This document shows positions 1 to 64,000 of a DNA stretch of 64,000 bases, in pieces. Within the stretch, counting starts at the first letter, position 1. Every line of letters starts with the position of its first letter. Location of the stretch: contig NZ_JBBYXL010000003.1 of the NCBI RefSeq assembly GCF_039655865.1, positions 496,001 through 560,000 on the forward strand, read 5' to 3'. The DNA is from Prosthecobacter sp. SYSU 5D2 (GTDB taxonomy: Bacteria; Verrucomicrobiota; Verrucomicrobiia; Verrucomicrobiales; Verrucomicrobiaceae). Both the position numbers and the translations under genes were made by a program. The notes below the pieces were generated by a model. That model did not search any database and was not told where the DNA came from. It saw nothing but the letters and a program-made list of their open reading frames with translations.

Positions 1-100
1 ATTTTTCCATGTGTTTTTACAAATTATGGATTTTATCATTTCAAAGTCTTAATTTTACGATATTAGACAAGTAGATCTGCTGAACCTCACCCTGCCAGAC

Positions 101-418
101 ATGCGCCTGCTACTCTCTCTTGACGACATTGAAACCGCCCTTTCCAAGCTGCCAGGCTGGAGAAGAGAGGGCGCGGAATTGATGAAGACCTACCGCTTTC
201 AAACTTATCTCGAAGGGATTGATTTTGTGAATTGTCTGGGCCGGTCTGCGGATGCACTGGACCATCATCCGGACATGTACGTAGGTTGGAAAAAGGTCAA
301 AGTGAAGCTGACCACTCACAGTGCAGGAGGCATCACCCATCTAGATATCCAGATGGCACAGAATGCTGAAAACTGCTGCAAAGAAGCGGAACTGATTTCC
401 GCAGGTGGAGAAGCTTAG
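101..418 (+). CDS. phhB: 4a-hydroxytetrahydrobiopterin dehydratase (pterin carbinolamine dehydratase)
   Basis: This 105-residue protein has the usual length of a pterin-4a-carbinolamine dehydratase, a cytoplasmic enzyme that dehydrates the 4a-hydroxy pterin made by aromatic amino acid hydroxylases. The family signature is fully present: D51-x3-H55-H56-P57, W63, H73 and D82, with the expected spacing; H55, H56 and H73 are the catalytic histidines. No phenylalanine hydroxylase gene is visible in the window, so the substrate source is unknown; in many bacteria lone copies are thought to serve other pterin cofactors. The ATG at 101 follows an AT-rich leader that probably contains the promoter. 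The gene converges on its neighbour, and the two stop codons overlap. Confidence 0.93.
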   Translation: MRLLLSLDDIETALSKLPGWRREGAELMKTYRFQTYLEGIDFVNCLGRSADALDHHPDMYVGWKKVKVKLTTHSAGGITHLDIQMAQNAENCCKEAELISAGGEA

Positions 419-425
419 AGCTTCT
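409..425. terminator. Perfect inverted repeat over overlapping convergent stops
   Basis: AGAAGCT-TAG-AGCTTCT is a perfect 7-bp stem centred on the TAG stop of phhB; it also contains the TAA stop of the opposing gene. It has a very short loop and no long T tract, so a terminator role is inferred from position at a convergent junction. Confidence 0.4.
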
Positions 426-1767
426 TAAGCAAACCCTGGAGAAGATCCCCCAAACCTTCACCGCTCATCAGATTCTTCAAAACCCGTTCGGTTTTGGGTT
501 TGACCTTGGGATCGGACAATGAACCTGAAGACTCGATATCGAAGGTCATCCGGCCCTGGCTGTCAGAAAGTGACTTGGTAAGAGCACGGGCGATGGATTC
601 ACCGAGCTTTGCCTGGGCGATGCCGTTGCTGAGCCGGGTCTGCAATTCCGGACCGGTGGAGAGACGGAGATTGATCTCATGCCTGTCCTTGGCGGCATTG
701 ACCCAGGATTTCGGTTCAATGGCCACTTCATATTCGGGAAACACAAACTGTGTGAGACTGCGCGTGATGAAGAGGTCATTGGCGAAGTCGCCACTGACGA
801 CGGCATCCTGCATCAAAGGGCCCCCGATGATAATGGGGGAAAGATCCACCCCATATTCCTGGAGCTTGCGCAGTTCCTTGCCTGCAGCCTCGCCGATGGT
901 CATGAAACCGCCCAGGACGGAGCCTTTGGCCAGGGTCAGGCTGAGCTGGGAGAAGGGCTTCCATTCCAGTGTTTTGGGGTTGATGGGCCGGATGTCACCC
1001 GTGCCGGAGACGACCAGATGGGCCAGTTCAGCCGGACGCATGGCCCCGTCAATGCGGGCCATGCCGGTGACATCAATGGTGGTGTTTAAAACGGCCTGGA
1101 TGCGATTGTGGTTGGCGAGGTCCGCCTTGTCCACATCAATGCCGGTGAGCTTGAAGTCCAGGTCACGGATGCTAACCTGAGTGGTGCCGGTGGTGATGTT
1201 GAACTGGCCTTTTTCAATGGTGGCGGAACTGACGGCATACGTGAAAGCCGGAGCGGGTTCTTCGGACGCCTGGCTTTCCACTTTGGGAGGAAGAGGCTCT
1301 GTTTTTGGGGTGGCGGCGACGGCTTCGGTGCTTCCCGGTTTTTTAAACAAGGCCTCCAGCGTGCTTTTGCCTTCGTCATCCTGGATCTCCGTGACGGAGG
1401 GGCTGACAATGCCGACGTGCTCCACAAACAGGCGGCGGTTGATCAGGTCGTCCAGCTTCACTGACAGGGTGAGTTCGGGAATCACCACGACGGCGCTGCC
1501 TTCGGCCAGAGGTGTCCTTTCGGCGTAAGCTTTGGCCACTTCGAGGTCTCTGGGAGCCAGGCGTACGTTGATGAATTTGAGGGTGGCCGGATTGGTTAGC
1601 AGATTGAGCTTTGCATCGCCCACCTCAGCGCGGCAGTTCCAGTTTTCCTCGGCCAGCTCCACCCAGGTTGCCGGGCCCATCTTCTGCATGATCCACCAGG
1701 ACGCGGCTCCCAGCGCAGCTCCCGTCAGGACAAAAAGGATGAGGACGACATAGAGGAACTTTTTCAT
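415..1767 (-). CDS. AsmA-like inner-membrane-anchored protein
   Basis: The 450-residue product has one N-terminal membrane segment (about residues 4-28) and a long, presumably periplasmic, beta-rich body. A Pro/Thr/Glu-rich linker lies near residues 140-178. Phrases such as SIRDLDFKLTGIDVD and the repeated beta-strand pattern resemble AsmA/DUF748 proteins, which are thought to help move or organise lipids between the membranes. No catalytic motif is visible. It stands alone, convergent with phhB and 47 bp from the next gene on the same strand. The family assignment is by overall style only; a simple uncharacterised envelope protein is the alternative. Confidence 0.6.
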   Translation of the reverse strand: MKKFLYVVLILFVLTGAALGAASWWIMQKMGPATWVELAEENWNCRAEVGDAKLNLLTNPATLKFINVRLAPRDLEVAKAYAERTPLAEGSAVVVIPELTLSVKLDDLINRRLFVEHVGIVSPSVTEIQDDEGKSTLEALFKKPGSTEAVAATPKTEPLPPKVESQASEEPAPAFTYAVSSATIEKGQFNITTGTTQVSIRDLDFKLTGIDVDKADLANHNRIQAVLNTTIDVTGMARIDGAMRPAELAHLVVSGTGDIRPINPKTLEWKPFSQLSLTLAKGSVLGGFMTIGEAAGKELRKLQEYGVDLSPIIIGGPLMQDAVVSGDFANDLFITRSLTQFVFPEYEVAIEPKSWVNAAKDRHEINLRLSTGPELQTRLSNGIAQAKLGESIARALTKSLSDSQGRMTFDIESSGSLSDPKVKPKTERVLKNLMSGEGLGDLLQGLLKKL

Positions 1768-1813
1768 AAGGACAGGTTAGGCCGAATCTGGCCCTGAGGC
1801 AAGAAGGTGCTGC

Positions 1814-3142
1814 CTAGGGTTCGATGACGGATGTTTGTTTGCCCGCAGCGTCCCAGAGCCAGACTTTGCCCGCATCACCGCCGGCGAAGACGGTTTTGGC
1901 ATCGGAGGTGACGGCGACGCTGTAAAGCATGGCGGCGATGCCGGTGAGTTTGGTCTGTTTGGCGGTTTCGCTGCGCTGGGCACCGTCGTGCTTTTTGAGT
2001 TCGGTGTAGATGCTGCCGTTGCCTTTTTCAGTGACGGCGACAAGGGCCTTGCCATCGGGGGTCCAGGCGAGGGCGGTGAAAGCGGTTTTTTTGTCGCCGA
2101 GGGTGACGTCCTGCTCTCGGCTTTTGACGTCCCAGACTTTGATTTCGCGGTCGGCTCCGGCGGTGGCAAGCTGGGTGGCGTCTTTGTTAAAGGCGACGGA
2201 GAGGACGTGGCTGGTATGGCCCTCATAGGTGGAGATGAGCTTGCTGTCGGCGACCTTCCAAAGGCGGGCCAGCTTGTCGGCGCCGGCACTGGCCAGGGAG
2301 CTGCCGTCAGGGGAAAGACGGAGGGCATAGAGGGTGTCGTCGTGGGCTTTCCAGGTGGAAAGCAGCTTCTTTCCTGGCAGGTCTATGCGGTGGATGAATC
2401 CGGCACCACCGGTCTCGCCATCGGCGGCGAAGAGGATTTTGCCATCCGTGGTAAGAGCGAGCGCGGTGAGGTTGCCGACGAAGCCGGTGCTGATCTGGCC
2501 GGTGGTTTTGAAGGTGGTGATGTCCCAGAGTTTGAGCTGGCGGAAGCCACCCGTGATGAGGGTCGTGCCGTCCTGGGTCCAGGCGAGGGACTGGATGGCT
2601 TCTTCGTGACCGCTGAGGCTGCCGAGGCGGGGCCGGTCAGGCTGGGTGAGGTCGTGCAAATGGACTCGGGAACCGGCGGCGATGGCCAAAGTCTTTTCAT
2701 CCGGGGAAAGGGCCAGGGCGAGAACAGGCTGGTAGGTGACGGGAACCGGGGCCAGGGCGACAGGCTGGGGAACGGGCAGCTCATCGAAGACGCTGGCGTC
2801 CCAGACGGCACCCTGGGTGATCCAGTTTTGGAGCGCGGTGACCTGGTCCTTGGAGAGCTGCTTTTTAGGCGGCATGTGGGGATCGGCATCTTCCAGCACC
2901 AGCTCGTAGAGAAGGCTCTCCCCTGCCCTGCCGGGGATGACGGAGGTGCCGCTGTCACCACCGAGGATCATCTTTTCCCGGGTGGTGAGAAGCAGGCCAC
3001 CTTTGGCCTTGCCAGGCTTGTGACAGCCCAGGCACTCATCCCGCAGCACCCGCATGGCCGTCAGTGTATCCGTTTCAGCGGGAGCGGCCGCCTGGGTATG
3101 GACGGCGTGGATCGAGAGGGCGATGAGGATGAAACGAAGCAT
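1814..3142 (-). CDS. Exported cytochrome c-like / WD40 repeat fusion protein
   Basis: A signal peptide (about residues 1-19) is followed by a planctomycete-type cytochrome c domain with a haem-binding C37-L-G-C40-H41 motif and the family's PGRAGESLLYELV and HMPPKKQLSKDQ segments. From about residue 130 to the end there are WD40 repeats, recognised by recurring endings such as LWDITT, LWKVAD, VWDVKS and LWDAAG. The protein should be periplasmic, with a covalently bound haem and a beta-propeller for protein contacts. Such fusions are common in Planctomycetes and Verrucomicrobia but have no assigned role. It follows topoisomerase IV subunit A by 27 bp on the same strand, which may be coincidental. 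Confidence 0.85.
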   Translation of the reverse strand: MLRFILIALSIHAVHTQAAAPAETDTLTAMRVLRDECLGCHKPGKAKGGLLLTTREKMILGGDSGTSVIPGRAGESLLYELVLEDADPHMPPKKQLSKDQVTALQNWITQGAVWDASVFDELPVPQPVALAPVPVTYQPVLALALSPDEKTLAIAAGSRVHLHDLTQPDRPRLGSLSGHEEAIQSLAWTQDGTTLITGGFRQLKLWDITTFKTTGQISTGFVGNLTALALTTDGKILFAADGETGGAGFIHRIDLPGKKLLSTWKAHDDTLYALRLSPDGSSLASAGADKLARLWKVADSKLISTYEGHTSHVLSVAFNKDATQLATAGADREIKVWDVKSREQDVTLGDKKTAFTALAWTPDGKALVAVTEKGNGSIYTELKKHDGAQRSETAKQTKLTGIAAMLYSVAVTSDAKTVFAGGDAGKVWLWDAAGKQTSVIEP

Positions 3143-3169
3143 GGAGGGATAAACCCTTATACGGACCGG

Positions 3170-5194
3170 TCAGGCACTTTCTCCCGTGGGTTTGCGTTCG
3201 TTGACGATGCGGTCCACGGCGTGTTTGGTGACGATGTTCCCCTGGGAATCGCGGCCTTTGATGGCCATGGCGGCGACAGGGAATTTCAGCGACAGGGTGC
3301 GCAGGTAGAGAGCGGGTTTGAGATGCACCAGGAGGTTCTGCGCGTCGCTTTCTGCCTCGGTTTCGTGGCGCGTGAAGAAGAGTACAAGGCTGCCTGGAGT
3401 GCCCTTCGTCAGCGTGTAGGCTTTGTCACGGGTGATGCCGCCAATGCGGAAGCGCTTGGCCATGACGGGGCCGTTTTTGCCATCGCGATAGATGAGGGTA
3501 TAGACAGCTTCCTCGTCCTTTTTGAAGAGGTTGATGTAGAGCGGGTTTTTGCCGACGTGGATCTTCGGGGCCACCTTGGAGACGGTCATGACGCCATCCT
3601 TCGAGAAGAAGATGAGGTCATCCAAGTGGGAGCATTTGCAGATGGGCTCGCCTTCTTTTTTGAGGCCAGTGCCGGCAAAACCTTCTTTGGCATCCAGGTA
3701 GAGGATTTCGTTGGCGATGATGACCTGGGCGGCGGCGACGCGGTCAAAGCTGCTGACGACGGTGCGGCGCTCGCGGCCTGCACCGTAGGCTTTTTTCAAG
3801 CGCTCAAAGTGGGCGATGGTGTAGCGGGTGAGCTGCTTGAGGTGTTTTTGGACCTGGTCAATGTCCTTCTCCAGATTGAGGATGTGCTGGTCGGCCTCGA
3901 AGCTGTTGAATTTGGAGATGCGCTTGATTTTGATCTCGGTGAGGCGGGCGACGTCTTCATCGGTGACGGCCCGTTTTAGAAGGGTGAGATGGGGCTTGAG
4001 GCCTTTCCAGATGTTGGCCATGACTTCCTCCCAGGTCTCGGCTTCTTCGATCTTCCGGTAGATGCGGTTTTCGATGAAGATCTTTTCCAGGGAGCTGAAG
4101 TGCCATTTTTCCTCCAGTTCGTTGAGCTGGATCTCGAGTTCGGCCCCGAGGAGTTTTTTGGTGTGCTCGGCGCTCTCCTTGAGGAGGTCATTGACGTTGG
4201 CAAAGCGCGGCTTGTCATCCTGAATGACGACGGCATTGGGGGCGATGGAAACCTCGCAATCGGTGAAGGCGTAGAGGGCCTGGATGGTCTGCTCCACGTC
4301 GGTGCCGGGAGGGAGCTGGACGACGATCTCGACAAACTCGGCCGTGTTGTCATCCACGCGGGCGATCTTGATTTTGCCCTTCTCGTTCGCCGCCACGATG
4401 CTGTCCATGACACCGCCGGTGGTGGTTCCAAAGGGAACCTCGGTGATCAGCAGGGTATTCTTTTTGGGCCCTTCCTCAATCTTGGCACGGACACGGATGC
4501 GGCCGCCGCGAAGGCCGCCGTTGTAGTCGCTGGCATCCATGATGCCGCCCTGGATGAAATCGGGGACGAGATAGACTTCTTCGCCACGCATGGCGGCGAT
4601 GCTGGCATCGCACAGCTCGATGAAATTGTGTGGAAGAATGCGGCAGCTAAGGCCAACGGCGATGCCTTCGACTCCCTGGGCGAGCAGGAGCGGAAACTTC
4701 ACCGGGAGGGTGACGGGCTCTTTATTACGGCCGTCGTAGCTGGCGGACCAGTCGGTGACCTTGGGGCTGAAGACGACGTCGAGGGCGAATTTGGAGAGGC
4801 GGGCCTCGATGTATCGGGGAGCGGCGGCGTTGTCGCCGGTGAGGATGTTTCCCCAGTTGCCCTGCATATCAATGAGGAGGTCCTTCTGGCCGATCTGGAC
4901 CATGGCATCGCCGATGCTGGCATCGCCATGAGGATGGTACTTCATGGTGTTGCCGACGACGTTGGCCACCTTGTTGTAACGGCCGTCTTCCAGCTCATCC
5001 ATGCTGTGGAGGATGCGCCGCTGGACGGGCTTGAGTCCGTCGTTAATGTGGGGCACCGCGCGCTCGAGGATCACGTAACTGGCGTAGTCCAGGAACCAGT
5101 CGCCATACAGATCGTCAATGGGCTTGATCTCAATGGGAGCACTGTCCGCCAGGATGGGGGAGGAATCTTCGGTTTTGGTAGGTTTCTTGGCCAC
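3170..5194 (-). CDS. parC: DNA topoisomerase IV subunit A (type IIA, ParC/GyrA family)
   Basis: The 674-residue protein is the DNA-cleaving subunit of a type IIA topoisomerase. The N-terminal winged-helix region has the QRRIL helix (residues 59-62 region) and the catalytic tyrosine Y128 within AAPRYIEARLS. The tower and coiled-coil dimerisation regions follow, and the C-terminal propeller is short. The length is well below GyrA (over 800) and nearer to short ParC forms; the family also contains GyrA, so the ParC call rests on length and the reduced C-terminus. The ParE subunit is not adjacent: the upstream side holds a transposase fragment instead. The start ATG is followed by a polar, probably disordered, N-terminal tail of about 25 residues. 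Confidence 0.85.
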   Translation of the reverse strand: MAKKPTKTEDSSPILADSAPIEIKPIDDLYGDWFLDYASYVILERAVPHINDGLKPVQRRILHSMDELEDGRYNKVANVVGNTMKYHPHGDASIGDAMVQIGQKDLLIDMQGNWGNILTGDNAAAPRYIEARLSKFALDVVFSPKVTDWSASYDGRNKEPVTLPVKFPLLLAQGVEGIAVGLSCRILPHNFIELCDASIAAMRGEEVYLVPDFIQGGIMDASDYNGGLRGGRIRVRAKIEEGPKKNTLLITEVPFGTTTGGVMDSIVAANEKGKIKIARVDDNTAEFVEIVVQLPPGTDVEQTIQALYAFTDCEVSIAPNAVVIQDDKPRFANVNDLLKESAEHTKKLLGAELEIQLNELEEKWHFSSLEKIFIENRIYRKIEEAETWEEVMANIWKGLKPHLTLLKRAVTDEDVARLTEIKIKRISKFNSFEADQHILNLEKDIDQVQKHLKQLTRYTIAHFERLKKAYGAGRERRTVVSSFDRVAAAQVIIANEILYLDAKEGFAGTGLKKEGEPICKCSHLDDLIFFSKDGVMTVSKVAPKIHVGKNPLYINLFKKDEEAVYTLIYRDGKNGPVMAKRFRIGGITRDKAYTLTKGTPGSLVLFFTRHETEAESDAQNLLVHLKPALYLRTLSLKFPVAAMAIKGRDSQGNIVTKHAVDRIVNERKPTGESA

Positions 5195-5385
5195 GATTAA
5201 AAAAAGGGGATGAGACGGAGGGCGAGCATAGACGCTCAGGTCCGGCTGGCAAGCGATGGGAGAGGGGAAGGAGTGCTCTTCCCGCTAGAGCGGGATCAGC
5301 TTTAGCGCTGAGTGCAGGAATTGAGGGAGAGGGTAAAAAAAAGATTTTGGGCAGAAGATTTTCCCAAACCACTGATGGCCGGTAA

Positions 5386-5719
5386 ATCGGCATCATAGGC
5401 ATGGACGGCAAACGCACCATCCTGGGCGTCAGAGACGATCACTCAGGCAAGGCTCAAAGAGCGCGTGGGATTTTACGCCAAAAGCGCCCCCAAACTCGCC
5501 TCCTGGATGGAGGCCAACATTCCGCAAGGCTTCGCGGTTGACGGCCTGCCGGCAGCTCATCAGCGCCGGATTCGCACCAGCAACGCCATCGAGCGCGTCA
5601 TCAACCAGGAGGTCAAGCGCCGTCCACAGGTCCTCACGATCTTCCCCAACGAAGCCTCTCTGCTGCACCTCGTCTCAGCCCCTGCTCTGAGAGCAGAACG
5701 ACGAATGGAGCACCGGTAA
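5386..5719 (+). pseudogene. IS256-family transposase remnant with internal deletion
   Basis: Two pieces of a mutator-type (IS256 family) transposase are joined. In one frame 5386-5430 reads IGIIGMDGKRTILGV, which matches the segment before the central catalytic region. From about 5444 a second frame reads the C-terminal end, with FAVDGLPAAHQRRIRTSNAIE and the typical NAIER...EVKRR...IFPNEASLL motifs, up to a TAA at 5717-5719. The middle of the protein, including catalytic acidic residues, is missing, and a frameshift separates the pieces. No clear terminal inverted repeats were found. The upstream 200 bp carry only a small perfect hairpin, CCCGCT-AG-AGCGGG (5281-5294). The element cannot be active. 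Confidence 0.8.
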
Positions 5720-5754
5720 AATTTACCTCAACATGAACTCACCTGATCCATCGC

Positions 5755-5998
5755 GAACCTGATTGACACTTTTACAGAATGAACTTTGCCCGGCCAAGGA
5801 CCACCTACTCCGAAGGAGTAGCCCTATCGACCCGAGCCGGTCTAACATGGCTTCGAGATGATGGGGCAACCCTGACGGGTTGAACTTCCGCGCTAACGCT
5901 TCGTTTCCCTTACCGGAGGTCTGGCTCGTCAAGACTCGCCTGACCCTCCGGCTACTCATGGGGCAGCCCTGCGAGCTGATGGGCGGAACCAAAACCAC
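5755..5998. other. Noncoding stretch with several perfect hairpins
   Basis: Between the transposase remnant and the next gene there is no convincing coding sequence. Three stems are visible: CTACTCC-GAA-GGAGTAG (5805-5821), CAACCC-TGAC-GGGTTG (5867-5882) and CCGGAGG...CCTCCGG (5913-5951). The phrase ATGGGGCAACCCTG/ATGGGGCAGCCCTG occurs twice (near 5861 and 5958). It may be the end of the decayed mobile element, a repeat unit or a structured RNA; nothing visible decides between these. Confidence 0.4.
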
Positions 5999-6058
5999 AA
6001 CACTTAACTTGTGAGATTATTCTTTTCATCTTGATTAAGTTAGTCCAGCAGACCGATG

Positions 6059-6565
6059 CTACACAGTGAAAGCCAGCTCAATGGTCTTTCTGTTCAAGAA
6101 GACATTCATGTTCGCTTTTATATAAGAAAGCAAAGATGTCAAAATGATTCCCCGATCCCATATGTCATTCAGAAAATCTGACTCGGCATCATCCAGTTCA
6201 GCGGCTAAGGTTTTTCTACGGTCAATTGTCAATCGCTCAATCCGTACAAGGTCTTCCTCTGAATTGCAATCAAGTCCGTAACGGCCAAGAACTGCCTCGA
6301 TAGAATGCTTCCATAAATTGAGCCTTTCGACGTTCAATACACCAATTGCAGCCAAGCCCCTGCTGATGACTGCGTAATTTTCATTTGTGATTAGATCGTT
6401 GATACCATTTCCATAAGTGGAGTCGAAATTCCACGCATTCAGCACAACTTGCTCTTCATGATATAGAACAGTGTAGGGGACCGTTGACAGAATGCTCCAT
6501 AACTGAAAGAGCACTTCAGCCGGATTGGCATTCTTCTGGATAAGGTCGTTAATATCGTAATTCAT
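6059..6565 (-). CDS. DUF4375-like (DMP19-type) protein
   Basis: The 168-residue soluble protein has the layout of DUF4375/DMP19 domains: a hydrophobic N-terminal half, then NAWNFDSTYGNGINDLITNE and a GLAAIGV-type helix. No signal peptide or membrane segment is present. DMP19-type proteins include DNA mimics, but most family members have no known role, and the C-terminal third is acidic (AAELDDAESDFLNDIWD). The gene is visibly richer in A+T than its neighbours and sits beside a transposase remnant, suggesting lateral acquisition. It begins with ATG and stands 48 bp from the following sulfatase gene on the same strand. The family match is weak and is by motif order only. Confidence 0.5.
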   Translation of the reverse strand: MNYDINDLIQKNANPAEVLFQLWSILSTVPYTVLYHEEQVVLNAWNFDSTYGNGINDLITNENYAVISRGLAAIGVLNVERLNLWKHSIEAVLGRYGLDCNSEEDLVRIERLTIDRRKTLAAELDDAESDFLNDIWDRGIILTSLLSYIKANMNVFLNRKTIELAFTV

Positions 6566-6613
6566 GAGGAGCGTTCTGCCAGCAGGTTGACCGGCACTTT
6601 ATCTTAATCCCAT

Positions 6614-8119
6614 TCACCGCACCTGCCCTTTGCTGCGCACCTGCTCCAGCAGGCCAGTGAGCTCTTTGACCTTATCAGGCTTTTCGGCGTAGAGGTTGTG
6701 CTTTTGGGCGAGGTCGGTGGAGAGGTCGTAGAGTTCGCCTTCGTGCTCGTTTTTCGCGTAACCAAACTCTTCGTTATACCAGGCGGGGACTTTGCTCTGG
6801 GCACCGGATTTGGCAGCGACGAGGAGCCAGTTTTGGTGGCGTAGGGCGTAGGCGTCTTCTTTGGTGTTGTGGACGATGGTGGTGCGGGGGCTGGGGGCGT
6901 TTTCTTTCCAGACGGGGAGCTGGTTATAGCTGTCATTAGCGGAGCCTGCGGGGATCTCGGCACCGATGATGGCGGCGACGGTGGCGAGGATGTCCACTTG
7001 GCTGGTGAGGGCATCGCTGACGGTGCCGGGCTTCACCACGCCGGGCCAGCGGACAACGAAGGGCAAGCGGTGGCCGCCTTCATGGAGGTCGCGCTTCACT
7101 CCGCGCAGGGGGCCGGAGCTGCGGTGGCCGAAGTTCTGGATGCGGGGGTAGGCATAGTGCTCAGCACCGTTGTCAGCGGAAAAGATGACGAGGGTGTTGT
7201 CCGCAAAGCCGTTGGCCTCCAGCGCCTGGAGGATCTGCCCGGCCTTGGCATCGGTCTGCACCATGAAGTCGCCATAACCTCCGGCCTGGGATTTGCCAGT
7301 GAACTCATTGGTGGGCACGATGGGGGCGTGCGGGGAATTGAACGGGACGTAGAGAAAAAACGGTCCCTCTTTGCCCTTCTGCTGGCCGATCCATTTCACG
7401 GCCTGGTCACGCAGCCGGGGCACGACGGCGTAAAAGTCCCAGCCGGGCGTCATGGGACCCGGACGGGCCTCCCAGTTGCCTTCGCGGGTCTCGGGAGTGA
7501 TGGTGAGCGGCTCGGACGGGACGGTGATGACACGGTCGTTTTCAAACCAGGCGTAGGGCGGGAAGTTGGGCACGTCGTCGCCAAAGTAATAGTCGAACCC
7601 ATGGGACAATGGGCCACCGGAGACGGGCTTGCCCCAGTCGAAATCGCCGGAGGCAAAGACGCGGTGGCGGCCACGGGCGTCCATGACGGGTTCGGCTCCG
7701 GGTTTGAGGATGTCGTCCCAGTTCCAGCCGAGGTGCCACTTGCCAATGCAGGCGGTGCGGTAGCCCTGGGTCTTGAGCAACTCAGGCAGAGTGGTATCGG
7801 CCTCGTCCAGCACGGGTTTGTCAAAGGAGTTCACAATGCCATGCATCTTCCGCCAGTGGAAGCGGCCCGTCAGCAGGGCGTAACGGCTGGGCGTGCAGAT
7901 GCCGGAGGAGCTGTGCGCATCCGTGAACCGCATGCCCTGGGAGGCGAGCTTGTCGAGGTGCGGCGTCGGGATTTTTGAATCCGGATTCTGCGCGCCGAGG
8001 TCGCCATAACCCATGTCATCGGCATACAGAATGACGATGTTGGGGCGGCTTTCGGCGGCAGGCAGGGAGAGGCAGGCCAACCAGAGAGGCAGGAGGAGCA
8101 GGAGGCGGAGCGGTTTCAT
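6614..8119 (-). CDS. Exported sulfatase (arylsulfatase family)
   Basis: The 501-residue protein begins with a signal peptide ([21 protein letters not shown]) and the sulfatase N-terminal block [16 protein letters not shown], where D34 and D35 bind calcium. The formylglycine site is C75-T-P-S-R79, so it belongs to the cysteine-type sulfatases matured by a formylglycine-generating enzyme (not seen here). Later family motifs include [13 protein letters not shown] and FSADNGAEH. It should hydrolyse sulfate esters in the periplasm or outside; the substrate cannot be read from sequence. The reading frame is open further upstream to 8341, but the signal peptide fixes the start at 8119. It lies 20 bp downstream of a second sulfatase gene. 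Confidence 0.93.
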
Positions 8120-8139
8120 AAAGTTTGTTAGGCGGCGGG

Positions 8140-9777
8140 TCAGGCCTTTTTCTTCGGGGTGTTCTTGCCTTTTTTCGGCTTGCGGGAAAAGCGGTGCTTT
8201 TGCAGGGCGTCCCATTCCCAGACGCCGCTGCGCTGGGCCCAGGCCTGCCAGAGGGTGGAGAGTTCGCTGAGCTTTTCGGGCTGTGCGGCGGCTTGGTCGT
8301 GCTGTTCGGCGCGGTCGGTTTTCAGGTTGTACAGGGCCCATGGGCCACGGCCTTTGGCGACGGCTTTCCAGTCGCCCAGGCGGACGGATTTATTGCCTTC
8401 ATGCTCCCAGTAAAGGGGACGTTCCGGCAGGGCGGTGGTCTGGCCGGCAGGCAGGGAGAAGACCGGGCGCAAGCTGAGGCCTTCCATCGGCAGGACGGGT
8501 TTTTCATTCCGCGTTTGCGGATAAGTGGCCGCGCCGATGTCCACCAGGGTGGGCATGAGATCCATCACGTGCGCGGGGTCCTGGCGGAGTGCGCCTTTAT
8601 CTGCGATGCCCGCCGGCCAGTGGACGATGAGGGGCGTGGCGATGCCGCCTTCATGGGTGAAGGTCTTGAATTTGCGGAAGGGGGTGTCGGAGACGTTGGC
8701 CCATTCCAGCCCGGCGCTGGCATAGGAGAGGCCGGTGCCGATGGGGGCATCTTTCATGCCCCGGCTGAAGCCGCCCGGGCCGCCCTCTGCCGAGCAGCCG
8801 TTGTCCGAAAGGAAAAGAATGAGTGTGTTCTCCAACTGGCCAAGTTCCTTCAATGCAGCGACGAGGCGGCCGACGTTTTGATCCAGGCAGTCCACCTGGG
8901 CGGCATAGACAGCCATGCGTTTTGACAATGCTTTTTGTTCGGCAGCGGAGAGGGCGGACCATTCACCGGCCTGGTCATCGCGGGGGCTGAGCACGGCTTC
9001 CGGCGGCACGATGCCCAGCTCCTTTTGACGGGCGAACCGCTGCTCCCGCACGGCATCCCAGCCGATGTCATAACGGCCTTTGTATTTGGCGATGTCCGCC
9101 GGCTTGGCCTGCAGGGGCCAGTGCGGGGCGATGTGGGCGAGGTAAAGGAAGAAGGGCTTGCGGGTCTCCGTGACGGCTTCTTTGATGAAGTCCAGAGCGT
9201 GGTCGGTGAAGGTTTCAGTGGCGTAAAAATCATCGGGCAGTTCGACCGTCACGGAGCCATTGACGAAGAAGACCTCCTTGCGGATTTGCAGGGTGTCTTT
9301 GAAATAGACTCCGCCGCCCGAAGGGCTGCCCCAGTAGCGGTCGAAACCCCGGTCCAGCGGCCACTGGCCCGGTGCGGAGCCGACATGCCATTTACCCGTC
9401 ATGAGGGTGGTGTATCCGGCGGGCTTCAGCGCCTCGGCCAGAGTGATGCAGCGGTCGTTCAGATAGCCCTGATAGGAGGGAATGCCGTCATTGGGGGCCA
9501 TGTGACCGACCCCGGCCTGATGTTGGTGCAGGCCCGTGAGCAAGGCGGCGCGGGTGGGGCAGCAGCGGGAGGTGTTGTAAAACTGGGTGAAGCGCAGTCC
9601 GCCCTTGGCCAGGGCATCCAGATGCGGTGTCTCGATCTCGCTGCCATAACAGCCGATGTCGGAATAACCCAGGTCATCCGCCAGGATGACGACAATGTTC
9701 GGCTGCTTGGAAAAGGCAGGCTGGAAGGCTGCCAGGCAGGTGAACAGGAGGGAGAGGAGGAGCGGCAGGCGGATCAT
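8140..9777 (-). CDS. Exported arylsulfatase (arylsulfatase A-like)
   Basis: The 545-residue sulfatase has a signal peptide (residues 1-23), the [17 protein letters not shown] metal-binding block and the formylglycine motif C72-C-P-T-R76, in which C72 is the residue converted. [10 protein letters not shown] is the second metal-site motif. The C-terminus is a strongly basic tail ([13 protein letters not shown]), which may bind polyanions or the cell surface. With only 20 bp to the following sulfatase gene the two are probably co-transcribed and act on the same or related sulfated glycans. The two proteins differ enough in length and loops to suggest different specificities. Confidence 0.93.
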
Positions 9778-9865
9778 GGAACAGGGTGGGAAACGAAAGA
9801 AGACGGGCGGGATTGCGGGGAATTGTGCGGAGGAGGAGGCAGGAGGACTGGGGCGCGGGGATTTT

Positions 9866-10010
9866 TTGACAGGATTGCAGGATTGGCAGGATTTACAGGA
9901 GGGGAAGGGGTTGGGACCTGGGGTTTTGAGGTCTGGGGAGGGAGGGAGACTGGGGGTTGGGGTGCGGTTTTTTAAACAGGATTAACAAGATGGCAGGATT
10001 AACAGGATTT
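9866..10010. repeat. ACAGGATT-type short repeats in a 320-bp intergenic region
   Basis: The space between the sulfatase and DUF1592 genes (9778-10097) has no gene. It holds two clusters of degenerate units of the form GCAGGATT/ACAGGATT: 9866-9900 (four units) and 9975-10010 (four units), separated by G-rich sequence. A third cluster of the same type occurs at 14021-14054. The rest of the gap is purine-rich on the plus strand with no recognisable signal. Confidence 0.7.
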
Positions 10011-10097
10011 GGAGAGGGGGTTTGGCGGGATGGATGGAATATTTTTTTATGATGTTCGTTGGCGGACGGGAGGCTGGTGGAGGGGATTGAGGCGGGC

Positions 10098-12566
10098 TTA
10101 CTTTTTCGCGAAGGTATCGCTGAGGACGATCTGTTCGATGAGGGTGCGGAGGCCGTAGTTGGATTTGGCGGTGGTGGTAAGGATGGTGTCCACCTGGGGG
10201 CGGTCCATGGACTCGATGCGGCGGCCGCAGGCGTAGGCGAGGAGCTTTTCGGTGAGCATGCGGGCGAACTGGTCCTGGCGGGCAACGAGGATCTTTTTCA
10301 GGCCGGCGACGTCCTGGAAGGACTGGCCGCCGGGGAGCTCGCCTGCGGCGTCAATTTTGGGTCCCTGCTTTTTTCCCTGTTTGTAGTGGGTGCGCCAGGC
10401 GCCGATAGGGTCGTAATTTTCCAGGGCGAAGCCGAGGGGGTCAATCTTTTGATGGCAGTCGTAGCAGCCGGGATTGTCGCGATGTTTGATGATGATCTCA
10501 CGCATGGTGGTGGCACCGCGCACGTCGGGGTCAATGGGCGGCACGTCATCAGGAGGAGGTGCGGGCGGGGTGCCGAGGAGGTTTTCCAGCAGCCAGACGC
10601 CGCGTGTGACGGGGGAGGTCTCGATGCCGTTGGCGCTGACGGTGAGCACGCTGCCCTGGCCCAGGAGGCCGCCGCGCTGGGGATTGGTGAGCTTGACCTG
10701 GCGGAACTCGTGGGCCTTTTCCGGCGGACTGATGGGGCCGAGGCCGTAGAGGGTGGCCAGGGGCTGATTGACAAAGGTGAAGTCGGCGTCCAGGAAACGG
10801 ACGAGGCTGCCATTGGTCTCCAAAAGGTGGCGCATGAAGAGCTGCGTCTCCCGCTTCATGGCGGGCTGAAGGGCGCTGGCGTAATACTGGCTGAAGGCCT
10901 CGCGGTCCGGCGGCATGTCGCCGAGGCTGCGCAGGTTTAACCAACTATTGAGGAAGGATTCCACAAACGCATCTGACCGGGGGCTGGCGAGGAGGCGGCG
11001 GGCCTGGGCCTGAAGAACGGCGGGCTTTAAAAGCGCGGCGCTGTCCGCCAGGGCACGCAATTCGGCATCCGGCAGGCTGCTGGTGAGGAAGTAGGAGAGG
11101 CGGGAGGCGAGGGCATGGGCGGTGAGGCGGCCCTGGTCATCCACGGGCTCGGCCAGGTAGATGAAGGCGGGCGCGCACAGCACTGCCTTGAGCCCGTCCT
11201 TCATGGCGGCATAGGGACCGGCACCGGACTGCTGGCGGGATTTCACGACGGCCATGACGCGGTCCACCTCATCCTCCTGCACGGGGCGGCGGTAGGCGCG
11301 GGTGGCAAAGGTGTGGATGATTTCGCGGATGCGCTCCGGGGTAAAGGGCCGGTCCCCCAAGACGGCGCGCTGGGTGGCAGGCGGCCACTGGTCCAGGATG
11401 GGGCCGCGGATCTGCACCTCGTGAATGCGGATGTGCGGCATGAAGCCGTACTTCAGCACCACACGCCGGGCCTGGAAGATGCCGAGGTCCTGGCGCTCAT
11501 GCTCAGGCCACTGGTCCTTGTATCTGCGCGCCACCTGCTGGAACGCCTGGCGGCTGCCGGCCATGCCATTGGGAAAGGTGAAGCGCGGCATCTGGCCTTT
11601 GTGCAGGGGCACGGTGAGGGTGTACCATTCCGGGTCGCCATCGGTGAGCGTGACCTCGGCAAGCTGCGGCTCAATGGGCTGCGGATGGTGCAGCGGCCCG
11701 GCTTTGGCGTCGCCCGGCACGAGGCCTAACCGAAAGGGTTGCGCGGTTTCGCGGCCAAAGATTTCGGGATCATACGGATGCTCGCGGTTCATGGCCTGGG
11801 CCATGACGCGGATCTCATACACGCCATCCGCAGGCACGCCATCGCGGAAGCCTGATACGGGCACATAGCCGCCCTCGTGCTTGTCATTGTCCGGCACCTC
11901 ATAGACACAAAGGTAGCGGTTGTCATAAACTTGCTTGTGCGGAAAGCTATGTTCCTGCTGCGGGTGGAAATTGCCTTTGAATGTCCATATTTTCTCCTGA
12001 GGCCGCTCGCGCTCGCCCAGGGCTTTTTCAACCACCTGGTCGGCGGCATCCAGGTACTGCGCCAGCAGGTAACCGGAGGTCTGCAGGACATCCCCCAGGT
12101 TGTCCATGTGATCGGCCATCTGGTCGCGGGGAAACTTGGTGGTGGGGTCAAAGAGGCGCATGTCCAGCGCAAAGAGATCTCCCACGGTCTGGATGTATTC
12201 GCGGCGGTTCAGGCGGCGCAGGACGGTCTGGCCGCCGGTGCTGCGAAACTGCGCCCGCGCAGCGGTAACGGCCTGGGTCAAAGCGGCGACGGCTTCTTTG
12301 GCCTCATCCGCCGTAGGCTGGGGAGATTTTTTCGGCGGCATGTCACCGAGGGTGACCTGGTCAATGATGTCCTGGAGGTCCAGGACGTCATCCGCCTTGG
12401 TGGCCGGCAGGGTCAGCAGGTCAAAGCGGCGGTCGCCCTTTTGTTTTTCGGCACCGTGGCAGTCGAGGCAATAGGTTTGGAGGAAGTCGGCGGGGGAAGC
12501 GGCAGCGAATGACGAATGCAGAATGACGAATGACGAAATGAAGAGCAGTGGGATGGAGATTTTCAT
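10098..12566 (-). CDS. Planctomycete-type cytochrome c protein with DUF1587/1595/1592/1588/1585 domains
   Basis: The 822-residue exported protein has a signal peptide, then a haem-binding C33-L-D-C36-H37 domain, followed in family order by DUF1587 (RRLNRREYIQTVGDLFALD), DUF1595 (around AYRRPVQEDEVDRV), DUF1592 (ALASRLSYFLTSSLPDAELR), DUF1588 (GGLLGQGSVLTVSANGIETS) and DUF1585 (ACGRRIESMDRPQVD). A second CxxCH (CYDCH) lies before DUF1585. These proteins are abundant in Planctomycetes and Verrucomicrobia and nearly always pair with a DUF1552 protein, as here. Their reaction is unknown; a periplasmic redox role is inferred from the haem sites. The frame is open to 12614, but the signal peptide places the start at 12566. 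The signal-peptide core is made of a dispersed DNA repeat. Confidence 0.9.
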   Translation of the reverse strand: MKISIPLLFISSFVILHSSFAAASPADFLQTYCLDCHGAEKQKGDRRFDLLTLPATKADDVLDLQDIIDQVTLGDMPPKKSPQPTADEAKEAVAALTQAVTAARAQFRSTGGQTVLRRLNRREYIQTVGDLFALDMRLFDPTTKFPRDQMADHMDNLGDVLQTSGYLLAQYLDAADQVVEKALGERERPQEKIWTFKGNFHPQQEHSFPHKQVYDNRYLCVYEVPDNDKHEGGYVPVSGFRDGVPADGVYEIRVMAQAMNREHPYDPEIFGRETAQPFRLGLVPGDAKAGPLHHPQPIEPQLAEVTLTDGDPEWYTLTVPLHKGQMPRFTFPNGMAGSRQAFQQVARRYKDQWPEHERQDLGIFQARRVVLKYGFMPHIRIHEVQIRGPILDQWPPATQRAVLGDRPFTPERIREIIHTFATRAYRRPVQEDEVDRVMAVVKSRQQSGAGPYAAMKDGLKAVLCAPAFIYLAEPVDDQGRLTAHALASRLSYFLTSSLPDAELRALADSAALLKPAVLQAQARRLLASPRSDAFVESFLNSWLNLRSLGDMPPDREAFSQYYASALQPAMKRETQLFMRHLLETNGSLVRFLDADFTFVNQPLATLYGLGPISPPEKAHEFRQVKLTNPQRGGLLGQGSVLTVSANGIETSPVTRGVWLLENLLGTPPAPPPDDVPPIDPDVRGATTMREIIIKHRDNPGCYDCHQKIDPLGFALENYDPIGAWRTHYKQGKKQGPKIDAAGELPGGQSFQDVAGLKKILVARQDQFARMLTEKLLAYACGRRIESMDRPQVDTILTTTAKSNYGLRTLIEQIVLSDTFAKK
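12505..12542. repeat. TCATTCGTCATTC repeat inside a coding region
   Basis: Read on the minus strand this is a run of TCATTCGTCATTC-like units (TTCGTCATTCGTCATTC, then TGCATTCGTCATTCGC). It encodes FISSFVILHSSF, the hydrophobic core of the DUF1592 protein's signal peptide. The same units occur in noncoding DNA at 12611-12623, 24121-24133 and 31752-31785. Confidence 0.75.
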
Positions 12567-12587
12567 TGATAGTGGCCGGACGTCTTT

Positions 12588-12634
12588 GTCATTTGTTCCC
12601 GCACGGGGGATCATTCGTCATTCGGGATCATACG
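12588..12634. repeat. Dispersed intergenic repeat (TCATTCGTTCCCGC...GGGATCATTCGTCATTC type)
   Basis: This copy lies between the DUF1552 and DUF1592 genes and reads TCATTTGTTCCCGC, then ACGGGGGATCATTCGTCATT. It shares most positions with the copy at 31727-31785, including the CCCGC/CGGG pairing arms. Confidence 0.65.
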
Positions 12635-12637
12635 TCG

Positions 12638-13945
12638 TTACGCAAAGTTGGTTAGCGTGCCGCTGCCGATGCCGAACTTGTCCACCTCCAGGCCGAAGCG
12701 CTGGAGCATCGTGGTGTAGAGATTGCACAGGGGTTGCCTGCCGGGGCCGGTCATGGGGTAGGCGCGGTGCTGGCCGTGTTGGAAGGCGCCGCCGGCGAGG
12801 ATGATGGGCAGGTTGGTATTGGTATGGGCATTGGCATTGGCCATGCCGCTGCCGAAGAGGACCATGGAGTGGTCCAGCAGGGTGCCGTCGCCGTCCTCGA
12901 TGGACTTCAGCTTCGTAAGGAAGCGAGCGAACTGCTCCATCTGGTATTTTTCCAGGCGGAGGAGGCCATCGATGTTTTCCTGCACCTGGCCGTGGTGGGA
13001 GAGGGCGTGGTAGTCCTTTTTCAGATCAAAGGAGGAGGCTTCAAACCCGCCGGCGATCTCCAGGGTGGCGATGCGGGTGGAATCCGTCTGGAGAGCCAGG
13101 GCCATGAGGTCGTAAAGGACGGGGAGGTCGGAGACGAAGCCGGTGTTTTCCGGCTCGGGCATGCCGGGGGCGGGCTTGGGGACATCGGACCAGCGTTTGC
13201 TGAGCTCGAGCTGCTTTTCCACATCGCGGACGGAGGTGAAGTATTCGTCCAGCTTTTCCTGGTCGCGCTTGCCCAGGCGGGTGTGGAGGGATTTGGCATC
13301 GCCATGGAGGGCATCCAGGATGGAGCCCTGGAGGGCAAGGCGGTCCTGCGTGCGGGTGCGGTCGGCGGCGGCCTCGGAGATGAAGAGCTTGCGGAATAGC
13401 TCGCGCGGGCCGGGGACCGGGGGCACGCGGGTGCCGCTGCGGGTCCAGGACATGAGGCAGCCGCCGTGGATGCCATCCTCGGACCCGATGGTGAGGGAGG
13501 GGAAGCGGGTGGCACCGCCGATGGTCTCGGCCGCGAGCTGGTCCAGGGTGATGTTGCCATCCGGCATGCCTTTGGCATCCATGGTACGGACGCCGCTGAG
13601 GTAGGAATGGATGGCGAAGTGGCCGCCTTTGTGCCCGTGATCCAGGCCGGAAAAGAGCGTGAAGTCCTTCTGATGCTCTGCCAGCGGCTGCAGCAAAGGA
13701 GGCAGGTCATAGCCTGCGCCGGTCTGGGTGGGAAAAAAGGCGGGCTGGTAAAAACCCAAGGCATTCCCCACGGCGACGATGCGCTGCGGGCGGGCGCCTT
13801 TCACGGCGGCACCGGCCTGGCTCGCGACCGCGCTGCCGGCCCCGAGGACCTTTTGGGTGAGCGATTCCATGAGTGGCAGAGCCAGCGTGACTCCGGCAGA
13901 TTTCAGAAAGAACCGGCGGCTGGAAAGGTGGGGGCGCGTGGACAT
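12638..13945 (-). CDS. DUF1552 protein, Tat-exported
   Basis: The 435-residue protein begins with a twin-arginine signal (SSRRFFLKSAGVTLALPLMES), so it should be folded before export. The body matches DUF1552, the standard partner of DUF1592 cytochrome c proteins: VAVGNALGFYQPAFFPTQTG, DFTLFSGLDHGHKGGHFAIH, GNITLDQLAAETIG, YHALSHHGQ and a late FGSGMANANAHTNTNLPI. The conserved His/Asp positions recall alkaline phosphatase/sulfatase-type folds, but no activity has been shown for the family as far as I know. Here it precedes the DUF1592 gene in transcription order, with 71 bp between them that hold a dispersed repeat. This is the reverse of the order seen at the end of the window. Confidence 0.9.
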   Translation of the reverse strand: MSTRPHLSSRRFFLKSAGVTLALPLMESLTQKVLGAGSAVASQAGAAVKGARPQRIVAVGNALGFYQPAFFPTQTGAGYDLPPLLQPLAEHQKDFTLFSGLDHGHKGGHFAIHSYLSGVRTMDAKGMPDGNITLDQLAAETIGGATRFPSLTIGSEDGIHGGCLMSWTRSGTRVPPVPGPRELFRKLFISEAAADRTRTQDRLALQGSILDALHGDAKSLHTRLGKRDQEKLDEYFTSVRDVEKQLELSKRWSDVPKPAPGMPEPENTGFVSDLPVLYDLMALALQTDSTRIATLEIAGGFEASSFDLKKDYHALSHHGQVQENIDGLLRLEKYQMEQFARFLTKLKSIEDGDGTLLDHSMVLFGSGMANANAHTNTNLPIILAGGAFQHGQHRAYPMTGPGRQPLCNLYTTMLQRFGLEVDKFGIGSGTLTNFA

Positions 13946-14020
13946 AGGCAGAGGGGGATACGCCCTGGAAACGGCGGGGAGCGCGGGAGCTTTCGGGGAA
14001 ATGGCAGAGGGGAGAGTTTA

Positions 14021-14054
14021 GACAGGATTGCAGGATTGGCAGGATTTATAGGAG
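14021..14054. repeat. ACAGGATT-type short repeat cluster
   Basis: GACAGGATTGCAGGATTGGC followed by AGGATTTATAGG is almost identical to the cluster at 9866-9900. It lies in the 213-bp space upstream of the DUF1552 gene and the divergent RCC1 gene. Confidence 0.7.
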
Positions 14055-14158
14055 GGGGATGAGGGCCTGAGGGGCAATCTGCATGAGGGGGCAGCGTAAA
14101 CACTAAAGGTTATGCCAGGTTGACTCCTACGGGAGGCGAGGAACTGTCCCTTCCCCCC

Positions 14159-16144
14159 ATGTTGAGCCATACTTCATCTCCACCTTTTGCCGAGGGTTTT
14201 CGGCCAGCCAATCTTTCCGCCAGGAGTGTGAAACAGGCGGCACGTCTGAGCCTGGGCCTGTGGCTGCTAGCAGGCGCTTCATTAGCGGCAGAGCCAGGCG
14301 TCCCTCAACTGGTGGTTACCGACGCTGCGGCCGTGACAGCCGTCTCAGGGATTCCTTCGGACCTGGGCACCTGGGACTTTCCCGCCACCCACGCTGCGCG
14401 GCCCGCCCAGGTTTCGGCCATCGCCAACGGCTCTTCTCATTCAATGGTCCTCAAGACGGATGGAAGCGTGGCCGGGTGGGGCTACAACATTTCCGGCCAA
14501 ACCACACCACCCGCGGACTTGGGCCCGGTATCTTCGATTTCTTCAGGTTCCGGTTTCACCCTCGCCATAACGGCCGATGGTACGGTCCGCGGCTGGGGCT
14601 TCAGCTACCAAGGGCGGTTGCCGGTGCCGCCGCTGGTGGACGTCATCAGCATCTCAGCGGGAGGTGGGCATAGCCTGGCCCTGAAGAGGGACGGCACCGT
14701 GGTGGCGTGGGGAGACAACTCCAGCGGCCAGTGCACGGTGCCTGAGGGCTTGACGAATGTGATTGCCGTGGCGGCCGGGAACCTGCATTCTCTGGCGCTG
14801 CGGTCCGACGGCAGCGTGGTGGCCTGGGGAGACAACCGGTCAGGCCAGTGCGACGTCCCTGCGGATGTGATCAATGTGGTGGCCATCGCGGCCGGGCAGT
14901 GGCACTCGGCCGCCTTGCTGGCGGACGGCAGTGTGCGCTATTGGCGGAGATACTGGCCATTAGGCAACCGCCCTGCTGCAGAATCTCTGCGGGACGTCGT
15001 CGCCATTTCAGCGGGCGGTTACAGTGTGATGGCCTTGCGCAGGGGCGGCAGCGTGGTCGCCTGGGGAACCTATGAGGCGAACATCCCTGCGGGCTTGGAA
15101 CAGGTGGTGAGCGTTTCCGCGGGTTATGTTCGTGGAATGGCCCTGCATGGGGATGGAACGGTGACCAACTGGGATGATCCAGGCTACTACACCCTCTGGC
15201 CCAGGATGCCGCGTGAACTTGCGCCCCCAATGACCGGTCCGGACCGCGAATTTACCCATCTGGCATATCTTGAAAACCGGGGGACGGCGGTGCTGACGGA
15301 TGTCCAGGCGGTGATCGAAGGGCCGGATGCAGACCAGTTCTCCGTCTTGATGACGCAGGTGAACAACATCGCCATCGGTGGAGAAAGCGCCTTTGCTGTT
15401 CGTTATCTTCCCACCCGAAGCGGCAGCCTCCATGCTGAGCTGAAGATTTACAGCAATGCTCCGGACAGTCCCTTTGTGATCCCTTTGCAGGGCGCTGGCA
15501 GATTCATCCTCGACCTCACCGCCAGAAAGGCCGGGGGCCGTGCCAGAAACTTCACCTATGGGCCGCTGAGGCTGGACCGGCAGACCGGCCTTCTGCTGCG
15601 GGAGATTCGCTTCACCAACACCCTGGGAGTGGGCCTCAACGGACTGCGGCTCATTCTGTCACGGGTGCCAGACGGCGTGTCCGTTTTCAGCAGCAGTCCG
15701 GGAGATGAGGAGGGAACTTTGGAAGTCCTTTATTCAGCCGCCATCGGGGCCGGGGAGACGGTCAAGTTTGATCTCGTCTATCATGATCCCAAACGGCGGA
15801 AGGCCGATACCATCCTTCCGTCCATCCGGGCAGAGGTCATAGGAGAAGCGGCTTCGATCTCCCCGCCAGTGGAAGGCGAGATGGTGCCTCTCACCCGCAT
15901 CGTCATCAAGCCCCAGGGGCCTCTCTTGAGATGGAAAGCCAAAAAGAACGCCCTGTATGTGGTGGAGTACTCGGATGATGGCGGTGCCGTCTGGCAGAGT
16001 GCCATCCATGTCATTCGCGCCACCACATCCACGGTCAAGTGGGTGGACCGCGGGCAGCCGGAAACCTGGACGAAACCGGCGATCAGCCGGGGCGGGAAAA
16101 GGACTGAGCGGCAGTATCGGATCAAGCTGCAGCAGTCACTTTAA
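14159..16144 (+). CDS. Secreted RCC1-repeat protein with HYDIN-type Ig domain
   Basis: An internal signal segment (VKQAARLSLGLWLLAGASLA) precedes about six RCC1-type blades recognised by repeated GDGTVVAWGDN and AAGxxHSLAL phrases (roughly residues 70-340). A choice-of-anchor/HYDIN-like Ig domain follows (LENRGTAVLTDVQAVIEG...PLQGAG), then a C-terminal beta-sandwich region ending with YVVEYSDDGGAVW. It is probably an extracellular or outer-membrane adhesion or scaffold protein. The start is uncertain: the frame is open from a TTG at 14120, the ATG at 14159 is used here, and a GTG at 14228 would give the cleanest signal peptide. It converges with dnaG. Confidence 0.8.
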   Translation: MLSHTSSPPFAEGFRPANLSARSVKQAARLSLGLWLLAGASLAAEPGVPQLVVTDAAAVTAVSGIPSDLGTWDFPATHAARPAQVSAIANGSSHSMVLKTDGSVAGWGYNISGQTTPPADLGPVSSISSGSGFTLAITADGTVRGWGFSYQGRLPVPPLVDVISISAGGGHSLALKRDGTVVAWGDNSSGQCTVPEGLTNVIAVAAGNLHSLALRSDGSVVAWGDNRSGQCDVPADVINVVAIAAGQWHSAALLADGSVRYWRRYWPLGNRPAAESLRDVVAISAGGYSVMALRRGGSVVAWGTYEANIPAGLEQVVSVSAGYVRGMALHGDGTVTNWDDPGYYTLWPRMPRELAPPMTGPDREFTHLAYLENRGTAVLTDVQAVIEGPDADQFSVLMTQVNNIAIGGESAFAVRYLPTRSGSLHAELKIYSNAPDSPFVIPLQGAGRFILDLTARKAGGRARNFTYGPLRLDRQTGLLLREIRFTNTLGVGLNGLRLILSRVPDGVSVFSSSPGDEEGTLEVLYSAAIGAGETVKFDLVYHDPKRRKADTILPSIRAEVIGEAASISPPVEGEMVPLTRIVIKPQGPLLRWKAKKNALYVVEYSDDGGAVWQSAIHVIRATTSTVKWVDRGQPETWTKPAISRGGKRTERQYRIKLQQSL

Positions 16145-16170
16145 CGTCTGGCCCGTCCAAGGGACCTCCA

Positions 16171-17985
16171 TCATGGCCCCTTGCTGGGCCCCACGCCTTT
16201 CTGCGCCTCCCTAAGCTCCTTATACAGATCCAAAACCTCTCGCTGGATATCGGCGGCTTCTTGGGAATCTATGTCCGGTTGCTTTAGCTGAGTTTGCAGG
16301 CGTTGCAGTTGTTGCTGGAGACGTGTACAAGAAAGAATTTGTAAACTATGTTTTACATCAATTAATTCACCAGGGGGTTTGCCAAATTGCCGTATATTGG
16401 TGATGGCGTTCTGATAGCTTTGATCCAGGGTCGATAAATAGCTATTAAATGATTCTTCGTTTGTGGGATCAAAGTCTGCGAGCCAGAGGGAAGACAATAA
16501 ATCCATCCCTGGTAGGTCATCTAAAATTTTCGGGTCGCCATTTTGGCGCATCCATGAAAGGAGTTCAAAGTCCCCTAGCGTTAGACGGCAAAGCATCAAA
16601 GCAATTGGGTTTTGAATAGCTAAGAGCTTCTCCACGGAATTTTGAGAGACTTCTTCTTTTTTGTTACGGTTAGGAACTCCCTTCGCGGCCTTTACCACAA
16701 GCTTGCGCATGATTTCATCTGAGATGCCCAGGCTGCGGGCCACGCGCTGGATGGTCGTCTCCTTAGCCATGGGTGTGTCGAAGAGCTTGACGTTCTCCGC
16801 CATCTCCTCGGCGAATTTAATCCGCTCGCGCATCTCCGTGAGATCGCGCCGGGAGCCGACGCTGGCCAGTTGATAATCCACGAAGTCTTTGGCCGATTTG
16901 ACCAGCTCGCCAAAGGCGTCCACGCCGTTTTTGCGGATGTAGGAATCCGGGTCCTCGCCTTTGGGAAGCGTGGCCACTTTGACAATGAGCCCATAGGGGG
17001 CCAATGCCTGGAAGGCACGCTCGGCGGCCTTGTAGCCGGCGTTGTCGGAATCGTAGCAGAGCACGATTTCATCGGCCTGGCGCTTGAGGGCCTTGGCGTG
17101 ATATTCGGTAAACGCGGTCCCCTGCCCTGCGACGACGTTTTGAAACCCGGCCTCATAGACCATGAGGGTGTCGATCTGGCCTTCGCAGACGATGGCCTGC
17201 CCGGCTTTGGAAATGGCGCGCTTGGATTTGTCGAACCCGAAGAGGACTTTGCTTTTGTTGAAGAGCAGCGTCTCGGGCGAGTTCAGGTATTTGGCGGCCT
17301 TGGCATCGGCTTCCAAAACGCGGCCGCTGAAGGCGATGACCTCGCCGTTGTCATTGCGGATGGGAAACATCAGGCGGTGCCGGAAGCGCGGGTAGGCATC
17401 GCCGCGTTCCTCGCTGGTGGCCAGGATGCCCGCCTCGATGAGCAGGCCGGAGCCGACCTTGTTTTTCATGGCCCATTCGCGCAGCGGCGGCGTGTTCGGC
17501 GGTGCGTAGCCGAGCTGCCAGTTCTTGGCCACCTCCGCCGTGATGCCACGGTTTTTCAGATACTGGCGCGCGGCATCGGCCATCGGGTGCTTCATGAGCA
17601 GCTGGTGATACCAGGCGGAGATCTCCTGATGCACGCGGATGAGGGCGCTGCGCTGCTTGGCGATGGCCTCCGCATTGGCATCCCACACTTCCTCCTCGAT
17701 GCGGATGCCCGCGCTGTCCGCCAGGCGTTTCACGGCCTCCATGAACGTGAGCCCGTCATGCTCCATGACAAAACGAAACGCATTCCCGCCCGCGCCGCAG
17801 CCGAAGCAGTGGTAGGAATTCGTGGAAGGCCGCACATTGAACGAAGGCGACTTTTCGTTGTGAAACGGGCACAGGCCCACCCAGTTCGTCCCCGCCCGGC
17901 GCAGCTTCACGGAGCGCCCCACCAGGTCCACGATGTCCGTGGCGGCGAGCACTTGCTGCAGGGTTTCTTCCGGGATGCGAGGCAT
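16171..17985 (-). CDS. dnaG: DNA primase
   Basis: The 604-residue primase has the N-terminal CHC2 zinc finger (C39, H42, C60, C63 in CPFHNEK...YHCFGCGAGG), the catalytic core and a Toprim domain with the acidic motifs EGQIDTLM and LCYDSDNAG. It makes RNA primers for replication. The C-terminal helicase-binding part (about residues 430-555, nucleotides 16320-16690) is visibly richer in A+T and uses different codons from the rest of the gene. The usual macromolecular-synthesis partners (rpsU, rpoD) are absent; neighbours are an RCC1 protein and an MFS transporter. Confidence 0.96.
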   Translation of the reverse strand: MPRIPEETLQQVLAATDIVDLVGRSVKLRRAGTNWVGLCPFHNEKSPSFNVRPSTNSYHCFGCGAGGNAFRFVMEHDGLTFMEAVKRLADSAGIRIEEEVWDANAEAIAKQRSALIRVHQEISAWYHQLLMKHPMADAARQYLKNRGITAEVAKNWQLGYAPPNTPPLREWAMKNKVGSGLLIEAGILATSEERGDAYPRFRHRLMFPIRNDNGEVIAFSGRVLEADAKAAKYLNSPETLLFNKSKVLFGFDKSKRAISKAGQAIVCEGQIDTLMVYEAGFQNVVAGQGTAFTEYHAKALKRQADEIVLCYDSDNAGYKAAERAFQALAPYGLIVKVATLPKGEDPDSYIRKNGVDAFGELVKSAKDFVDYQLASVGSRRDLTEMRERIKFAEEMAENVKLFDTPMAKETTIQRVARSLGISDEIMRKLVVKAAKGVPNRNKKEEVSQNSVEKLLAIQNPIALMLCRLTLGDFELLSWMRQNGDPKILDDLPGMDLLSSLWLADFDPTNEESFNSYLSTLDQSYQNAITNIRQFGKPPGELIDVKHSLQILSCTRLQQQLQRLQTQLKQPDIDSQEAADIQREVLDLYKELREAQKGVGPSKGP

Positions 17986-18033
17986 GGGGCAGACAACATG
18001 GAGCGCCGACGATCCGTCGGCATCGGATTTTTT

Positions 18034-19362
18034 TCAAAGCTGGCGATTCGTCGTCTCTCCATACCGCCTCAGGCGCAGCCACAGCAGCGACGCCGCCAGC
18101 GTTCCCAAAAACCACCAGGGCCACCAGGTGAGGCTGGTGGCAAAGACCCGCGTATCCTCCGCAGGCAGGCCCATCCGCCCCTGCAACCAGCCGGTGTGCC
18201 AGCCGAACAGCAGCGTCATCACGCCATAGGCCAGGTTCATCGTCAGCCCACGAAAGCTCAATGCCGTGGCGCGGCGGGAGGAATCCACAATGGCATTCAG
18301 ATAATGCGACAGGAAGAACTGCAAAAAGCGCATGCCCAGCATCAGCGGCACCACCAGCGCCACACCGGCAAAACCCGGCTGCGGATGCGCGGCGAACCAC
18401 AGGCCGGTGAAGGTCATCACCGTCAGCCAGGCAAAGTTTCCTTTCAAACTTCCCTTCGTGGCCATGCGCTCCATGAGGCCCGCCGTGGCCAGGCCGAGGA
18501 GGGAAGCGACCGTACCAATGACGCCATACCAGGCCTCCGAGATGCCGACGAGGCGGTAGAAATTGCTGCTGACCGTGAGGAAGAGGCGGATGATGCTGTC
18601 AAACAACACGCCCAGCAGGATGAGCGTGAAGGCCGCCTGCGTGTTCCAGATCCAGCGCCCGGTTTCCAAAATGCGCCCCAGCGCCAGCCGCGCCTCATGC
18701 AGCCATCCGCCTCCCGTTTTCAGCGCCTCGCTTTCTGCCATTACTGGCTCCTTCATGCGCAGCGTCACCAGCAGGCAGGCCACTCCGATGAGGAAATTCA
18801 GCCCCAGCGGGATCTTCATCGTCCACTCACGGCTGAGGTCGTTGAAACCGATCCAACCAAGCGCCGCCGTGACCTTTTCATGATCATAGAGCAGGCCGCC
18901 GCTGATGGAGGTGATGATGAAGCCAATCGCCATGGCCCGGCTGAGCTGGGCCATGAGCCGGGGCCACATCGCTGGTCTTTCTGCCTCTGGAAGCGAGTCA
19001 TAGGCCAGCGCCTCATCCGCGCCGCTGGCCGCCGCCTCCGCCGTGCCGCTGAGGATGCGGTTCAGCACAAACAGCCACAGCACCACGTCACGATTTCCCA
19101 CCGGCATGAGGCACAGCACCGCCATCTCCGCCACCATCAGCCACCCGGCGGCCACGATGAGCGGCCTTCTGCCAAACTGGTCCGCCAGCGCACCAGACGG
19201 CACTTCCAGCAGGACAATCGTAATGGCCCACACCACATTCAGCGCGGCGAACTCCCCAATGCTCAGCCCCAGATCCAGAAACAGGACGGTGAAGATGGGA
19301 TAATAAAGGCGGCAGTTAAACAGCAGCCGGAACCAGATGAACAAACGGGCATTGAGAGGCAT
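18034..19362 (-). CDS. MFS transporter
   Basis: The 442-residue membrane protein has about 12 hydrophobic segments and a major facilitator signature, GALADQFGRRP, in the loop after the second segment. The first half contains LFLDLGLSIGEFAALNVVW, the second half a DSSRRATALSFRGL loop. MFS proteins move small solutes with ion gradients; the substrate cannot be told. The longer open frame (to 19455) adds residues read from a repeat-like intergenic sequence, so the ATG at 19362 is preferred. It lies 48 bp upstream of dnaG on the same strand and diverges from the fatty acid hydroxylase gene. Confidence 0.85.
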   Translation of the reverse strand: MPLNARLFIWFRLLFNCRLYYPIFTVLFLDLGLSIGEFAALNVVWAITIVLLEVPSGALADQFGRRPLIVAAGWLMVAEMAVLCLMPVGNRDVVLWLFVLNRILSGTAEAAASGADEALAYDSLPEAERPAMWPRLMAQLSRAMAIGFIITSISGGLLYDHEKVTAALGWIGFNDLSREWTMKIPLGLNFLIGVACLLVTLRMKEPVMAESEALKTGGGWLHEARLALGRILETGRWIWNTQAAFTLILLGVLFDSIIRLFLTVSSNFYRLVGISEAWYGVIGTVASLLGLATAGLMERMATKGSLKGNFAWLTVMTFTGLWFAAHPQPGFAGVALVVPLMLGMRFLQFFLSHYLNAIVDSSRRATALSFRGLTMNLAYGVMTLLFGWHTGWLQGRMGLPAEDTRVFATSLTWWPWWFLGTLAASLLWLRLRRYGETTNRQL

Positions 19363-19399
19363 GGGAGTATCAGTAAAACGGTATGCAGTGTACAATATG

Positions 19400-19429
19400 C
19401 AGTTTTCAGACCCGGGACTCCGAAAACTG
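19400..19429. repeat. Inverted repeat CAGTTTTC...GAAAACTG in a divergent promoter region
   Basis: A perfect 8-bp inverted repeat with a 14-nt spacer lies between two divergent genes and continues into further GAAAAC/GTTTTC-like sequence. It could be an operator or one copy of a TTTTCAG-type intergenic repeat. Confidence 0.4.
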
Positions 19430-19505
19430 AAAACGGTTTCCTCAAAGCCCGCCAAAAAAACAGTTCTTCCCGTTACCGCCCGGCCACTTTGCCGTTAGAC
19501 CTCCC

Positions 19506-20333
19506 GTGGCCCCTTCCCTCCAAAACACCCTCTTCGGCCTGGTCTTCCTGGCGGTCCTCTTCCTGGTCATCGAGCGCGGTCTGGGTCGGGCACGGGGACC
19601 ACTGCTGCGGCGTGGGTGGCTGACGGATGTGGGTTATTTCTTTTTCACCCCTTTTGTGACGCGGGTGCTGACCAAGACGGGCCTCATCCTTCCGGCGGCG
19701 CTTCTGGTCTGGTGCGGAGTGGCCAGTGTGGAGGACTTCCGGCAGCAGTCGTATGCGGGTTTTGGTCTGGTGGGCGGCCAGCCGCTCTGGTTGCAGGCAG
19801 TGGAGATTTACCTACTGGCGGACCTGTTGGGTTACTGGAGCCACCGCCTTTTTCATGGCGGGCGCTGGTGGCCCTTCCACGCGGTGCATCACAGCTCCGA
19901 GGACCTGGACTGGCTGAGCAGCATCCGCGTGCATCCGGTGAATGACCTGGTGAACAAATTTATCCAGGTCACGCCGCTGCTGCTGCTCGGGTTCAATCCC
20001 TGGGTCACCCTCTCCACCGCACCACTTTTCACCCTGTATGCCATCTTCCTGCATGCGCGGGTGGACTGGGACTTCGGCCCGCTGCGCTATGTCATCGCCA
20101 CGCCCGTTTTCCATCGCTGGCACCACAGCCGCCAGAGGGAGGCCTGGGATAAAAACTTCGCGGGTTTGTTTCCCGTGTGGGACCTGCTGTTTGGCACCTT
20201 TTACATGCCACGTGGCCGGGTGCCGGAGGACTTCGGCATCACGGAGCCCTTCCCGCAGCACCTGCCCGGCCAGCTTTGGGAGCCCGTGCGGCGGCTCTGG
20301 GGGCGGAAAGCGGCGGCGGATGAGAATGTCTAA
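19506..20333 (+). CDS. Fatty acid hydroxylase / sterol desaturase family membrane protein
   Basis: The 275-residue integral membrane protein carries the di-iron histidine boxes of the family: H113-x3-H117 (HRLFH), H125-x2-H128-H129 (HAVHHSS), H183 and H203-x2-H206-H207 (HRWHHS). Four or so membrane segments surround them. Members use O2 and two irons to hydroxylate or desaturate lipid substrates; the exact lipid is not predictable. It starts with GTG at 19506. It stands 84 bp ahead of a Tat-exported TIM-barrel gene on the same strand with no obvious functional link. Confidence 0.9.
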   Translation: MAPSLQNTLFGLVFLAVLFLVIERGLGRARGPLLRRGWLTDVGYFFFTPFVTRVLTKTGLILPAALLVWCGVASVEDFRQQSYAGFGLVGGQPLWLQAVEIYLLADLLGYWSHRLFHGGRWWPFHAVHHSSEDLDWLSSIRVHPVNDLVNKFIQVTPLLLLGFNPWVTLSTAPLFTLYAIFLHARVDWDFGPLRYVIATPVFHRWHHSRQREAWDKNFAGLFPVWDLLFGTFYMPRGRVPEDFGITEPFPQHLPGQLWEPVRRLWGRKAAADENV

Positions 20334-20417
20334 TTTGGGCCTTTTTACCCCTGCCGCAATTCCAGGCTTGCAACCGGGTGATGGTTTCATGTTTCTGAGT
20401 ACGTTCCCTTTTGCCTC

Positions 20418-21323
20418 ATGAACCGCCGTTCCTTTTTCCGCTCCACCACCGCCCTGGCCACCGCTTCCGCCGGCTTGGCCATGACCCCCCGCGCCGCCGC
20501 CGTCTCCATTGACAAAGCCGCCGCCGATCCCGCCTACAAAATCAAAAACAGCGGCATCAAGCACACGCTTATGGGCTGGTGCTGGAAGCCGATGGACATG
20601 CTCGTCCTCGCGCAACACGCCAAGGACATCGGCCTCGTCGGCATCGAGGGCATTGATAAAAAACTGTATCCTGAGGTGAAGAAAATGGGCCTCGGCATCA
20701 GCCTCGTCGGCTCGCACGGCTTCGCCAAAGGCCCGTGCAATCCCACTTATAAAGATGAAGTCATCAAGGCCCTGACGGACAGCATTGACGTGGCCGCCGA
20801 TGTCGGGTGCAAAAAAGTCATCACCTTCACCGGCATGAAATACGACGGCATGGACCGCGACCAGGCTATCCAAAACTGCCTGGACACCTGGAAGGTCGTC
20901 CTGCCGCATGCCGAGAAAAAAGGCATCACCCTCGTGCTGGAGCACCTCAATAGCCGTGATGACACCCATCCCATGAAAGGCCACCCAGGATACTTCGGCG
21001 ATGATGTTGACTTCTGCGTGGACCTCATCAAGCAGGTCGGCAGCGAGAACTTCAAGCTGCTCTTTGACATCTATCACGTCAGCATCATGAACGGCGACGT
21101 CATTCGCCGTCTGCGTCAGCACAAAGAATACATCGGCCACCTGCACACCGCCGGCAATCCTGGCCGCTGCGAGCTGGACGAGAACCAGGAGATCAACTAC
21201 CCAGCCATCATGAAAACCGTCCTGGAGATCGGCTATCACGACTACGTCGCCCACGAATTCATCCCGACTTGGGACGATCCGGTGCTGGCGTTGCGGCATG
21301 CCTGCATGGTGTGTGATGTTTGA
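20418..21323 (+). CDS. Tat-exported TIM-barrel sugar isomerase (hydroxypyruvate isomerase / AP endonuclease 2 family)
   Basis: The 301-residue protein starts with a Tat signal (MNRRSFFRSTTALATASAGLA) and then a xylose-isomerase-like TIM barrel. Likely metal ligands are in LVLEHLN (Glu), LLFDIYHVS (Asp, His), HLHTAGNPGR (His) and HEFIP (Glu), the pattern of Hyi-type isomerases/epimerases. Export as a folded enzyme suggests work on sugars or keto-sugars in the periplasm. Related enzymes act with Gfo/Idh/MocA oxidoreductases and DUF1080 proteins, both of which are in this window. An ATG with no strong ribosome-binding site is used. Confidence 0.85.
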   Translation: MNRRSFFRSTTALATASAGLAMTPRAAAVSIDKAAADPAYKIKNSGIKHTLMGWCWKPMDMLVLAQHAKDIGLVGIEGIDKKLYPEVKKMGLGISLVGSHGFAKGPCNPTYKDEVIKALTDSIDVAADVGCKKVITFTGMKYDGMDRDQAIQNCLDTWKVVLPHAEKKGITLVLEHLNSRDDTHPMKGHPGYFGDDVDFCVDLIKQVGSENFKLLFDIYHVSIMNGDVIRRLRQHKEYIGHLHTAGNPGRCELDENQEINYPAIMKTVLEIGYHDYVAHEFIPTWDDPVLALRHACMVCDV

Positions 21324-21363
21324 GGTTTGCCTGGTTTACAGGAGACATTCTTTCCGAACATAA

Positions 21364-21714
21364 ATGAATCAGCTCAAAGCCGCAGGTCGCTGGGCCGTCA
21401 GTGAGAGAGGTCGCTCCACGATCCGAAAGTGGAGCTTTCGGTCTGCCTTGATTTTCAGCGCCGTGACGGTTTTGTGCTGGGTTGATTTCCTGGCATTAAG
21501 TTACCTGGAACAGAGTAGTTTTCGACCAGAGGATGAGTTCGAATACTTTATATATGAATGTCCGTCATTTCCTTTTCTGATTGCTGGGTTTTATGCTGCA
21601 TTCGGAGCCATCATCCTCCTGGTGGCGGGAGGTTTGCTGATGCTTTGTGAGTTTGCACTTTCGCAAGCAGCCCACAACGGAAACGGGCCACCGGCAGCGC
21701 CGGTGACCCGTTGA
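21364..21714 (+). CDS. Small membrane protein of unknown function
   Basis: The 116-residue product has two predicted membrane segments, FRSALIFSAVTVLCWVDFLA and FLIAGFYAAFGAIILLVAGG, joined by an acidic loop (FRPEDEFEYFIYE). I do not recognise a family. It follows the TIM-barrel gene by 40 bp and is less GC-rich. Its last codons form the stem of a strong terminator hairpin, so the end of the protein (NGNGPPAAPVTR) may be shaped by RNA structure more than by protein function. Confidence 0.6.
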   Translation: MNQLKAAGRWAVSERGRSTIRKWSFRSALIFSAVTVLCWVDFLALSYLEQSSFRPEDEFEYFIYECPSFPFLIAGFYAAFGAIILLVAGGLLMLCEFALSQAAHNGNGPPAAPVTR

Positions 21715-21722
21715 ATCGTTTT
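21682..21722. terminator. Rho-independent terminator overlapping a gene end
   Basis: AACGGG-C-CACCGGC-AGC-GCCGGTG-A-CCCGTT forms a 13-bp stem with one mismatch, followed by TCGTTTT. It covers the last codons and stop (21712-21714) of the small membrane protein and sits at a convergent junction. Confidence 0.75.
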
Positions 21723-21731
21723 GAAGGAGCC

Positions 21732-22304
21732 TTAAAGCAGGCCCAGGGAGCGCAACACATCCGTATTGACGTTACCCGTCACCGCCAGACGGCGGTCCCG
21801 CTGATAACGTGCGACTGCATCCCGCGAGCCAGGCCCCATGATGCCATCGATGGGCCCCCGGTAATAGCCGCGCTGGGCCAGAGCCCGCTGCACAGATGCC
21901 TCATACGAGCGGTAGGATGGCTGGTGTCCCCAGTACTGCTGCGGCACGCGCTCCCGGCTGCTGTAATAGGACACGCCGCTGCCCTGGTAATAATACGAGG
22001 CATTCGGAGGACCGTAGTAGTAACCGCGCCCGGCATAACCGTTGCCCAGGGTCACCGTAAAGCTGCTGCGCGGATGGGAAAAGAAACGGCGGCGGTCATC
22101 GTCATCATGACGGTGGCGGTCATGGTCGTGGTCATGCCCTTTGCCTTTGCCTTTGCTAAACCAGCTTTTGGAAGGGCCCTTGCCTTTGGAAGGACCTCTG
22201 TCCTTGTCGCGGGCTTCGGAATCAGGAGCCACTGCAAGCAGGCCAATGGCGGCCACAACCACAGCACTGACGTTGCGTGTCTTGGAAAAGAAATGAGTTT
22301 TCAT
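21732..22304 (-). CDS. Exported peptidoglycan-binding-domain protein
   Basis: The 190-residue protein has an N-terminal signal segment (MKTHFFSKTRNVSAVVVAAI, ending near SEA-R), then an unusual low-complexity stretch, first Lys/Gly/Ser-rich and then His/Asp/Arg-rich (GHDHDHDRHRHDDDDRRR, residues 56-73). A Tyr-rich linker leads to a C-terminal PG_binding_1 domain (YEASVQRALAQRGYYRGPID...YQRDRRLAVTG). It probably binds cell wall in the periplasm; the His/Asp run might bind metal, which is inference only. The frame is open to 22355, but the signal segment points to the ATG at 22304. Confidence 0.8.
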   Translation of the reverse strand: MKTHFFSKTRNVSAVVVAAIGLLAVAPDSEARDKDRGPSKGKGPSKSWFSKGKGKGHDHDHDRHRHDDDDRRRFFSHPRSSFTVTLGNGYAGRGYYYGPPNASYYYQGSGVSYYSSRERVPQQYWGHQPSYRSYEASVQRALAQRGYYRGPIDGIMGPGSRDAVARYQRDRRLAVTGNVNTDVLRSLGLL

Positions 22305-22416
22305 AAGCGGTGGATTAGATGGGAGCGGTTCCATGTTTATTCGAAACTCATTCAACTTTCGGTTCCCGCATGAAAGAAGTCTCCGCAGACCAATCCACGC
22401 CTAACAAACGATTTGC

Positions 22417-22725
22417 TCAATCTTTTCCCAGCATCTCCTTGCCAATGGCAGTGAATTTCCACCACGGCAAAGCCTCCGCATGCTGCAAATAGTGCCTGAC
22501 CGCCAGCAGCGTATAAAACACACAGGGATCATGCCGATGGCCCATCACCGGCACCAGTTCCGCAAACAGCACACGCATGTCTTTGGCCAGCAGATCCTGC
22601 GGCACCCGGATGCCCGCACTACGCAGATCCGCCGCCAGACTTTTGCCAATATTGGGCAGGTCCTCCAGGCGTGCAGGCATGGCATCACCTGGGGCAGAAT
22701 GGGTCCCGGCTTTGGAGGCTGGCAT
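22417..22725 (-). CDS. Cdd1-like helix-hairpin-helix protein
   Basis: The 102-residue protein has the helix-hairpin-helix phrase ARLEDLPNIGKSLAADLRSA followed by GIRVPQDLLAKD and the C-terminal block DPCVFYTLLAVRHYL...LPWWKFT, matching the Cdd1 ('pathogenicity locus') small-protein family. Such proteins may bind nucleic acids or protein partners, but no role is established. The start is taken as the ATG at 22725; an internal ATG at 22680 (MPARLEDL) is possible and would still include the whole domain. The frame stays open far upstream on the opposite strand of the next gene, which is only a coding shadow. Confidence 0.7.
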   Translation of the reverse strand: MPASKAGTHSAPGDAMPARLEDLPNIGKSLAADLRSAGIRVPQDLLAKDMRVLFAELVPVMGHRHDPCVFYTLLAVRHYLQHAEALPWWKFTAIGKEMLGKD

Positions 22726-22911
22726 GATATCGCATTTTACTCTCCTGCTGTGACACAGCAACCCACTGAAAAAGTAAAATCGTTTCCGTGGTTGTATAAA
22801 CTGCCGCCGTTTCCTCATGAAACCTGTGCTCCGCGCTTGACCCACCCGGTGCGCCTGCGCCAAACTCGCGCTCCTTTCACAACCCAAAACCCAGTTATCC
22901 AAGATTTGTTT

Positions 22912-24066
22912 ATGAGCCGGAAAATTCGTTATGGCATGGTCGGCGGCGGACGCGGCGCTTTCATCGGCGGTGTGCACCGCATTGCAGCAGCGCTCGATCA
23001 GCAGATCGAACTCGTCTGCGGAGCCTTCTCCTCCGACCCCCAAAAATCCAAGGACAGCGGCGCGGACCTCTTCCTGCCGCCAGACCGCTGCTACGGCAGC
23101 TACGAGGAAATGATCAAGGCCGAGGCCGCCCTGCCAGAGGGTGAGCGCATGGACTTCATCGCCATCGTCACGCCCAACCATGTGCATTTCCCGCCTGCCA
23201 AAATGGCCCTGGAAAACGGCTTCCACGTCCTCAGTGACAAGCCAGCCACCTTTGACCTGAAGGAAGCGAAGGAGCTGGGTGAGCTGGTGGAAAAAACCGG
23301 CCTCCTCTACGGCCTCACCCACAACTACACCGGCTACCCGCTGGTGAAGCAGGCCCGTGAGATGGTGCTCAACGGCACCCTTGGAAAAATCCGCAAAGTC
23401 GTCGTCGAATATCCACAAGGCTGGCTGGCTACCCGCATCGAGGAGAGCGGCCAGAAGCAGGCCGCCTGGCGCACCGACCCGACCAAATCCGGTGCCGCCG
23501 GCTGCGTGGGCGATATCGGCACCCATGCCGAAAACCTGGCCGAATACATCACCGGCCTGAAGATCAGCGAACTGGCCGCCGACCTCTCCACCTTCGTCGA
23601 AGGCCGCCTCCTGGATGACGATGCCAACATCCTCCTCCGTTTTGACAACGGGGCCAAAGGCGTCCTCCACTGCTCCCAGATCAGCGTGGGTGAGGAGAAC
23701 AACCTCAACATCCGCGTCTATGGGGAGAAAGGCAGCATCGAATGGCACCAGAAGGAGCCTAACACCATGCTCGTCAAATGGCCCGACCAGCCGATGCAGG
23801 TCTATCGCACCGCCAACGGCTATCTCGGTGCCGCCGCCGCCGCCGCAGGCCGTACCCCGCCCGCCCACCCGGAAGGTTACCTGGAAGGCTTTGCGAACAT
23901 CTACAAAAACTTCGCCAACACCCTCCGCGCCCGCCTGGAAAACCGCGAACCCACCGCCATCGAAAACGATTTTCCCAAGATCGAAGACGGCATCCGCGGC
24001 ATGGCCTTCATCGAAGCCGTCGTCGCCTCCAGCAAGGCCAACGCCTCCTGGACCCAGGTCGGCTGA
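22912..24066 (+). CDS. Gfo/Idh/MocA family oxidoreductase (cytoplasmic)
   Basis: The 384-residue enzyme begins directly with the Rossmann fold (KIRYGMVGGGRGAFIGGVHR), without a signal peptide. The NAD(P)-binding loop is followed by IVTPNHVHFPPA and DKPATFDLKEA, where the usual EKP motif is DKP. The C-terminal domain contains GCVGDIGTHAENLAEYITG, a likely catalytic His region. Members oxidise or reduce sugars, inositols and related polyols with NAD(P)H. The ATG at 22912 is preferred although the frame is open to 22480, because upstream residues do not match the family. Transcription ends at a strong terminator about 75 bp downstream, shared with the opposite gene. Confidence 0.9.
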   Translation: MSRKIRYGMVGGGRGAFIGGVHRIAAALDQQIELVCGAFSSDPQKSKDSGADLFLPPDRCYGSYEEMIKAEAALPEGERMDFIAIVTPNHVHFPPAKMALENGFHVLSDKPATFDLKEAKELGELVEKTGLLYGLTHNYTGYPLVKQAREMVLNGTLGKIRKVVVEYPQGWLATRIEESGQKQAAWRTDPTKSGAAGCVGDIGTHAENLAEYITGLKISELAADLSTFVEGRLLDDDANILLRFDNGAKGVLHCSQISVGEENNLNIRVYGEKGSIEWHQKEPNTMLVKWPDQPMQVYRTANGYLGAAAAAAGRTPPAHPEGYLEGFANIYKNFANTLRARLENREPTAIENDFPKIEDGIRGMAFIEAVVASSKANASWTQVG

Positions 24067-24095
24067 TGGCAGCCTTCGCCACCGTGTGACGTTTG

Positions 24096-24133
24096 ATCAT
24101 TCGTTGCCGCCAAGGCTGAATCATTCGTCATTC
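24096..24133. repeat. Dispersed intergenic repeat with TCATTCGTCATTC units
   Basis: ATCATTCGTTGCCGCC, then AGGCTGAATCATTCGTCATT: a diverged copy of the repeats at 12588-12634 and 31727-31785. It lies immediately before a terminator hairpin. Confidence 0.6.
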
Positions 24134-24173
24134 AAAAAAAAGGCACCGGGAAAAATCCCGGTGCCTTTTTTTT
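24134..24173. terminator. Bidirectional rho-independent terminator
   Basis: AGGCACCGGG-AAAAAT-CCCGGTGCCT is a perfect 10-bp stem flanked by A8 on the left and T8 on the right, so it works in both directions. It lies between two convergent Gfo/Idh/MocA genes. Confidence 0.95.
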
Positions 24174-24192
24174 AACTCATCGTTAGGCCACC

Positions 24193-25578
24193 TCAGGCGC
24201 CCACCACGTATTCATACATGCCATTCCGGCCTGGGAACGGAATCGGATACTTGCCATTCGCATCGGCCAGCAGCGGCGCAGGACCGTCCAGCGTCAGCTT
24301 GTCCGCGTTCGGGGCGAATTCATGGTCGTGGTTCACCACCTGGTCATAGGTGACGAGCTGGCCGGTGTGCGCCGCCATGCGGCCCATCACAGTTACGAGG
24401 CTGGCCTTCGCGCCACGCTCCACTTCATTGTACGGCTTGTTGTTGATGATGGCATCAATGAGGTCCTGCCACTCCATGTCATAGGGATTTGGCTCCGGCT
24501 GCTTGCCGCGCCAGATAATCTCCGACGGGTTCTTGTTCTGCCCCTTGAAGGTCATCGCCTTGGACGGGAAGTGCCCGGCGGTGGAGACCACAGCCATGCC
24601 CTTGCTGCCATGCACGTAGGAGGCAAATTCATTGTGCGTCTTCATCGCATTGCGGCCTTCCAGCCAGAATTTGCTGCCATCGCGGAAGGTGTATTCCACG
24701 CTGTAATGGTCGAAGTTCTGGTCAATGTGGTCGCCACGTTCCGTGCGTCCGCCCGTGGCCTTCGCCTCAATCGGGAAATCGTTCTTCATCCAGCAGATTT
24801 CATCAATGTTGTGGATGTTAAAATCACTGAAGGCACCGCCGCTGGCCCAGAGGAAGGAGTGGAAGTTTTTGATCTGCCAGAGCAGCTCGCTCTCATCCTT
24901 CTCCCCATCACGCGGCAGCGTGAAGCAGGTGCCCACCGGTCCTTGCAGACGGTAGGCACGGCCCAGGATGATATCGCCAATCTCCCCCTGCTGGATGCGG
25001 TCGAAAAGCTCCCCGCGCACGCGGCAGTGGCGGCACATCAGGCCCACGCCCACCTTCATGCCCTTGGCATCCGCCTCCTTTCCCAGCTCCAGCATGCGCT
25101 TGCCGCTGGGGCCGTCCACGCAGATCGGCTTTTCCATGAACACGTTCACGCCTTTATCAATGGCGTACTTGAACTGTACCCAGCGGAACGCAGGCGGTGT
25201 GGCGAGAACGACCACGTCACCCGGCTTCAGCATGTCAATGGCCTGCTTGTAGGCATCGAAGCCGATGAACTTGGCGTCCTCAGAAACGGAGAACCGGTCC
25301 GGGTGCTTGGCGCTCAGTCCGTTGAAGCTGGCCTCCAGGCGGTTTTGCTGCACGTCCGCCATCGCAATGAGGCGCGTGCTTTGCTTCACCCCCATGGAGT
25401 TGCTGGCCGCGCCCGTGCCACGGCCGCCGCAGCCCACCAGGGCAATGTTGATGGTATCATCACCGGCAGCATGGACATGCGGCAGGGTGATGCCAGATAA
25501 AGTGGACAGGCCGACCACTGTTTTCGTGGTGGTCTTCAGAAAATCGCGACGAGAGGAGGCAGTGGGGTTATTTTCCAT
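24193..25578 (-). CDS. Tat-exported Gfo/Idh/MocA family oxidoreductase
   Basis: The 461-residue protein starts with a Tat signal (MENNPTASSRRDFLKTTTK) and then the Rossmann motif NIALVGCGGRGTG. EKPICVDGPSGKRMLELG carries the canonical EKP motif, and GGAFSDFNIHNIDEICW is the substrate-side block. Periplasmic members of this kind usually keep NAD(P) tightly bound and are common in Bacteroidetes, Planctomycetes and Verrucomicrobia; some act in cleavage of sugars via 3-keto intermediates. The frame extends to 25641, but the Tat signal sets the start at 25578. It is preceded by the coiled-coil protein gene, whose stop lies 59 bp upstream. Confidence 0.9.
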   Translation of the reverse strand: MENNPTASSRRDFLKTTTKTVVGLSTLSGITLPHVHAAGDDTINIALVGCGGRGTGAASNSMGVKQSTRLIAMADVQQNRLEASFNGLSAKHPDRFSVSEDAKFIGFDAYKQAIDMLKPGDVVVLATPPAFRWVQFKYAIDKGVNVFMEKPICVDGPSGKRMLELGKEADAKGMKVGVGLMCRHCRVRGELFDRIQQGEIGDIILGRAYRLQGPVGTCFTLPRDGEKDESELLWQIKNFHSFLWASGGAFSDFNIHNIDEICWMKNDFPIEAKATGGRTERGDHIDQNFDHYSVEYTFRDGSKFWLEGRNAMKTHNEFASYVHGSKGMAVVSTAGHFPSKAMTFKGQNKNPSEIIWRGKQPEPNPYDMEWQDLIDAIINNKPYNEVERGAKASLVTVMGRMAAHTGQLVTYDQVVNHDHEFAPNADKLTLDGPAPLLADANGKYPIPFPGRNGMYEYVVGA

Positions 25579-25637
25579 AAAAGGATTGAAGCGTGACAGA
25601 ATAATACGTCTCCAGGCAAGCTTTACTTGCCCCGAAA

Positions 25638-26477
25638 TCACGGCTGCACGCGCAGAGGCTGTGGCACGGCCTCCGGCTCAAAGTCCAGCACGTCCTGGTG
25701 CGTGCGCAGCGCCTGGCGGGCCTGGTTGAAGAAGGAGGACAAGTCCTCCGCGTTCGCCAACCGCTTGTCCTCCACCAGTTCGTTCAGCTTCCGGATCTGC
25801 GCATCCGCATCCAGGTTCACCCCGCGCATGGACCGCTGGGCGGAGGCATACACCGTCTCAAACTTGCCCTGCGCTTCCGTAAAGGCACGGCGAGCACCCT
25901 CCTCGCGCAGAGCCTCCTTTTCCGCCTCGCGGGCCTCTTTGCTGAACATGCGCTTGAAGAAGCCTGCCTTTGGCCGCTCGCTCGTCCGGCTGGCCGCCGT
26001 TTCAAAGTAATCCTGCAGCGCCGTGAATTCCATCATCGGCTTCTGATACTGCTTTTGCAAAAAGCTGATGCCGCTGGTGATGATGGTCAGCCGCTCAACC
26101 TCGTTTTTGGAAAGCTCCTGCCCGGCCTTTACCTTGCCCTCCAGCAGGTTGATGTATTCAATCGTCTGCTTGTTGCCGGAAAAAATGTTTTCAAATTCCT
26201 TGTACGCCGTCGCCATCTGCTGGCGCTGCCCCTGCCGCAGTTCCGTCAGCTTCTGGTCATACTCTTCATTCAGATTCTGCATCGCGGCCTGATGCTGCTC
26301 ATTTTGGGCAGCCAGTGTGCGCTGAAGTTCCTCGTCCTTTGTATCCAGGGCAAGCCTGTGAGAGGCTTTCATTTCTTCCATTTCCTGACGCAGGCGGCCT
26401 GCATCGGAATGATAATACCAGATGCCGTAGCCGAGCGCGGCGACGACGAGAAAGAAGGCAATGTTACGCGCATTCAT
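25638..26477 (-). CDS. Membrane-anchored coiled-coil protein of unknown function
   Basis: The 279-residue protein has one N-terminal membrane segment (NIAFFLVVAALGYGIWYY) and then a long charged helical region, most likely coiled coil, from about residue 25 to 120 (QEMEEMKASHRLALDTKDEE and after). A basic patch, FFKRMFSKEAREAEKEALRE, lies in the middle. I recognise no domain. The ATG at 26477 places the membrane anchor at the N-terminus; a longer frame to 26534 adds residues without a clear signal. It may form an operon with the downstream Tat-exported oxidoreductase and diverges from the SulP gene. Confidence 0.6.
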   Translation of the reverse strand: MNARNIAFFLVVAALGYGIWYYHSDAGRLRQEMEEMKASHRLALDTKDEELQRTLAAQNEQHQAAMQNLNEEYDQKLTELRQGQRQQMATAYKEFENIFSGNKQTIEYINLLEGKVKAGQELSKNEVERLTIITSGISFLQKQYQKPMMEFTALQDYFETAASRTSERPKAGFFKRMFSKEAREAEKEALREEGARRAFTEAQGKFETVYASAQRSMRGVNLDADAQIRKLNELVEDKRLANAEDLSSFFNQARQALRTHQDVLDFEPEAVPQPLRVQP

Positions 26478-26693
26478 AATGGGGGATGCACAGACTTTTC
26501 GGGCCAGAACAGGGATGTGCAAGGCGCTTTGCACGGACGCGTTGGGGATTTAACGCCGCCTATTGTTCCAATTTTGCCCCCTTCTTGCTCCCAATTGTCC
26601 TCATCAGCCCACAGAACCAGGCGTGTGAAGCCATCGTCGTTGACGGTCCATGGATGCGCCCGTAAGGCAAAGTGCCCGGTTCCTGCTCAAAAC

Positions 26694-28178
26694 ATGAATA
26701 CCCTTCGCCGCGATCTGCCCGCCTCCCTTGTTGTCTTTCTCGTCGCAGTTCCGCTGTCTCTCGGCATCGCCTTTGCCTCCGGCGCGCCCATCATGGCCGG
26801 CCTCATCGGCGCCGTGGTCGGCGGCATCATTACCGGACTTCTCGCTGGCTCGCCCCTCCAGGTTTCTGGCCCGGCCGCCGGCCTCACCGTCGTCGTGGCG
26901 GGCCTGGTGCAGCAGTACGGCTGGGAAACCATGTGCGTCATCACCGCCTGCGCTGGCGCATTGCAATTTTTGTTAGGCATGTTCAAGGTCGCCCGCGGCA
27001 CGCTCATCATCGCCCCGGCCGTCGTACACGGCATGCTCGCAGGCATCGGCATCTCCATCGCCCTGGCGCAGATTCATGTCGTGCTCGGCGCGGATCCTCA
27101 GAGCTCTCCTTTGGTGAATTTGATCACCCTTCCCAAGCAGCTCGGTCTCATCAATCCCTCAGCCGCCATCCTCGGATTCCTCACCATCGCCGTCCTCATC
27201 CTCTGGAATAAGCTGACCTTCAAGGCTCTCAAGATGATTCCGGGGCCGCTCGCCGCCGTTGCCCTGGGCACCACCGTTTCCATCGTCGCCGGCATGGAGG
27301 TCAGCCGTGTGGACCTGCCGGAGAAATTTGAATTCACCAGCCTCGCCCTCCCCACCGACTGGAGCGGATTCACCATCGCCGTCCTCACCGTCGCCATCAT
27401 CGCCAGCATCGAGTCCCTCCTCTGCGCCGTCGCCACGGACAAGCTGCACTCCGGCGTCCGCTCAGATCTGGACAAGGAGCTGCGCGCCCAGGGCGTTGGC
27501 AATCTCGCCTCCGGCCTCCTCGGCGGCCTGCCCATCACCGGCGTCATCGTCCGTTCCTCCGCCAACATCATTGCCGGTGGTGTCAGCCGCTGGTCAGCCG
27601 TCTTTCACGGCGTCTGGATCCTCATCTTCGCCCTGTTCCTGGGCGGCGTCATCGAGCAGGTCCCTCTTGCCGTCCTGGCGGGCCTTCTGGTCCACGTCGG
27701 CATCAATCTGGTGAACCTCCACCACATCCGCGAGCTCCGTACCCACAACGAAGCGCCCATCTACTTTGCCACGTTGTTGGGAGTGACCTGCGTCAACCTC
27801 CTCGCCGGTGTCGGTATCGGTCTAGGCCTCTCCGTTTTCTTCGCCCTCCGCCGCCTTTCCCTCACCGATATCAAGATCGAGCAGCGCCAGGACAAATGGC
27901 ATGTCCTCATCGAGGGCACCCTCACCTTTGCCTGCGTACCCAGGCTCAATGCCGCCCTTTCCACCATTCCTCCCGGCCGCCATGTGGACATTGACCTCGC
28001 CGTGGACTTTGTGGACCACGCCGCCTTTGAATCCCTCCACGGCTGGCGTGAAAACCACGAGAAAACCGGCGGCCACGTGGACATCGATGAAACCCACGAA
28101 GAATGGTACAAACCCGCCAGTGAAGGCAAACCGCGCCGGGGCAAAACCCTCAGGCGCACCGTCAAATCCCTCCTTTGA
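26694..28178 (+). CDS. SulP family anion transporter with short STAS domain
   Basis: The 494-residue transporter shows the SulP hallmark GSPLQVSGPAAGLTVVVAGL near residue 55 and about 10-12 membrane segments. The C-terminal STAS domain (from about residue 400; WHVLIEGTLTFACVPRLNAA, FVDHAAFESLHGW) is compact and ends in a basic tail. SulP proteins carry sulfate, bicarbonate or other anions, often with sodium. Substrate is unclear, and neither a carbonic anhydrase nor sulfate assimilation gene is adjacent. The ATG at 26694 directly precedes the first family residues. A DUF2490 gene follows 123 bp later. Confidence 0.9.
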   Translation: MNTLRRDLPASLVVFLVAVPLSLGIAFASGAPIMAGLIGAVVGGIITGLLAGSPLQVSGPAAGLTVVVAGLVQQYGWETMCVITACAGALQFLLGMFKVARGTLIIAPAVVHGMLAGIGISIALAQIHVVLGADPQSSPLVNLITLPKQLGLINPSAAILGFLTIAVLILWNKLTFKALKMIPGPLAAVALGTTVSIVAGMEVSRVDLPEKFEFTSLALPTDWSGFTIAVLTVAIIASIESLLCAVATDKLHSGVRSDLDKELRAQGVGNLASGLLGGLPITGVIVRSSANIIAGGVSRWSAVFHGVWILIFALFLGGVIEQVPLAVLAGLLVHVGINLVNLHHIRELRTHNEAPIYFATLLGVTCVNLLAGVGIGLGLSVFFALRRLSLTDIKIEQRQDKWHVLIEGTLTFACVPRLNAALSTIPPGRHVDIDLAVDFVDHAAFESLHGWRENHEKTGGHVDIDETHEEWYKPASEGKPRRGKTLRRTVKSLL

Positions 28179-28301
28179 CCTAACTCAAAGTTCAGCGGTA
28201 TTTCCGTCATCAGGCCCGGCATCCGGAGCTCCGGCACCCGCCGGTCTAAAGGCATTCATTCCTTGCCAGACCGCCCTCACTGGGTACGTAAAATTTTGCC
28301 C

Positions 28302-29048
28302 ATGATGAAGCGCACCCTGTTCACCATCCTCGCCCTTGTTTGCCTGGCCGCTCCGCTTGCCGCCTCAGACAATGTCCACGATTCCAACGGCCATCTCTGG
28401 TTCATTTATAATGGCGACCACCAGTTCGGCAGCAGTCCTTGGGGCCTCCACCTGGAGGGCCAGGTCCGCCGTGCGGAGATGGGGGACGAATGGCAGCAGT
28501 GGCTCATCCGTCCGGGCATCAACTACACCCTCAGCCCCACCCTCCAGTTCAGCGCCGGCTGGGCCTACGCCATGACTTATCGTTATGGCGACTACCCGGT
28601 CGCGTTTGACTTCCCTGAGCACCGCGCCTGGGAGCAGGTTGTTTACACCGCCAAAGCCCTCGGCCTCGAATGGCAGCACCGCCTGCGCCTGGAGCAGCGC
28701 TGGATCGGCGAAATGGAAGGCGCGGGCAATGACTGGAACGTCGAAAACTGGCGTTATGAAAACCGCCTCCGTTACCTCCTGCGCACCACCATTCCCCTCA
28801 CGGAAAGCAAGCGCACCTTCCTCATTCTCTGGGATGAAGTCATGTTTAACTTTGGCAACAACGTCAGCGGCAACCATTTCGACCAAAACCGCGCCTTCAT
28901 TGGCATCGGCCACAAGCTCAGTGAGCACACCCGCATGGAGTTCGGCTTCATGGAGCAGACCCTCCAGCGCCGCGGCGGCCGCATCTGGGAGCACAACCAC
29001 ACCTTCGGCCTCTGGTTCATGACCAAGTGGCCCTTCAAGACCCTCTGA
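28302..29048 (+). CDS. DUF2490 family outer-membrane-type protein
   Basis: The 248-residue product has a signal peptide (MMKRTLFTILALVCLAAPLAAS) and a beta-rich body with alternating aromatic residues and the DUF2490 features QWLIRPGINYTLSPT, HRAWEQVVY, WQHRLRLEQRW and YENRLRYLLR. The family is thought to form small outer-membrane barrels of unknown function. The upstream in-frame ATG at 28263 would add residues ahead of the signal peptide, so 28302 is used. The stop is part of a hairpin shared with the convergent gene. Confidence 0.8.
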   Translation: MMKRTLFTILALVCLAAPLAASDNVHDSNGHLWFIYNGDHQFGSSPWGLHLEGQVRRAEMGDEWQQWLIRPGINYTLSPTLQFSAGWAYAMTYRYGDYPVAFDFPEHRAWEQVVYTAKALGLEWQHRLRLEQRWIGEMEGAGNDWNVENWRYENRLRYLLRTTIPLTESKRTFLILWDEVMFNFGNNVSGNHFDQNRAFIGIGHKLSEHTRMEFGFMEQTLQRRGGRIWEHNHTFGLWFMTKWPFKTL

Positions 29049-29084
29049 GAATGAGTGGCACTTGCTCAGCGCCATCATTTCTCA
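29046..29084. terminator. Hairpin containing both convergent stop codons
   Basis: TGAGAATGA-G-TGGC (29046-29059) pairs with GCCA-TCATTTCTCA (29071-29084), with two single-base bulges. The left arm starts with the TGA of the DUF2490 gene and the right arm ends with the stop of the opposing gene. No T tract is present beyond it. Confidence 0.5.
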
Positions 29085-29864
29085 CTGCGGCCCCATCATT
29101 CCCTGCCCCATCGGCACCACATCCTCCTTGATGCGCTTTTCCATCGGCACCTTGAGCTTCTCCTCCAGTTGTTTCATCACATTGATCAGGCTCGGCGTCT
29201 TTTTATTTTGGTCATAGGACACCTTTAATAAATCATACGCCTTCTGCCACAAAGCCGGGTCGCTTGTACTGGCATACTGATACGCCGACAGCCGCGCATA
29301 CCGGACGTCTTTGGAAAGCTCATACACCTTCAGATAGGCGTCTCCCGCCTTTGTCGGGTCCACCACCCGGCGCTCATACACCTCCGCCAGGGTGTTCCAT
29401 AGCCGGGTGCTTTGCGGCAGCACCCGCAGCCCTTCTTGCAGGATATCCACGCCGCGCTGGATGTGGTCGTGAAACAGCTTCCCCCGTACCGCCGGATTCA
29501 GCTCTGTCCTGCCCAGGTAATTTGTCGCCGCATTGTAGGCCATGTGCCAGGCCGCCTCATCCCAGTACTTGTCATAGCGCGGTTGCAGCGTCGTCGTCAG
29601 GCGAAAATAAGAGTCCACCCGCGCCCAGTCCACATTCGCCCAGGAATCATACGCCTGCAGGTACGTGAGGCTGGCCACCAGCGACCGCATCCCGCCCAGG
29701 GACGCCGCAATGCCCATCTGGCCGATGCTGTCGCGCACGCTCATGTCCAGCGGCGCGCTCAGCAGCTTCACCTCACGCAGGTAGCGCGTGGCAGCTTCCT
29801 CCACGGGCAGCTTTACCACGCCCAGAAGCAGGATCACCATCAGAGCTTGCAGCTTCCTTTTCAT
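29082..29864 (-). CDS. TPR-like helical protein in an ABC transporter operon
   Basis: The 260-residue protein has a hydrophobic N-terminus (LQALMVILLLGVVKLPVEEA) that is either a signal or an anchor, followed by helical pairs resembling tetratricopeptide repeats (YLQAYDSWANVDWARVDSYF, LWNTLAEVYERRVVDPTKAG, WQKAYDLLKVSYDQNKKTPS). It is the last gene of the ABC-2 operon; its ATG overlaps the permease stop by one base (TGATG), which suggests translational coupling and a linked role. I do not recognise a named family. Confidence 0.65.
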   Translation of the reverse strand: MKRKLQALMVILLLGVVKLPVEEAATRYLREVKLLSAPLDMSVRDSIGQMGIAASLGGMRSLVASLTYLQAYDSWANVDWARVDSYFRLTTTLQPRYDKYWDEAAWHMAYNAATNYLGRTELNPAVRGKLFHDHIQRGVDILQEGLRVLPQSTRLWNTLAEVYERRVVDPTKAGDAYLKVYELSKDVRYARLSAYQYASTSDPALWQKAYDLLKVSYDQNKKTPSLINVMKQLEEKLKVPMEKRIKEDVVPMGQGMMGPQ

Positions 29865-30751
29865 CAGAGTTCCTTCTCCACAAAGAGCAGGTGGGACACC
29901 ACGCAGTAGCCCACCACATACATGGCCGCCGTGCCCAGCATCACCTGCGTGGCCGCCCAGGTCACCACCTCCCCCTGGATCACATTTTCCACCACGTCAA
30001 AAACACCCAGGTCCGGCGTCAGGATGGCCAGCAGCGCGGACAGCCCCTTTTCCATCACCTCCGTCATCTTCCCATTGAGGAAAAAATCCCGCATCATGGC
30101 CTGCCCATGGCCGATGATGACCGCACAAAAGGTGATCACCACCGTGAACAGCGTGCTGCTGGCAAAGCAGGACACCATCATCGCCAGGGAAGCGACCACC
30201 GCCGCCTTCAAAAAGACCGCCAGCACCCCCAGGTGCAGATTCCACGTCAGCCCCTGCTTGGCCACATAGCCTTTCAGGAATTCCAGATCCCCCTGCTCCT
30301 GCACATTCAGCGCCTCCACCATCTGCGACAGCAGCAGCTTCTCCCGCAAATAAAGAACCCCGCTAAAGGCGATGTCCATCAGGATCAAACCCGCTCCAAT
30401 CAGCAAAATCACCCCCAGCAGCTTGCCCAGCAGGTATTCATAACGCGGCACCGGTTTGGATAAAATCGTGTAGAGCGTCCGGTCCTCCAGATCCCGTGGC
30501 AGCAGCAGCGCCGTGGCCACGATGGCAATCACGATGCTGAAAACCTGCAGCGCGCCAAAGGAGACATCCTTGAGCTGCTTAAGCTGCTGCTCCGGATTCA
30601 GCACCGGAAAGGCAAAACCCGCCGCCACCACGATGAAGCTGAACACGAGCAGAAAGACCAGGATCTTCATGCGCAGAAGCTGCGTCACCGTCGCCGCAGC
30701 CAGCGTCCAGATTCGCGCCGGAGAAAAATTCGTATGGGACTTGGAGGCCAT
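29864..30751 (-). CDS. ABC-2 type transporter permease
   Basis: The 295-residue protein has about six membrane segments and the ABC-2 permease phrase ATALLLPRDLEDRTLYTILSKP, typical of transporters with GldA/Nod-type ATPases. The N-terminus (ARIWTLAAATVTQLLRMKIL) is the usual cytoplasmic lead helix. Its ATPase partner is encoded 29 bp upstream. It probably exports a lipid, polysaccharide or peptide or acts in envelope biogenesis; the substrate is not apparent. Confidence 0.85.
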   Translation of the reverse strand: MASKSHTNFSPARIWTLAAATVTQLLRMKILVFLLVFSFIVVAAGFAFPVLNPEQQLKQLKDVSFGALQVFSIVIAIVATALLLPRDLEDRTLYTILSKPVPRYEYLLGKLLGVILLIGAGLILMDIAFSGVLYLREKLLLSQMVEALNVQEQGDLEFLKGYVAKQGLTWNLHLGVLAVFLKAAVVASLAMMVSCFASSTLFTVVITFCAVIIGHGQAMMRDFFLNGKMTEVMEKGLSALLAILTPDLGVFDVVENVIQGEVVTWAATQVMLGTAAMYVVGYCVVSHLLFVEKEL

Positions 30752-30780
30752 GAAAAGATAAAATTAAATCGCAGTTCGTC

Positions 30781-31683
30781 TCAGCGTTTGCCGTCCGGGC
30801 GGGAGGCCGCCGCACCCGGCGCTGCCTCCTCTGTCGCTTCCAGAAACAGACGCTCCAGCGTCGTCCGGGGATGCCCGCTGCGGATCAGCTTCGCCTGCCC
30901 GCTCCGCTCCACCAGCCGGGTGATCTCCGCCAGCAGCTCAGGGGAAGCATCCTCCAGCACCAGCTCCGTATGGTTTTCCACCGCGATGAGTTCATCCACC
31001 CGGCCCTCACGCATCATCTTGCCATGTGCCATGATGCCCACGCGGTCGCACACTTCCTGCATCTGCTCCAGCAGGTGGCTCGTCACCAGTACCGTGATGC
31101 CCTCCTTTTTAAAACCCAGCACCAGGTCCCGGATCTTCCGCGATCCCGCCGGGTCCACGCCCGCTGTCGGCTCATCCAGCACGATCAGCCTCGGCCGGTG
31201 CAGCAGCGCCTGCGCCAGCCCCAGCCGCTGCAGCATCCCCTTGGAGTAGCCCGCCACACGCCGGTCCGCCGCATCCTCCAGCCCCGTCAGCGCCAGCATC
31301 TCCCGCGCCCGGTCTTTTAGCTCCTTGCCACCCATGCTGCATAGCCGCCCGTAAAACAGCAACGTTTCCATCCCGTTCAGGTGCTTATAAAAATACGGAT
31401 TCTCCGGCAGGAAACCAACCTCCGTCCGGCTCGCCACCTCCGTGCTCGACCGGCCAAAAATCGTCGTCCGGCCCCGCGTCGGCGCGAGCAGGCCCAGGAT
31501 CGCCTTCATTGTCGTGGACTTGCCCGACCCGTTCGGCCCGATCAGCCCGTACACCTCCCCCGACTTCACCTCCAGCGACAGGTCCTGCACCGCCACAAAC
31601 GCCTTCTTCCCCAGCCCCCCTTTGAAAACCTTCGTCAGGTTCTCCACAGTCACAGCAGGGGCATGGGCAGCAAGTTCAGACAT
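30781..31683 (-). CDS. ABC transporter ATP-binding protein
   Basis: The 300-residue ATPase has Walker A G49-PNGSGKST-57, a Q-loop region (TEVGFLPENPYFYKHLNGME), signature-like YSKGMLQRL and Walker B LIVLDEPTAGVDP. The C-terminal extension after about residue 220 is typical of ABC-2 exporters. It energises the membrane protein encoded next. The start at 31683 follows from the family N-terminus (VENLTKVFKGG); the open frame to 31728 runs into a dispersed repeat. It is the first gene of a three-gene operon. Confidence 0.92.
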   Translation of the reverse strand: MSELAAHAPAVTVENLTKVFKGGLGKKAFVAVQDLSLEVKSGEVYGLIGPNGSGKSTTMKAILGLLAPTRGRTTIFGRSSTEVASRTEVGFLPENPYFYKHLNGMETLLFYGRLCSMGGKELKDRAREMLALTGLEDAADRRVAGYSKGMLQRLGLAQALLHRPRLIVLDEPTAGVDPAGSRKIRDLVLGFKKEGITVLVTSHLLEQMQEVCDRVGIMAHGKMMREGRVDELIAVENHTELVLEDASPELLAEITRLVERSGQAKLIRSGHPRTTLERLFLEATEEAAPGAAASRPDGKR

Positions 31684-31726
31684 GGTCAGGTTTCTCTCCA
31701 ATGAAGGGATACCCGCCTGCCCTGTC

Positions 31727-31785
31727 AATCATTCGTTCCCGCTTCGCGGGATCATTCGTCATTCTTCATTCGCCATTCTTCATTC
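31727..31785. repeat. Dispersed intergenic repeat with CCCGC-TTC-GCGGG hairpin
   Basis: TCAATCATTCGTTCCCGC-TTC-GCGGGATCATTCGTCATTC, then further TTCATTCG/CCATTCTTCATTC units. It is the longest copy of the TCATTCGTCATTC repeat in the window and sits in the divergent promoter region between the ABC ATPase and the large permease. The stem is 31738-31750. Confidence 0.75.
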
Positions 31786-31868
31786 CCCTCCCCTTCCCCC
31801 TCGCCATCCTCCAAATCATCAGTCATAAATCATCAATCATAAGTCCCGCCCTCGCCCGTATATTCACT

Positions 31869-34800
31869 ATGTCCTTGTTCTCCTTCGTCCTCTCCTCGGC
31901 CCGGCACTATTGGCGCGGACATCTCGGCCTGCTGCTCGGGGCCTTTCTCGCCTCCGCCATTCTCAGCGGCTCCCTTCTTGTCGGCGATTCCGTCCGCGCC
32001 AGCCTCCGCCGGGTGGCCGATCTCCGCCTGGGCCAGATCCACGCCGGAGTCCTCGGTGGTGACCGCTGGTTCACGGAAACCCTGGCCTCGAAAGCAAACA
32101 CTACTCCCGCCATCATCGCTATCGGCTCCGCCGCCAGCTCCAATGGCCAGGTCCGCGTCAATGGAGCGCAGGTTCTCGGCGTCGAATCCGGCTTCTGGAA
32201 ACTCAGCACCAGCGGCAAAGCCATTGAGCTGACCCAGGGCCAGATCGCCCTCAATGAACCCCTCGCCCGCAAGCTCTCCGCCAAAGTGGGCGATACCGTC
32301 CTCATCCGCCTGGAGCGCCCCAGCGCCATCTCCCGCGATGCGCCTCTTTCCGGCAGCACCAATGAGGACGTCTCCCTCCGCCGCAGCGTCGGTGCCATCG
32401 TCAGCGCCGAGGACTTCGGCGCCTTCCAGCTCGTCGCCTCCCAGGTCTCCCCCGATTCCGTTTTTGTCCCCCTCGCCGACCTCCAGACCCAGATCGAAAT
32501 GGACGGCAAAATCAACGCCCTCCTCTCCTCCTCCCCCACCTTCGCCAGCGATACCGCCGCTCTGGAAAAAGCCAAATCCATCGCCGACTTCGCCCTCAAA
32601 ATAAAGCATGTGGAAGCTCCCCGCAAGGAGTGGGAAGTCAGCACCGACCGCGTCTTCATGGACCGCTCCCTCGCCACTGACCTCCTCGCTCGCGACCAGA
32701 GCTATGGCGTCCTCACCTACCTCGTCAACGGCTTCAAATCCGCCAAAGGGGCCACGCCTTACTCCATGGTCACCGCCACGGACAAACTTGATGTTAGGCC
32801 AAACGAGATCATCATCACCCAATGGCTCGCCGAGGACCACGGCCTCGTCATTGGCGACAAACTGGACATCATTTACTACGTCGTCGGCCTCGGCCGCGAA
32901 CTCAAAGAACAGACCGCCACCTTCACCGTCAGCGGCATCCTGCCCATGGACGATCCTAACGTCACCCGCGCCTGGACGCCTGACTTTCCCGGCGTCTCCG
33001 ACGTGGACAACTGCCGCGACTGGGACCCTGGCATCCCCATGGACACCAAGAAGATCCGCGACAAGGACGAAAAATACTGGGATGACTACAAAGGCACGCC
33101 CAAAGGTTTCATCAGCCTGGAAGACGGCAAAAAACTCTGGGCTAACCGCTTCGGCAACCTGACCTCCATTCGCTTCCCCGATGCAGGCGAGGACGAAGCC
33201 GCCCTTCAGGCCGAAGTCGTCTCCAGCCTCGCCCTCGCCGACATCGGCCTCACCCCCACCGACTTCAAAGGCCAAGCCACCGCCGCCGCCAAAGGCAGCG
33301 TGGATTTTGGCGGCCTCTTCATCGGCCTCAGCCTCTTCCTCATCGCCGCCGCCCTCATCTTCGCCGCCCTGCTTTTCCTCTTCACCCTGGAGCGCCGCTC
33401 CGCCCAGGTCGGCCTGCTTCTCGCCATGGGCTGGACCTCCAAAATGGTACGACGCTCCTTGTTAGGCGAAGCCGGAGTCCTTGCCGTCCTCGGGGCCGTC
33501 CTCGGTGTCTTCGGCGGCGAGCTTTATACCAAGCTCGCGCTGAAGGGCCTCAGTGGAGCCTGGTCCGGTGCTTCCCAGGGCCTCCCCCTTATATATTCAG
33601 GCAGCATCGCCACCAAGGCCGGTGCCGGCGTCGGAGCCGTCATCGTCGTCCTGCTCACATTGTGGTGGGCCAGCCGCCGTCTTTTCAAGCAGCAGGCCCG
33701 CGACCTCCTCAGCTCCTGGAGCGCCGATGATGCCTCCGCATGCCTCGCCTCCCGGCAGCCACTTTGGAGAAAACTCATGCCCTTCATCTGGCTCGGTGGT
33801 GCCGCCGCCCTCATGGCCGCAGGCACCCAGGCTACCGCCCCGGCGGCTGTCGCCGGCATGTTCTTCGGCAGCGGATTCCTCCTCCTCATGGGCGGCCTCT
33901 CCCTTGCCCGCCGCTGGATGCTCCGCTCCTCCGGCCTCGCCCACAGCCTCTGGCAGATCGGCGTCCGCAATGTCACCCGCCGCCCCTCCCGCAGCCTCGC
34001 CGTCATGGGCATGATGGCCGGCGGCATCTTCCTCGTCACCGCTGTCAATGCCTTCCGCATGAGCGCTGGCGACGTCACCGAACCCGCCTCCGGCACCGGC
34101 GGCTTCGCCCTCGTTGGCGAGTCCTCCCTGCCCATCTATGAAGACCTCAACACCCCCGCCGGTCGCGATGCCTTCGGCCTGGATGAAGAGCTTCTCAAAG
34201 ACGTCACCATCATCCCCTTCCGCGTTCGTCAGGGCGATGACGCCAGTTGCCTCAACCTCAACCGCGCCCAAAAACCCGTCCTCGTCGGCGTGGATCCCGC
34301 CAAGCTCGAAGGGCGCTTCAGCTTCGCTGGCGATGGCACCTGGACCGGCCTTAACGAACCCCTCCAGGCCATCGCCGACCAGGCCACCGCCATGTGGGGC
34401 CTCGGCCTCGGCGTCGGTGACGCGCTCGATTACCTCGACTCCTCCGGCAATCCCATCCAGGTCAAGCTGCACGCCATGCTCGCCGGGTCAGTCCTCCAGG
34501 GAAAAATGATCATCAGCGAGCAAGCCTTCCTCACCACCTATCCCGATGTCGCCGGTTACCGCGCCTTCCTCATTGATGCTCCGGCGGAAAAGATGGACGA
34601 AGTCAGCGCCCACCTCACCCGCCAGCTCGAGCCGCGCGGCCTCGCTCTTGAGCCCGCCAAAGACCGGCTCGAAACCTTCATGTCCGTGCAGAACACCTAC
34701 ATCGGCATCTTCACCGTCCTCGGCGGCCTCGGCGTCCTGTTAGGCACCGCCGGCCTCGGCATCCTCGTCGCCCGCCACGTCCTCGAGCGTCGCGGCGAGC

Positions 34801-35075
34801 TCGGCCTCATGCAAGCCGTCGGCTTCCAGCCCGCCTCCCTCCGCCGCCTCATTTTAGGCGAGCACATCGTCCTCCTCATCGCCGGTGTTTTGCTCGGCGT
34901 CCTCAGCGCCATCCTCGCCGTCTGGCCCAGCCTCCAGCAAGGCGGCACCTCCTTGCCCCTCCCCTTCCTCACCGCCCTCATCACCACCATCATCCTCTTC
35001 GGCATCCTCATCTGCTGGATCTCCGTTTCTGCGGCCGTGAGAGGCAAGCTGATTGAGGCGATTCGGCGGGAATAA
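31869..35075 (+). CDS. Large FtsX/MacB-type ABC permease
   Basis: The 1,068-residue membrane protein has the layout of large FtsX-type permeases: an N-terminal membrane helix (HLGLLLGAFLASAILSGSLL), a long extracytoplasmic domain, a first FtsX block (about residues 480-620, with LFLFTLERRSAQVGLLLAMG), a middle membrane pair, a second periplasmic domain and a final FtsX block (LGTAGLGILVARHVLERRGE). Such proteins work with an ATPase in lipoprotein release, cell-wall enzyme control or export. No cognate ATPase follows; the nearest is the divergent ABC-2 ATPase. An in-frame start at 31701 would lie in repeat DNA, so 31869 is used. Codon choice is strongly biased to C-ending codons. Confidence 0.87.
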   Translation: MSLFSFVLSSARHYWRGHLGLLLGAFLASAILSGSLLVGDSVRASLRRVADLRLGQIHAGVLGGDRWFTETLASKANTTPAIIAIGSAASSNGQVRVNGAQVLGVESGFWKLSTSGKAIELTQGQIALNEPLARKLSAKVGDTVLIRLERPSAISRDAPLSGSTNEDVSLRRSVGAIVSAEDFGAFQLVASQVSPDSVFVPLADLQTQIEMDGKINALLSSSPTFASDTAALEKAKSIADFALKIKHVEAPRKEWEVSTDRVFMDRSLATDLLARDQSYGVLTYLVNGFKSAKGATPYSMVTATDKLDVRPNEIIITQWLAEDHGLVIGDKLDIIYYVVGLGRELKEQTATFTVSGILPMDDPNVTRAWTPDFPGVSDVDNCRDWDPGIPMDTKKIRDKDEKYWDDYKGTPKGFISLEDGKKLWANRFGNLTSIRFPDAGEDEAALQAEVVSSLALADIGLTPTDFKGQATAAAKGSVDFGGLFIGLSLFLIAAALIFAALLFLFTLERRSAQVGLLLAMGWTSKMVRRSLLGEAGVLAVLGAVLGVFGGELYTKLALKGLSGAWSGASQGLPLIYSGSIATKAGAGVGAVIVVLLTLWWASRRLFKQQARDLLSSWSADDASACLASRQPLWRKLMPFIWLGGAAALMAAGTQATAPAAVAGMFFGSGFLLLMGGLSLARRWMLRSSGLAHSLWQIGVRNVTRRPSRSLAVMGMMAGGIFLVTAVNAFRMSAGDVTEPASGTGGFALVGESSLPIYEDLNTPAGRDAFGLDEELLKDVTIIPFRVRQGDDASCLNLNRAQKPVLVGVDPAKLEGRFSFAGDGTWTGLNEPLQAIADQATAMWGLGLGVGDALDYLDSSGNPIQVKLHAMLAGSVLQGKMIISEQAFLTTYPDVAGYRAFLIDAPAEKMDEVSAHLTRQLEPRGLALEPAKDRLETFMSVQNTYIGIFTVLGGLGVLLGTAGLGILVARHVLERRGELGLMQAVGFQPASLRRLILGEHIVLLIAGVLLGVLSAILAVWPSLQQGGTSLPLPFLTALITTIILFGILICWISVSAAVRGKLIEAIRRE

Positions 35076-35147
35076 CCAAAGGTAGGGACGCGCTGCGCCG
35101 CGTCCGACTTCCCTCTTCCGCCCACTTTCATCTCGCCACTTCGTCGT

Positions 35148-35615
35148 ATGAATACCATCCAGCTCCCCAAACTCGCCGGGGGCATTCTCGCCGCCATGCT
35201 CATCATGTCCTGCAATCCCGCATCCACTTTTTCACCTCCCGTTGGAGTCGCCAGCATCAAGCAGGAATCGATTGTCGCTTTGCCAAGATTCAATCGTTAC
35301 GATGCCCTGCTCGATGCCATCCCAAAGATGATCGCGTCTGGAGACTTCTCAACATCTGAAGAATTTCTAGACAGCTTCACCGGACTCTTCAGACAGGACG
35401 GCGTCCTTTATTTCCAACTCGGTGGCTCCCCGCAGGCACTGCGGGAATACACCACCGAAGCGAAAGTCCGGGAAATCCCAGGACCTTCAGTATTGGCCGC
35501 AGATTCCCCTGCATGGTGGCCCAATCGCGCCGATCCCAAAAACGCACCCTACCTTCAAATGATAGCAGGATCCATGAGTCAGGAACTCTACACCGAACGC
35601 ATGAATGGCCTTTAG
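35148..35615 (+). CDS. Putative lipoprotein of unknown function
   Basis: The 155-residue protein has a short signal sequence with a possible lipobox, LIMSC (Cys22), followed by a polar body with ASGDFSTSEEFLDSFTGLFR. No family is recognised. Its composition is less C-rich at third positions than the large permease upstream, from which it is separated by 72 bp. The lipoprotein call rests only on the signal sequence. Confidence 0.5.
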   Translation: MNTIQLPKLAGGILAAMLIMSCNPASTFSPPVGVASIKQESIVALPRFNRYDALLDAIPKMIASGDFSTSEEFLDSFTGLFRQDGVLYFQLGGSPQALREYTTEAKVREIPGPSVLAADSPAWWPNRADPKNAPYLQMIAGSMSQELYTERMNGL

Positions 35616-35672
35616 CCCCCAGCGGGACGCCCGAACCATCAACCGCTCTCCAGATCTAAAATCTCTCCCGCC

Positions 35673-35876
35673 ATGGATCACCTCCTCTTCGCCCTCATCC
35701 GCCTCATGATCTGGCCGTACAGCGCTTGGAAAACCTCGCTCGAGAACTCCCGCGTCGGCATCTCCCCATCCGAGCGCGACACCCTCCGTTTCTGGAAACG
35801 CTTCGCCATCTTCGGCACCCTGTTCATCCTGCTCGCCGTGGCGGGCCTCGTCGCCCTCGTCATCTTCAATGCCTAA
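35673..35876 (+). CDS. Small single-pass membrane protein
   Basis: The 67-residue product has an amphipathic N-terminal helix (DHLLFALIRLMIWPYSAW) and one C-terminal membrane segment (FAIFGTLFILLAVAGLVALV) behind a basic RFWKRF patch. I do not recognise a family, and its role is unknown. The open frame and typical membrane-helix pattern support it as a gene. Confidence 0.5.
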   Translation: MDHLLFALIRLMIWPYSAWKTSLENSRVGISPSERDTLRFWKRFAIFGTLFILLAVAGLVALVIFNA

Positions 35877-36201
35877 GACCACAAGTCCCCCCGCAGCGAA
35901 CCAGCTTGGCAGGGTTGCGCTAGGGGTAATTCCCAATCTCTGACAAGGCGGTCAAAACAACCAATCGTTATTGTCAGGACGATGCAGTGAAGAAACACTT
36001 CTTCCCTTCCTTATCGCAGGGTCACAGAGTCAAAATGTCACACTTGCCCGCCTCTTTCGCGCCATTTCCTGACATTCGCCTCTACCTCCGCCCGTTTCTC
36101 AATGCACGCCCGTTCCTTGCCAATTAAGGGCTAGCGCTTCATTGCGACTTCATGGCACACTATAAGCAAAGGAAAAGGCAAACAACCCGCCTTCAATCAT
36201 C
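35877..36201. other. Noncoding region upstream of clpB
   Basis: No gene is visible. A small hairpin GAAGAA-ACAC-TTCTTC (35989-36004) may end the upstream transcript. The last 80 bp should contain the clpB promoter, with a purine-rich AAAGGAAAAGG (36168-36178) some 20 bp before the start. No CIRCE element or obvious heat-shock sigma-32-type promoter was found. Confidence 0.4.
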
Positions 36202-38793
36202 ATGTCTCCAGAAAAATTTACCGTTAAACTCCAGGAAGCCTTCAATGCCTCCCAGTCAGTGGCCACACGTTACGGGCATCAGGAGGTGAAAGCCGCGCAT
36301 TTGCTGACCGCACTGCTGGATCAGGAGGGCGGCATCACGGCCCCCCTGCTGGAAAAGGCCTCCATCAATCCGGATGCTTTTTCCAACCTGGAATCCCAGC
36401 TTGCCAATCTGCTCTCCCGCCAGCCGAAGGTCAGCGGGGCCACCGGCAGCCTTTACCTTTCCAGCGAATTCCGCGAGCTGATGACCAAGGCCGAGGATGA
36501 GCAGAAAAAGCTGAAGGATGATTTCCTCAGCGTGGAGCACATCCTCCTGGGCCTCTTCAAAACCAAGACTGACCTCAGCGATGTGCTGAAGCAGGCCGGC
36601 CTGACCTATGACAGTGTCTCCAAGGCGCTGAGCGCCGTGCGCGGCAGCCAGCGGGTGGTGGACCAGGACCCGGAGGGCAAATACCAGACGCTGGAAAAAT
36701 ACGGCACTGACCTGACCGCCCGCGCCAAGCAGGGCAAGATTGACCCCGTGATCGGCCGTGATGAGGAGATCCGCCGGGTAATGCAGGTGCTGAGCCGCCG
36801 CACCAAAAACAACCCGGTGCTCATCGGTGAACCGGGTGTGGGCAAGACCGCGATCGCCGAGGGCCTGGCGCGCCGCATCGTGGCTGGTGACGTGCCGGAT
36901 TCCCTGAAGGGCAAGCGCCTGATCAGCATGGACCTGGGCGGCATGATGGCCGGGGCCAAGTTCCGGGGCGAGTTTGAAGAACGTCTGAAGGCCTTCCTTA
37001 AAGAGGTGACCAGCAGCGAGGGGGAGATCATTCTCTTCATTGACGAGTTGCATACCATCGTCGGTGCTGGCAAGGCCGAAGGGGCGATGGATGCGGGCAA
37101 CCTGCTGAAGCCGCAGCTGGCCCGTGGCGAGCTGCGCTGCATCGGCGCGACGACGCTGGATGAGTACCGCAAATACATCGAGAAGGATCCTGCCCTGGAG
37201 CGGCGCTTCCAGCCGGTGCTGGTGGGCGAACCAAGCGTGGAGGACACCATCGCCATCCTGCGCGGTCTGAAGGAGCGCTATGAGGTGCACCACGGCGTGC
37301 GCATTCAGGACGGGGCCATTATCGCCGCCGCCACCCTGAGTAACCGCTACATCACCGACCGCTTCCTGCCGGACAAGGCCATTGACCTGGTGGATGAGGC
37401 CGCCAGCCGCATCAAGATCGAGCTGGATTCCATGCCCACGGAGATTGACGTCATCGAGCGCCAGATCATGCAGGGCGAGATGGAGCGCCAGGTTTTGAAA
37501 AAGGAAAAGGACCCTGCCAGCAAGGCCCGCCTCGAAAAACTGGAGAAGGAAATCGCCGACCAGAAGGAACACTCCGCGGCTCTGAAAGCCCAATGGCTCA
37601 AAGAAAAAGAAACGGTGGATGCCGGTCGCAAGGTCAAAGAAGAAATCGACCGCCTGCGCACCGAACTGGAGCAGGCCCAGCGTCGTGGCGACTTCGGCCG
37701 CGCCGGTGAAATCCAATACGGCCTCATTCCCGACCTGGAGAAGAAGCTCCAGCACGAATCCCTCACCGAAGCTGCTGACAAGCCGAAGGCCCAACCAACT
37801 TTGCTGCGTGAGGAGGTGACGGAAGACGACATCGCCCGCGTCGTCGCCAACTGGACGGGCATCCCTGTATCCCGCCTGCAGGAGGGCGAGCGCTCCAAGC
37901 TCATCAAGATGGAAGAGCGGCTCGCGGACCGCGTCATCGGCCAGCGGGATGCCATCGTCGCCGTTTCCAATGCCGTGCGCCGTGCCCGTGCGGGCATCCA
38001 GGATGAGAACCGCCCCATCGGCAGCTTCCTGTTCCTGGGCCCCACCGGCGTGGGCAAGACGGAGCTGTGCAAGGCCCTGGCGGAATTCCTCTTCGACGAT
38101 GAAGGCGCCATGACCCGCATTGACATGAGCGAATACATGGAGAAGCACAGCGTGAGCCGTCTCATCGGCGCACCTCCCGGTTATGTCGGTTATGATGAAG
38201 GCGGTCAGCTCACCGAGGCCGTGCGCCGCCGGCCTTACAGTGTGGTGCTCTTTGACGAGGTGGAAAAAGCCCACCCGGATGTCTTTAACAGCCTGCTGCA
38301 AGTGCTGGATGACGGCCGCATCACCGACGGCCAGGGCCGCACCGTGGACTTCAAAAACACGGTCATCATCATGACCAGCAACATCGGCAGCAGTGCCATC
38401 CAGGACGTCACCAATGCCGAGCAGCGCGATGCCCTCGTGCGTGAATCGTTGAAGCAGTTCTTCCGCCCCGAGTTCCTGAACCGCATCGATGAAATCGTCA
38501 TCTTTGACCGGCTGGATGCCACCCAGCTTGACAAGATCGTCAAGATCCAACTCCAGCGCGTCATCACCCGCCTGGCCAAACAGAACATCCACCTCACGGT
38601 CACGGATGACACCACCCGCTACCTCGCTGATGCCGGCTTCGATCCCGTCTTCGGTGCCCGCCCCCTGAAACGCGCCATCCAGAAACACCTGCTGGATCCC
38701 CTCAGCCTCGCCGTGCTGGAAGGCGGCTTCAAAGATGGTGACCACATCACCGCCAGGATGAAGGACGGCAAAGTGGAGTTTGAGAAGGCGTGA
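36202..38793 (+). CDS. clpB: ATP-dependent chaperone ClpB
   Basis: The 863-residue protein is a full-length ClpB/Hsp104 disaggregase that, with DnaK, pulls proteins out of aggregates. The N-terminal Clp repeat domain (residues 1-145) is followed by the first AAA+ module with Walker A GEPGVGKT (209-216), a long middle coiled-coil domain (about 400-530, rich in [20 protein letters not shown]) and the second AAA+ module with Walker A GPTGVGKT (613-620) and the [13 protein letters not shown] pore loop. The middle domain distinguishes it from ClpA/ClpC. It is followed by a hairpin terminator and a lipocalin gene. Confidence 0.97.
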
Positions 38794-38816
38794 GATTTCG
38801 CGGCCAATGAACATTT

Positions 38817-38841
38817 TCACGGCTCCAATCAGGAGCCGTGA
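38817..38841. terminator. Hairpin terminator after clpB
   Basis: TCACGGCTCC-AATCA-GGAGCCGTGA is a perfect 10-bp stem-loop 24 bp after the clpB stop, preceded by ATTTT and followed by the weakly T-rich TCCGTTCTT. Confidence 0.75.
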
Positions 38842-38856
38842 TCCGTTCTTACAGGG

Positions 38857-39393
38857 ATGAAGCTCTTTACCTGTCTGCCCCTGCTCGCCTGTCTGGCAGT
38901 CCTCACCTCCTGCTCCACTGCCATGAAACAGCCTCCAGTACAAACCGTCGCCCATGTGGACCTGAACCGTTACATGGGGGACTGGTATGTCTTCGCCCAC
39001 ATCCCTTATTCACTGGAGAAGGGCAAGGTCGGCACGCTGGACCGGTATGCGATGCGGCCGGACGGCAAGATGGACAACATCTTCCTCTTCCGCCACAAGA
39101 CGCTGGATGCGCCGCTGGAGCAATGGAAGGGAGTCGCCTGGGTGCATGACAAGAAGACGAATGCAGAATGGCGCGTGCAGTTTATCTGGCCGTTGCGGGC
39201 CAAGTATCTGATCACAGATCTGGACCCGGACTATCAATGGAGCGTCATTGGTTATCCCAACCGCAAGCTCGCCTGGGTGCTGAGCCGCAAGCCGACCCTG
39301 GACGAAGCCACCTATCAGGGCATCCTCAAGCGCCTGGAAGCGCAGGGCTTTGATCCCGGCAAGCTGGTCAAGGTGCCGCAGATTCTGCACTGA
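38857..39393 (+). CDS. Lipocalin family lipoprotein (Blc-like)
   Basis: The 178-residue protein has a lipoprotein signal with lipobox LTSC (Cys19) and then a lipocalin barrel: the GxW-type motif in RYMGDWYVFAHIP, KYLITDLDPDYQWSVIGYP and the final helix YQGILKRLEAQGFD. Bacterial lipocalins of the Blc type bind lipids in the outer membrane and are often stress-induced. It lies just after clpB, consistent with but not proving a stress role. Its stop takes part in a hairpin with the convergent kinase gene. Confidence 0.9.
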   Translation: MKLFTCLPLLACLAVLTSCSTAMKQPPVQTVAHVDLNRYMGDWYVFAHIPYSLEKGKVGTLDRYAMRPDGKMDNIFLFRHKTLDAPLEQWKGVAWVHDKKTNAEWRVQFIWPLRAKYLITDLDPDYQWSVIGYPNRKLAWVLSRKPTLDEATYQGILKRLEAQGFDPGKLVKVPQILH

Positions 39394-39407
39394 CCCATTG
39401 CGTCAGT
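39389..39407. terminator. Inverted repeat containing both convergent stops
   Basis: ACTGAC-CCATTGC-GTCAGT is a perfect 6-bp stem; the left arm contains the lipocalin TGA and the right arm the kinase stop. There is no T tract. Confidence 0.35.
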
Positions 39408-40722
39408 CAGTCTCCTCCGCCAGCAGCACTGGCGTGCTCACCACCACACGCAGACCGTGCGGCTTGACCGGTTGCAGTTGCAGCTTTCCTCCGCACTCCC
39501 GAGCCCGAGCTCTCATGCCTGTCAGTCCCAGGCTCTGACGGGAAGTCTCCCCCTGAGGCGGCAGGCCTATTCCATCATCCTCCACGATGAGCTGCACCTG
39601 GCCATTTTCCACGGACAGGGATATCTTCACCTCGGTGGCTTTGGAGTGGCGGGCGATGTTGGTCATCGCCTCCTGGGCGATGCGGAAAAGATGCGTCTCC
39701 AGGTCGCTGTGCAGGCGGGTTTCCAGGTGTGAATCATAGGTCATCTCCACCTGGGCACGCTGGGCAAATTTTTCCGTCAGCCAGCGCAGCCCGGCATCCA
39801 GACCAAAGTCATCCAGAATCACCGGCCGGAGAAGCTGGGAAAGCTCCCTGACATTGGCGATTGCCTGGTCCACCAGCAGGACGCAGTCGGCCCGACGGTC
39901 TTCAAAACGGTCATCCACGCGACGGACGAGGTTGGACCGCACAGCGGCGAGAGACTGGCCCAGCTCATCATGCAGCTCATGGGAGAAGCGGCGTGCGGTT
40001 TCCTCCTGCGTCTGCAACATGTGCCAGGAGACGCGGCTCAGTTCATCCTGCTGCCACTCGATGCGGCGGATGCTGTGCCTGACAAAGAAAATGGTGCCAG
40101 TGGCGCAGACGCCTGAAAGGAGCAGGCAGGCACCGAGCAGGATGGCGGATTCATCCGCAAGCTGCTGAAGCTGCTGGCCGATCTCCTGGTCCACCTCCGC
40201 CAGGTGCTTGGTGCTGTGCAGGATGAGGTCATGGATGAGCTTCACCACCACATCGTGGCTGGAGATCAGCTCATCCATGTGCATGCGGCTGGTGGAGCCG
40301 CCGGCCTCCAGGGATATCTGGGCCTGTTTGGAAAATAGCTGGGTGGCCGCAGCCAGTTTCCGCCAGTCTTCGGCATGTACGGTGTGCTGGGCGGCCTCCG
40401 CCAGCTTGGCCACACCAAAGTCTGCTTTCTTTAAATCTTGTATCCGGGCCACGCGGTCATCCATGCCCACCTCCCGCACAATGCGATGGACGATGAGCGC
40501 CAGGGCATCCTCCTCCGCCTGCACTTCATGCAGCAGCCGTGCCACCAGGAGCTGCTCCTGCACAAGCCGGGCGGCGTTTTTACGGATGGCGTGGCTGTCC
40601 CGCACGGCCACCAGGCCGGCGATTCCCAGAAGGATGACGACCAGGCCGAACCCGATGATGAGGCCCCATAGCACCGAGCGCTCGCCCATCCGACGATGAA
40701 AGGGAATGGATAAGGAGTTCAT
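39403..40722 (-). CDS. Sensor histidine kinase, NarL/HisKA_3 type
   Basis: The 439-residue kinase has two membrane segments (about 17-40 and 193-215) enclosing a helical periplasmic sensor region of about 150 residues, a cytoplasmic linker and a HisKA_3 dimerisation domain with FSHELHDELGQSL (phosphoacceptor H251 expected). The ATPase domain ends with EDDGIGLPP. No known ligand-binding domain is evident. The response regulator gene lies only 8 bp upstream, so the two form one system. Confidence 0.92.
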   Translation of the reverse strand: MNSLSIPFHRRMGERSVLWGLIIGFGLVVILLGIAGLVAVRDSHAIRKNAARLVQEQLLVARLLHEVQAEEDALALIVHRIVREVGMDDRVARIQDLKKADFGVAKLAEAAQHTVHAEDWRKLAAATQLFSKQAQISLEAGGSTSRMHMDELISSHDVVVKLIHDLILHSTKHLAEVDQEIGQQLQQLADESAILLGACLLLSGVCATGTIFFVRHSIRRIEWQQDELSRVSWHMLQTQEETARRFSHELHDELGQSLAAVRSNLVRRVDDRFEDRRADCVLLVDQAIANVRELSQLLRPVILDDFGLDAGLRWLTEKFAQRAQVEMTYDSHLETRLHSDLETHLFRIAQEAMTNIARHSKATEVKISLSVENGQVQLIVEDDGIGLPPQGETSRQSLGLTGMRARARECGGKLQLQPVKPHGLRVVVSTPVLLAEETD

Positions 40723-40730
40723 GCCGCAGC

Positions 40731-41372
40731 TCAGTCGATGAGCCCGTTGCGCAGGGCAAAGCGCACCAGCTCGCCCACGGAATGCAGGTTCAGCTTTTCC
40801 ATCACGCGACCACGATGGGCCTCCACCGTATAGACGCTGAGGTTCAAAGCCGTGGCAATGTCCTTGTTGGTCTTGCTCTCAGCGATCATCTGCAGCACTT
40901 CCCGCTCACGGCTGGAGAGGAGGTCCAGGGCATTGGTGACGTGTTTGCGATAGTCATCCAGGACCGCATCGGAGACCTCCGGACTGAGGTATCCTTTGCC
41001 CACAGCCACGGCCCGCACGGCCACCAGGAAATCATTTTCGCTGCAATCCTTCAGCAAATAGCCCCGTGCCCCGGCGCGCAGGATCTCCCGCACATACACG
41101 GCATCCTTGTGCATGGAAAGCGCCAGCACCCGGGTCTTGGGCGACACCTTTTCCATGCGCCGGGTGGCCTCGATGCCATTGAGCTCCGGCATGGTCACAT
41201 CCATCACCACAACATCGGGCTGCAAAGCCTCCGCCAGCTCCACGGCCTCCCGGCCATTGGATGCCTGGCCCACCACCTCCATGTCCCACTGGGCCTCTAA
41301 AATCAGGCGGAAGCCGTTGCGCACCACGGAGTGGTCATCGGCGAGCAGAATACGGGTGGCTTTGGCGGACAT
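40731..41372 (-). CDS. LuxR/NarL family response regulator
   Basis: The 213-residue regulator has a receiver domain with acidic pocket D12-D13, phosphoacceptor D58 (VVVMDVTMPELNG) and K in LLKDC, then a C-terminal LuxR helix-turn-helix (LLSSREREVLQMIAESKTNK...YTVEAHRGRVMEKLNLHS). It is the partner of the kinase encoded downstream. Its target genes are not visible; nearby candidates are the DUF1080 gene directly upstream and the RND efflux operon beyond it. The start follows from family alignment (SAKATRILLADDH); the frame is open to 41456. Confidence 0.93.
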   Translation of the reverse strand: MSAKATRILLADDHSVVRNGFRLILEAQWDMEVVGQASNGREAVELAEALQPDVVVMDVTMPELNGIEATRRMEKVSPKTRVLALSMHKDAVYVREILRAGARGYLLKDCSENDFLVAVRAVAVGKGYLSPEVSDAVLDDYRKHVTNALDLLSSREREVLQMIAESKTNKDIATALNLSVYTVEAHRGRVMEKLNLHSVGELVRFALRNGLID

Positions 41373-41436
41373 GGTGGTTGGAGGGACTTTAGCGGAATCC
41401 CCCCTCAAGAACAACCGCTGTCTCCGGCTTCTTGCA

Positions 41437-42168
41437 TCAGCGTCCAGGCGGAGCAAGCACCGGCACGGTCTGCTCCGGCGTGGTCATGCCGGAGGGCAGC
41501 TCCAGGATGCGAATGTTGCGGAAATGGATCTCCGCCCCTTCGGACTCCAGACAGAGATAGCCTTTCCGGTAGGTGGAGCCGCTGACGCCGTTGACAAACT
41601 TGCCGTTAATGGAGAGCTTCACCACGCCGTCCACAGCCACCACATCATAAGTATTCCACTCGCCCTTGCCTTTGCAGCGGCTTTCATAGGACATGCTGCG
41701 TTTGCCACGCGGATTGTCCGGGATGATCTCCAGGCCGTTGGCACCGAAGAGCTCGCCGGAGACATAACCCAGCGGCTTTGGGGAGCCGTCCTTCTCGCGG
41801 TTGATGTAGGGCCATTGCAGCTCCAGCATCTGCACTTCCAGGCCCATGGGCAGATTCGCGCCTTCCGCAGGTGCGGCATTGCTCCAAATGAAGACGCCGG
41901 AGTTTCCACCCTCCTCCATGTGCCGCCACTCGATGTGGAGGATGAAGTTTTCATACTGCTTCTCTGAGCGCATGACGCCGATGGGCATCCCTTTGCAAAC
42001 GAGCAGACCGTCTTTGACGCTCCAGGTCTCCGGGCTGGTATTCACATCCACCCAGCCGGTAAGGTCCTTACCGTTAAACAGGTCACGAAAGCCCGCTGCC
42101 TCCTCCGCAAGGGAGAGTGCAGGGCTGAAAGCAAGGGCGGCACAGAGCAGGTGGATCCAGGTCTTCAT
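41437..42168 (-). CDS. DUF1080 protein (3-keto-disaccharide hydrolase family), exported
   Basis: The 243-residue protein has a signal peptide ([23 protein letters not shown]) and a DUF1080 lectin-like beta-sandwich: [54 protein letters not shown] and [21 protein letters not shown]. Members cleave glycosides whose sugar has been oxidised at C3, acting with Gfo/Idh/MocA oxidoreductases and TIM-barrel isomerases, both found elsewhere in this window. The frame is open to 42333, but the signal peptide sets the start at 42168. Confidence 0.88.
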
Positions 42169-42414
42169 AGAAAGTGACGGACAGGTACGCACTTCATGAG
42201 CCACTTCCTCCAAGAACCCGCACGTCGCACAGAACACTCCGTACTGGACAGCAGATTTAAAGAATCTGCGCAGCATGCATCCCCTGTCCAGGGGAGCTAT
42301 ACTGTAGCCCGCATCCTGGTGGAGTGGTGCCAATAAACCGTGTACAGCCGATGAAAAAGACCCTGAGGAGGCTATTCCAATCGGGGTAGCGGCACGGCTT
42401 TGTTAGCGGCCTCA

Positions 42415-43524
42415 ATGGAACTGCTCAACATCATCACCTGGAAGTCTTTCATGTATGCCGGTCTGCTGGCCAGCATTGTACCCAGCGGCTGCCATCCGCA
42501 CAAGGAAGAAACGCACCACGCAGAGAAATCCAAGCTGGTCGTCACCCGTCCGCTGAAGCGGGACACGGTGGTGAACCGCGAGTATGTCTGCCAGATTCAC
42601 TCCTGCCAGAACATCGAAGTGCGCGCCCTGGAGCGCGGTTACCTGGAGGCCACCTTTGTCAAAGAGGGCCAGCACGTCAAAGCCGGGGATCCGATGTTTA
42701 AAATCCAGCCCTTGGTTTACCAGGCCGAGTTAAAGAGCGCGGAGGCCGAGTCCCAGGCGGCCAAGGTGGAGTATGACAATACCAAACAACTGGCGGACAG
42801 CGACGTGGTCTCTGACACAGAACTCGCCATCTCCAAGGCCAAACTGGAGAAGACTCTGGCTGAGGTGAACCTGGCCCAGACCCATCTCAACTTTACCGAC
42901 ATCAAGGCACCCTTCCCCGGCCTGATGGACCGCCTGCACGTCCGGCAAGGCAGCCTTTTGGAAGAAGGTGAACTGCTGACCACGCTCTCCGATAACAGCG
43001 AGATGTGGGTCTATTACAACGTGCCTGAGGCCGAATACCTGGACTATGCATCGCAGGATCAGCCCGAGGACCGCAAGGCCGTCAGCCTGGTGATGGCGAA
43101 CGGTGAGGTCTTCAAAGAAAAGGGCCGGCTCAATGTCATCGAGGCGGAGTTTAACAGCGCGACCGGCACCATTCCCTTCCGCGCTGATTTTCCGAATCCC
43201 GACGGTCTTCTCAGGCATGGCGGCACGGGGAACATCCAGATGAAAAAGCTGGTCAAGGGTGCCGTCCTGGTGCCGCAGAAAGCCACGTTTGAAATTTTGG
43301 ACCATCACTATGTTTTCGTCGTCGGCAAGGATGACGTGCTGACGCAGCAGCGCATCCATATCAGCGAGGAGATCGAGGACCTGTTCATCGTCAGCAAAGG
43401 CGTGACGGCGGAGGACAAGATCGTGCTGGAAGGGCTGCAGCAGGCCAAAAGCGGTGAGAAGGCCGAGTATGAATTCGAAGAGCCGGAGGAGGCATTCAAG
43501 CACTTGAAACTGAAGGCTGAATAA
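42415..43524 (+). CDS. RND efflux periplasmic adaptor (membrane fusion protein), lipoprotein
   Basis: The 369-residue adaptor has an N-terminal signal with a possible lipobox (IVPSGC) and the standard order of lipoyl half (IEVRALERGYLEATFVKEGQ), helical hairpin (AELKSAEAESQAAKVEYDNT), second lipoyl half (FTDIKAPFPGLMDRLHVRQG), beta-barrel and membrane-proximal domains. It links the inner-membrane pump and outer-membrane channel encoded next. The in-frame TTG at 42400 is a possible earlier start. A 12-codon open frame (42351-42389) lies just ahead and might be a leader, which is speculative. Confidence 0.92.
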   Translation: MELLNIITWKSFMYAGLLASIVPSGCHPHKEETHHAEKSKLVVTRPLKRDTVVNREYVCQIHSCQNIEVRALERGYLEATFVKEGQHVKAGDPMFKIQPLVYQAELKSAEAESQAAKVEYDNTKQLADSDVVSDTELAISKAKLEKTLAEVNLAQTHLNFTDIKAPFPGLMDRLHVRQGSLLEEGELLTTLSDNSEMWVYYNVPEAEYLDYASQDQPEDRKAVSLVMANGEVFKEKGRLNVIEAEFNSATGTIPFRADFPNPDGLLRHGGTGNIQMKKLVKGAVLVPQKATFEILDHHYVFVVGKDDVLTQQRIHISEEIEDLFIVSKGVTAEDKIVLEGLQQAKSGEKAEYEFEEPEEAFKHLKLKAE

Positions 43525-43545
43525 CCCTGGAGAATCCGACCGACC

Positions 43546-46500
43546 ATGTTTACCAAAATTCTCCACAGGCCGGCCCTGGCCATTGTCATCTCGCTGCTCA
43601 TCCTCTTTCTGGGCGGCCTTTCCATCGTCACGCTGCCCATCTCCCAGTTCCCAGATGTGGCGCCGGTGGTGGTCATGGTCACCGTGGACTATCCGGGCGC
43701 GAGCGCCAAGGTCCTCGAAGAGTCCTGCCTCATCCCGCTGGAGCGCTCCATCAACGGCGTGCCTAACATGAAGTACATGACCTCCGATGCAACGAGCGCC
43801 GGGGAGGCCACCATCCAGGTGATCTTCAACATGGGCACCGACCCCAACCAGGCGACGGTGAACGTGATGAATCGCGTCAACCAGGTGATGAGCCGCCTGC
43901 CACCGCTGGTGCAGCGTGAGGGCGTCATCGTCAACAACCTCTCACCGAACATGCTCATGTACGTGAATTTGTACAGCACGGACAAGAACGCGGACATGCA
44001 GTTCCTGTTCAATTATGGCTTCATCAACCTCATTCCTGAGCTGAGCCGCATCCCTGGGGTCGGATCGGCCAAGATCCTGGGCACGCGCCAGTATGCGATG
44101 CGTGTGTGGCTGAAGCCGGACCGCATGCGGGCCTACAACATCTCCACCGAAAAGGTGATGGAAGCACTTGCGGAACAGAGCGTCATCGGATCTCCAGGAA
44201 GGCTCGGGCGTGCGGACAGCAAGACCTCCCAGGCGCTGGAGTATGTGCTCACCTACTCCGGCCGGTTCAACGACGTGGAGCAGTATGAGAATGTGATTTT
44301 ACGATCCACGGAAGAAGGCGAGCTGCTGCGGCTGAAGGATGTGGCCACGGTGGAGCTGGGCAGCGAGTTTTACGACCTCTACTCAGACCTCGATGGCAGC
44401 CCCTCCGCCGCCATCGTGATCAAGCAGAGCTTCGGCAGCAATGCCCATGAGGTGATCAAGGAAATCAAAGCGAAGCTGGCGGAATTTAAAGAGAAGTCCT
44501 TCCCCTCCGGGATGGACTACAAAGTGAGCTATGACGTCTCCAATTTCCTGGATGCCTCCATCGAAAAGGTGCTGCACACGCTGGCGGAGGCCTTCATCCT
44601 GGTGGCGCTCGTCGTGTTCATCTTCCTGGGAGACTGGCGCTCCACGCTCATCCCCACGCTGGCGGTGCCGGTGTCCCTGATCGGCGCGTTTTTCCTGATG
44701 CAGTGTTTTGGCGTGACGATCAACCTCATCACGCTTTTCGCGCTGGTGCTGGCCATCGGCATCGTGGTGGACAATGCCATCGTGGTGGTGGAGGCGGTGC
44801 ATGCGAAAATGCACGGGAAGGACAACCTGTCACCGTATGCGGCGACAAAGCTGGTGCTGCATGAGATCGCGGGCGTCATCATCGCCATCACGCTGGTGAT
44901 GACGGCGGTGTTTGTGCCGGTGACGTTCATGCCGGGTCCGGTGGGTGTTTTCTACCGGGAGTTTTCCATCACCATGGCGGTGGCCATCGTGCTGTCCGGC
45001 GTCATGGCGCTGACGCTGGCGCCGGTCCTGTGCGCGATGCTTTTGAAAAAGCCGGACCACAGTCACGGCAAGAAGAAGTGGCGCGGGCCGGTGGCGGTGC
45101 TGCTGGACCTTTTCAACCGTGTTTTCGAAAGGATCACGGACATGTATGAGGCCCTGCTCAAGAGGATTGTCCACCGTTGCATCCTGACGTTCATCATTCT
45201 GGCGGCCTCCGGTGCAGCCGTTTATTTCATCAACCTGGATCTGCCTTCCGGCTTCATTCCAGCGGAAGACCAGGGCATGATCTACGCCATTTTGCAGACG
45301 CCGCCGGGCTCCACGCTGGAGCGCACCTATGCCAAGTCCAAGGAGTTGCAGAAGATCGCGAAAAGCATCGAAGGCGTGGAGTCCGTCTCCACCCTGGCGG
45401 GCTATGAGGTGCTCACCGAAGGCCGTGGCTCCAACGCCGGCACCTGCCTGATCAACCTCAAGAACTGGTCAGACCGCACCCTGACGGCACCGCAGATCAT
45501 TGAGGAACTGGAGAAGAAATGCAAAGAGATCGCCGGTGCGCAGTTTGAGTTTTACGAGCCGCCGGCGGTGCCAGGCTACGGTGCGGCAGGCGGCTTTTCC
45601 CTGCGCCTGCTGGACAAGACCAATACGGGTGACTACGACCGTCTGCAGGTGGTGAACAGCGAGTTCATGGAGGCCCTCCACAAGCGCAAGGAACTGCGCG
45701 GTTTGTTTACCTTTTTCAGTGCGAGCTATCCGCAAATGGAGATCGTCATTGATAATCAGGTAGCCATGCAGAAGGGCGTCTCCATCGGCAAGGCGATGGA
45801 CAACCTGGGCATCCTCATCGGCAGCACGTATGAGCAGGGGTTCATCAAATTCGGCCAGTTCTTCAAGCTCTACGTGCAGGCGGATCCCAAGTACCGCCGG
45901 ATGCCCTCGGATCTCAACGACCTGTATGTGGCTAACGAAGAGGGTGAAATGGTTCCCTACTCCGCCTTCATGAAGCTGGTGCCGAAGCAGGGGCTCAACG
46001 AGATCACCCGCTACAATGCCTACCCTGCTCCGTCCATCCAAGGTGCCCCGGCTGCGGGCTACAGCAGCGGCGATGCCATCAAGGCCATCCAGGAGGTGGC
46101 GGCGCAGACGCTGCCGCGCGGCTACGACATCGGCTGGGCAGGCCTGTCCTTTGACGAAGTGGCCCGCGGCAACGAGGCCATCTACATTTTCATCATCGTG
46201 CTGATGTTTGTGTACCTGGTGCTGGTGGGCCAGTATGAGAGCTTCATGCTGCCGCTGGCGGTGATCCTGTCCCTCCCCGTCGGGGTGATGGGCTCCTTCC
46301 TGCTGCTGAAGGGCATGGGGCTGGACAATGACATTTATGCGCAGGTGGGGCTCATCATGCTCGTGGGTCTGCTGGGCAAGAACGCCATCCTCATTGTGGA
46401 ATTTGCCGCGCAGCGGCACCACGAAGGGCTGCCGATCTTTGAGGCTGCGGTTGAGGGTGCCAAGGTCCGCTTCCGGCCGATCTTGATGACGTCGTTTGCC

Positions 46501-46722
46501 TTCATCGCAGGCATGGTGCCGCTGCTGCGTGCGCATGGGGCTGGTGCCATTGCCAACCGGACCATCGGCGCCTCTGCGGCAGGCGGCATGCTGCTGGGCA
46601 CGGTGATGGGCCTGCTGGTGATCCCGGGGCTGTACTACATCTTCGCCAGGCTCTCTGATCGTGGGAAACTCCTCCCCGACGAGCACGACACCCCGCTGAC
46701 CGAACTGCCCGAGTACCCTTGA
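43546..46722 (+). CDS. RND multidrug efflux pump, HAE1 (AcrB-type) inner-membrane component
   Basis: The 1,058-residue protein has the RND layout of 12 membrane segments and two large periplasmic loops. The N-terminal ALAIVISLLILFLGGLSIVT helix, IVVDNAIVVVEAVH in segment 4 and LLGKNAILIVEFA in segment 10 (Lys945) are family landmarks. In place of the Asp-Asp pair of E. coli AcrB (D407/D408) it has Asp409-Asn410. It uses the proton gradient to expel drugs or other hydrophobic compounds. It lies 21 bp after the adaptor gene and 9 bp before the outer-membrane channel gene. Confidence 0.95.
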   Translation: MFTKILHRPALAIVISLLILFLGGLSIVTLPISQFPDVAPVVVMVTVDYPGASAKVLEESCLIPLERSINGVPNMKYMTSDATSAGEATIQVIFNMGTDPNQATVNVMNRVNQVMSRLPPLVQREGVIVNNLSPNMLMYVNLYSTDKNADMQFLFNYGFINLIPELSRIPGVGSAKILGTRQYAMRVWLKPDRMRAYNISTEKVMEALAEQSVIGSPGRLGRADSKTSQALEYVLTYSGRFNDVEQYENVILRSTEEGELLRLKDVATVELGSEFYDLYSDLDGSPSAAIVIKQSFGSNAHEVIKEIKAKLAEFKEKSFPSGMDYKVSYDVSNFLDASIEKVLHTLAEAFILVALVVFIFLGDWRSTLIPTLAVPVSLIGAFFLMQCFGVTINLITLFALVLAIGIVVDNAIVVVEAVHAKMHGKDNLSPYAATKLVLHEIAGVIIAITLVMTAVFVPVTFMPGPVGVFYREFSITMAVAIVLSGVMALTLAPVLCAMLLKKPDHSHGKKKWRGPVAVLLDLFNRVFERITDMYEALLKRIVHRCILTFIILAASGAAVYFINLDLPSGFIPAEDQGMIYAILQTPPGSTLERTYAKSKELQKIAKSIEGVESVSTLAGYEVLTEGRGSNAGTCLINLKNWSDRTLTAPQIIEELEKKCKEIAGAQFEFYEPPAVPGYGAAGGFSLRLLDKTNTGDYDRLQVVNSEFMEALHKRKELRGLFTFFSASYPQMEIVIDNQVAMQKGVSIGKAMDNLGILIGSTYEQGFIKFGQFFKLYVQADPKYRRMPSDLNDLYVANEEGEMVPYSAFMKLVPKQGLNEITRYNAYPAPSIQGAPAAGYSSGDAIKAIQEVAAQTLPRGYDIGWAGLSFDEVARGNEAIYIFIIVLMFVYLVLVGQYESFMLPLAVILSLPVGVMGSFLLLKGMGLDNDIYAQVGLIMLVGLLGKNAILIVEFAAQRHHEGLPIFEAAVEGAKVRFRPILMTSFAFIAGMVPLLRAHGAGAIANRTIGASAAGGMLLGTVMGLLVIPGLYYIFARLSDRGKLLPDEHDTPLTELPEYP

Positions 46723-46731
46723 TTTTCGAAC

Positions 46732-48291
46732 ATGAAGAACGTGAAGATCCCGTTTCAATCCCTGGCCGCCCTCTGCCTGCTGGCCACCCTGCAGGCCTGC
46801 TCCACCCCGAACCGCGATACCCTGCCCTCCAATGATCCGCCGCTCCCAGCCCGCTTTCCTGATGCTGGCGGTGGCAGCAGCAGCAGTTCCGGCACGCTCG
46901 GCTGGCAGGATTATTTTACAGATTCCCATCTGAAGTCTCTGATCGGCACGGCGCTGGCGAACAACCAGGAGCTCAACATCCTGATGCAGGAAATCGCCGT
47001 GTCCAAGAGCGAGGTGCTGGAGCGCAAAGGGGCGCTGTTTCCCTTTGTGACCCTGGGCACGCGCGCCGGGCTGGAAAAGGTGGGCCGCTTCACCCGCGAC
47101 GGCGCGGTGGAGGAAAGCCTGGAGATCAAGGAGGGCAAGGAATTCCCGGAGCCGCTGCCTGAATTTGGCGTTGTGGCCGACTTTGACTGGGAGGTGGACA
47201 TCTGGAAGAAGCTGCGCAACGAGCGCAGTGCCGCAGTGCAGCGGTATCTGGCCAGCCAGGAGGGCCGGAGCTTCATGATGACGCACATTGTTGCGGAGAT
47301 CGCCCAGACCTACTATGAACTCGTCGCCCTGGACAACCAGCTCTCCATCCTTCAGCGCACCGTCGGCATCCAAAATGATGCCCTGGGAGCCGTGAAAATG
47401 CAAAAGGACGCCGCCAAGGTGACCGAGTTGGCCGTGCGCCGATTCGACGCGGAGGTGCTCAAAAACCAGAGCCACCTGTTTGAGATCCGGCAGAAGATCA
47501 CGGAGACAGAAAACCGGTTGAACTATCTGGTGGGCCGCTACCCGCAGCCGGTGAACCGCAACTCCTCCGGCTTCGAAACGCTGGCCCTGCGGAGCATCCG
47601 CGCCGGTCTGCCGGCCGGTCTGCTGCGGAACCGGCCGGATGTACGCCAGGCGGAGCTGGAACTGGCCGCCGCCGGGCTGGATGTGAAAGCCGCCGGAGCG
47701 CGCTTTTATCCCGCGCTGAACATCAGGGCCGCCCTGGGCCTGGAGGCCTTCAGCCTGGACCACACGCTGTTCACCACGCCAGAGTCCCTGGTCTATGGTG
47801 TGGCGGCCAACATCGCGGCCCCGCTGATCAACCGCAGCGCCATCCAGGCGGCCTACCAGGGGGCGAGCGCCCGCCAGATCTCCGCCATTTACAGCTACCA
47901 GCAGACCGTGCTGAAAGCCTACATCGAAGTGGTGAACCAGCTCGCCGAGATCCGGAACCTGAACCAGAGCTTTGACCTGAAAGGCCGGCAGGTGGCGGCC
48001 ATGTCCGATTCCATCACCCTATCCACCAAGCTGTTTAACTCTGCCCGCGCGGACTATACGGAAGTGCTGCTTACACAGCGTGAAGCGCTGGAGGCCAGGA
48101 TGGACCTCGTGGAGCTGAAACAGCAGCAGCTCAGCGCCTATGTGAAGGCCTACAAAGCGCTGGGTGGCGGAGCCGCTGACCCCAACGATGGGAAAACACC
48201 TGTCACCGCCTCCGTTTCCGCTGCCGGTCTGGCCCAGCCTGCCAAAGGCGGTCTGTTTCGGAGAATGTTCCCTTACCACGGCGGTACCTAG
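46732..48291 (+). CDS. Outer-membrane efflux channel (NodT/OprM family) lipoprotein
   Basis: The 519-residue protein has a lipoprotein signal (LLATLQACST, Cys23) and two related halves typical of TolC-like channels: WQDYFTDSHLKSLIGTALAN, FDWEVDIWKKLRNERSAA, YYELVALDNQL, then LPAGLLRNRPDVRQAELELAA, ALGLEAFSLD and AAPLINRSAIQAAYQGA. It completes the tripartite efflux pump with the two preceding genes. The short spacing and shared orientation support a single transcript. A hairpin follows the stop. Confidence 0.94.
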   Translation: MKNVKIPFQSLAALCLLATLQACSTPNRDTLPSNDPPLPARFPDAGGGSSSSSGTLGWQDYFTDSHLKSLIGTALANNQELNILMQEIAVSKSEVLERKGALFPFVTLGTRAGLEKVGRFTRDGAVEESLEIKEGKEFPEPLPEFGVVADFDWEVDIWKKLRNERSAAVQRYLASQEGRSFMMTHIVAEIAQTYYELVALDNQLSILQRTVGIQNDALGAVKMQKDAAKVTELAVRRFDAEVLKNQSHLFEIRQKITETENRLNYLVGRYPQPVNRNSSGFETLALRSIRAGLPAGLLRNRPDVRQAELELAAAGLDVKAAGARFYPALNIRAALGLEAFSLDHTLFTTPESLVYGVAANIAAPLINRSAIQAAYQGASARQISAIYSYQQTVLKAYIEVVNQLAEIRNLNQSFDLKGRQVAAMSDSITLSTKLFNSARADYTEVLLTQREALEARMDLVELKQQQLSAYVKAYKALGGGAADPNDGKTPVTASVSAAGLAQPAKGGLFRRMFPYHGGT

Positions 48292-48315
48292 AGGGCGATC
48301 TCCGCCAAAGAAAAT

Positions 48316-48360
48316 GGACCCATCCCTCATCAGTTTCGGGAGCGAGTGGGGGACGGGTCC
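48316..48360. terminator. Hairpin between convergent operons
   Basis: GGACCCATCCCTC and GGGGGACGGGTCC pair with a G-T wobble across a loop of about 19 nt. It is flanked by AAAAT on the left, which gives a T-rich tail for minus-strand transcripts. It separates the RND efflux operon from the Verru_Chthon operon. Confidence 0.6.
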
Positions 48361-48415
48361 GTTCTTTGACAGAGAGAAAGTTTTGCGATGCGCCGAATAT
48401 TGGAAACCGTAGTGT

Positions 48416-51400
48416 CTAACGGGTCTCGATGCGGTCAATGTTCCAGCGGTAAAAATGATCCAGCGGTTTGGCGTTGGTGGCGGTCTGGTAGTCCGGCAGG
48501 CTTGGATGATTCAGGTCCAGGCGGCGGCTGAGCACGGCGCTGCCGGAGGAGGTGGCGATGACCCGGTCGCGGCGGCTGTCAAAACCCTCCGAGGAGGAGG
48601 AGCGGACCTTTTGCAGGTCCTGGGCGATGAAATGCACCTTGTAGGTGTTGGAGCGGGTGGTGAGGCGGGAGTACAGATGGGCATAGGGGCGCTCCTTGCT
48701 GTTGTCCCCGGTCAGGCGGTGGTTGTTCCAGAAGTCTGCCATCTCGTCTTTGGAAACGGTGCCTGAGGCACTGGCGATCCCTTCGGGCACCAGATACTGC
48801 TCGCAGATCTGGCCTGGGGTTAGAAACACCTTTCCATGATCAAACACCTCCTGCTTCCACAGTGCCAGTGTCTGCCGCGCATCCAGATGGCGGCGGAAGC
48901 GGTTCAGCGGTTGCTCCCCAGTTTTATAGGAAGCGGCCGCCGTATCGGGAATGGCCATCAGTGTTTCCGCCTTCATCGCCGCATGCAGAGCGGTGGCGCG
49001 GGTGATGTGGGTGAAGGGCAGGATTTCATGGTTGAGGTTGATTTTTCCCTCCGTCTCCAGGTGCGTGCTGATGGGCTCCGGCTCCAGCACCGGCATCCAG
49101 AAGAGATCCAGCAGCAGGTGGTCAGGCACGCGCTGTGCGCCAAAGTGGTCCGGCTGCGGCCTGAAAAGCAGCGTCTGCCACGGCACCTGGGCACGGGAGC
49201 CGGTGGGCAGGCTGCCAAACATGACGGGTGAAGGAAGCATGCGCTGCGGACTGAAGGCGGCCAGGGTCACGGGCGGCACTTCCTTGCCCACCTGGGAGAC
49301 ATTGTCAAAATAGGGAAGCCTGCCGTCATGCGCCGCCGCCCAGTGGCCGTCATCAGGGCGGTTGCCATAGGGGCCGTCCGGGGCATTGCCCACGCCGTTG
49401 TCGAAATCTCCGGTGACGCCAGGCAGGGCCGGGCCGCGCTCGCCTTTGTCAAGCCGCAGCCCGTCCAAGGTTTTGGATACAGGGAGGTTCGTCCATTTGC
49501 CCAGATTCCAGCTCAGGAGATGCGTGGCCTTGCCTGTCAGGGCGCCTGGCAGGTCTGGCCGTACGGAGGCCGGATAGTTCACCCCGGTGATGTACCCGCG
49601 ATGCTCCGTTGGGGCCTCTGCCAGCAGGGGATCGCGCAGGGTGTGGACCTGGCTCTGGGAACCCCACATGGGATGCGGCACAAAAATGGGGGAGGTGTAG
49701 GAGCCGCTGCGGATCTCCGCCCAGCGCTGGGTGGCGGTGAGGCGGTAGTCGCCATGCGCCGGGGCCAGGGACTGGACAACATCCGTGGCTGCGAGAAAGC
49801 GGCTGCCCGCCGCAGCGGAATGGTGCAGGCGGCCTTTGAGATCATGGACCTCCAGGTCCTTGTCCAAAGACGGCGTGGGCAGGCCGCGGATGTCCGGCAG
49901 CACCAGCGGCACCACCTGGACCAAGTCCACCTTGTCCAGGGTTGCAGGCGCATCATACAGCGCCACCTTCAACTGGTTGGGATCCCGTGCATCGCCCAGG
50001 AATTGCAGCTTCGGCACCGTTCCGTCCGCCTGGGCGCGGATGATGACGGGCTTAAACTGGAGCACGCCTTCAGCAATGGCGCGCACGCCCAGGCTGCCCC
50101 CAGCGCCGTTCCACAGCTTGGGCGGCAGTTCGCCGGAGCTGGCGGTCGTCTGTGAATCCCTGGGCACTAGAGGGACGCCGTTGAGGGTGAAAGTCGGCAG
50201 CGGGGCCTCCCGATGGTCATGGGACAGCGCGCCGTCCGCCGGACCGCCGGCGAGGGCAATGTTGACAAACGGCCGGTAGTCCGTCCAGCCATGCTGGGGC
50301 AGAAATGTTTCCACCAGGAATCCCACCTCCAGTTCGCGGTCGCCCGGATTGCCAGGTCCTGGCGGTTTTCCCCGCTCGCTTTTGCCTTCCAGTGCCGCCT
50401 TGCCTTCCGGCGTCGGGTTTCCTTTGACATTGCCAAACTCATCCACCTCGGCCCGGCAGGTGATGACCAGCGCCACCTCGCTGATGGTGAGCATGCGGCC
50501 CATGCCCTGGATGTGGTTGCTCTCCGCCTTGGGCGTGCGCGACGGGGCCAGTTGCAGGGCGGAGATCTGGCCAAAGCCGTGATGCTCTGCACCGGGACAA
50601 AGCACGGAATACTGCAGTTTGTGATCCAGCTGCATGTCCGCGCAGTTGGCGGCCCGGAGGTAGTCCATCATGCCCAGCAGGATGGCATCCCGGTCCTCAC
50701 CATACTTGGCGGCAAAGGTGGACCCGGTTACGCCCTTGTGGTCAAAGCCCGGAAAGGTCTGGCTGGTGAGGCGCTGGAGGTATTCAAAAAGCGCGCGGTT
50801 GCCGCTGATGACGCGGAAATCATCAATGCCGTTTCCAGGGGCGGACCGCTGCACGAAGTACGCCTTGTCCTTCACCTTGGCGGCCATGGCCACCTTGTGA
50901 TTGTAAACCGTGTCGCGGTTGGCGGCGGAACTGCCCAGTGTATCGCCATTCAGCAGGGTGTCCTTGGTCATCGGCCACATGGCCACGCGGGGCGTGCCAA
51001 AGAGGGTGGTCTCCGGCGCGGCGCTCTGGGTGGTGAGAAAAAAGCGGCTCCTTTGCATCTGCTCCACCGCCTCCGGATGCTGCATGAAAAAGCGGCTGCG
51101 TCGGCGCTGCCCGCTCTTCCCGGCAGCGGTCCCCCACATGCCGGGGAAGCGGGAGTCATCCACATGGTCAAACAGCAGCTCGTCCAGGCAGGCATAGCGG
51201 GCCTGGCGCACGGATTCATGGGAGGCATGGTTCCACAAAACCGGCCAGTCGGCCTCCGTCGTTCCGCCCAGGGAGGTGCCGTCATTTCTTTCCGCCACGG
51301 TTAGCCGGCCCAGCCGCCAGAGGTCGCGGGCATCCTCATAGCTCATCGCTTCCATGGCGGAATTTCCTGTATTGTAAAAGCCCAACGGGGAGAGCCGCCG

Positions 51401-52324
51401 GTTCGGCAGCAGGACGCTGCTCAGGCACACACCGGCGGGATGGCCCGGATGCCGCATGTACTCCAGCCGGGAGGGCACCGTGGCTGCCAGCGCCCTTTCC
51501 TGGGCCGTGTCCGCCCGTGGAGTGTCCCAGAAGGAGCCTTCTGCCGCCGTGTTCACATTCACCTTCGACGACTCATCATCCACCCAGAAGGCAAAGCGTG
51601 AGACGACCGGATTGCTTTTGTCCGCCTCCTCGCCGCCAGCGCCGAAAAATCTGCCCTCCTCGTCCAGCGTGCCCAGCGTTCCGTCGCGGAGCTTGTAGAT
51701 CCAGCGCACCGGCATGGGCAGCCGCTGACCGTTTTCCCCTTCCGCCCTTCTCGGCACCGCACCCTTTTCGTCCCGGTATTCAAAGCCTTCCACGGACGTC
51801 TTCACATCCCCGGTCCAGGCACGGGGATCCACGATGGGAAAGCGCAGCGCGCCCTCCGCCGACATGACCGGCTCATTGAGATCCACATACTCATCCGTCC
51901 GTGCAGCCCAGTCCAAAGGCACATCCTTTTCCACCTGCTCCACGGAATCCGCCGTCATGTCAGCCGCGCTGTACAGCTTCCAGATTTTCTCCAGCCTGCC
52001 GTCCATGCCATGCACCCGGATGGCTCCTGGCTGGCTGGTCCAGGGCTTGGGAACGTTGTTGGAAAAGGTCTCCGAGGTGGCGTTCTTCAACTGCGCCAGG
52101 GCGACGTGGAGGGCATCCTGCGAATGCAAGCGGGCGCGGTCACGGCCTGCCACCAGCACGGATTCCTTGTATCCGTCCCCGGTCACATCCAGCAAGGACA
52201 CCACCAGGATGAGCATCAGGGCGACCATGATCAGCGTCACCAGCAAGGCGACTCCGCGCCGGGGCGCAGGCCGCGCCCGGAGGATGAGGGATGTGAGCTT
52301 CAGCATAGGAATTCCGGTCATCAT
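48416..52324 (-). CDS. Verru_Chthon cassette protein A
   Basis: The 1,302-residue protein opens with a prepilin-like segment, RRGVALLVTLIMVALMLILV, and continues DVTGDGYKESVLVAGRDRAR, the conserved start of Verru_Chthon cassette protein A, found so far in Verrucomicrobia. Other landmarks are WVDDESSKVNVNTAAEGSFW and GKINLNHEILPFTH. The family is thought to be pseudopilin-like and exported, but its job is unknown; partner proteins B, C and D are absent here. The ATG at 52324 overlaps the previous stop by one base (TGATG). An internal ATG at 52306 would give a shorter lead. It is the last gene of the operon. Confidence 0.85.
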   Translation of the reverse strand: MMTGIPMLKLTSLILRARPAPRRGVALLVTLIMVALMLILVVSLLDVTGDGYKESVLVAGRDRARLHSQDALHVALAQLKNATSETFSNNVPKPWTSQPGAIRVHGMDGRLEKIWKLYSAADMTADSVEQVEKDVPLDWAARTDEYVDLNEPVMSAEGALRFPIVDPRAWTGDVKTSVEGFEYRDEKGAVPRRAEGENGQRLPMPVRWIYKLRDGTLGTLDEEGRFFGAGGEEADKSNPVVSRFAFWVDDESSKVNVNTAAEGSFWDTPRADTAQERALAATVPSRLEYMRHPGHPAGVCLSSVLLPNRRLSPLGFYNTGNSAMEAMSYEDARDLWRLGRLTVAERNDGTSLGGTTEADWPVLWNHASHESVRQARYACLDELLFDHVDDSRFPGMWGTAAGKSGQRRRSRFFMQHPEAVEQMQRSRFFLTTQSAAPETTLFGTPRVAMWPMTKDTLLNGDTLGSSAANRDTVYNHKVAMAAKVKDKAYFVQRSAPGNGIDDFRVISGNRALFEYLQRLTSQTFPGFDHKGVTGSTFAAKYGEDRDAILLGMMDYLRAANCADMQLDHKLQYSVLCPGAEHHGFGQISALQLAPSRTPKAESNHIQGMGRMLTISEVALVITCRAEVDEFGNVKGNPTPEGKAALEGKSERGKPPGPGNPGDRELEVGFLVETFLPQHGWTDYRPFVNIALAGGPADGALSHDHREAPLPTFTLNGVPLVPRDSQTTASSGELPPKLWNGAGGSLGVRAIAEGVLQFKPVIIRAQADGTVPKLQFLGDARDPNQLKVALYDAPATLDKVDLVQVVPLVLPDIRGLPTPSLDKDLEVHDLKGRLHHSAAAGSRFLAATDVVQSLAPAHGDYRLTATQRWAEIRSGSYTSPIFVPHPMWGSQSQVHTLRDPLLAEAPTEHRGYITGVNYPASVRPDLPGALTGKATHLLSWNLGKWTNLPVSKTLDGLRLDKGERGPALPGVTGDFDNGVGNAPDGPYGNRPDDGHWAAAHDGRLPYFDNVSQVGKEVPPVTLAAFSPQRMLPSPVMFGSLPTGSRAQVPWQTLLFRPQPDHFGAQRVPDHLLLDLFWMPVLEPEPISTHLETEGKINLNHEILPFTHITRATALHAAMKAETLMAIPDTAAASYKTGEQPLNRFRRHLDARQTLALWKQEVFDHGKVFLTPGQICEQYLVPEGIASASGTVSKDEMADFWNNHRLTGDNSKERPYAHLYSRLTTRSNTYKVHFIAQDLQKVRSSSSEGFDSRRDRVIATSSGSAVLSRRLDLNHPSLPDYQTATNAKPLDHFYRWNIDRIETR

Positions 52325-55300
52325 CAAGGAGCGGCCACCGGCTGGCTGAGGAAGAAGGCTCCGGAGAGAATGGGGGTGACATTCGGCTTCTGGCCGCCGG
52401 TGGGGACCTGCGGCAGCAGGAAGTAGCCGGCAGCCTTGATCTGGCCGTCCGCCAGCTTCACCACCTGGCCCAGCATCTTCACATTCTTGCGGGCCAGCGG
52501 CGGCGTCGTTTCCGCCAGGCTAAAGCTGCCCTTCACGGTGCCTTTGGCCTTTTGGACGGTCAGCTTGACCTTGCCGGCATTCGTCGCGCCGCTGAAATCC
52601 ACCTTATATTTGTCCGTCCAGACAGCACCGGTGACGTCCGCCACGGTAGCGGAGGATTCGATCCCGCCGCCGAAGAAAGTGATGTCCAGAGCGCCGGTTT
52701 CCGGCAGGCCCTCCATGACCGCGCGCTTCGTCGCCGTGCCCATCCAGCTTCCTTCCACCGTCAGGTTCACCGGCCCGAAGAAGCCCGGATAGATGCGTCC
52801 TTTGGTGGCCGGTTTCAGCCAGGTCAGGCCGCCGCTGACCACGCAGTCTCTGGCCTGGCCGCTTTCCGCCACACTCACCTGCCAGGCCCCCATCAGGCTG
52901 CCTTTTTTGGAATGGACCGGCGCATACACGGCCACCTGTCCGTCCGGCCCCAGATGGGTGGCCGCCACGATGGCCTGACCGTCGGCACTCCGGCCTGCCA
53001 CCTTCAGCGTGCCCGCTGGCAGGACGGTGAAGGCGGCATAACCGATGCCCTGTGGAATGGCCGCCGCACCGATGTCCTCATCATCCGCCAGGTCCAGGGC
53101 CACGGTGTAATATCCCTCACGCGAGGTGGCAGGCGCGGTCTTCTTGTTCCAGACATTGCGCCAGCCATTGATCTCCGCCGAGCCAAAAGTGCCGCTCATC
53201 AGACCGGTGTCCGCATCCAGCGTGAGGGTCAGGTTGACGCCGTTCACCGTGGCCTGCACCTCCGGGGCGCTGCTGCCTAGGAAACCCTTGGCAGACTTGG
53301 TGGCGCCGCCGGTTTTCACTTTCACCGTGAACGACCCTTTGGAAGTGGTCGTCAGGGTCACCAGGCTGCCCAGGTTTAAATTGACCGAAAGGTCCCTTGC
53401 GGCCAGGCCGGTGAAGGTGCCGAGCTGGCCTTCCGGAATGTCGGTGACCACCAGGGGAGCGGTGACGGCCACACTGCTGCCGGTGGCGTTGGTGGCGACA
53501 ATCTGGACATCATAAGTGCCGGCGGTGGTCGCCCGGCCGGAGATGAGGGCCCGGCCATTGCTGACGGCAAACTTTAGCCCTTTTGGCAGGCCGGTGATCT
53601 GATACGATGAAGGGCTGTAAGAGGCGGTGATGGTGAAGTCATAATTGGCCCCCACTTTGGAGGGAGAGAACACCACGGGATCAACCACCGGCACCGGCGC
53701 GATGGCCAGGACGTTCAGGTTAAAGAACCGGGTGGCCGTGTAGCCGCCCGCATCCGTGGCCGCCACCGTGAAGGAAAAGTCCCCTGCCGCGAGGGGCCTG
53801 CCGCTGAGCACGCCGTTGGCCGCCAGTGACAGCCCGGCAGGCAGCGTGCCTGATTGCACCTGCCAGCCATACGGAGCCGTGCCGCCGCCCAGGGTCATCT
53901 CCACGTAATAGTTCAGGTTCACCACGCCCTGCGGCAGCGGGTTTTCAGTCAGGATGGCCAGATCAAACAGCACCCAGTCAAAGGTCTTCGTGGCGGTCAG
54001 GCCGTTGTCATCCTGCACCTGCACCGTGAACTGGTATTCACCAGCCTGGTCGGAGGTGCCGGAAAGTACACCTGCATTCGTGAGGCTGATCCCCTCCGGC
54101 AGGCTGCCATTCGTCACGCTCCATGAATAGGGCGCTGAACCGCCGGACACCGCCAGCGGCAGGCTGACCGGCCGCCCGGTCCCACGAGGTGGCAGGGTGC
54201 CGCCGCTGGTGATCTCATAAGGGGTGACGGTGAGGCTGAAGGCTTTTGTCTCAATGGCAGGAAAGGAATCCGTCACCTGCACAGTGAAGCTGAAGCTGCC
54301 CGCCGTCACCGGTGTTCCGGCCAGGACACCGTCCGTGCCCAGGGTGATCCCTGCCGGCAGGTCACCCGCCGTGAGTTCCCAGGTGTAGGGGGAAAGACCG
54401 CCGTTGGCCGCCAGGGGCAGCGAGTAGGCAGCGCCTGCTTGGGCAGCGGGCAGAGCGGCCTCACTGGTGATGGCCAGCGGAGCCGGTGCCAGGGGCGCAC
54501 CGGAGACGCCCCCGACACTCCACGCCACATCCATCTCCACGGAGGTGAAGCTGCCGATGGCTTGCAGCGCACGCTCCGTGACGAGTTCTGAACCGTCAGC
54601 CTGCAGTTCCCGCTGCACGGTTGTGGTTGTCGGCTCAGAAGTGTTGTCCATCCAGGGACCGCCGTTGGCGGCCACACGCACGCGCTGCACCACATCCCCA
54701 AGTCCGGGGATCAGGCCGTTGGTGCGGTAGCGGAGCGCAGGATACTGCTGCCCCTCGGCCTCCACCAGCAGGAGCTGCGGCCGGGTGCGGTTGTCATCCT
54801 CCTCATACGGGTCTCCGCCAAAGGCGTACTCCCCCGCATTGCTGAGACCGTCTTCATCATGATCCACGGTGGGACCTGAGATGCTGTTATTGCTGTAATC
54901 ATCTCCGACCCCGATCGTGGAATTGGCATGGAAGAACATGGCGTTACGCCAGGTGGCATAGGACTCCGGTGCGAAGAGGGCCGTGACCGTGGTGTCTTGT
55001 TGCGGAAACACCAGCTCCAGGCTTTCACCCGGCGTCGTCAGGCCGTCATGAGACCACCCGGTCACCTGCCAGCCGTCTTCTGGGGCTCCAAAAAGGGTGA
55101 GTTCCTCGCCGCCCAGGAAATAGCGGCCATCCAGGGTCCAGGGCAGGTTTTTATCCACCACGCCGGGCCGTCCAAAGCGGACTCCGGGCCGGGACCGCGT
55201 GGCCAGAATGTAACCCAGCTCTTGCACAAAGGGTACGCCGGTGACCACATCCAGTTGGGCCTGCCAGAGGGGCATGGACGCTTCCGGTGCGGCAAAGGTG

Positions 55301-55947
55301 ATTTTAAAATCGCGGACATTGAGTCCGGTCAGGTTCCACTGAAAGGCACAGACGATGCGCTCGCTAAAAGCGCCGGACTGCGGGTCGTCCAGTCCACGAA
55401 AAACCGGGTTGACCGTGACCGGCACACCCGCCTGCTCATAGACCAGTTTCACGCTGTTGACATCCAGGCGGATGCCGCCCGTCTGCGTCTGGAAGATCAC
55501 GTTGGTGACCATGCCTTCGGCCTCCTCAGCCGGTTGATAGGGCACTTCAAATTTCACCACCTCAGAGAAGCTGTAGATGGCATTGGAAGAGGTGATGAAG
55601 GCATCCGTCGCGCCGGTCTGGATCAGCGTGGTGCGTGGGATGGGGTCCGTATCCGGATCCTCATCATGGTCCTCCATCACGGTCGTGGGATTGCCGTCTT
55701 CATCCTCGCCGCCAGTCAGCGCGGGAGGATTGGGGTAATTAAAATTGCCGCTGTTGGTCGAGCCTGGCGGACGTTCAAAGAGGTCCCAGTAGGCGAAATC
55801 GCTGCCGCCTTCCGCCCGGATGGACGGGATGATGAAGCTGCCGCTCTGGGCCTGGGCGTCGCCTGCGGCGCCCAGAAGGGACATCCAGCATGCAGCGCTT
55901 CCTAACAGCGCTGACCTGAGGGAGGAATGAAGTTTGGAAAGGTGCAT
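52324..55947 (-). CDS. Giant secreted protein with putative-Ig repeats and a shared C-terminal domain
   Basis: The 1,207-residue protein has a signal peptide (ending near DAQAQS), an N-terminal module (about 35-270), a bacterial-repeat-like segment (about 275-330), a calcium-type DHDEDGLSNAGEYAFGGDP motif, and at least three He_PIG putative-Ig domains (about 490, 575 and 660; phrases such as LPAGITLGTDGVLAGTPVTA). A fourth, diverged one lies near 750-835. The last 370 residues match the C-terminus of the next protein over their full length, e.g. KGSFTVKVKTGGATKSAKGF and QIKAAGYFLLPQV. It is probably a cell-surface or secreted structural protein; I recognise no enzyme domain. It is the middle gene of the operon. 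Confidence 0.8.
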   Translation of the reverse strand: MHLSKLHSSLRSALLGSAACWMSLLGAAGDAQAQSGSFIIPSIRAEGGSDFAYWDLFERPPGSTNSGNFNYPNPPALTGGEDEDGNPTTVMEDHDEDPDTDPIPRTTLIQTGATDAFITSSNAIYSFSEVVKFEVPYQPAEEAEGMVTNVIFQTQTGGIRLDVNSVKLVYEQAGVPVTVNPVFRGLDDPQSGAFSERIVCAFQWNLTGLNVRDFKITFAAPEASMPLWQAQLDVVTGVPFVQELGYILATRSRPGVRFGRPGVVDKNLPWTLDGRYFLGGEELTLFGAPEDGWQVTGWSHDGLTTPGESLELVFPQQDTTVTALFAPESYATWRNAMFFHANSTIGVGDDYSNNSISGPTVDHDEDGLSNAGEYAFGGDPYEEDDNRTRPQLLLVEAEGQQYPALRYRTNGLIPGLGDVVQRVRVAANGGPWMDNTSEPTTTTVQRELQADGSELVTERALQAIGSFTSVEMDVAWSVGGVSGAPLAPAPLAITSEAALPAAQAGAAYSLPLAANGGLSPYTWELTAGDLPAGITLGTDGVLAGTPVTAGSFSFTVQVTDSFPAIETKAFSLTVTPYEITSGGTLPPRGTGRPVSLPLAVSGGSAPYSWSVTNGSLPEGISLTNAGVLSGTSDQAGEYQFTVQVQDDNGLTATKTFDWVLFDLAILTENPLPQGVVNLNYYVEMTLGGGTAPYGWQVQSGTLPAGLSLAANGVLSGRPLAAGDFSFTVAATDAGGYTATRFFNLNVLAIAPVPVVDPVVFSPSKVGANYDFTITASYSPSSYQITGLPKGLKFAVSNGRALISGRATTAGTYDVQIVATNATGSSVAVTAPLVVTDIPEGQLGTFTGLAARDLSVNLNLGSLVTLTTTSKGSFTVKVKTGGATKSAKGFLGSSAPEVQATVNGVNLTLTLDADTGLMSGTFGSAEINGWRNVWNKKTAPATSREGYYTVALDLADDEDIGAAAIPQGIGYAAFTVLPAGTLKVAGRSADGQAIVAATHLGPDGQVAVYAPVHSKKGSLMGAWQVSVAESGQARDCVVSGGLTWLKPATKGRIYPGFFGPVNLTVEGSWMGTATKRAVMEGLPETGALDITFFGGGIESSATVADVTGAVWTDKYKVDFSGATNAGKVKLTVQKAKGTVKGSFSLAETTPPLARKNVKMLGQVVKLADGQIKAAGYFLLPQVPTGGQKPNVTPILSGAFFLSQPVAAP

Positions 55948-55981
55948 GCTGGATGTCGTCAGAATGGGAATGGAATCAGAA

Positions 55982-58900
55982 TCAGGGGACCAACGGCTGG
56001 CTGATCTGGAAGACGCCGGAGAGGATGGGCGTGGCGTTCGGCTTCTGGCCGTCCGTGGCGATCTGGGGCAGCAGGAAGTAACCGGCCGCTTTGATCTGCC
56101 CGTCGCTCATCCGCACCACCTGGCCCATGAACTTGACGCCCTTGCGTACCAGCGGCGGAGTGGTCTCGGTCAATGTCAGGCTGCCGGTGACGGCGCCGGT
56201 GGCCTTGTTGACCTTGAGGGTCACCTTGCCTGCATTCACCGCATCGCTGAAGTCCGCCTTGTACTTCTCTGTCCAGAGAGCACCGGTCACATCCGGATTG
56301 GTCGCGGAGGCTTCCACGCCGGCTCCTTCGAAGGCCATGCTGAAGCTGCCGGTGGCGGGCAGGCCAAGGACGACCGGGCGCTTGGTGGCGGTGCCCAGGT
56401 AGCCGCCTTCGGCCACCAGATCCACCGGACCAAAGCCTGCCGCATACACGCGGCCTTTGCCGGCGGGTTTCAGCCAGGTTAGGGAGCCGCTGACGTCATT
56501 GCCCATGAACAGGCCGTCTTCGTCCTCATCCACCGTCAGGGTACCGAGCATCGTGCCTTTATTCGCATACTGGGTGGCATAGAGCGCCAGTTCACCATGG
56601 GGGCCCATCGTTGTGGAGGACGTGAGGGTCTGGCCGTCGGCGGATTTGCCGATGATCTTCACCGTGCCGGCGGGCAGGATGGTGAAGGTGGCATAACCCA
56701 CGCCCTGAGGGATGGCGGCCGCGCCGAGATCGTCTTCATCCGCCAGGTCCAAAATGACGCTGTAGAAACCTTCGCGGCTGCTCGGCGGGTTCAGCTTTTT
56801 GTCCCAGACGTTCAGCCAGCCGTTCACAGCGGCCGCTCCATAGGTGCCGCTGACCAGGCCGGTTTCAGCATCCAGCGTCAGGGCCAGGTCAATGCCGTTC
56901 ACCGCCACCTGCACCTGGGGTGCGGCGGATGCCAGGAAGCCCTTGGCGGACTTCGTTGCGGAACCCGATTTCACCTTCACTGTGAAGCTGCCTTTCCCCG
57001 TCGTGGTGAGGGTGAACTGGCTGCCCAGACCGGCATTGGCCGTGGCATCCCGGGCGATGAGACCGGTGAAGGTGCCCACCTGCGTGGCAGGCAGGGCGGT
57101 GACGACCAAAGGCGCGCTGACCACGGCACTGGTGCCGGTGGTGTTCGCGGCGCTGACCTGCACCAGATAAACACCGGCCAGGGAAGCGCGGCCACTGATG
57201 ATGCCGGTGGCGCGGTCCACTTTCAGTCCGGCGGGCAGGCCGCTGACATTGAACTGCTTGGGATAGTTGGCCGCAGAAACGGTGTAGGCAAAGTCTGCGC
57301 CGACGGTGGTCGCGCCGAACGCCACAGGGTTCATGACCGGCAACAGGAGAGACGGTGAGACCGTCAGCTCGATCACCCGGCTTTGGGTGGATTCCTCCGC
57401 ATCCGTGACGGTGAAGGTCAGGGAGGCGGTTGTCTCTGCAGTCGGCGTGCCGGTGAGCAGACCGGCAGCACTCAATGTTAGACCGGCAGGCAGAGTGCCT
57501 TCCGTCACGGACCATTCATAGGGGGCCAGACCGTCCACGGCTTCAAGCTGCACGGAATACTCCCGGCCAATGACGCCCACCGGCAGTTCCGCCGTGACAA
57601 TCTCAATGCCGGAAACCACGGCCAGCGTGTAGGTTTTTTCAGCCTCATATTCCTCTGCATCCTGGGCGATGACGGTGAAGGTCACCTCTTCCAAAGTCGT
57701 GGGCGTGCCGCTGATGACACCGCTGCTGCTGAGGGTCAGACCGGCAGGCAGTTCGGATTCATCCGCCAGGCTCCAGGAGTGAGGCAGGGTGCCGCCTTCA
57801 GCCTCAAGCTGCACGTTGTAAAGCTGGCCTTTGACCGCATCCGCCAGCGTCTCCGTGGTGATCTCCACGGTCTTCAATTTCATGCTGTCCGCCACGTAAC
57901 CGTAGGGGCTGAATTTGGTGTCCACGACCACCTTGTCGAAGCTGAAATGCGCCTGGCCTTCCGGACCGGAGATGGCGATGACATAGGTGGCCTCGTTGCC
58001 AGGAATCTCCCACTTGGCCCAATACTGCGCGGTATTGGCAGCGCCGCCCTGGACGACCATCGTCGGTGGCACATCGTCAATTGTGGCGGTGATTTCGCCC
58101 GCAAAGCTGCCGCCACCCATGCCGCTCGTTGCTGAGGCGATCTGCAGGAAGATGGTGGTGAATCCGGCCTCACCCACCACGCCGCTGGTGGGCACGGTGA
58201 TCTCTTCCGCCAGGGTGCCGCTGAGGATGTAAAGATTGCTGCCACCGGCGAACTGATGGATCTCGCTGTTCGTGGTGCGGAACCGGGCCTGGGTGCCTGC
58301 GTAGTTGCCGATATCAGGCGTGCTGTCATCAATGGGCGCGGTCACTCCGGGCGTGCCGAAGCCGTCCCAGCCAAACCACGTCGTGCCTGCGGTGCCACGG
58401 CTGCTCGGTGCCACAATGCCCGTGGCCTGGTCCAAATTAAAGGCAATCGCCGCCGGCTCCTCCAGGATCATCGTGTCTTCCTGCGCCTCAGGCCCCCAAT
58501 AGGTATCAATGGCGATCTTGTCGAAGGACATGTGGGCATTGCCAAACATGGCATGTGGCACACCGCCGATGGTGAATTCATAGGTGGCCGCATTGCCTGG
58601 CACCACCCACTTCACCCACACCTGGCCACGGCCCAGGGCATTGACGCCGTGAATGACCTGCGGAGCCACGTCGTTGATGTTTTCAAAGGTCCACTGGCTG
58701 ATGAAATTGCCGCTGCTCGCGACAAGCTGCGCGATGATGGTCGTGGTCCCCTCGGCCCCCACGGTGCCGTTCGTGGCCACGGTCACGCGCTCGGCGATCT
58801 CCGCCGTGGCGGAGCTGGAGCCGCTGTAGAAATTCCCAGTGCTCGCTGCGCGGTGAAGCTGGCCGTTGGTGGTCTCGAACCTCACACCCGCGATTCCGGT

Positions 58901-59113
58901 ATCCCCAATATCTGGGGTGGTATCGTTGAGGAAGGTGCCGGGGGCGGGATCTTCAAAGTTGTCCCAGCCAAAATAAGTGGTGTTGGCTTGCAGCCGGGTG
59001 GACGGCTCCGCCATGGCGGAGAGCTGGTCCATCGTGAAATCAGTGGCCAGGCTGGAGAGGGTGCAACATCCCAAAAAGAGGGCGGCCACACGGGAGGCGA
59101 AGTGTTTGGTCAT
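55982..59113 (-). CDS. Giant secreted paralogue with duplicated N-terminal module and putative-Ig repeats
   Basis: The 1,043-residue protein has a signal peptide (ending near SLATDF). Two related N-terminal modules of about 180 residues follow: TYFGWDNFEDP...TPDIG...RFETTNGQLH and TWFGWDGFGTP...TPDIG...RFRTTNSEIH, each ending in AHFSFDKxxxDT/AHMSFDKxxxDT. Two He_PIG domains (about 415-585), a diverged third (592-665) and the C-terminal domain shared with the neighbour (670-1043) complete it. It is first in the operon, 34 bp before its paralogue, and 210 bp from the divergent AraC regulator. The function is unknown; a surface-exposed role is inferred. Confidence 0.8.
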   Translation of the reverse strand: MTKHFASRVAALFLGCCTLSSLATDFTMDQLSAMAEPSTRLQANTTYFGWDNFEDPAPGTFLNDTTPDIGDTGIAGVRFETTNGQLHRAASTGNFYSGSSSATAEIAERVTVATNGTVGAEGTTTIIAQLVASSGNFISQWTFENINDVAPQVIHGVNALGRGQVWVKWVVPGNAATYEFTIGGVPHAMFGNAHMSFDKIAIDTYWGPEAQEDTMILEEPAAIAFNLDQATGIVAPSSRGTAGTTWFGWDGFGTPGVTAPIDDSTPDIGNYAGTQARFRTTNSEIHQFAGGSNLYILSGTLAEEITVPTSGVVGEAGFTTIFLQIASATSGMGGGSFAGEITATIDDVPPTMVVQGGAANTAQYWAKWEIPGNEATYVIAISGPEGQAHFSFDKVVVDTKFSPYGYVADSMKLKTVEITTETLADAVKGQLYNVQLEAEGGTLPHSWSLADESELPAGLTLSSSGVISGTPTTLEEVTFTVIAQDAEEYEAEKTYTLAVVSGIEIVTAELPVGVIGREYSVQLEAVDGLAPYEWSVTEGTLPAGLTLSAAGLLTGTPTAETTASLTFTVTDAEESTQSRVIELTVSPSLLLPVMNPVAFGATTVGADFAYTVSAANYPKQFNVSGLPAGLKVDRATGIISGRASLAGVYLVQVSAANTTGTSAVVSAPLVVTALPATQVGTFTGLIARDATANAGLGSQFTLTTTGKGSFTVKVKSGSATKSAKGFLASAAPQVQVAVNGIDLALTLDAETGLVSGTYGAAAVNGWLNVWDKKLNPPSSREGFYSVILDLADEDDLGAAAIPQGVGYATFTILPAGTVKIIGKSADGQTLTSSTTMGPHGELALYATQYANKGTMLGTLTVDEDEDGLFMGNDVSGSLTWLKPAGKGRVYAAGFGPVDLVAEGGYLGTATKRPVVLGLPATGSFSMAFEGAGVEASATNPDVTGALWTEKYKADFSDAVNAGKVTLKVNKATGAVTGSLTLTETTPPLVRKGVKFMGQVVRMSDGQIKAAGYFLLPQIATDGQKPNATPILSGVFQISQPLVP

Positions 59114-59323
59114 AGAGTTTGTGGAGTCGAGAGGGCAGGAACCGGGTGTTGAACCTGCGTCTCATTAACTCCTCACTGACCTCCTGCGCTTCTCTCAGCG
59201 TGTCTTGAACTGTCGCTTGATTGCGTTTTCGCAAACCACCGCCAATCCGCAGCAAATGAGAGCAAGCTTGGCGTTCAAACCCGAGTGATTAACGGCGGCA
59301 CTGAGAATGAATCGCATTTTAAA
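59114..59323. promoter_or_regulatory. Divergent promoter region of the giant-protein operon and the AraC gene
   Basis: About 200 bp lie between the divergent genes. A perfect inverted repeat, TTGCG-TTTT-CGCAA (59221-59234), sits near the middle and is a candidate operator or hairpin. No clear -35/-10 pair can be fixed by eye. Confidence 0.4.
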
Positions 59324-60208
59324 ATGCCTCCCGCACCGTCATCTACTCCGCCCACCTGGCTCTGGAATACCAGCCAGCGATCCAGCGCGGGCAGCAGTCC
59401 CTGGCATGAAGCGCTTAACCCGGACGCGCTCTGTTTCCACCTCAATTTTCACGGTGAAGGCCTGCTCACCCTGGCCAACGGGCGCGGCATGAGCATCAAA
59501 CCACAAAGCCTGGTCTGCTGCCGCGGTGCCAAAACGGCGGCCCGTACCCTGACCCGCGACCGCCACGAGTGCCTGACTTTGGTTTACCCGGACGCCTGGC
59601 TGACGGAGTACCTGCGCGAGGTGATGGGCCAGGTCCCGGATGCCGTCCGCCGCCTGGTGACGAGCCCTTTTCCCACCCTCGGGGTGCAGGTGCGGGCCCT
59701 GAGTCCGGAGGACCTGATCTGGGCGCGCAGCCTCATGATGTCCTGCATCAGCGATGCCGTGCGCCGCATGCTGGACACCGCCCGCCTGGCGGACTTTCTC
59801 TTGCGGGTTCTGTTCTCCTCCGGCGAGAGCCTGAATGAGTCTCCCGCCCTGCTGTCGCGCTCCCAGCGCGCCTCGCACGACCGCATCGAGCGGGTGAAAA
59901 ACCAGATCCTCCGCCACCTGGATGAAAACCATGACCTCGAATCCCTGGCGGCCGAGGCGGGATGCAGCCCGCATTACCTGAGCCGCACCTTTGCCCAGGT
60001 GAATGGCATTCCGCTCATGCTCTGGATCCGCCGCACCCGCATCGAGCGCGCGGCAGAGCTCATCGCCAGCGGGCGCTGCAATGTCTCCGAAGCAGCCTTG
60101 GAGGTCGGCTACAGCAGCTTCTCGCACTTCAGCCGCGCTTTCCAGGAGGAGAAGGGGGTCTCCCCCAGCAAATGGATCTCCCACCTCACGAACACCCGCA
60201 CACATTGA
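59324..60208 (+). CDS. AraC family transcriptional regulator
   Basis: The 294-residue regulator has an N-terminal cupin-like sensing domain (WLWNTSQRSSAGSSPWHEAL, LNFHGEGLLTLANGRG) and a C-terminal double helix-turn-helix: DLESLAAEAGCSPHYLSRTF and NVSEAALEVGYSSFSHFSRA, with the final RAFQEEKGVSPSKW signature. It diverges from the 11-kb operon of giant proteins, so it is the obvious candidate to control it. The inducer is unknown. The start is taken at ATG 59324; a GTG at 59285 is also in frame. Confidence 0.9.
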   Translation: MPPAPSSTPPTWLWNTSQRSSAGSSPWHEALNPDALCFHLNFHGEGLLTLANGRGMSIKPQSLVCCRGAKTAARTLTRDRHECLTLVYPDAWLTEYLREVMGQVPDAVRRLVTSPFPTLGVQVRALSPEDLIWARSLMMSCISDAVRRMLDTARLADFLLRVLFSSGESLNESPALLSRSQRASHDRIERVKNQILRHLDENHDLESLAAEAGCSPHYLSRTFAQVNGIPLMLWIRRTRIERAAELIASGRCNVSEAALEVGYSSFSHFSRAFQEEKGVSPSKWISHLTNTRTH

Positions 60209-60234
60209 TCCCCAGATACGTACATACTAAAACC

Positions 60235-62469
60235 ATGACCATGAAAAAATCCTTCCTGTTAGTCCTGCTCAGCACGGCGCTGGCCGCCGCGTCCCCTCCG
60301 CCGCCGCACCTGCCCGCCCCGGTGGCCAGCTTTGGCGCCGCCGCCACCCCGGAAGGCCATGTCTATATCTATGGCGGCCATGCCGGAACCCGCCACAAGT
60401 ATAACAAAGAGGATGTCAATGGCGACCTCTACCTTTGGAAGGAAGGCATGACAGAATGGAAGAAACTGGGCAGCAGCGAGCCCGCCCAGGGCGCTTCCCT
60501 CATCGCCCTGCCGGACCGCATTCTCCGCATCGGCGGCATGGCGGCGCAGAACAGCAAGACCGAAAAGCAGGACCTCTGGTCCAGCGAGACGACCACCAGC
60601 TACGACCTGGAAAAAGGCACCTGGACCGAGCTGCCGAAATTCACCGAGCGCCGCTCCAGCCATGACAGCACCGTCATCGGCAACACCCTCTACGTCGTCG
60701 GCGGCTGGTCCCTCGGCGGTGGCACGGTAAAGTCCATTGACCCCGTCTGGCACGGCACCTACCTGACGCTGGACCTGTCCAAGCCCGATGCCACCTGGCA
60801 GACGCACCCGCAGCCCTTCAAGCGCCGCGCCCTGGCCGTACAGGCCGTGGGCGGCCGGCTCTATGCCATCGGCGGCATGAATGACGAGGAAGAAACCGTC
60901 ACTCACGTCAATGTCCTGGACACCAAAACCGGCGAGTGGAGCACTGGCCCGGCCCTCCCCGGCGACAAGCTGGGCGGCTTCGGCTTCAGCGCCATCGCCC
61001 ATGAAGGACGTCTCTTCGCCAGCGGTTTGCCCGGAGATCTGCTGGAGCTGCGCGGCGATGCCTGGGTGCCCGTGGCCAAGTTGAAGTATCCACGCTTCTT
61101 CCACCGCCTGCTTCCTGCCGGCCCTGGCAAGCTCATCGCCCTCGGCGGTGAGAGCCGGAAGGGTGAAAAGGCCTCCCCGGAAATCATCGAGCTGCCCGCC
61201 AAGGACTCCGCCCCGATTGAAACCGCCGAAGCAGCCCCTGCCACCAAGCTGCCCCTGGGCCCCACGCCCACCTGGCCGGAAAACCTGCCTGCCGCCGAAA
61301 GCGACTGGCCCGGCTACCAGGGCCCGCGTGGTAATAGCACCACCTCCGAGGTGGGCTTTCTGACCGACTGGCCCGCCGACGGCCCGCCCGTCGCCTGGCG
61401 GGATCATCTCGGCCTGGGCCTGGCCAGCTTTGCCGTGGTGGGTGACCAGGTGGTCACCGCCAGCAACGACGGCCAGGACAAGGACACCGTGTGGTGCCTG
61501 GAACTGAAGACCGGCAAAGTCCTCTGGAAGCATGTCATGGACGTGCCCACCAAGAGCCATGAGATGAGCATTGTCCCCTACGGTCCCGCCGCCACACCGG
61601 CCATCACCGGCGGCAAGGCCTATGCGCTCAGCCGCGAAGGCGACCTCGTCTGCCTGGACATGAAGACGGGCACGCCCGTGTGGCAGAAGCACCTGATCAA
61701 AGACCTGGGTGGCAAGCGCCCGGTGTATGGTTATGGCGGCAGCCCCGCAGTCATCGCCGGCAAGGTCTATCTGGACATCGGCGGCCAGGGCAAGTCCACC
61801 ACCTGCCTGGATGCGAATACCGGCGAGACCGTCTGGCAGACAGGCGATGGCGAAGCCGGCTACAGCACGCCCTTCATCACCCAGCATGCCGGGCACGATG
61901 CCCTGGTCCTTTTTAAAGGCGAGGCCCTGGAACTCCGCTCCCCGGTTAACGGCAAATTGTACGCCGCCCATGAGACGACCACCCGTGACTACTGCAACTG
62001 CGCCACGCCCATCGTGGTGGACGGCCTGATCTTCATCAGCCATACCGGCAACATGGGCGCCCGTGCGCTGGACTGGAAGCATGAAGGCCTGGTGGAACGC
62101 TGGACGGACAAGGACCTGGGCCTGCTCTTCCACAGCGGCATGCCTTGGGGCCAGAATGTACTGGCCTTTAACGATGCCCTTCGCGGCGGCAATGACCTGC
62201 GGCTGGTGGACCTGTCCAGCGGCCAGATGCGCTGGCAGGACAAAGAGATCCCCAAAGGCACCGGCCTCCTGACCGATGACGGCCACGCCCTCCTGCTCAC
62301 CAACCTGGGCGAGCTCGTGCTGGCCAAGGTGCAGGCTGACAAACTGGACATCCTTTCCCGCGTGCAGGCCCTGCCTGCGAAGGCCTGGTGCCAGCCCGTC
62401 CTGAGCCACCGCCATCTGCTATGCAAGAACAACAACGGCGACGTGATTTGTTATGATCTGACCAAGTGA
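60235..62469 (+). CDS. Secreted Kelch-repeat / PQQ-like double beta-propeller protein
   Basis: The 744-residue protein has a signal peptide (MTMKKSFLLVLLSTALAAAS), then Kelch repeats (about residues 35-330) with repeated GG and W phrases (VYIYGGHAG, LYVVGGWSLGGG, LYAIGGMNDEEETV). A linker leads to a PQQ-like propeller (about 365-740) with DWPGYQGPRGNS, CLELKTGKVLWKH, CLDMKTGTPVWQK and CLDANTGETVWQT. The second half resembles the quinoprotein-like proteins common in Planctomycetes; the key catalytic residues of true PQQ dehydrogenases are not obvious, so a scaffold role is as likely. The ATG at 60241 is an alternative start. It converges with the DUF1552 gene, 6 bp away. Confidence 0.88.
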   Translation: MTMKKSFLLVLLSTALAAASPPPPHLPAPVASFGAAATPEGHVYIYGGHAGTRHKYNKEDVNGDLYLWKEGMTEWKKLGSSEPAQGASLIALPDRILRIGGMAAQNSKTEKQDLWSSETTTSYDLEKGTWTELPKFTERRSSHDSTVIGNTLYVVGGWSLGGGTVKSIDPVWHGTYLTLDLSKPDATWQTHPQPFKRRALAVQAVGGRLYAIGGMNDEEETVTHVNVLDTKTGEWSTGPALPGDKLGGFGFSAIAHEGRLFASGLPGDLLELRGDAWVPVAKLKYPRFFHRLLPAGPGKLIALGGESRKGEKASPEIIELPAKDSAPIETAEAAPATKLPLGPTPTWPENLPAAESDWPGYQGPRGNSTTSEVGFLTDWPADGPPVAWRDHLGLGLASFAVVGDQVVTASNDGQDKDTVWCLELKTGKVLWKHVMDVPTKSHEMSIVPYGPAATPAITGGKAYALSREGDLVCLDMKTGTPVWQKHLIKDLGGKRPVYGYGGSPAVIAGKVYLDIGGQGKSTTCLDANTGETVWQTGDGEAGYSTPFITQHAGHDALVLFKGEALELRSPVNGKLYAAHETTTRDYCNCATPIVVDGLIFISHTGNMGARALDWKHEGLVERWTDKDLGLLFHSGMPWGQNVLAFNDALRGGNDLRLVDLSSGQMRWQDKEIPKGTGLLTDDGHALLLTNLGELVLAKVQADKLDILSRVQALPAKAWCQPVLSHRHLLCKNNNGDVICYDLTK

Positions 62470-62475
62470 GCCACC

Positions 62476-63741
62476 TCAAGCATCCAGCCCCGTCATGGTG
62501 CTGGAGCTGGTGGCGAACTTCTCCTCTTCCAGACCGAGGCGCTGGAGAGCGCTGACATAGAGGTTGGGGAGAGGATAGTTGTTCTTCTGGTCGAAGGCGA
62601 GGTGCTGGCCGTGCTTGAACCCGCCACCGGCAAAGAGAACGGGCATGTTTTTGTTGTCGTGGGAGGAGGCATTGCCCAAGTTGGACGTCAGCATGACCAT
62701 GGTTTCATCCAGCAGCTTGTCGCTCTTCAGCTTGCGGAGGAACTGGCCCCACTCGCCGATGACGGCATTCTCGACGATGGCAAGCTGCTCGAGCTTTTCA
62801 TCGTCCATGCCGTGGTGGCTGAGGCCGTGGTAGCTTTCATCCACGCCTTCCAGGCCGGTGACGTTGTTACCGCTAACATGAAGTGTGACAAAACGCGTGG
62901 AATCCGTGCTGAGGGCCAGGTGGATGATGTCCAGAAAGATGCGCTGGACGATGGTCTCATTGTCGCGCGGCACCTGGGTGGGCGGCTTCATGCTAACGGC
63001 GGGCTTGGGCCGGCGGATCCATTCTTCATTCGCCACCAGGCGCTGCTCCAGCTCCCGCACGCTGGTGAACCAGGCGTCCAGTTTGTCGCGGTCGCCCGCG
63101 CCGACTTCGCGCATGAGGCTGCGGGATTCGGCACCGACGATGTCCATGACGCTGTGGCCGCGGCGGATGAGCTCGGCCTGGCGGTCCTGCTCGGCAGGAG
63201 TATCGTTAACAAAAAGTTTGGCAAACAGCTTCATGGGGCTGTTTTCAGGCGGGATCATGGAGCCGTTTTCGGTATAAGAAGGGCTGGTCATGCCGGCGGT
63301 GTTGAGAACCATGGACGGGAAGCGCGTTTCATGGCCCAGGTGCTTGGCCATGAGCTGGTCCAGCGAGATGGTGTTGCGCGAGGTGGCGCCGCGCTGGTTC
63401 GGGCAGGCGGAAAAAATGCTGCCTTCCGCCGTATGACCGCCAGTCACGCCTGGATGCGAGGAACCGGACACAACCGTGAAGTCATTGCGCAGATCCGTGA
63501 GCTGCTTCAGATAACGCGAGGGCTTGTAATCCCGGCCTGCGTTTTCCGGTACCAGGTTGGGATTGTGCAGGCCTAGTGAGAGGCTGACGCCGACGAAACG
63601 TTTGGCGGTCTGGGTCTGCGCAGGCGCAGCAAAGGCGGGCGTCATGGCCTCCAGCAAGGGCAGGCTCAAAGAGACACCTGCACCACGCAGAAGGGCGCGG
63701 CGGGAAAGCCGGGAACCGAAGTTAAAATGGACGTTTTTCAT
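62476..63741 (-). CDS. DUF1552 protein, Tat-exported
   Basis: The 421-residue protein has a Tat signal ([20 protein letters not shown]) and the DUF1552 landmarks [65 protein letters not shown] and [18 protein letters not shown]. It is the second DUF1552 protein in the window and differs clearly from the first. Here it follows its DUF1592 partner in transcription order, 16 bp after its stop, the arrangement usual for Planctomycetes and Verrucomicrobia. Confidence 0.9.
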
Positions 63742-63757
63742 GCTGAGTTCGGGGGGG

Positions 63758-64000
63758 TTACTTGCGCAGGAAGACGGGGCTGGTGAGCGCGGCCTTGATA
63801 ATAGAACGGAGGCCGTGGCCTGATTTTCCAGATTCGGCGACGATTTCGTCCATCAGCGGGGCCTCGCTAAAGCGGACGGGAGCGCCGGTGGAATAGGTGA
63901 GGAACTGACGGGCGAAACCTTCGGTGAGCTGGTCGCTGCGGCGGGTATAGATCTGCTTCCAGCTGATGAGGTCGGCGAAAGGGTCGCCATCCGGAGTGAT
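63758..64000 (-). CDS. DUF1592-type protein, C-terminal fragment (partial at window edge)
   Basis: The last 80 codons of a larger gene are present. They read as the DUF1585 end of a planctomycete-type cytochrome c protein: [20 protein letters not shown], then [21 protein letters not shown] and TAA. The similarity to the end of the first DUF1592 protein (QFARMLTEKLLAYACGRRIE, TLIEQIVLSDTFAKK) supports the call. The rest lies outside the window. Confidence 0.8.

Follow-up and report, generated by a model that had tools for sequence, protein, structure and literature searches.

The locus studied here raises the question of why two very large putative exported proteins should be encoded head-to-tail with a pseudopilin-like protein, and what the three might do together. 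It lies in a 64,000 nucleotide stretch of the Prosthecobacter sp. SYSU 5D2 genome (contig NZ_JBBYXL010000003.1, positions 496,001 to 560,000), which is called the window below. Our analysis suggests, at what we judge to be about an even chance, that the operon supplies a dedicated giant minor pseudopilin of the GspK type, Verru_Chthon A (A below), together with two giant client proteins.

A three-gene unit and its relatives

The features of the locus are collected in table 1. The coordinates, strands and tight spacing of the three genes (a 34 bp gap and a 1 bp overlap) were right in the original prediction, as was the AraC-type regulator gene that faces them. The reading frame of the last gene, P0001, spans 48416–52327 and is open from a TTG codon at 52327. 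A consensus scan found no sigma-70-like site in the divergent intergenic region or at the two gene junctions, a result that says little at 1 site against 1.6 expected, and the promoter and terminator scan gave nothing informative.

Table 1. Features of the locus (window coordinates)
Feature	Position	Strand	Remarks
Verru_Chthon A (P0001)	48416..52324	-	start codon ATG at 52324; putative giant minor pseudopilin resembling GspK
Prepilin-type N-terminus of A	52190..52273	-	basic residues, G, hydrophobic helix (RRG followed by VALLVTLIMVALM); +5 is V instead of E
TGATG	52322..52326	-	P0002 stop and P0001 ATG (52324) share one base
P0002	52324..55947	-	1207 aa; giant, S2 type, putative exported; signal-peptide-like start, unique N-terminal part, He_PIG, CTD
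CTD of P0002	52327..53454	-	residues 832–1207; HMM match 832–1200
He_PIG stretch of P0002	53458..54471	-	residue 493 to CTD; PF05345 9.4e-46, 4 stretches
Gap P0003/P0002	55948..55981	-	34 bp; P0002 starts 34 bp past the P0003 stop
P0003	55982..59113	-	1043 aa; giant, NT3 type, putative exported; signal-peptide-like start, He_PIG, CTD
CTD of P0003	55985..57118	-	residues 666–1043; all-beta; first part resembles TbpB-type barrels
He_PIG stretch of P0003	57119..57853	-	residue 421 to CTD; PF05345 8.2e-30, 3 stretches
Repeats in P0003			two copies, each about 180 aa, noticed on visual inspection
Divergent intergenic region	59114..59284	.	presumed promoter region, both directions
AraC-type regulator (P0004)	59285..60208	+	HTH_18 4.3e-22; faces the three genes, 171 bp away
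Kelch and PQQ beta-propeller protein, exported	60235..62469	+	adjoins the AraC gene; Pfam Kelch, PQQ_2

The search of other genomes that had been proposed for this gene order found it whole in four of them and partial in a fifth, with A proteins 50–62% identical to that of the window; an order kept to this extent is beyond chance, and A is clearly not unique to this strain. The unit is conserved, and joint production of the three proteins, as originally proposed, is probable. The unit is not family-wide, as a close A orthologue is present in only 6 of the 68 family genomes. A relative of the AraC gene adjoins the locus and faces it in three of the four whole relatives (L066, L067 and L068) and none was found at the L070 locus; relatives of the Kelch/PQQ protein adjoin it in all four, the one in L070 being shorter.

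Verru_Chthon A, a GspK-like protein, and its cassettes

The protein encoded by P0001 is a clear member of the TIGR02600 family (760.5 bits; cut-off 332.3), so its original identification as a pseudopilin-like Verru_Chthon A stands. TIGRFAM/NCBIfam had already named this family as protein A of a Verru_Chthon cassette (A–D: TIGR02600, TIGR02598, TIGR02599 and TIGR02596), although we found no mention of Verru_Chthon or of the four TIGR accessions in the literature searched. Its N-terminus is of the prepilin type and has V instead of E at position +5; among 96 aligned A proteins none has E in this column (a residue is present in 90 and a gap in 6). GspK, the proposed substrate-contacting tip of the type II secretion system (T2SS) pseudopilus, is described as lacking Glu5 (PMC7541494, PMC5207764), and a hydrophobic replacement at this position is given as a GspK feature in PMC5207764.

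The fold points the same way. The model of an A homologue (G040, 36% identical to the window's A) was matched by VIA-align to GspK chain 3ci0_K with Z 12.4 and an rmsd of 3.5 over 232 of 280 residues, while the next chain scored 3.5; the GspK fold with an inserted helical domain was thus seen in the homologue's model rather than in the window's own protein. With Foldseek alone 3ci0_K ranks 9th for this model (E 0.67). Sequence comparisons are fainter: P0001 matches the GspK model NF037980 in residues 24–102 (5.2e-7) with 29.5 bits, under the 130-bit cut-off, and this genome's own T2SS GspK, with 40.9 bits, is likewise under it. Pfam gave no T2SSK match for A, an hhalign profile-profile alignment of A with the local GspK covered 42 N-terminal columns only (probability 22%), and profile searches of the N- and C-terminal halves of A against PDB sequences returned nothing useful. 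Assignment of A to the GspK kind is nevertheless supported by its prepilin-type N-terminus, its lack of Glu5 and the fold of the homologue's model, and on the strength of that modelling Verru_Chthon A looks like an oversized GspK, the minor pseudopilin that forms the cap in type II secretion. It differs from the GspK of a T2SS tip (GspK-GspI-GspJ-GspH) in being about four times as long as the local one (1303 versus 309 aa), in being encoded with giants outside the T2SS locus, and in that several A proteins can occur in one genome. Of the three exported proteins originally proposed, the third is pseudopilin-like and membrane-anchored and not an ordinary exported protein. Nor is the view that no described system has this composition quite accurate, since the A family already had a name and the evidence here ties it to the pseudopilus tip, which makes the locus a variant of a known machine part and not a system without relatives.

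In relatives A is mostly accompanied by B, C and D. Our survey comprised 101 stretches drawn from the TIGR02600 matches listed, the close A orthologues and further stretches of this genome, a selection from the A genes of the 68 genomes; one locus with a weak TIGR02600 match (L074) was set aside from the cassette counts, in which related loci are non-independent observations. Where a motif was located, glutamate stands at +5 in nearly all B (58/63), C (77/80) and D (74/79) proteins; the motif finder could not handle 4 of the 96 A proteins, nor 13 of the 76 B, 9 of the 89 C and 6 of the 85 D proteins. D weakly matches the gspH model (19/20, best 3e-13), C the gspJ model (15/20, best 2e-6) and B the XpsI (6/21, best 1.2e-5) and gspI (3/21) models. 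The same proteins match other pilin models, sometimes better than those of the T2SS tip: B matches PRK10557 (8/21) and PilV (6/21), C matches ComGE (15/20) and also HpsC, whose best E-value of 1.6e-7 surpasses that of gspJ, and D matches ComGD (19/20). Profile searches of B, C and D against PDB sequences gave pilin N-termini at most, plus chance-like repeats. Because A is GspK-like and lacks Glu5 while B, C and D weakly resemble GspI, GspJ and GspH, the Verru_Chthon cassettes look like alternative pseudopilus-tip sets.

The window's clade departs from this arrangement. Its A follows two giants that carry a common C-terminal domain (CTD), and no HMM match to B, C or D was found near it at E 0.1 in frames of at least 45 aa in the window and in L066–L070 (L069 is 6955 bases only). 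Among the 96 A genes those without B, C and D are the six of this clade and that of L135, which has none of the three in its 20-kb stretch and no giant before A; a six-frame search of L146 found all three.

Giant genes beside A and their C-terminal domain

A same-strand gene of at least 1000 aa adjoins A in 63 of the 96 cassettes, the other 33 lacking such a neighbour upstream and downstream alike, and in 17 of the 96 the gene upstream of A is on the opposite strand. Where the gene immediately upstream lies on A's strand (77 cassettes), it has at least 1000 aa in 55 cases and at least 2000 aa in 43, as against 17 and 2, respectively, among 512 other genes of the same loci. When genes cut by the locus end are excluded, the values are 22 and 12 of 43 upstream of A versus 14 and 0 of 418 in the background, so the size bias persists with or without the cut genes. 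A cassette elsewhere in this genome has the order B, 5876-aa CTD giant, A, C, D, and in the clade with a giant between B and A the B match is on A's strand, 17.1–23.5 kb upstream of it, with a CTD gene adjoining A, in 10 of 10 cassettes.

The original description of P0002 and P0003 as paralogues with putative-Ig content is borne out by their He_PIG stretches and C-terminal parts (55% identity over about 620 residues), and to these the likeness is confined; the N-terminal parts are unlike, and N-terminal queries from P0003 and P0002 matched no gene of the S2 type and of the NT3 type, respectively, in the relatives' loci. The two CTDs of a locus group by genome in all five loci (support 0.93–1.00), with 60–69% identity within a locus versus 44–59% between orthologues; L066 comes nearest to an exception, with 60.2% within the genome and up to 59.6% in comparison with the window. 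Judged from these sequences, the paired CTDs of one genome seem to change in concert, as if fitted to one partner.

An AlphaFold2 model of the P0003 CTD is all-beta (pLDDT 93.6, pTM 0.90), and VIA-align matches its residues 7–104 to fHbp (Z 9.6), NHBA (9.1), HphA (8.9) and the TbpB C-lobe (8.2), the matches listed ranging from 9.6 to 8.0, although a Z of 8–10 barely exceeds the usual best of an unmatched model. The Pfam families listed at E 1 for 40 CTD members include none of the TbpB type, and the sole match of the CTD profile among PDB sequences was a photosystem protein at E 0.079. An outer-membrane autotransporter barrel was considered for the CTD and rejected: Pfam gave no such match in P0002 or P0003 at E 0.1, none is among the families listed for the 40 members at E 1, and the best VIA-align matches are small soluble barrels.

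The CTD is not exclusive to A-linked proteins. Counted from the search rows, 21 CTD frames are present in this genome, 3 in A loci and 18 away from any A, and the 55 large genes upstream of A include 17 with a CTD and 38 without, so a link to A neither requires the domain nor follows from it.

A proposed pseudopilus tip with its own clients, and the alternatives

The genome has a T2SS locus of its own, with T2SSF, GspG, T2SSK_1st and secretin matches above the cut-offs, and homologues of its GspK are present in 68 of 68 family genomes. If the operon does encode a tip protein with two clients, P0003 and P0002 would cross the inner membrane via Sec and their CTDs would meet A in the periplasm, at the tip of a pseudopilus built by this housekeeping T2SS, which would then push both out through the secretin and onto the cell surface; the set would be turned on by the AraC regulator upon a signal. 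Since no B, C or D lies near the window's A, this reading requires partners supplied in trans. A may stand in for the ordinary GspK, and its GspI, GspJ and GspH subunits may come from the T2SS locus or be the B, C and D of a cassette on contig 5. PMC6211770 describes the T2SS tip complex as critical for recognizing substrates; we infer that the clients are exported in this way and that A recognizes their CTDs. The surface or export role in the original prediction is in this sense supported, as a predicted one. A broader and tentative idea is that verrucomicrobial genomes might have one T2SS each, with interchangeable tip sets that are each encoded with their own giant client; in this operon the CTD would serve as a folded targeting domain at the C-terminus, with its own giant GspK to read it, and so make up a definable T2SS export signal with its cognate reader.

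The giants could instead be adhesins mounted on the tip and not secreted cargo, with A at the tip of a pseudopilus, or of a filament akin to a type IV pilus, carrying them outside as PilX and other minor pilins do with PilY1; we consider this rather unlikely. The layout is like that of the type IVa minor-pilin clusters with a large PilY1 gene described in PMC7541494, where a large exported protein is encoded with minor pilins of which one (PilX) lacks Glu5, as GspK does, where several sets can serve one machine (three such clusters in M. xanthus), and where PilY1 is called an analogue of T2SS substrates. The giant gene inside the B-A-C-D set of one clade fits such adhesins, and an architecture of He_PIG and beta-rich parts would suit them. 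On the other hand the window has two different giants for one A, Pfam finds no PilY1/PilC-type beta-propeller domain in P0002 or P0003 at E 0.1, and the fold of A matches GspK, a bulky T2SS cap.

It is less probable still that the three genes merely share a promoter and a regulon, A being a spare T2SS pseudopilin and the giants reaching the surface by another route. Such a loose association would account for the CTD frames away from A, the large upstream genes without a CTD, and the L135 A with neither partners nor a giant. The strong size bias of the genes adjoining A argues against it, as do the distant B and adjoining CTD gene in every cassette of the B-giant-A clade and the concerted change of the two CTDs. 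Finally, the CTD is very improbably a cargo mark of type XI (Slam) secretion, a barrel that a Slam-like outer-membrane protein would take as the signal for export, with A incidental: the barrel matches above recall type XI cargo, which has a variable N-terminal part and a common eight-stranded, generally C-terminal barrel (PMC12282271), but the Z values are little above background, the TbpB-like barrel stands at the beginning and not at the end of a CTD of about 370 aa with more than one barrel-like part, and no Slam gene was recognized in this genome (no PF04575, SlipAM, match, a weak test as the control genomes have none either).

The reading we prefer thus remains that of a tip protein encoded with its clients. 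We know of no general answer to how the T2SS recognizes folded cargo. Co-encoded pairs of tip protein and client, with the client gene sometimes inside the set of tip genes, would make T2SS cargo recognition testable by swapping parts, and if confirmed would offer a direct way to study the choice of cargo by a secretion machine. They may also point to a function for four families with names that are silent on it, and to an export route for the giant proteins of this phylum.

Gene order in the window and in related genomes

The three very large genes of the operon lie head-to-tail, with a gap of 34 bp between P0003 and P0002 and a one-base overlap (TGATG) between P0002 and P0001, which agrees with the spacing given in the original prediction. 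The AraC-type gene, which had been called divergent, does lie opposite the giant operon, and the third protein is indeed Verru_Chthon A (here "A"), scoring 760.5 bits on TIGR02600 (cut-off 332.3). Both giants, P0002 and P0003, have N-termini that read as signal-peptide-like, contain He_PIG domains (Pfam) and terminate in a common C-terminal domain (CTD) of about 370 residues. That they are paralogues holds for part of their length: they are 55% identical across about 620 residues, but queries with their N-terminal parts found no cross-type gene match in the relatives' loci.

Features of the operon, its surroundings and related loci
Feature	Location	Coordinates	Strand	Remarks
Short frame	window	5465-5719		presumably resembling a transposase remnant
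RND-type efflux operon	window	42400-48291		adaptor, permease, outer-membrane channel; faces the A gene and ends 124 bp from its end
P0001 (A)	window	48416-52324	minus	TIGR02600 Verru_Chthon A
P0002	window	52324-55947	minus	S2-type giant, 1207 aa
P0003	window	55982-59113	minus	NT3-type giant, 1043 aa
AraC-type gene	window	59285-60208		faces the three minus-strand genes
Kelch + PQQ gene	window	60235-62469		exported beta-propeller protein; adjoins the AraC gene
Frame matching part of the CTD	own contig 3	563948-564880		about 4 kb past the window's right end
Second cassette (L071, L072)	own contig 5	about 130956-156436		order B, giant, A, C, D
Second CTD gene	L069	4676-6955		flanks the A gene on the opposite side, in convergent orientation

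P0001 has a match at E 1e-20 in 62 of the 68 family genomes, and a close orthologue in six (own genome counted), those in G014, G006, G039, G001 and G019 being 62, 61, 57, 54 and 50% identical to it. Looking for the order in other genomes, the check first suggested, recovered NT3-type giant, S2-type giant and A complete in L066, L067, L068 and L070; the L069 contig starts within a CTD gene whose end is 16 bp ahead of A. The AraC gene is present beside the operon in L066, L067 and L068 and was not found at L070. The Kelch/PQQ gene, possibly a third output of the AraC regulator, is kept in all four complete loci (with a shorter frame in L070).

Verru_Chthon A and its cassette partners

The N-terminus of A consists of basic residues, a glycine and then a hydrophobic helix in which position +5 is V. 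When 96 A proteins are aligned, this column has no E (90 residues, 6 gaps); among proteins in which the motif was located, E is at +5 in 58/63 B, 77/80 C and 74/79 D, the other Verru_Chthon cassette proteins. Lack of E at +5 and large size are given as hallmarks of the GspK family in PMC5207764. For structure prediction the A protein of G040 (residues 59-1258), which shares 36% identity with the window's A, was used together with a 35-sequence alignment. The model (pLDDT 75.3, pTM 0.82, 214 residues below 50) matches the type II secretion (T2SS) GspK chain 3ci0_K in VIA-align with Z 12.4 (rmsd 3.5, 232 of 280 residues; next chain 3.5), although Foldseek alone placed that chain only 9th (E 0.67). 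Since the match stretches across model residues 1-1199, we read A as a GspK core carrying large insertions. Points against it are that A is far below the cut-off of the GspK model NF037980 (29.5 vs 130 bits), although the local T2SS GspK (40.9) is below it as well; that Pfam did not find T2SSK in A; and that hhalign of A against the local GspK aligned the N-terminal helix only. We regard A as a well-supported equivalent of GspK.

The equivalence of B, C and D to GspI, GspJ and GspH is tentative. GspH is matched by 19/20 D proteins (best 3e-13) and GspJ by 15/20 C proteins (best 2e-6), while for B the counts are 6/21 with XpsI (1.2e-5) and 3/21 with GspI; all members with scores shown are under the curated cut-offs, and the matches are partly due to the prepilin helix, which every pilin has. 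Non-Gsp pilin models fit equally often or better (ComGD for D, 19/20; ComGE for C, 15/20, with HpsC best at 1.6e-7; PRK10557 and PilV for B, 8/21 and 6/21). In relatives A is usually accompanied by B, C and D: by gene calls the 96 A genes are arranged as ABCD (59), ACD (11), A alone (8), BCDA (6), DBCA (4) and rarer forms; in L146, called as A alone, a six-frame search recovered B, C and D. No paper on Verru_Chthon or on TIGR02600, TIGR02598, TIGR02599 or TIGR02596 was found in the literature searched.

The window's A and its close orthologues, six proteins in all, form a single clade (support 1.0), and no B, C or D turned up when the window's frames and those of L066-L070 were searched. The own genome has a single B and a single C (at E 0.001), both in the contig 5 cassette, where D is also present. 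The window's A must therefore either depend on subunits encoded elsewhere or be independent of them. A T2SS locus on own contig 6 has T2SSF, GspG, T2SSK_1st (2e-10) and secretin above cut-offs and T2SSJ-like and T2SSM-like matches under them; homologues of its GspK are present in 68/68 family genomes.

Across the phylum, A is above the TIGR02600 cut-off in 7 of 288 genomes, six of them within the family. Matches at E 0.001 occur in 157/288 (two candidates scored per genome); among the weak matches listed, most cover nothing beyond the N-terminal prepilin helix. The frames concerned are often 700-1400 aa long and perhaps represent a broader group of giant proteins of the GspK kind.

Giant neighbours and the C-terminal domain

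In 77 cassettes a same-strand gene lies directly upstream of A; it encodes at least 1000 aa in 55 of them and at least 2000 aa in 43, whereas only 17 and 2 of the 512 other genes of those loci reach these sizes. Once genes truncated at the end of a locus are removed from both sets, the counts are 22/43 and 12/43 for the upstream genes and 14/418 and 0/418 for the others, so the size bias shrinks when cut genes are treated alike, yet is still strong. On either side of A, a same-strand neighbour of at least 1000 aa is present in 63 of the 96 cases and absent in 33; related loci among these repeat one another, and of the 21 A clusters at 50% identity 18 have at least one member with such a neighbour (upstream in 14). 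The giant of the contig 5 cassette (5876 aa, exported) lies between B and A and has the CTD at its end. All 10 cassettes in the clade of that cassette have a CTD-bearing gene directly ahead of A. Each of them also has a B match that shares the contig and strand of A and is 17.1-23.5 kb upstream of it (the B of G013 has one internal stop), a distance with enough room for a CTD giant; such giants between B and A were read as frames in G018 (5689 aa) and G014 (5796 aa) as well as in the own genome. In six loci with ordinary A-B-C-D cassettes (L079, L080, L087, L088, L093, L098) an AraC-type gene is ahead of the giant on the same strand, about 300-330 bp off.

Most frames carrying the CTD have it at the C-terminal end or close to it, the exceptions being L044, L181 and, in the tandem pairs of L146 and L152, the first copy. 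It has no convincing family match in Pfam or NCBIfam, and a match at 1e-6 was found in 19/288 genomes of the phylum (at most six candidates scored per genome). Its model (pLDDT 93.6, pTM 0.90) is nearly all-beta. In VIA-align, TbpB-type barrels match residues 7-104 (fHbp, Z 9.6; NHBA, 9.1; HphA, 8.9), designed barrels match residues 108-242 (8.3) and HpuA matches residues 115-252 (7.2); all these values are only modestly higher than what an unmatched model usually reaches at best.

In a tree, the two CTDs pair by genome in 5/5 whole loci (support 0.93-1.00), with five other own-genome CTDs outside the pairs, while the N-terminal parts of the giants retain their own types. CTD identity is 60-69% within a genome vs 44-59% between orthologues (the margin is smallest in L066). 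This excess starts near P0003 residue 600; the He_PIG part ahead of it has hardly any (means 51 vs 49, 44 vs 43 and 42 vs 39%), and exact DNA runs are no longer than 26 bases. We read the pairing as old, repeated homogenisation, which is to be expected if both CTDs have to fit one partner.

A possible export route for the giants

The closest model comes from M. xanthus, where PilY1 goes together with minor pilins: PMC7541494 describes three such sets for one machine and PilY1 as an analogue of T2SS substrates. We therefore retain, as a less likely reading, the idea that the giants are tip adhesins. Most likely, A would act as a pseudopilus cap and carry two clients, P0002 and P0003, to the secretin. 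Of this picture, the GspK-like nature of A, the kept gene order and the presence of a T2SS locus in the genome are the supported parts. The giants would then be exported via T2SS, with the CTD as the putative recognized part; the operon would be under AraC control, and B, C and D, or GspI, GspJ and GspH, may be supplied in trans.
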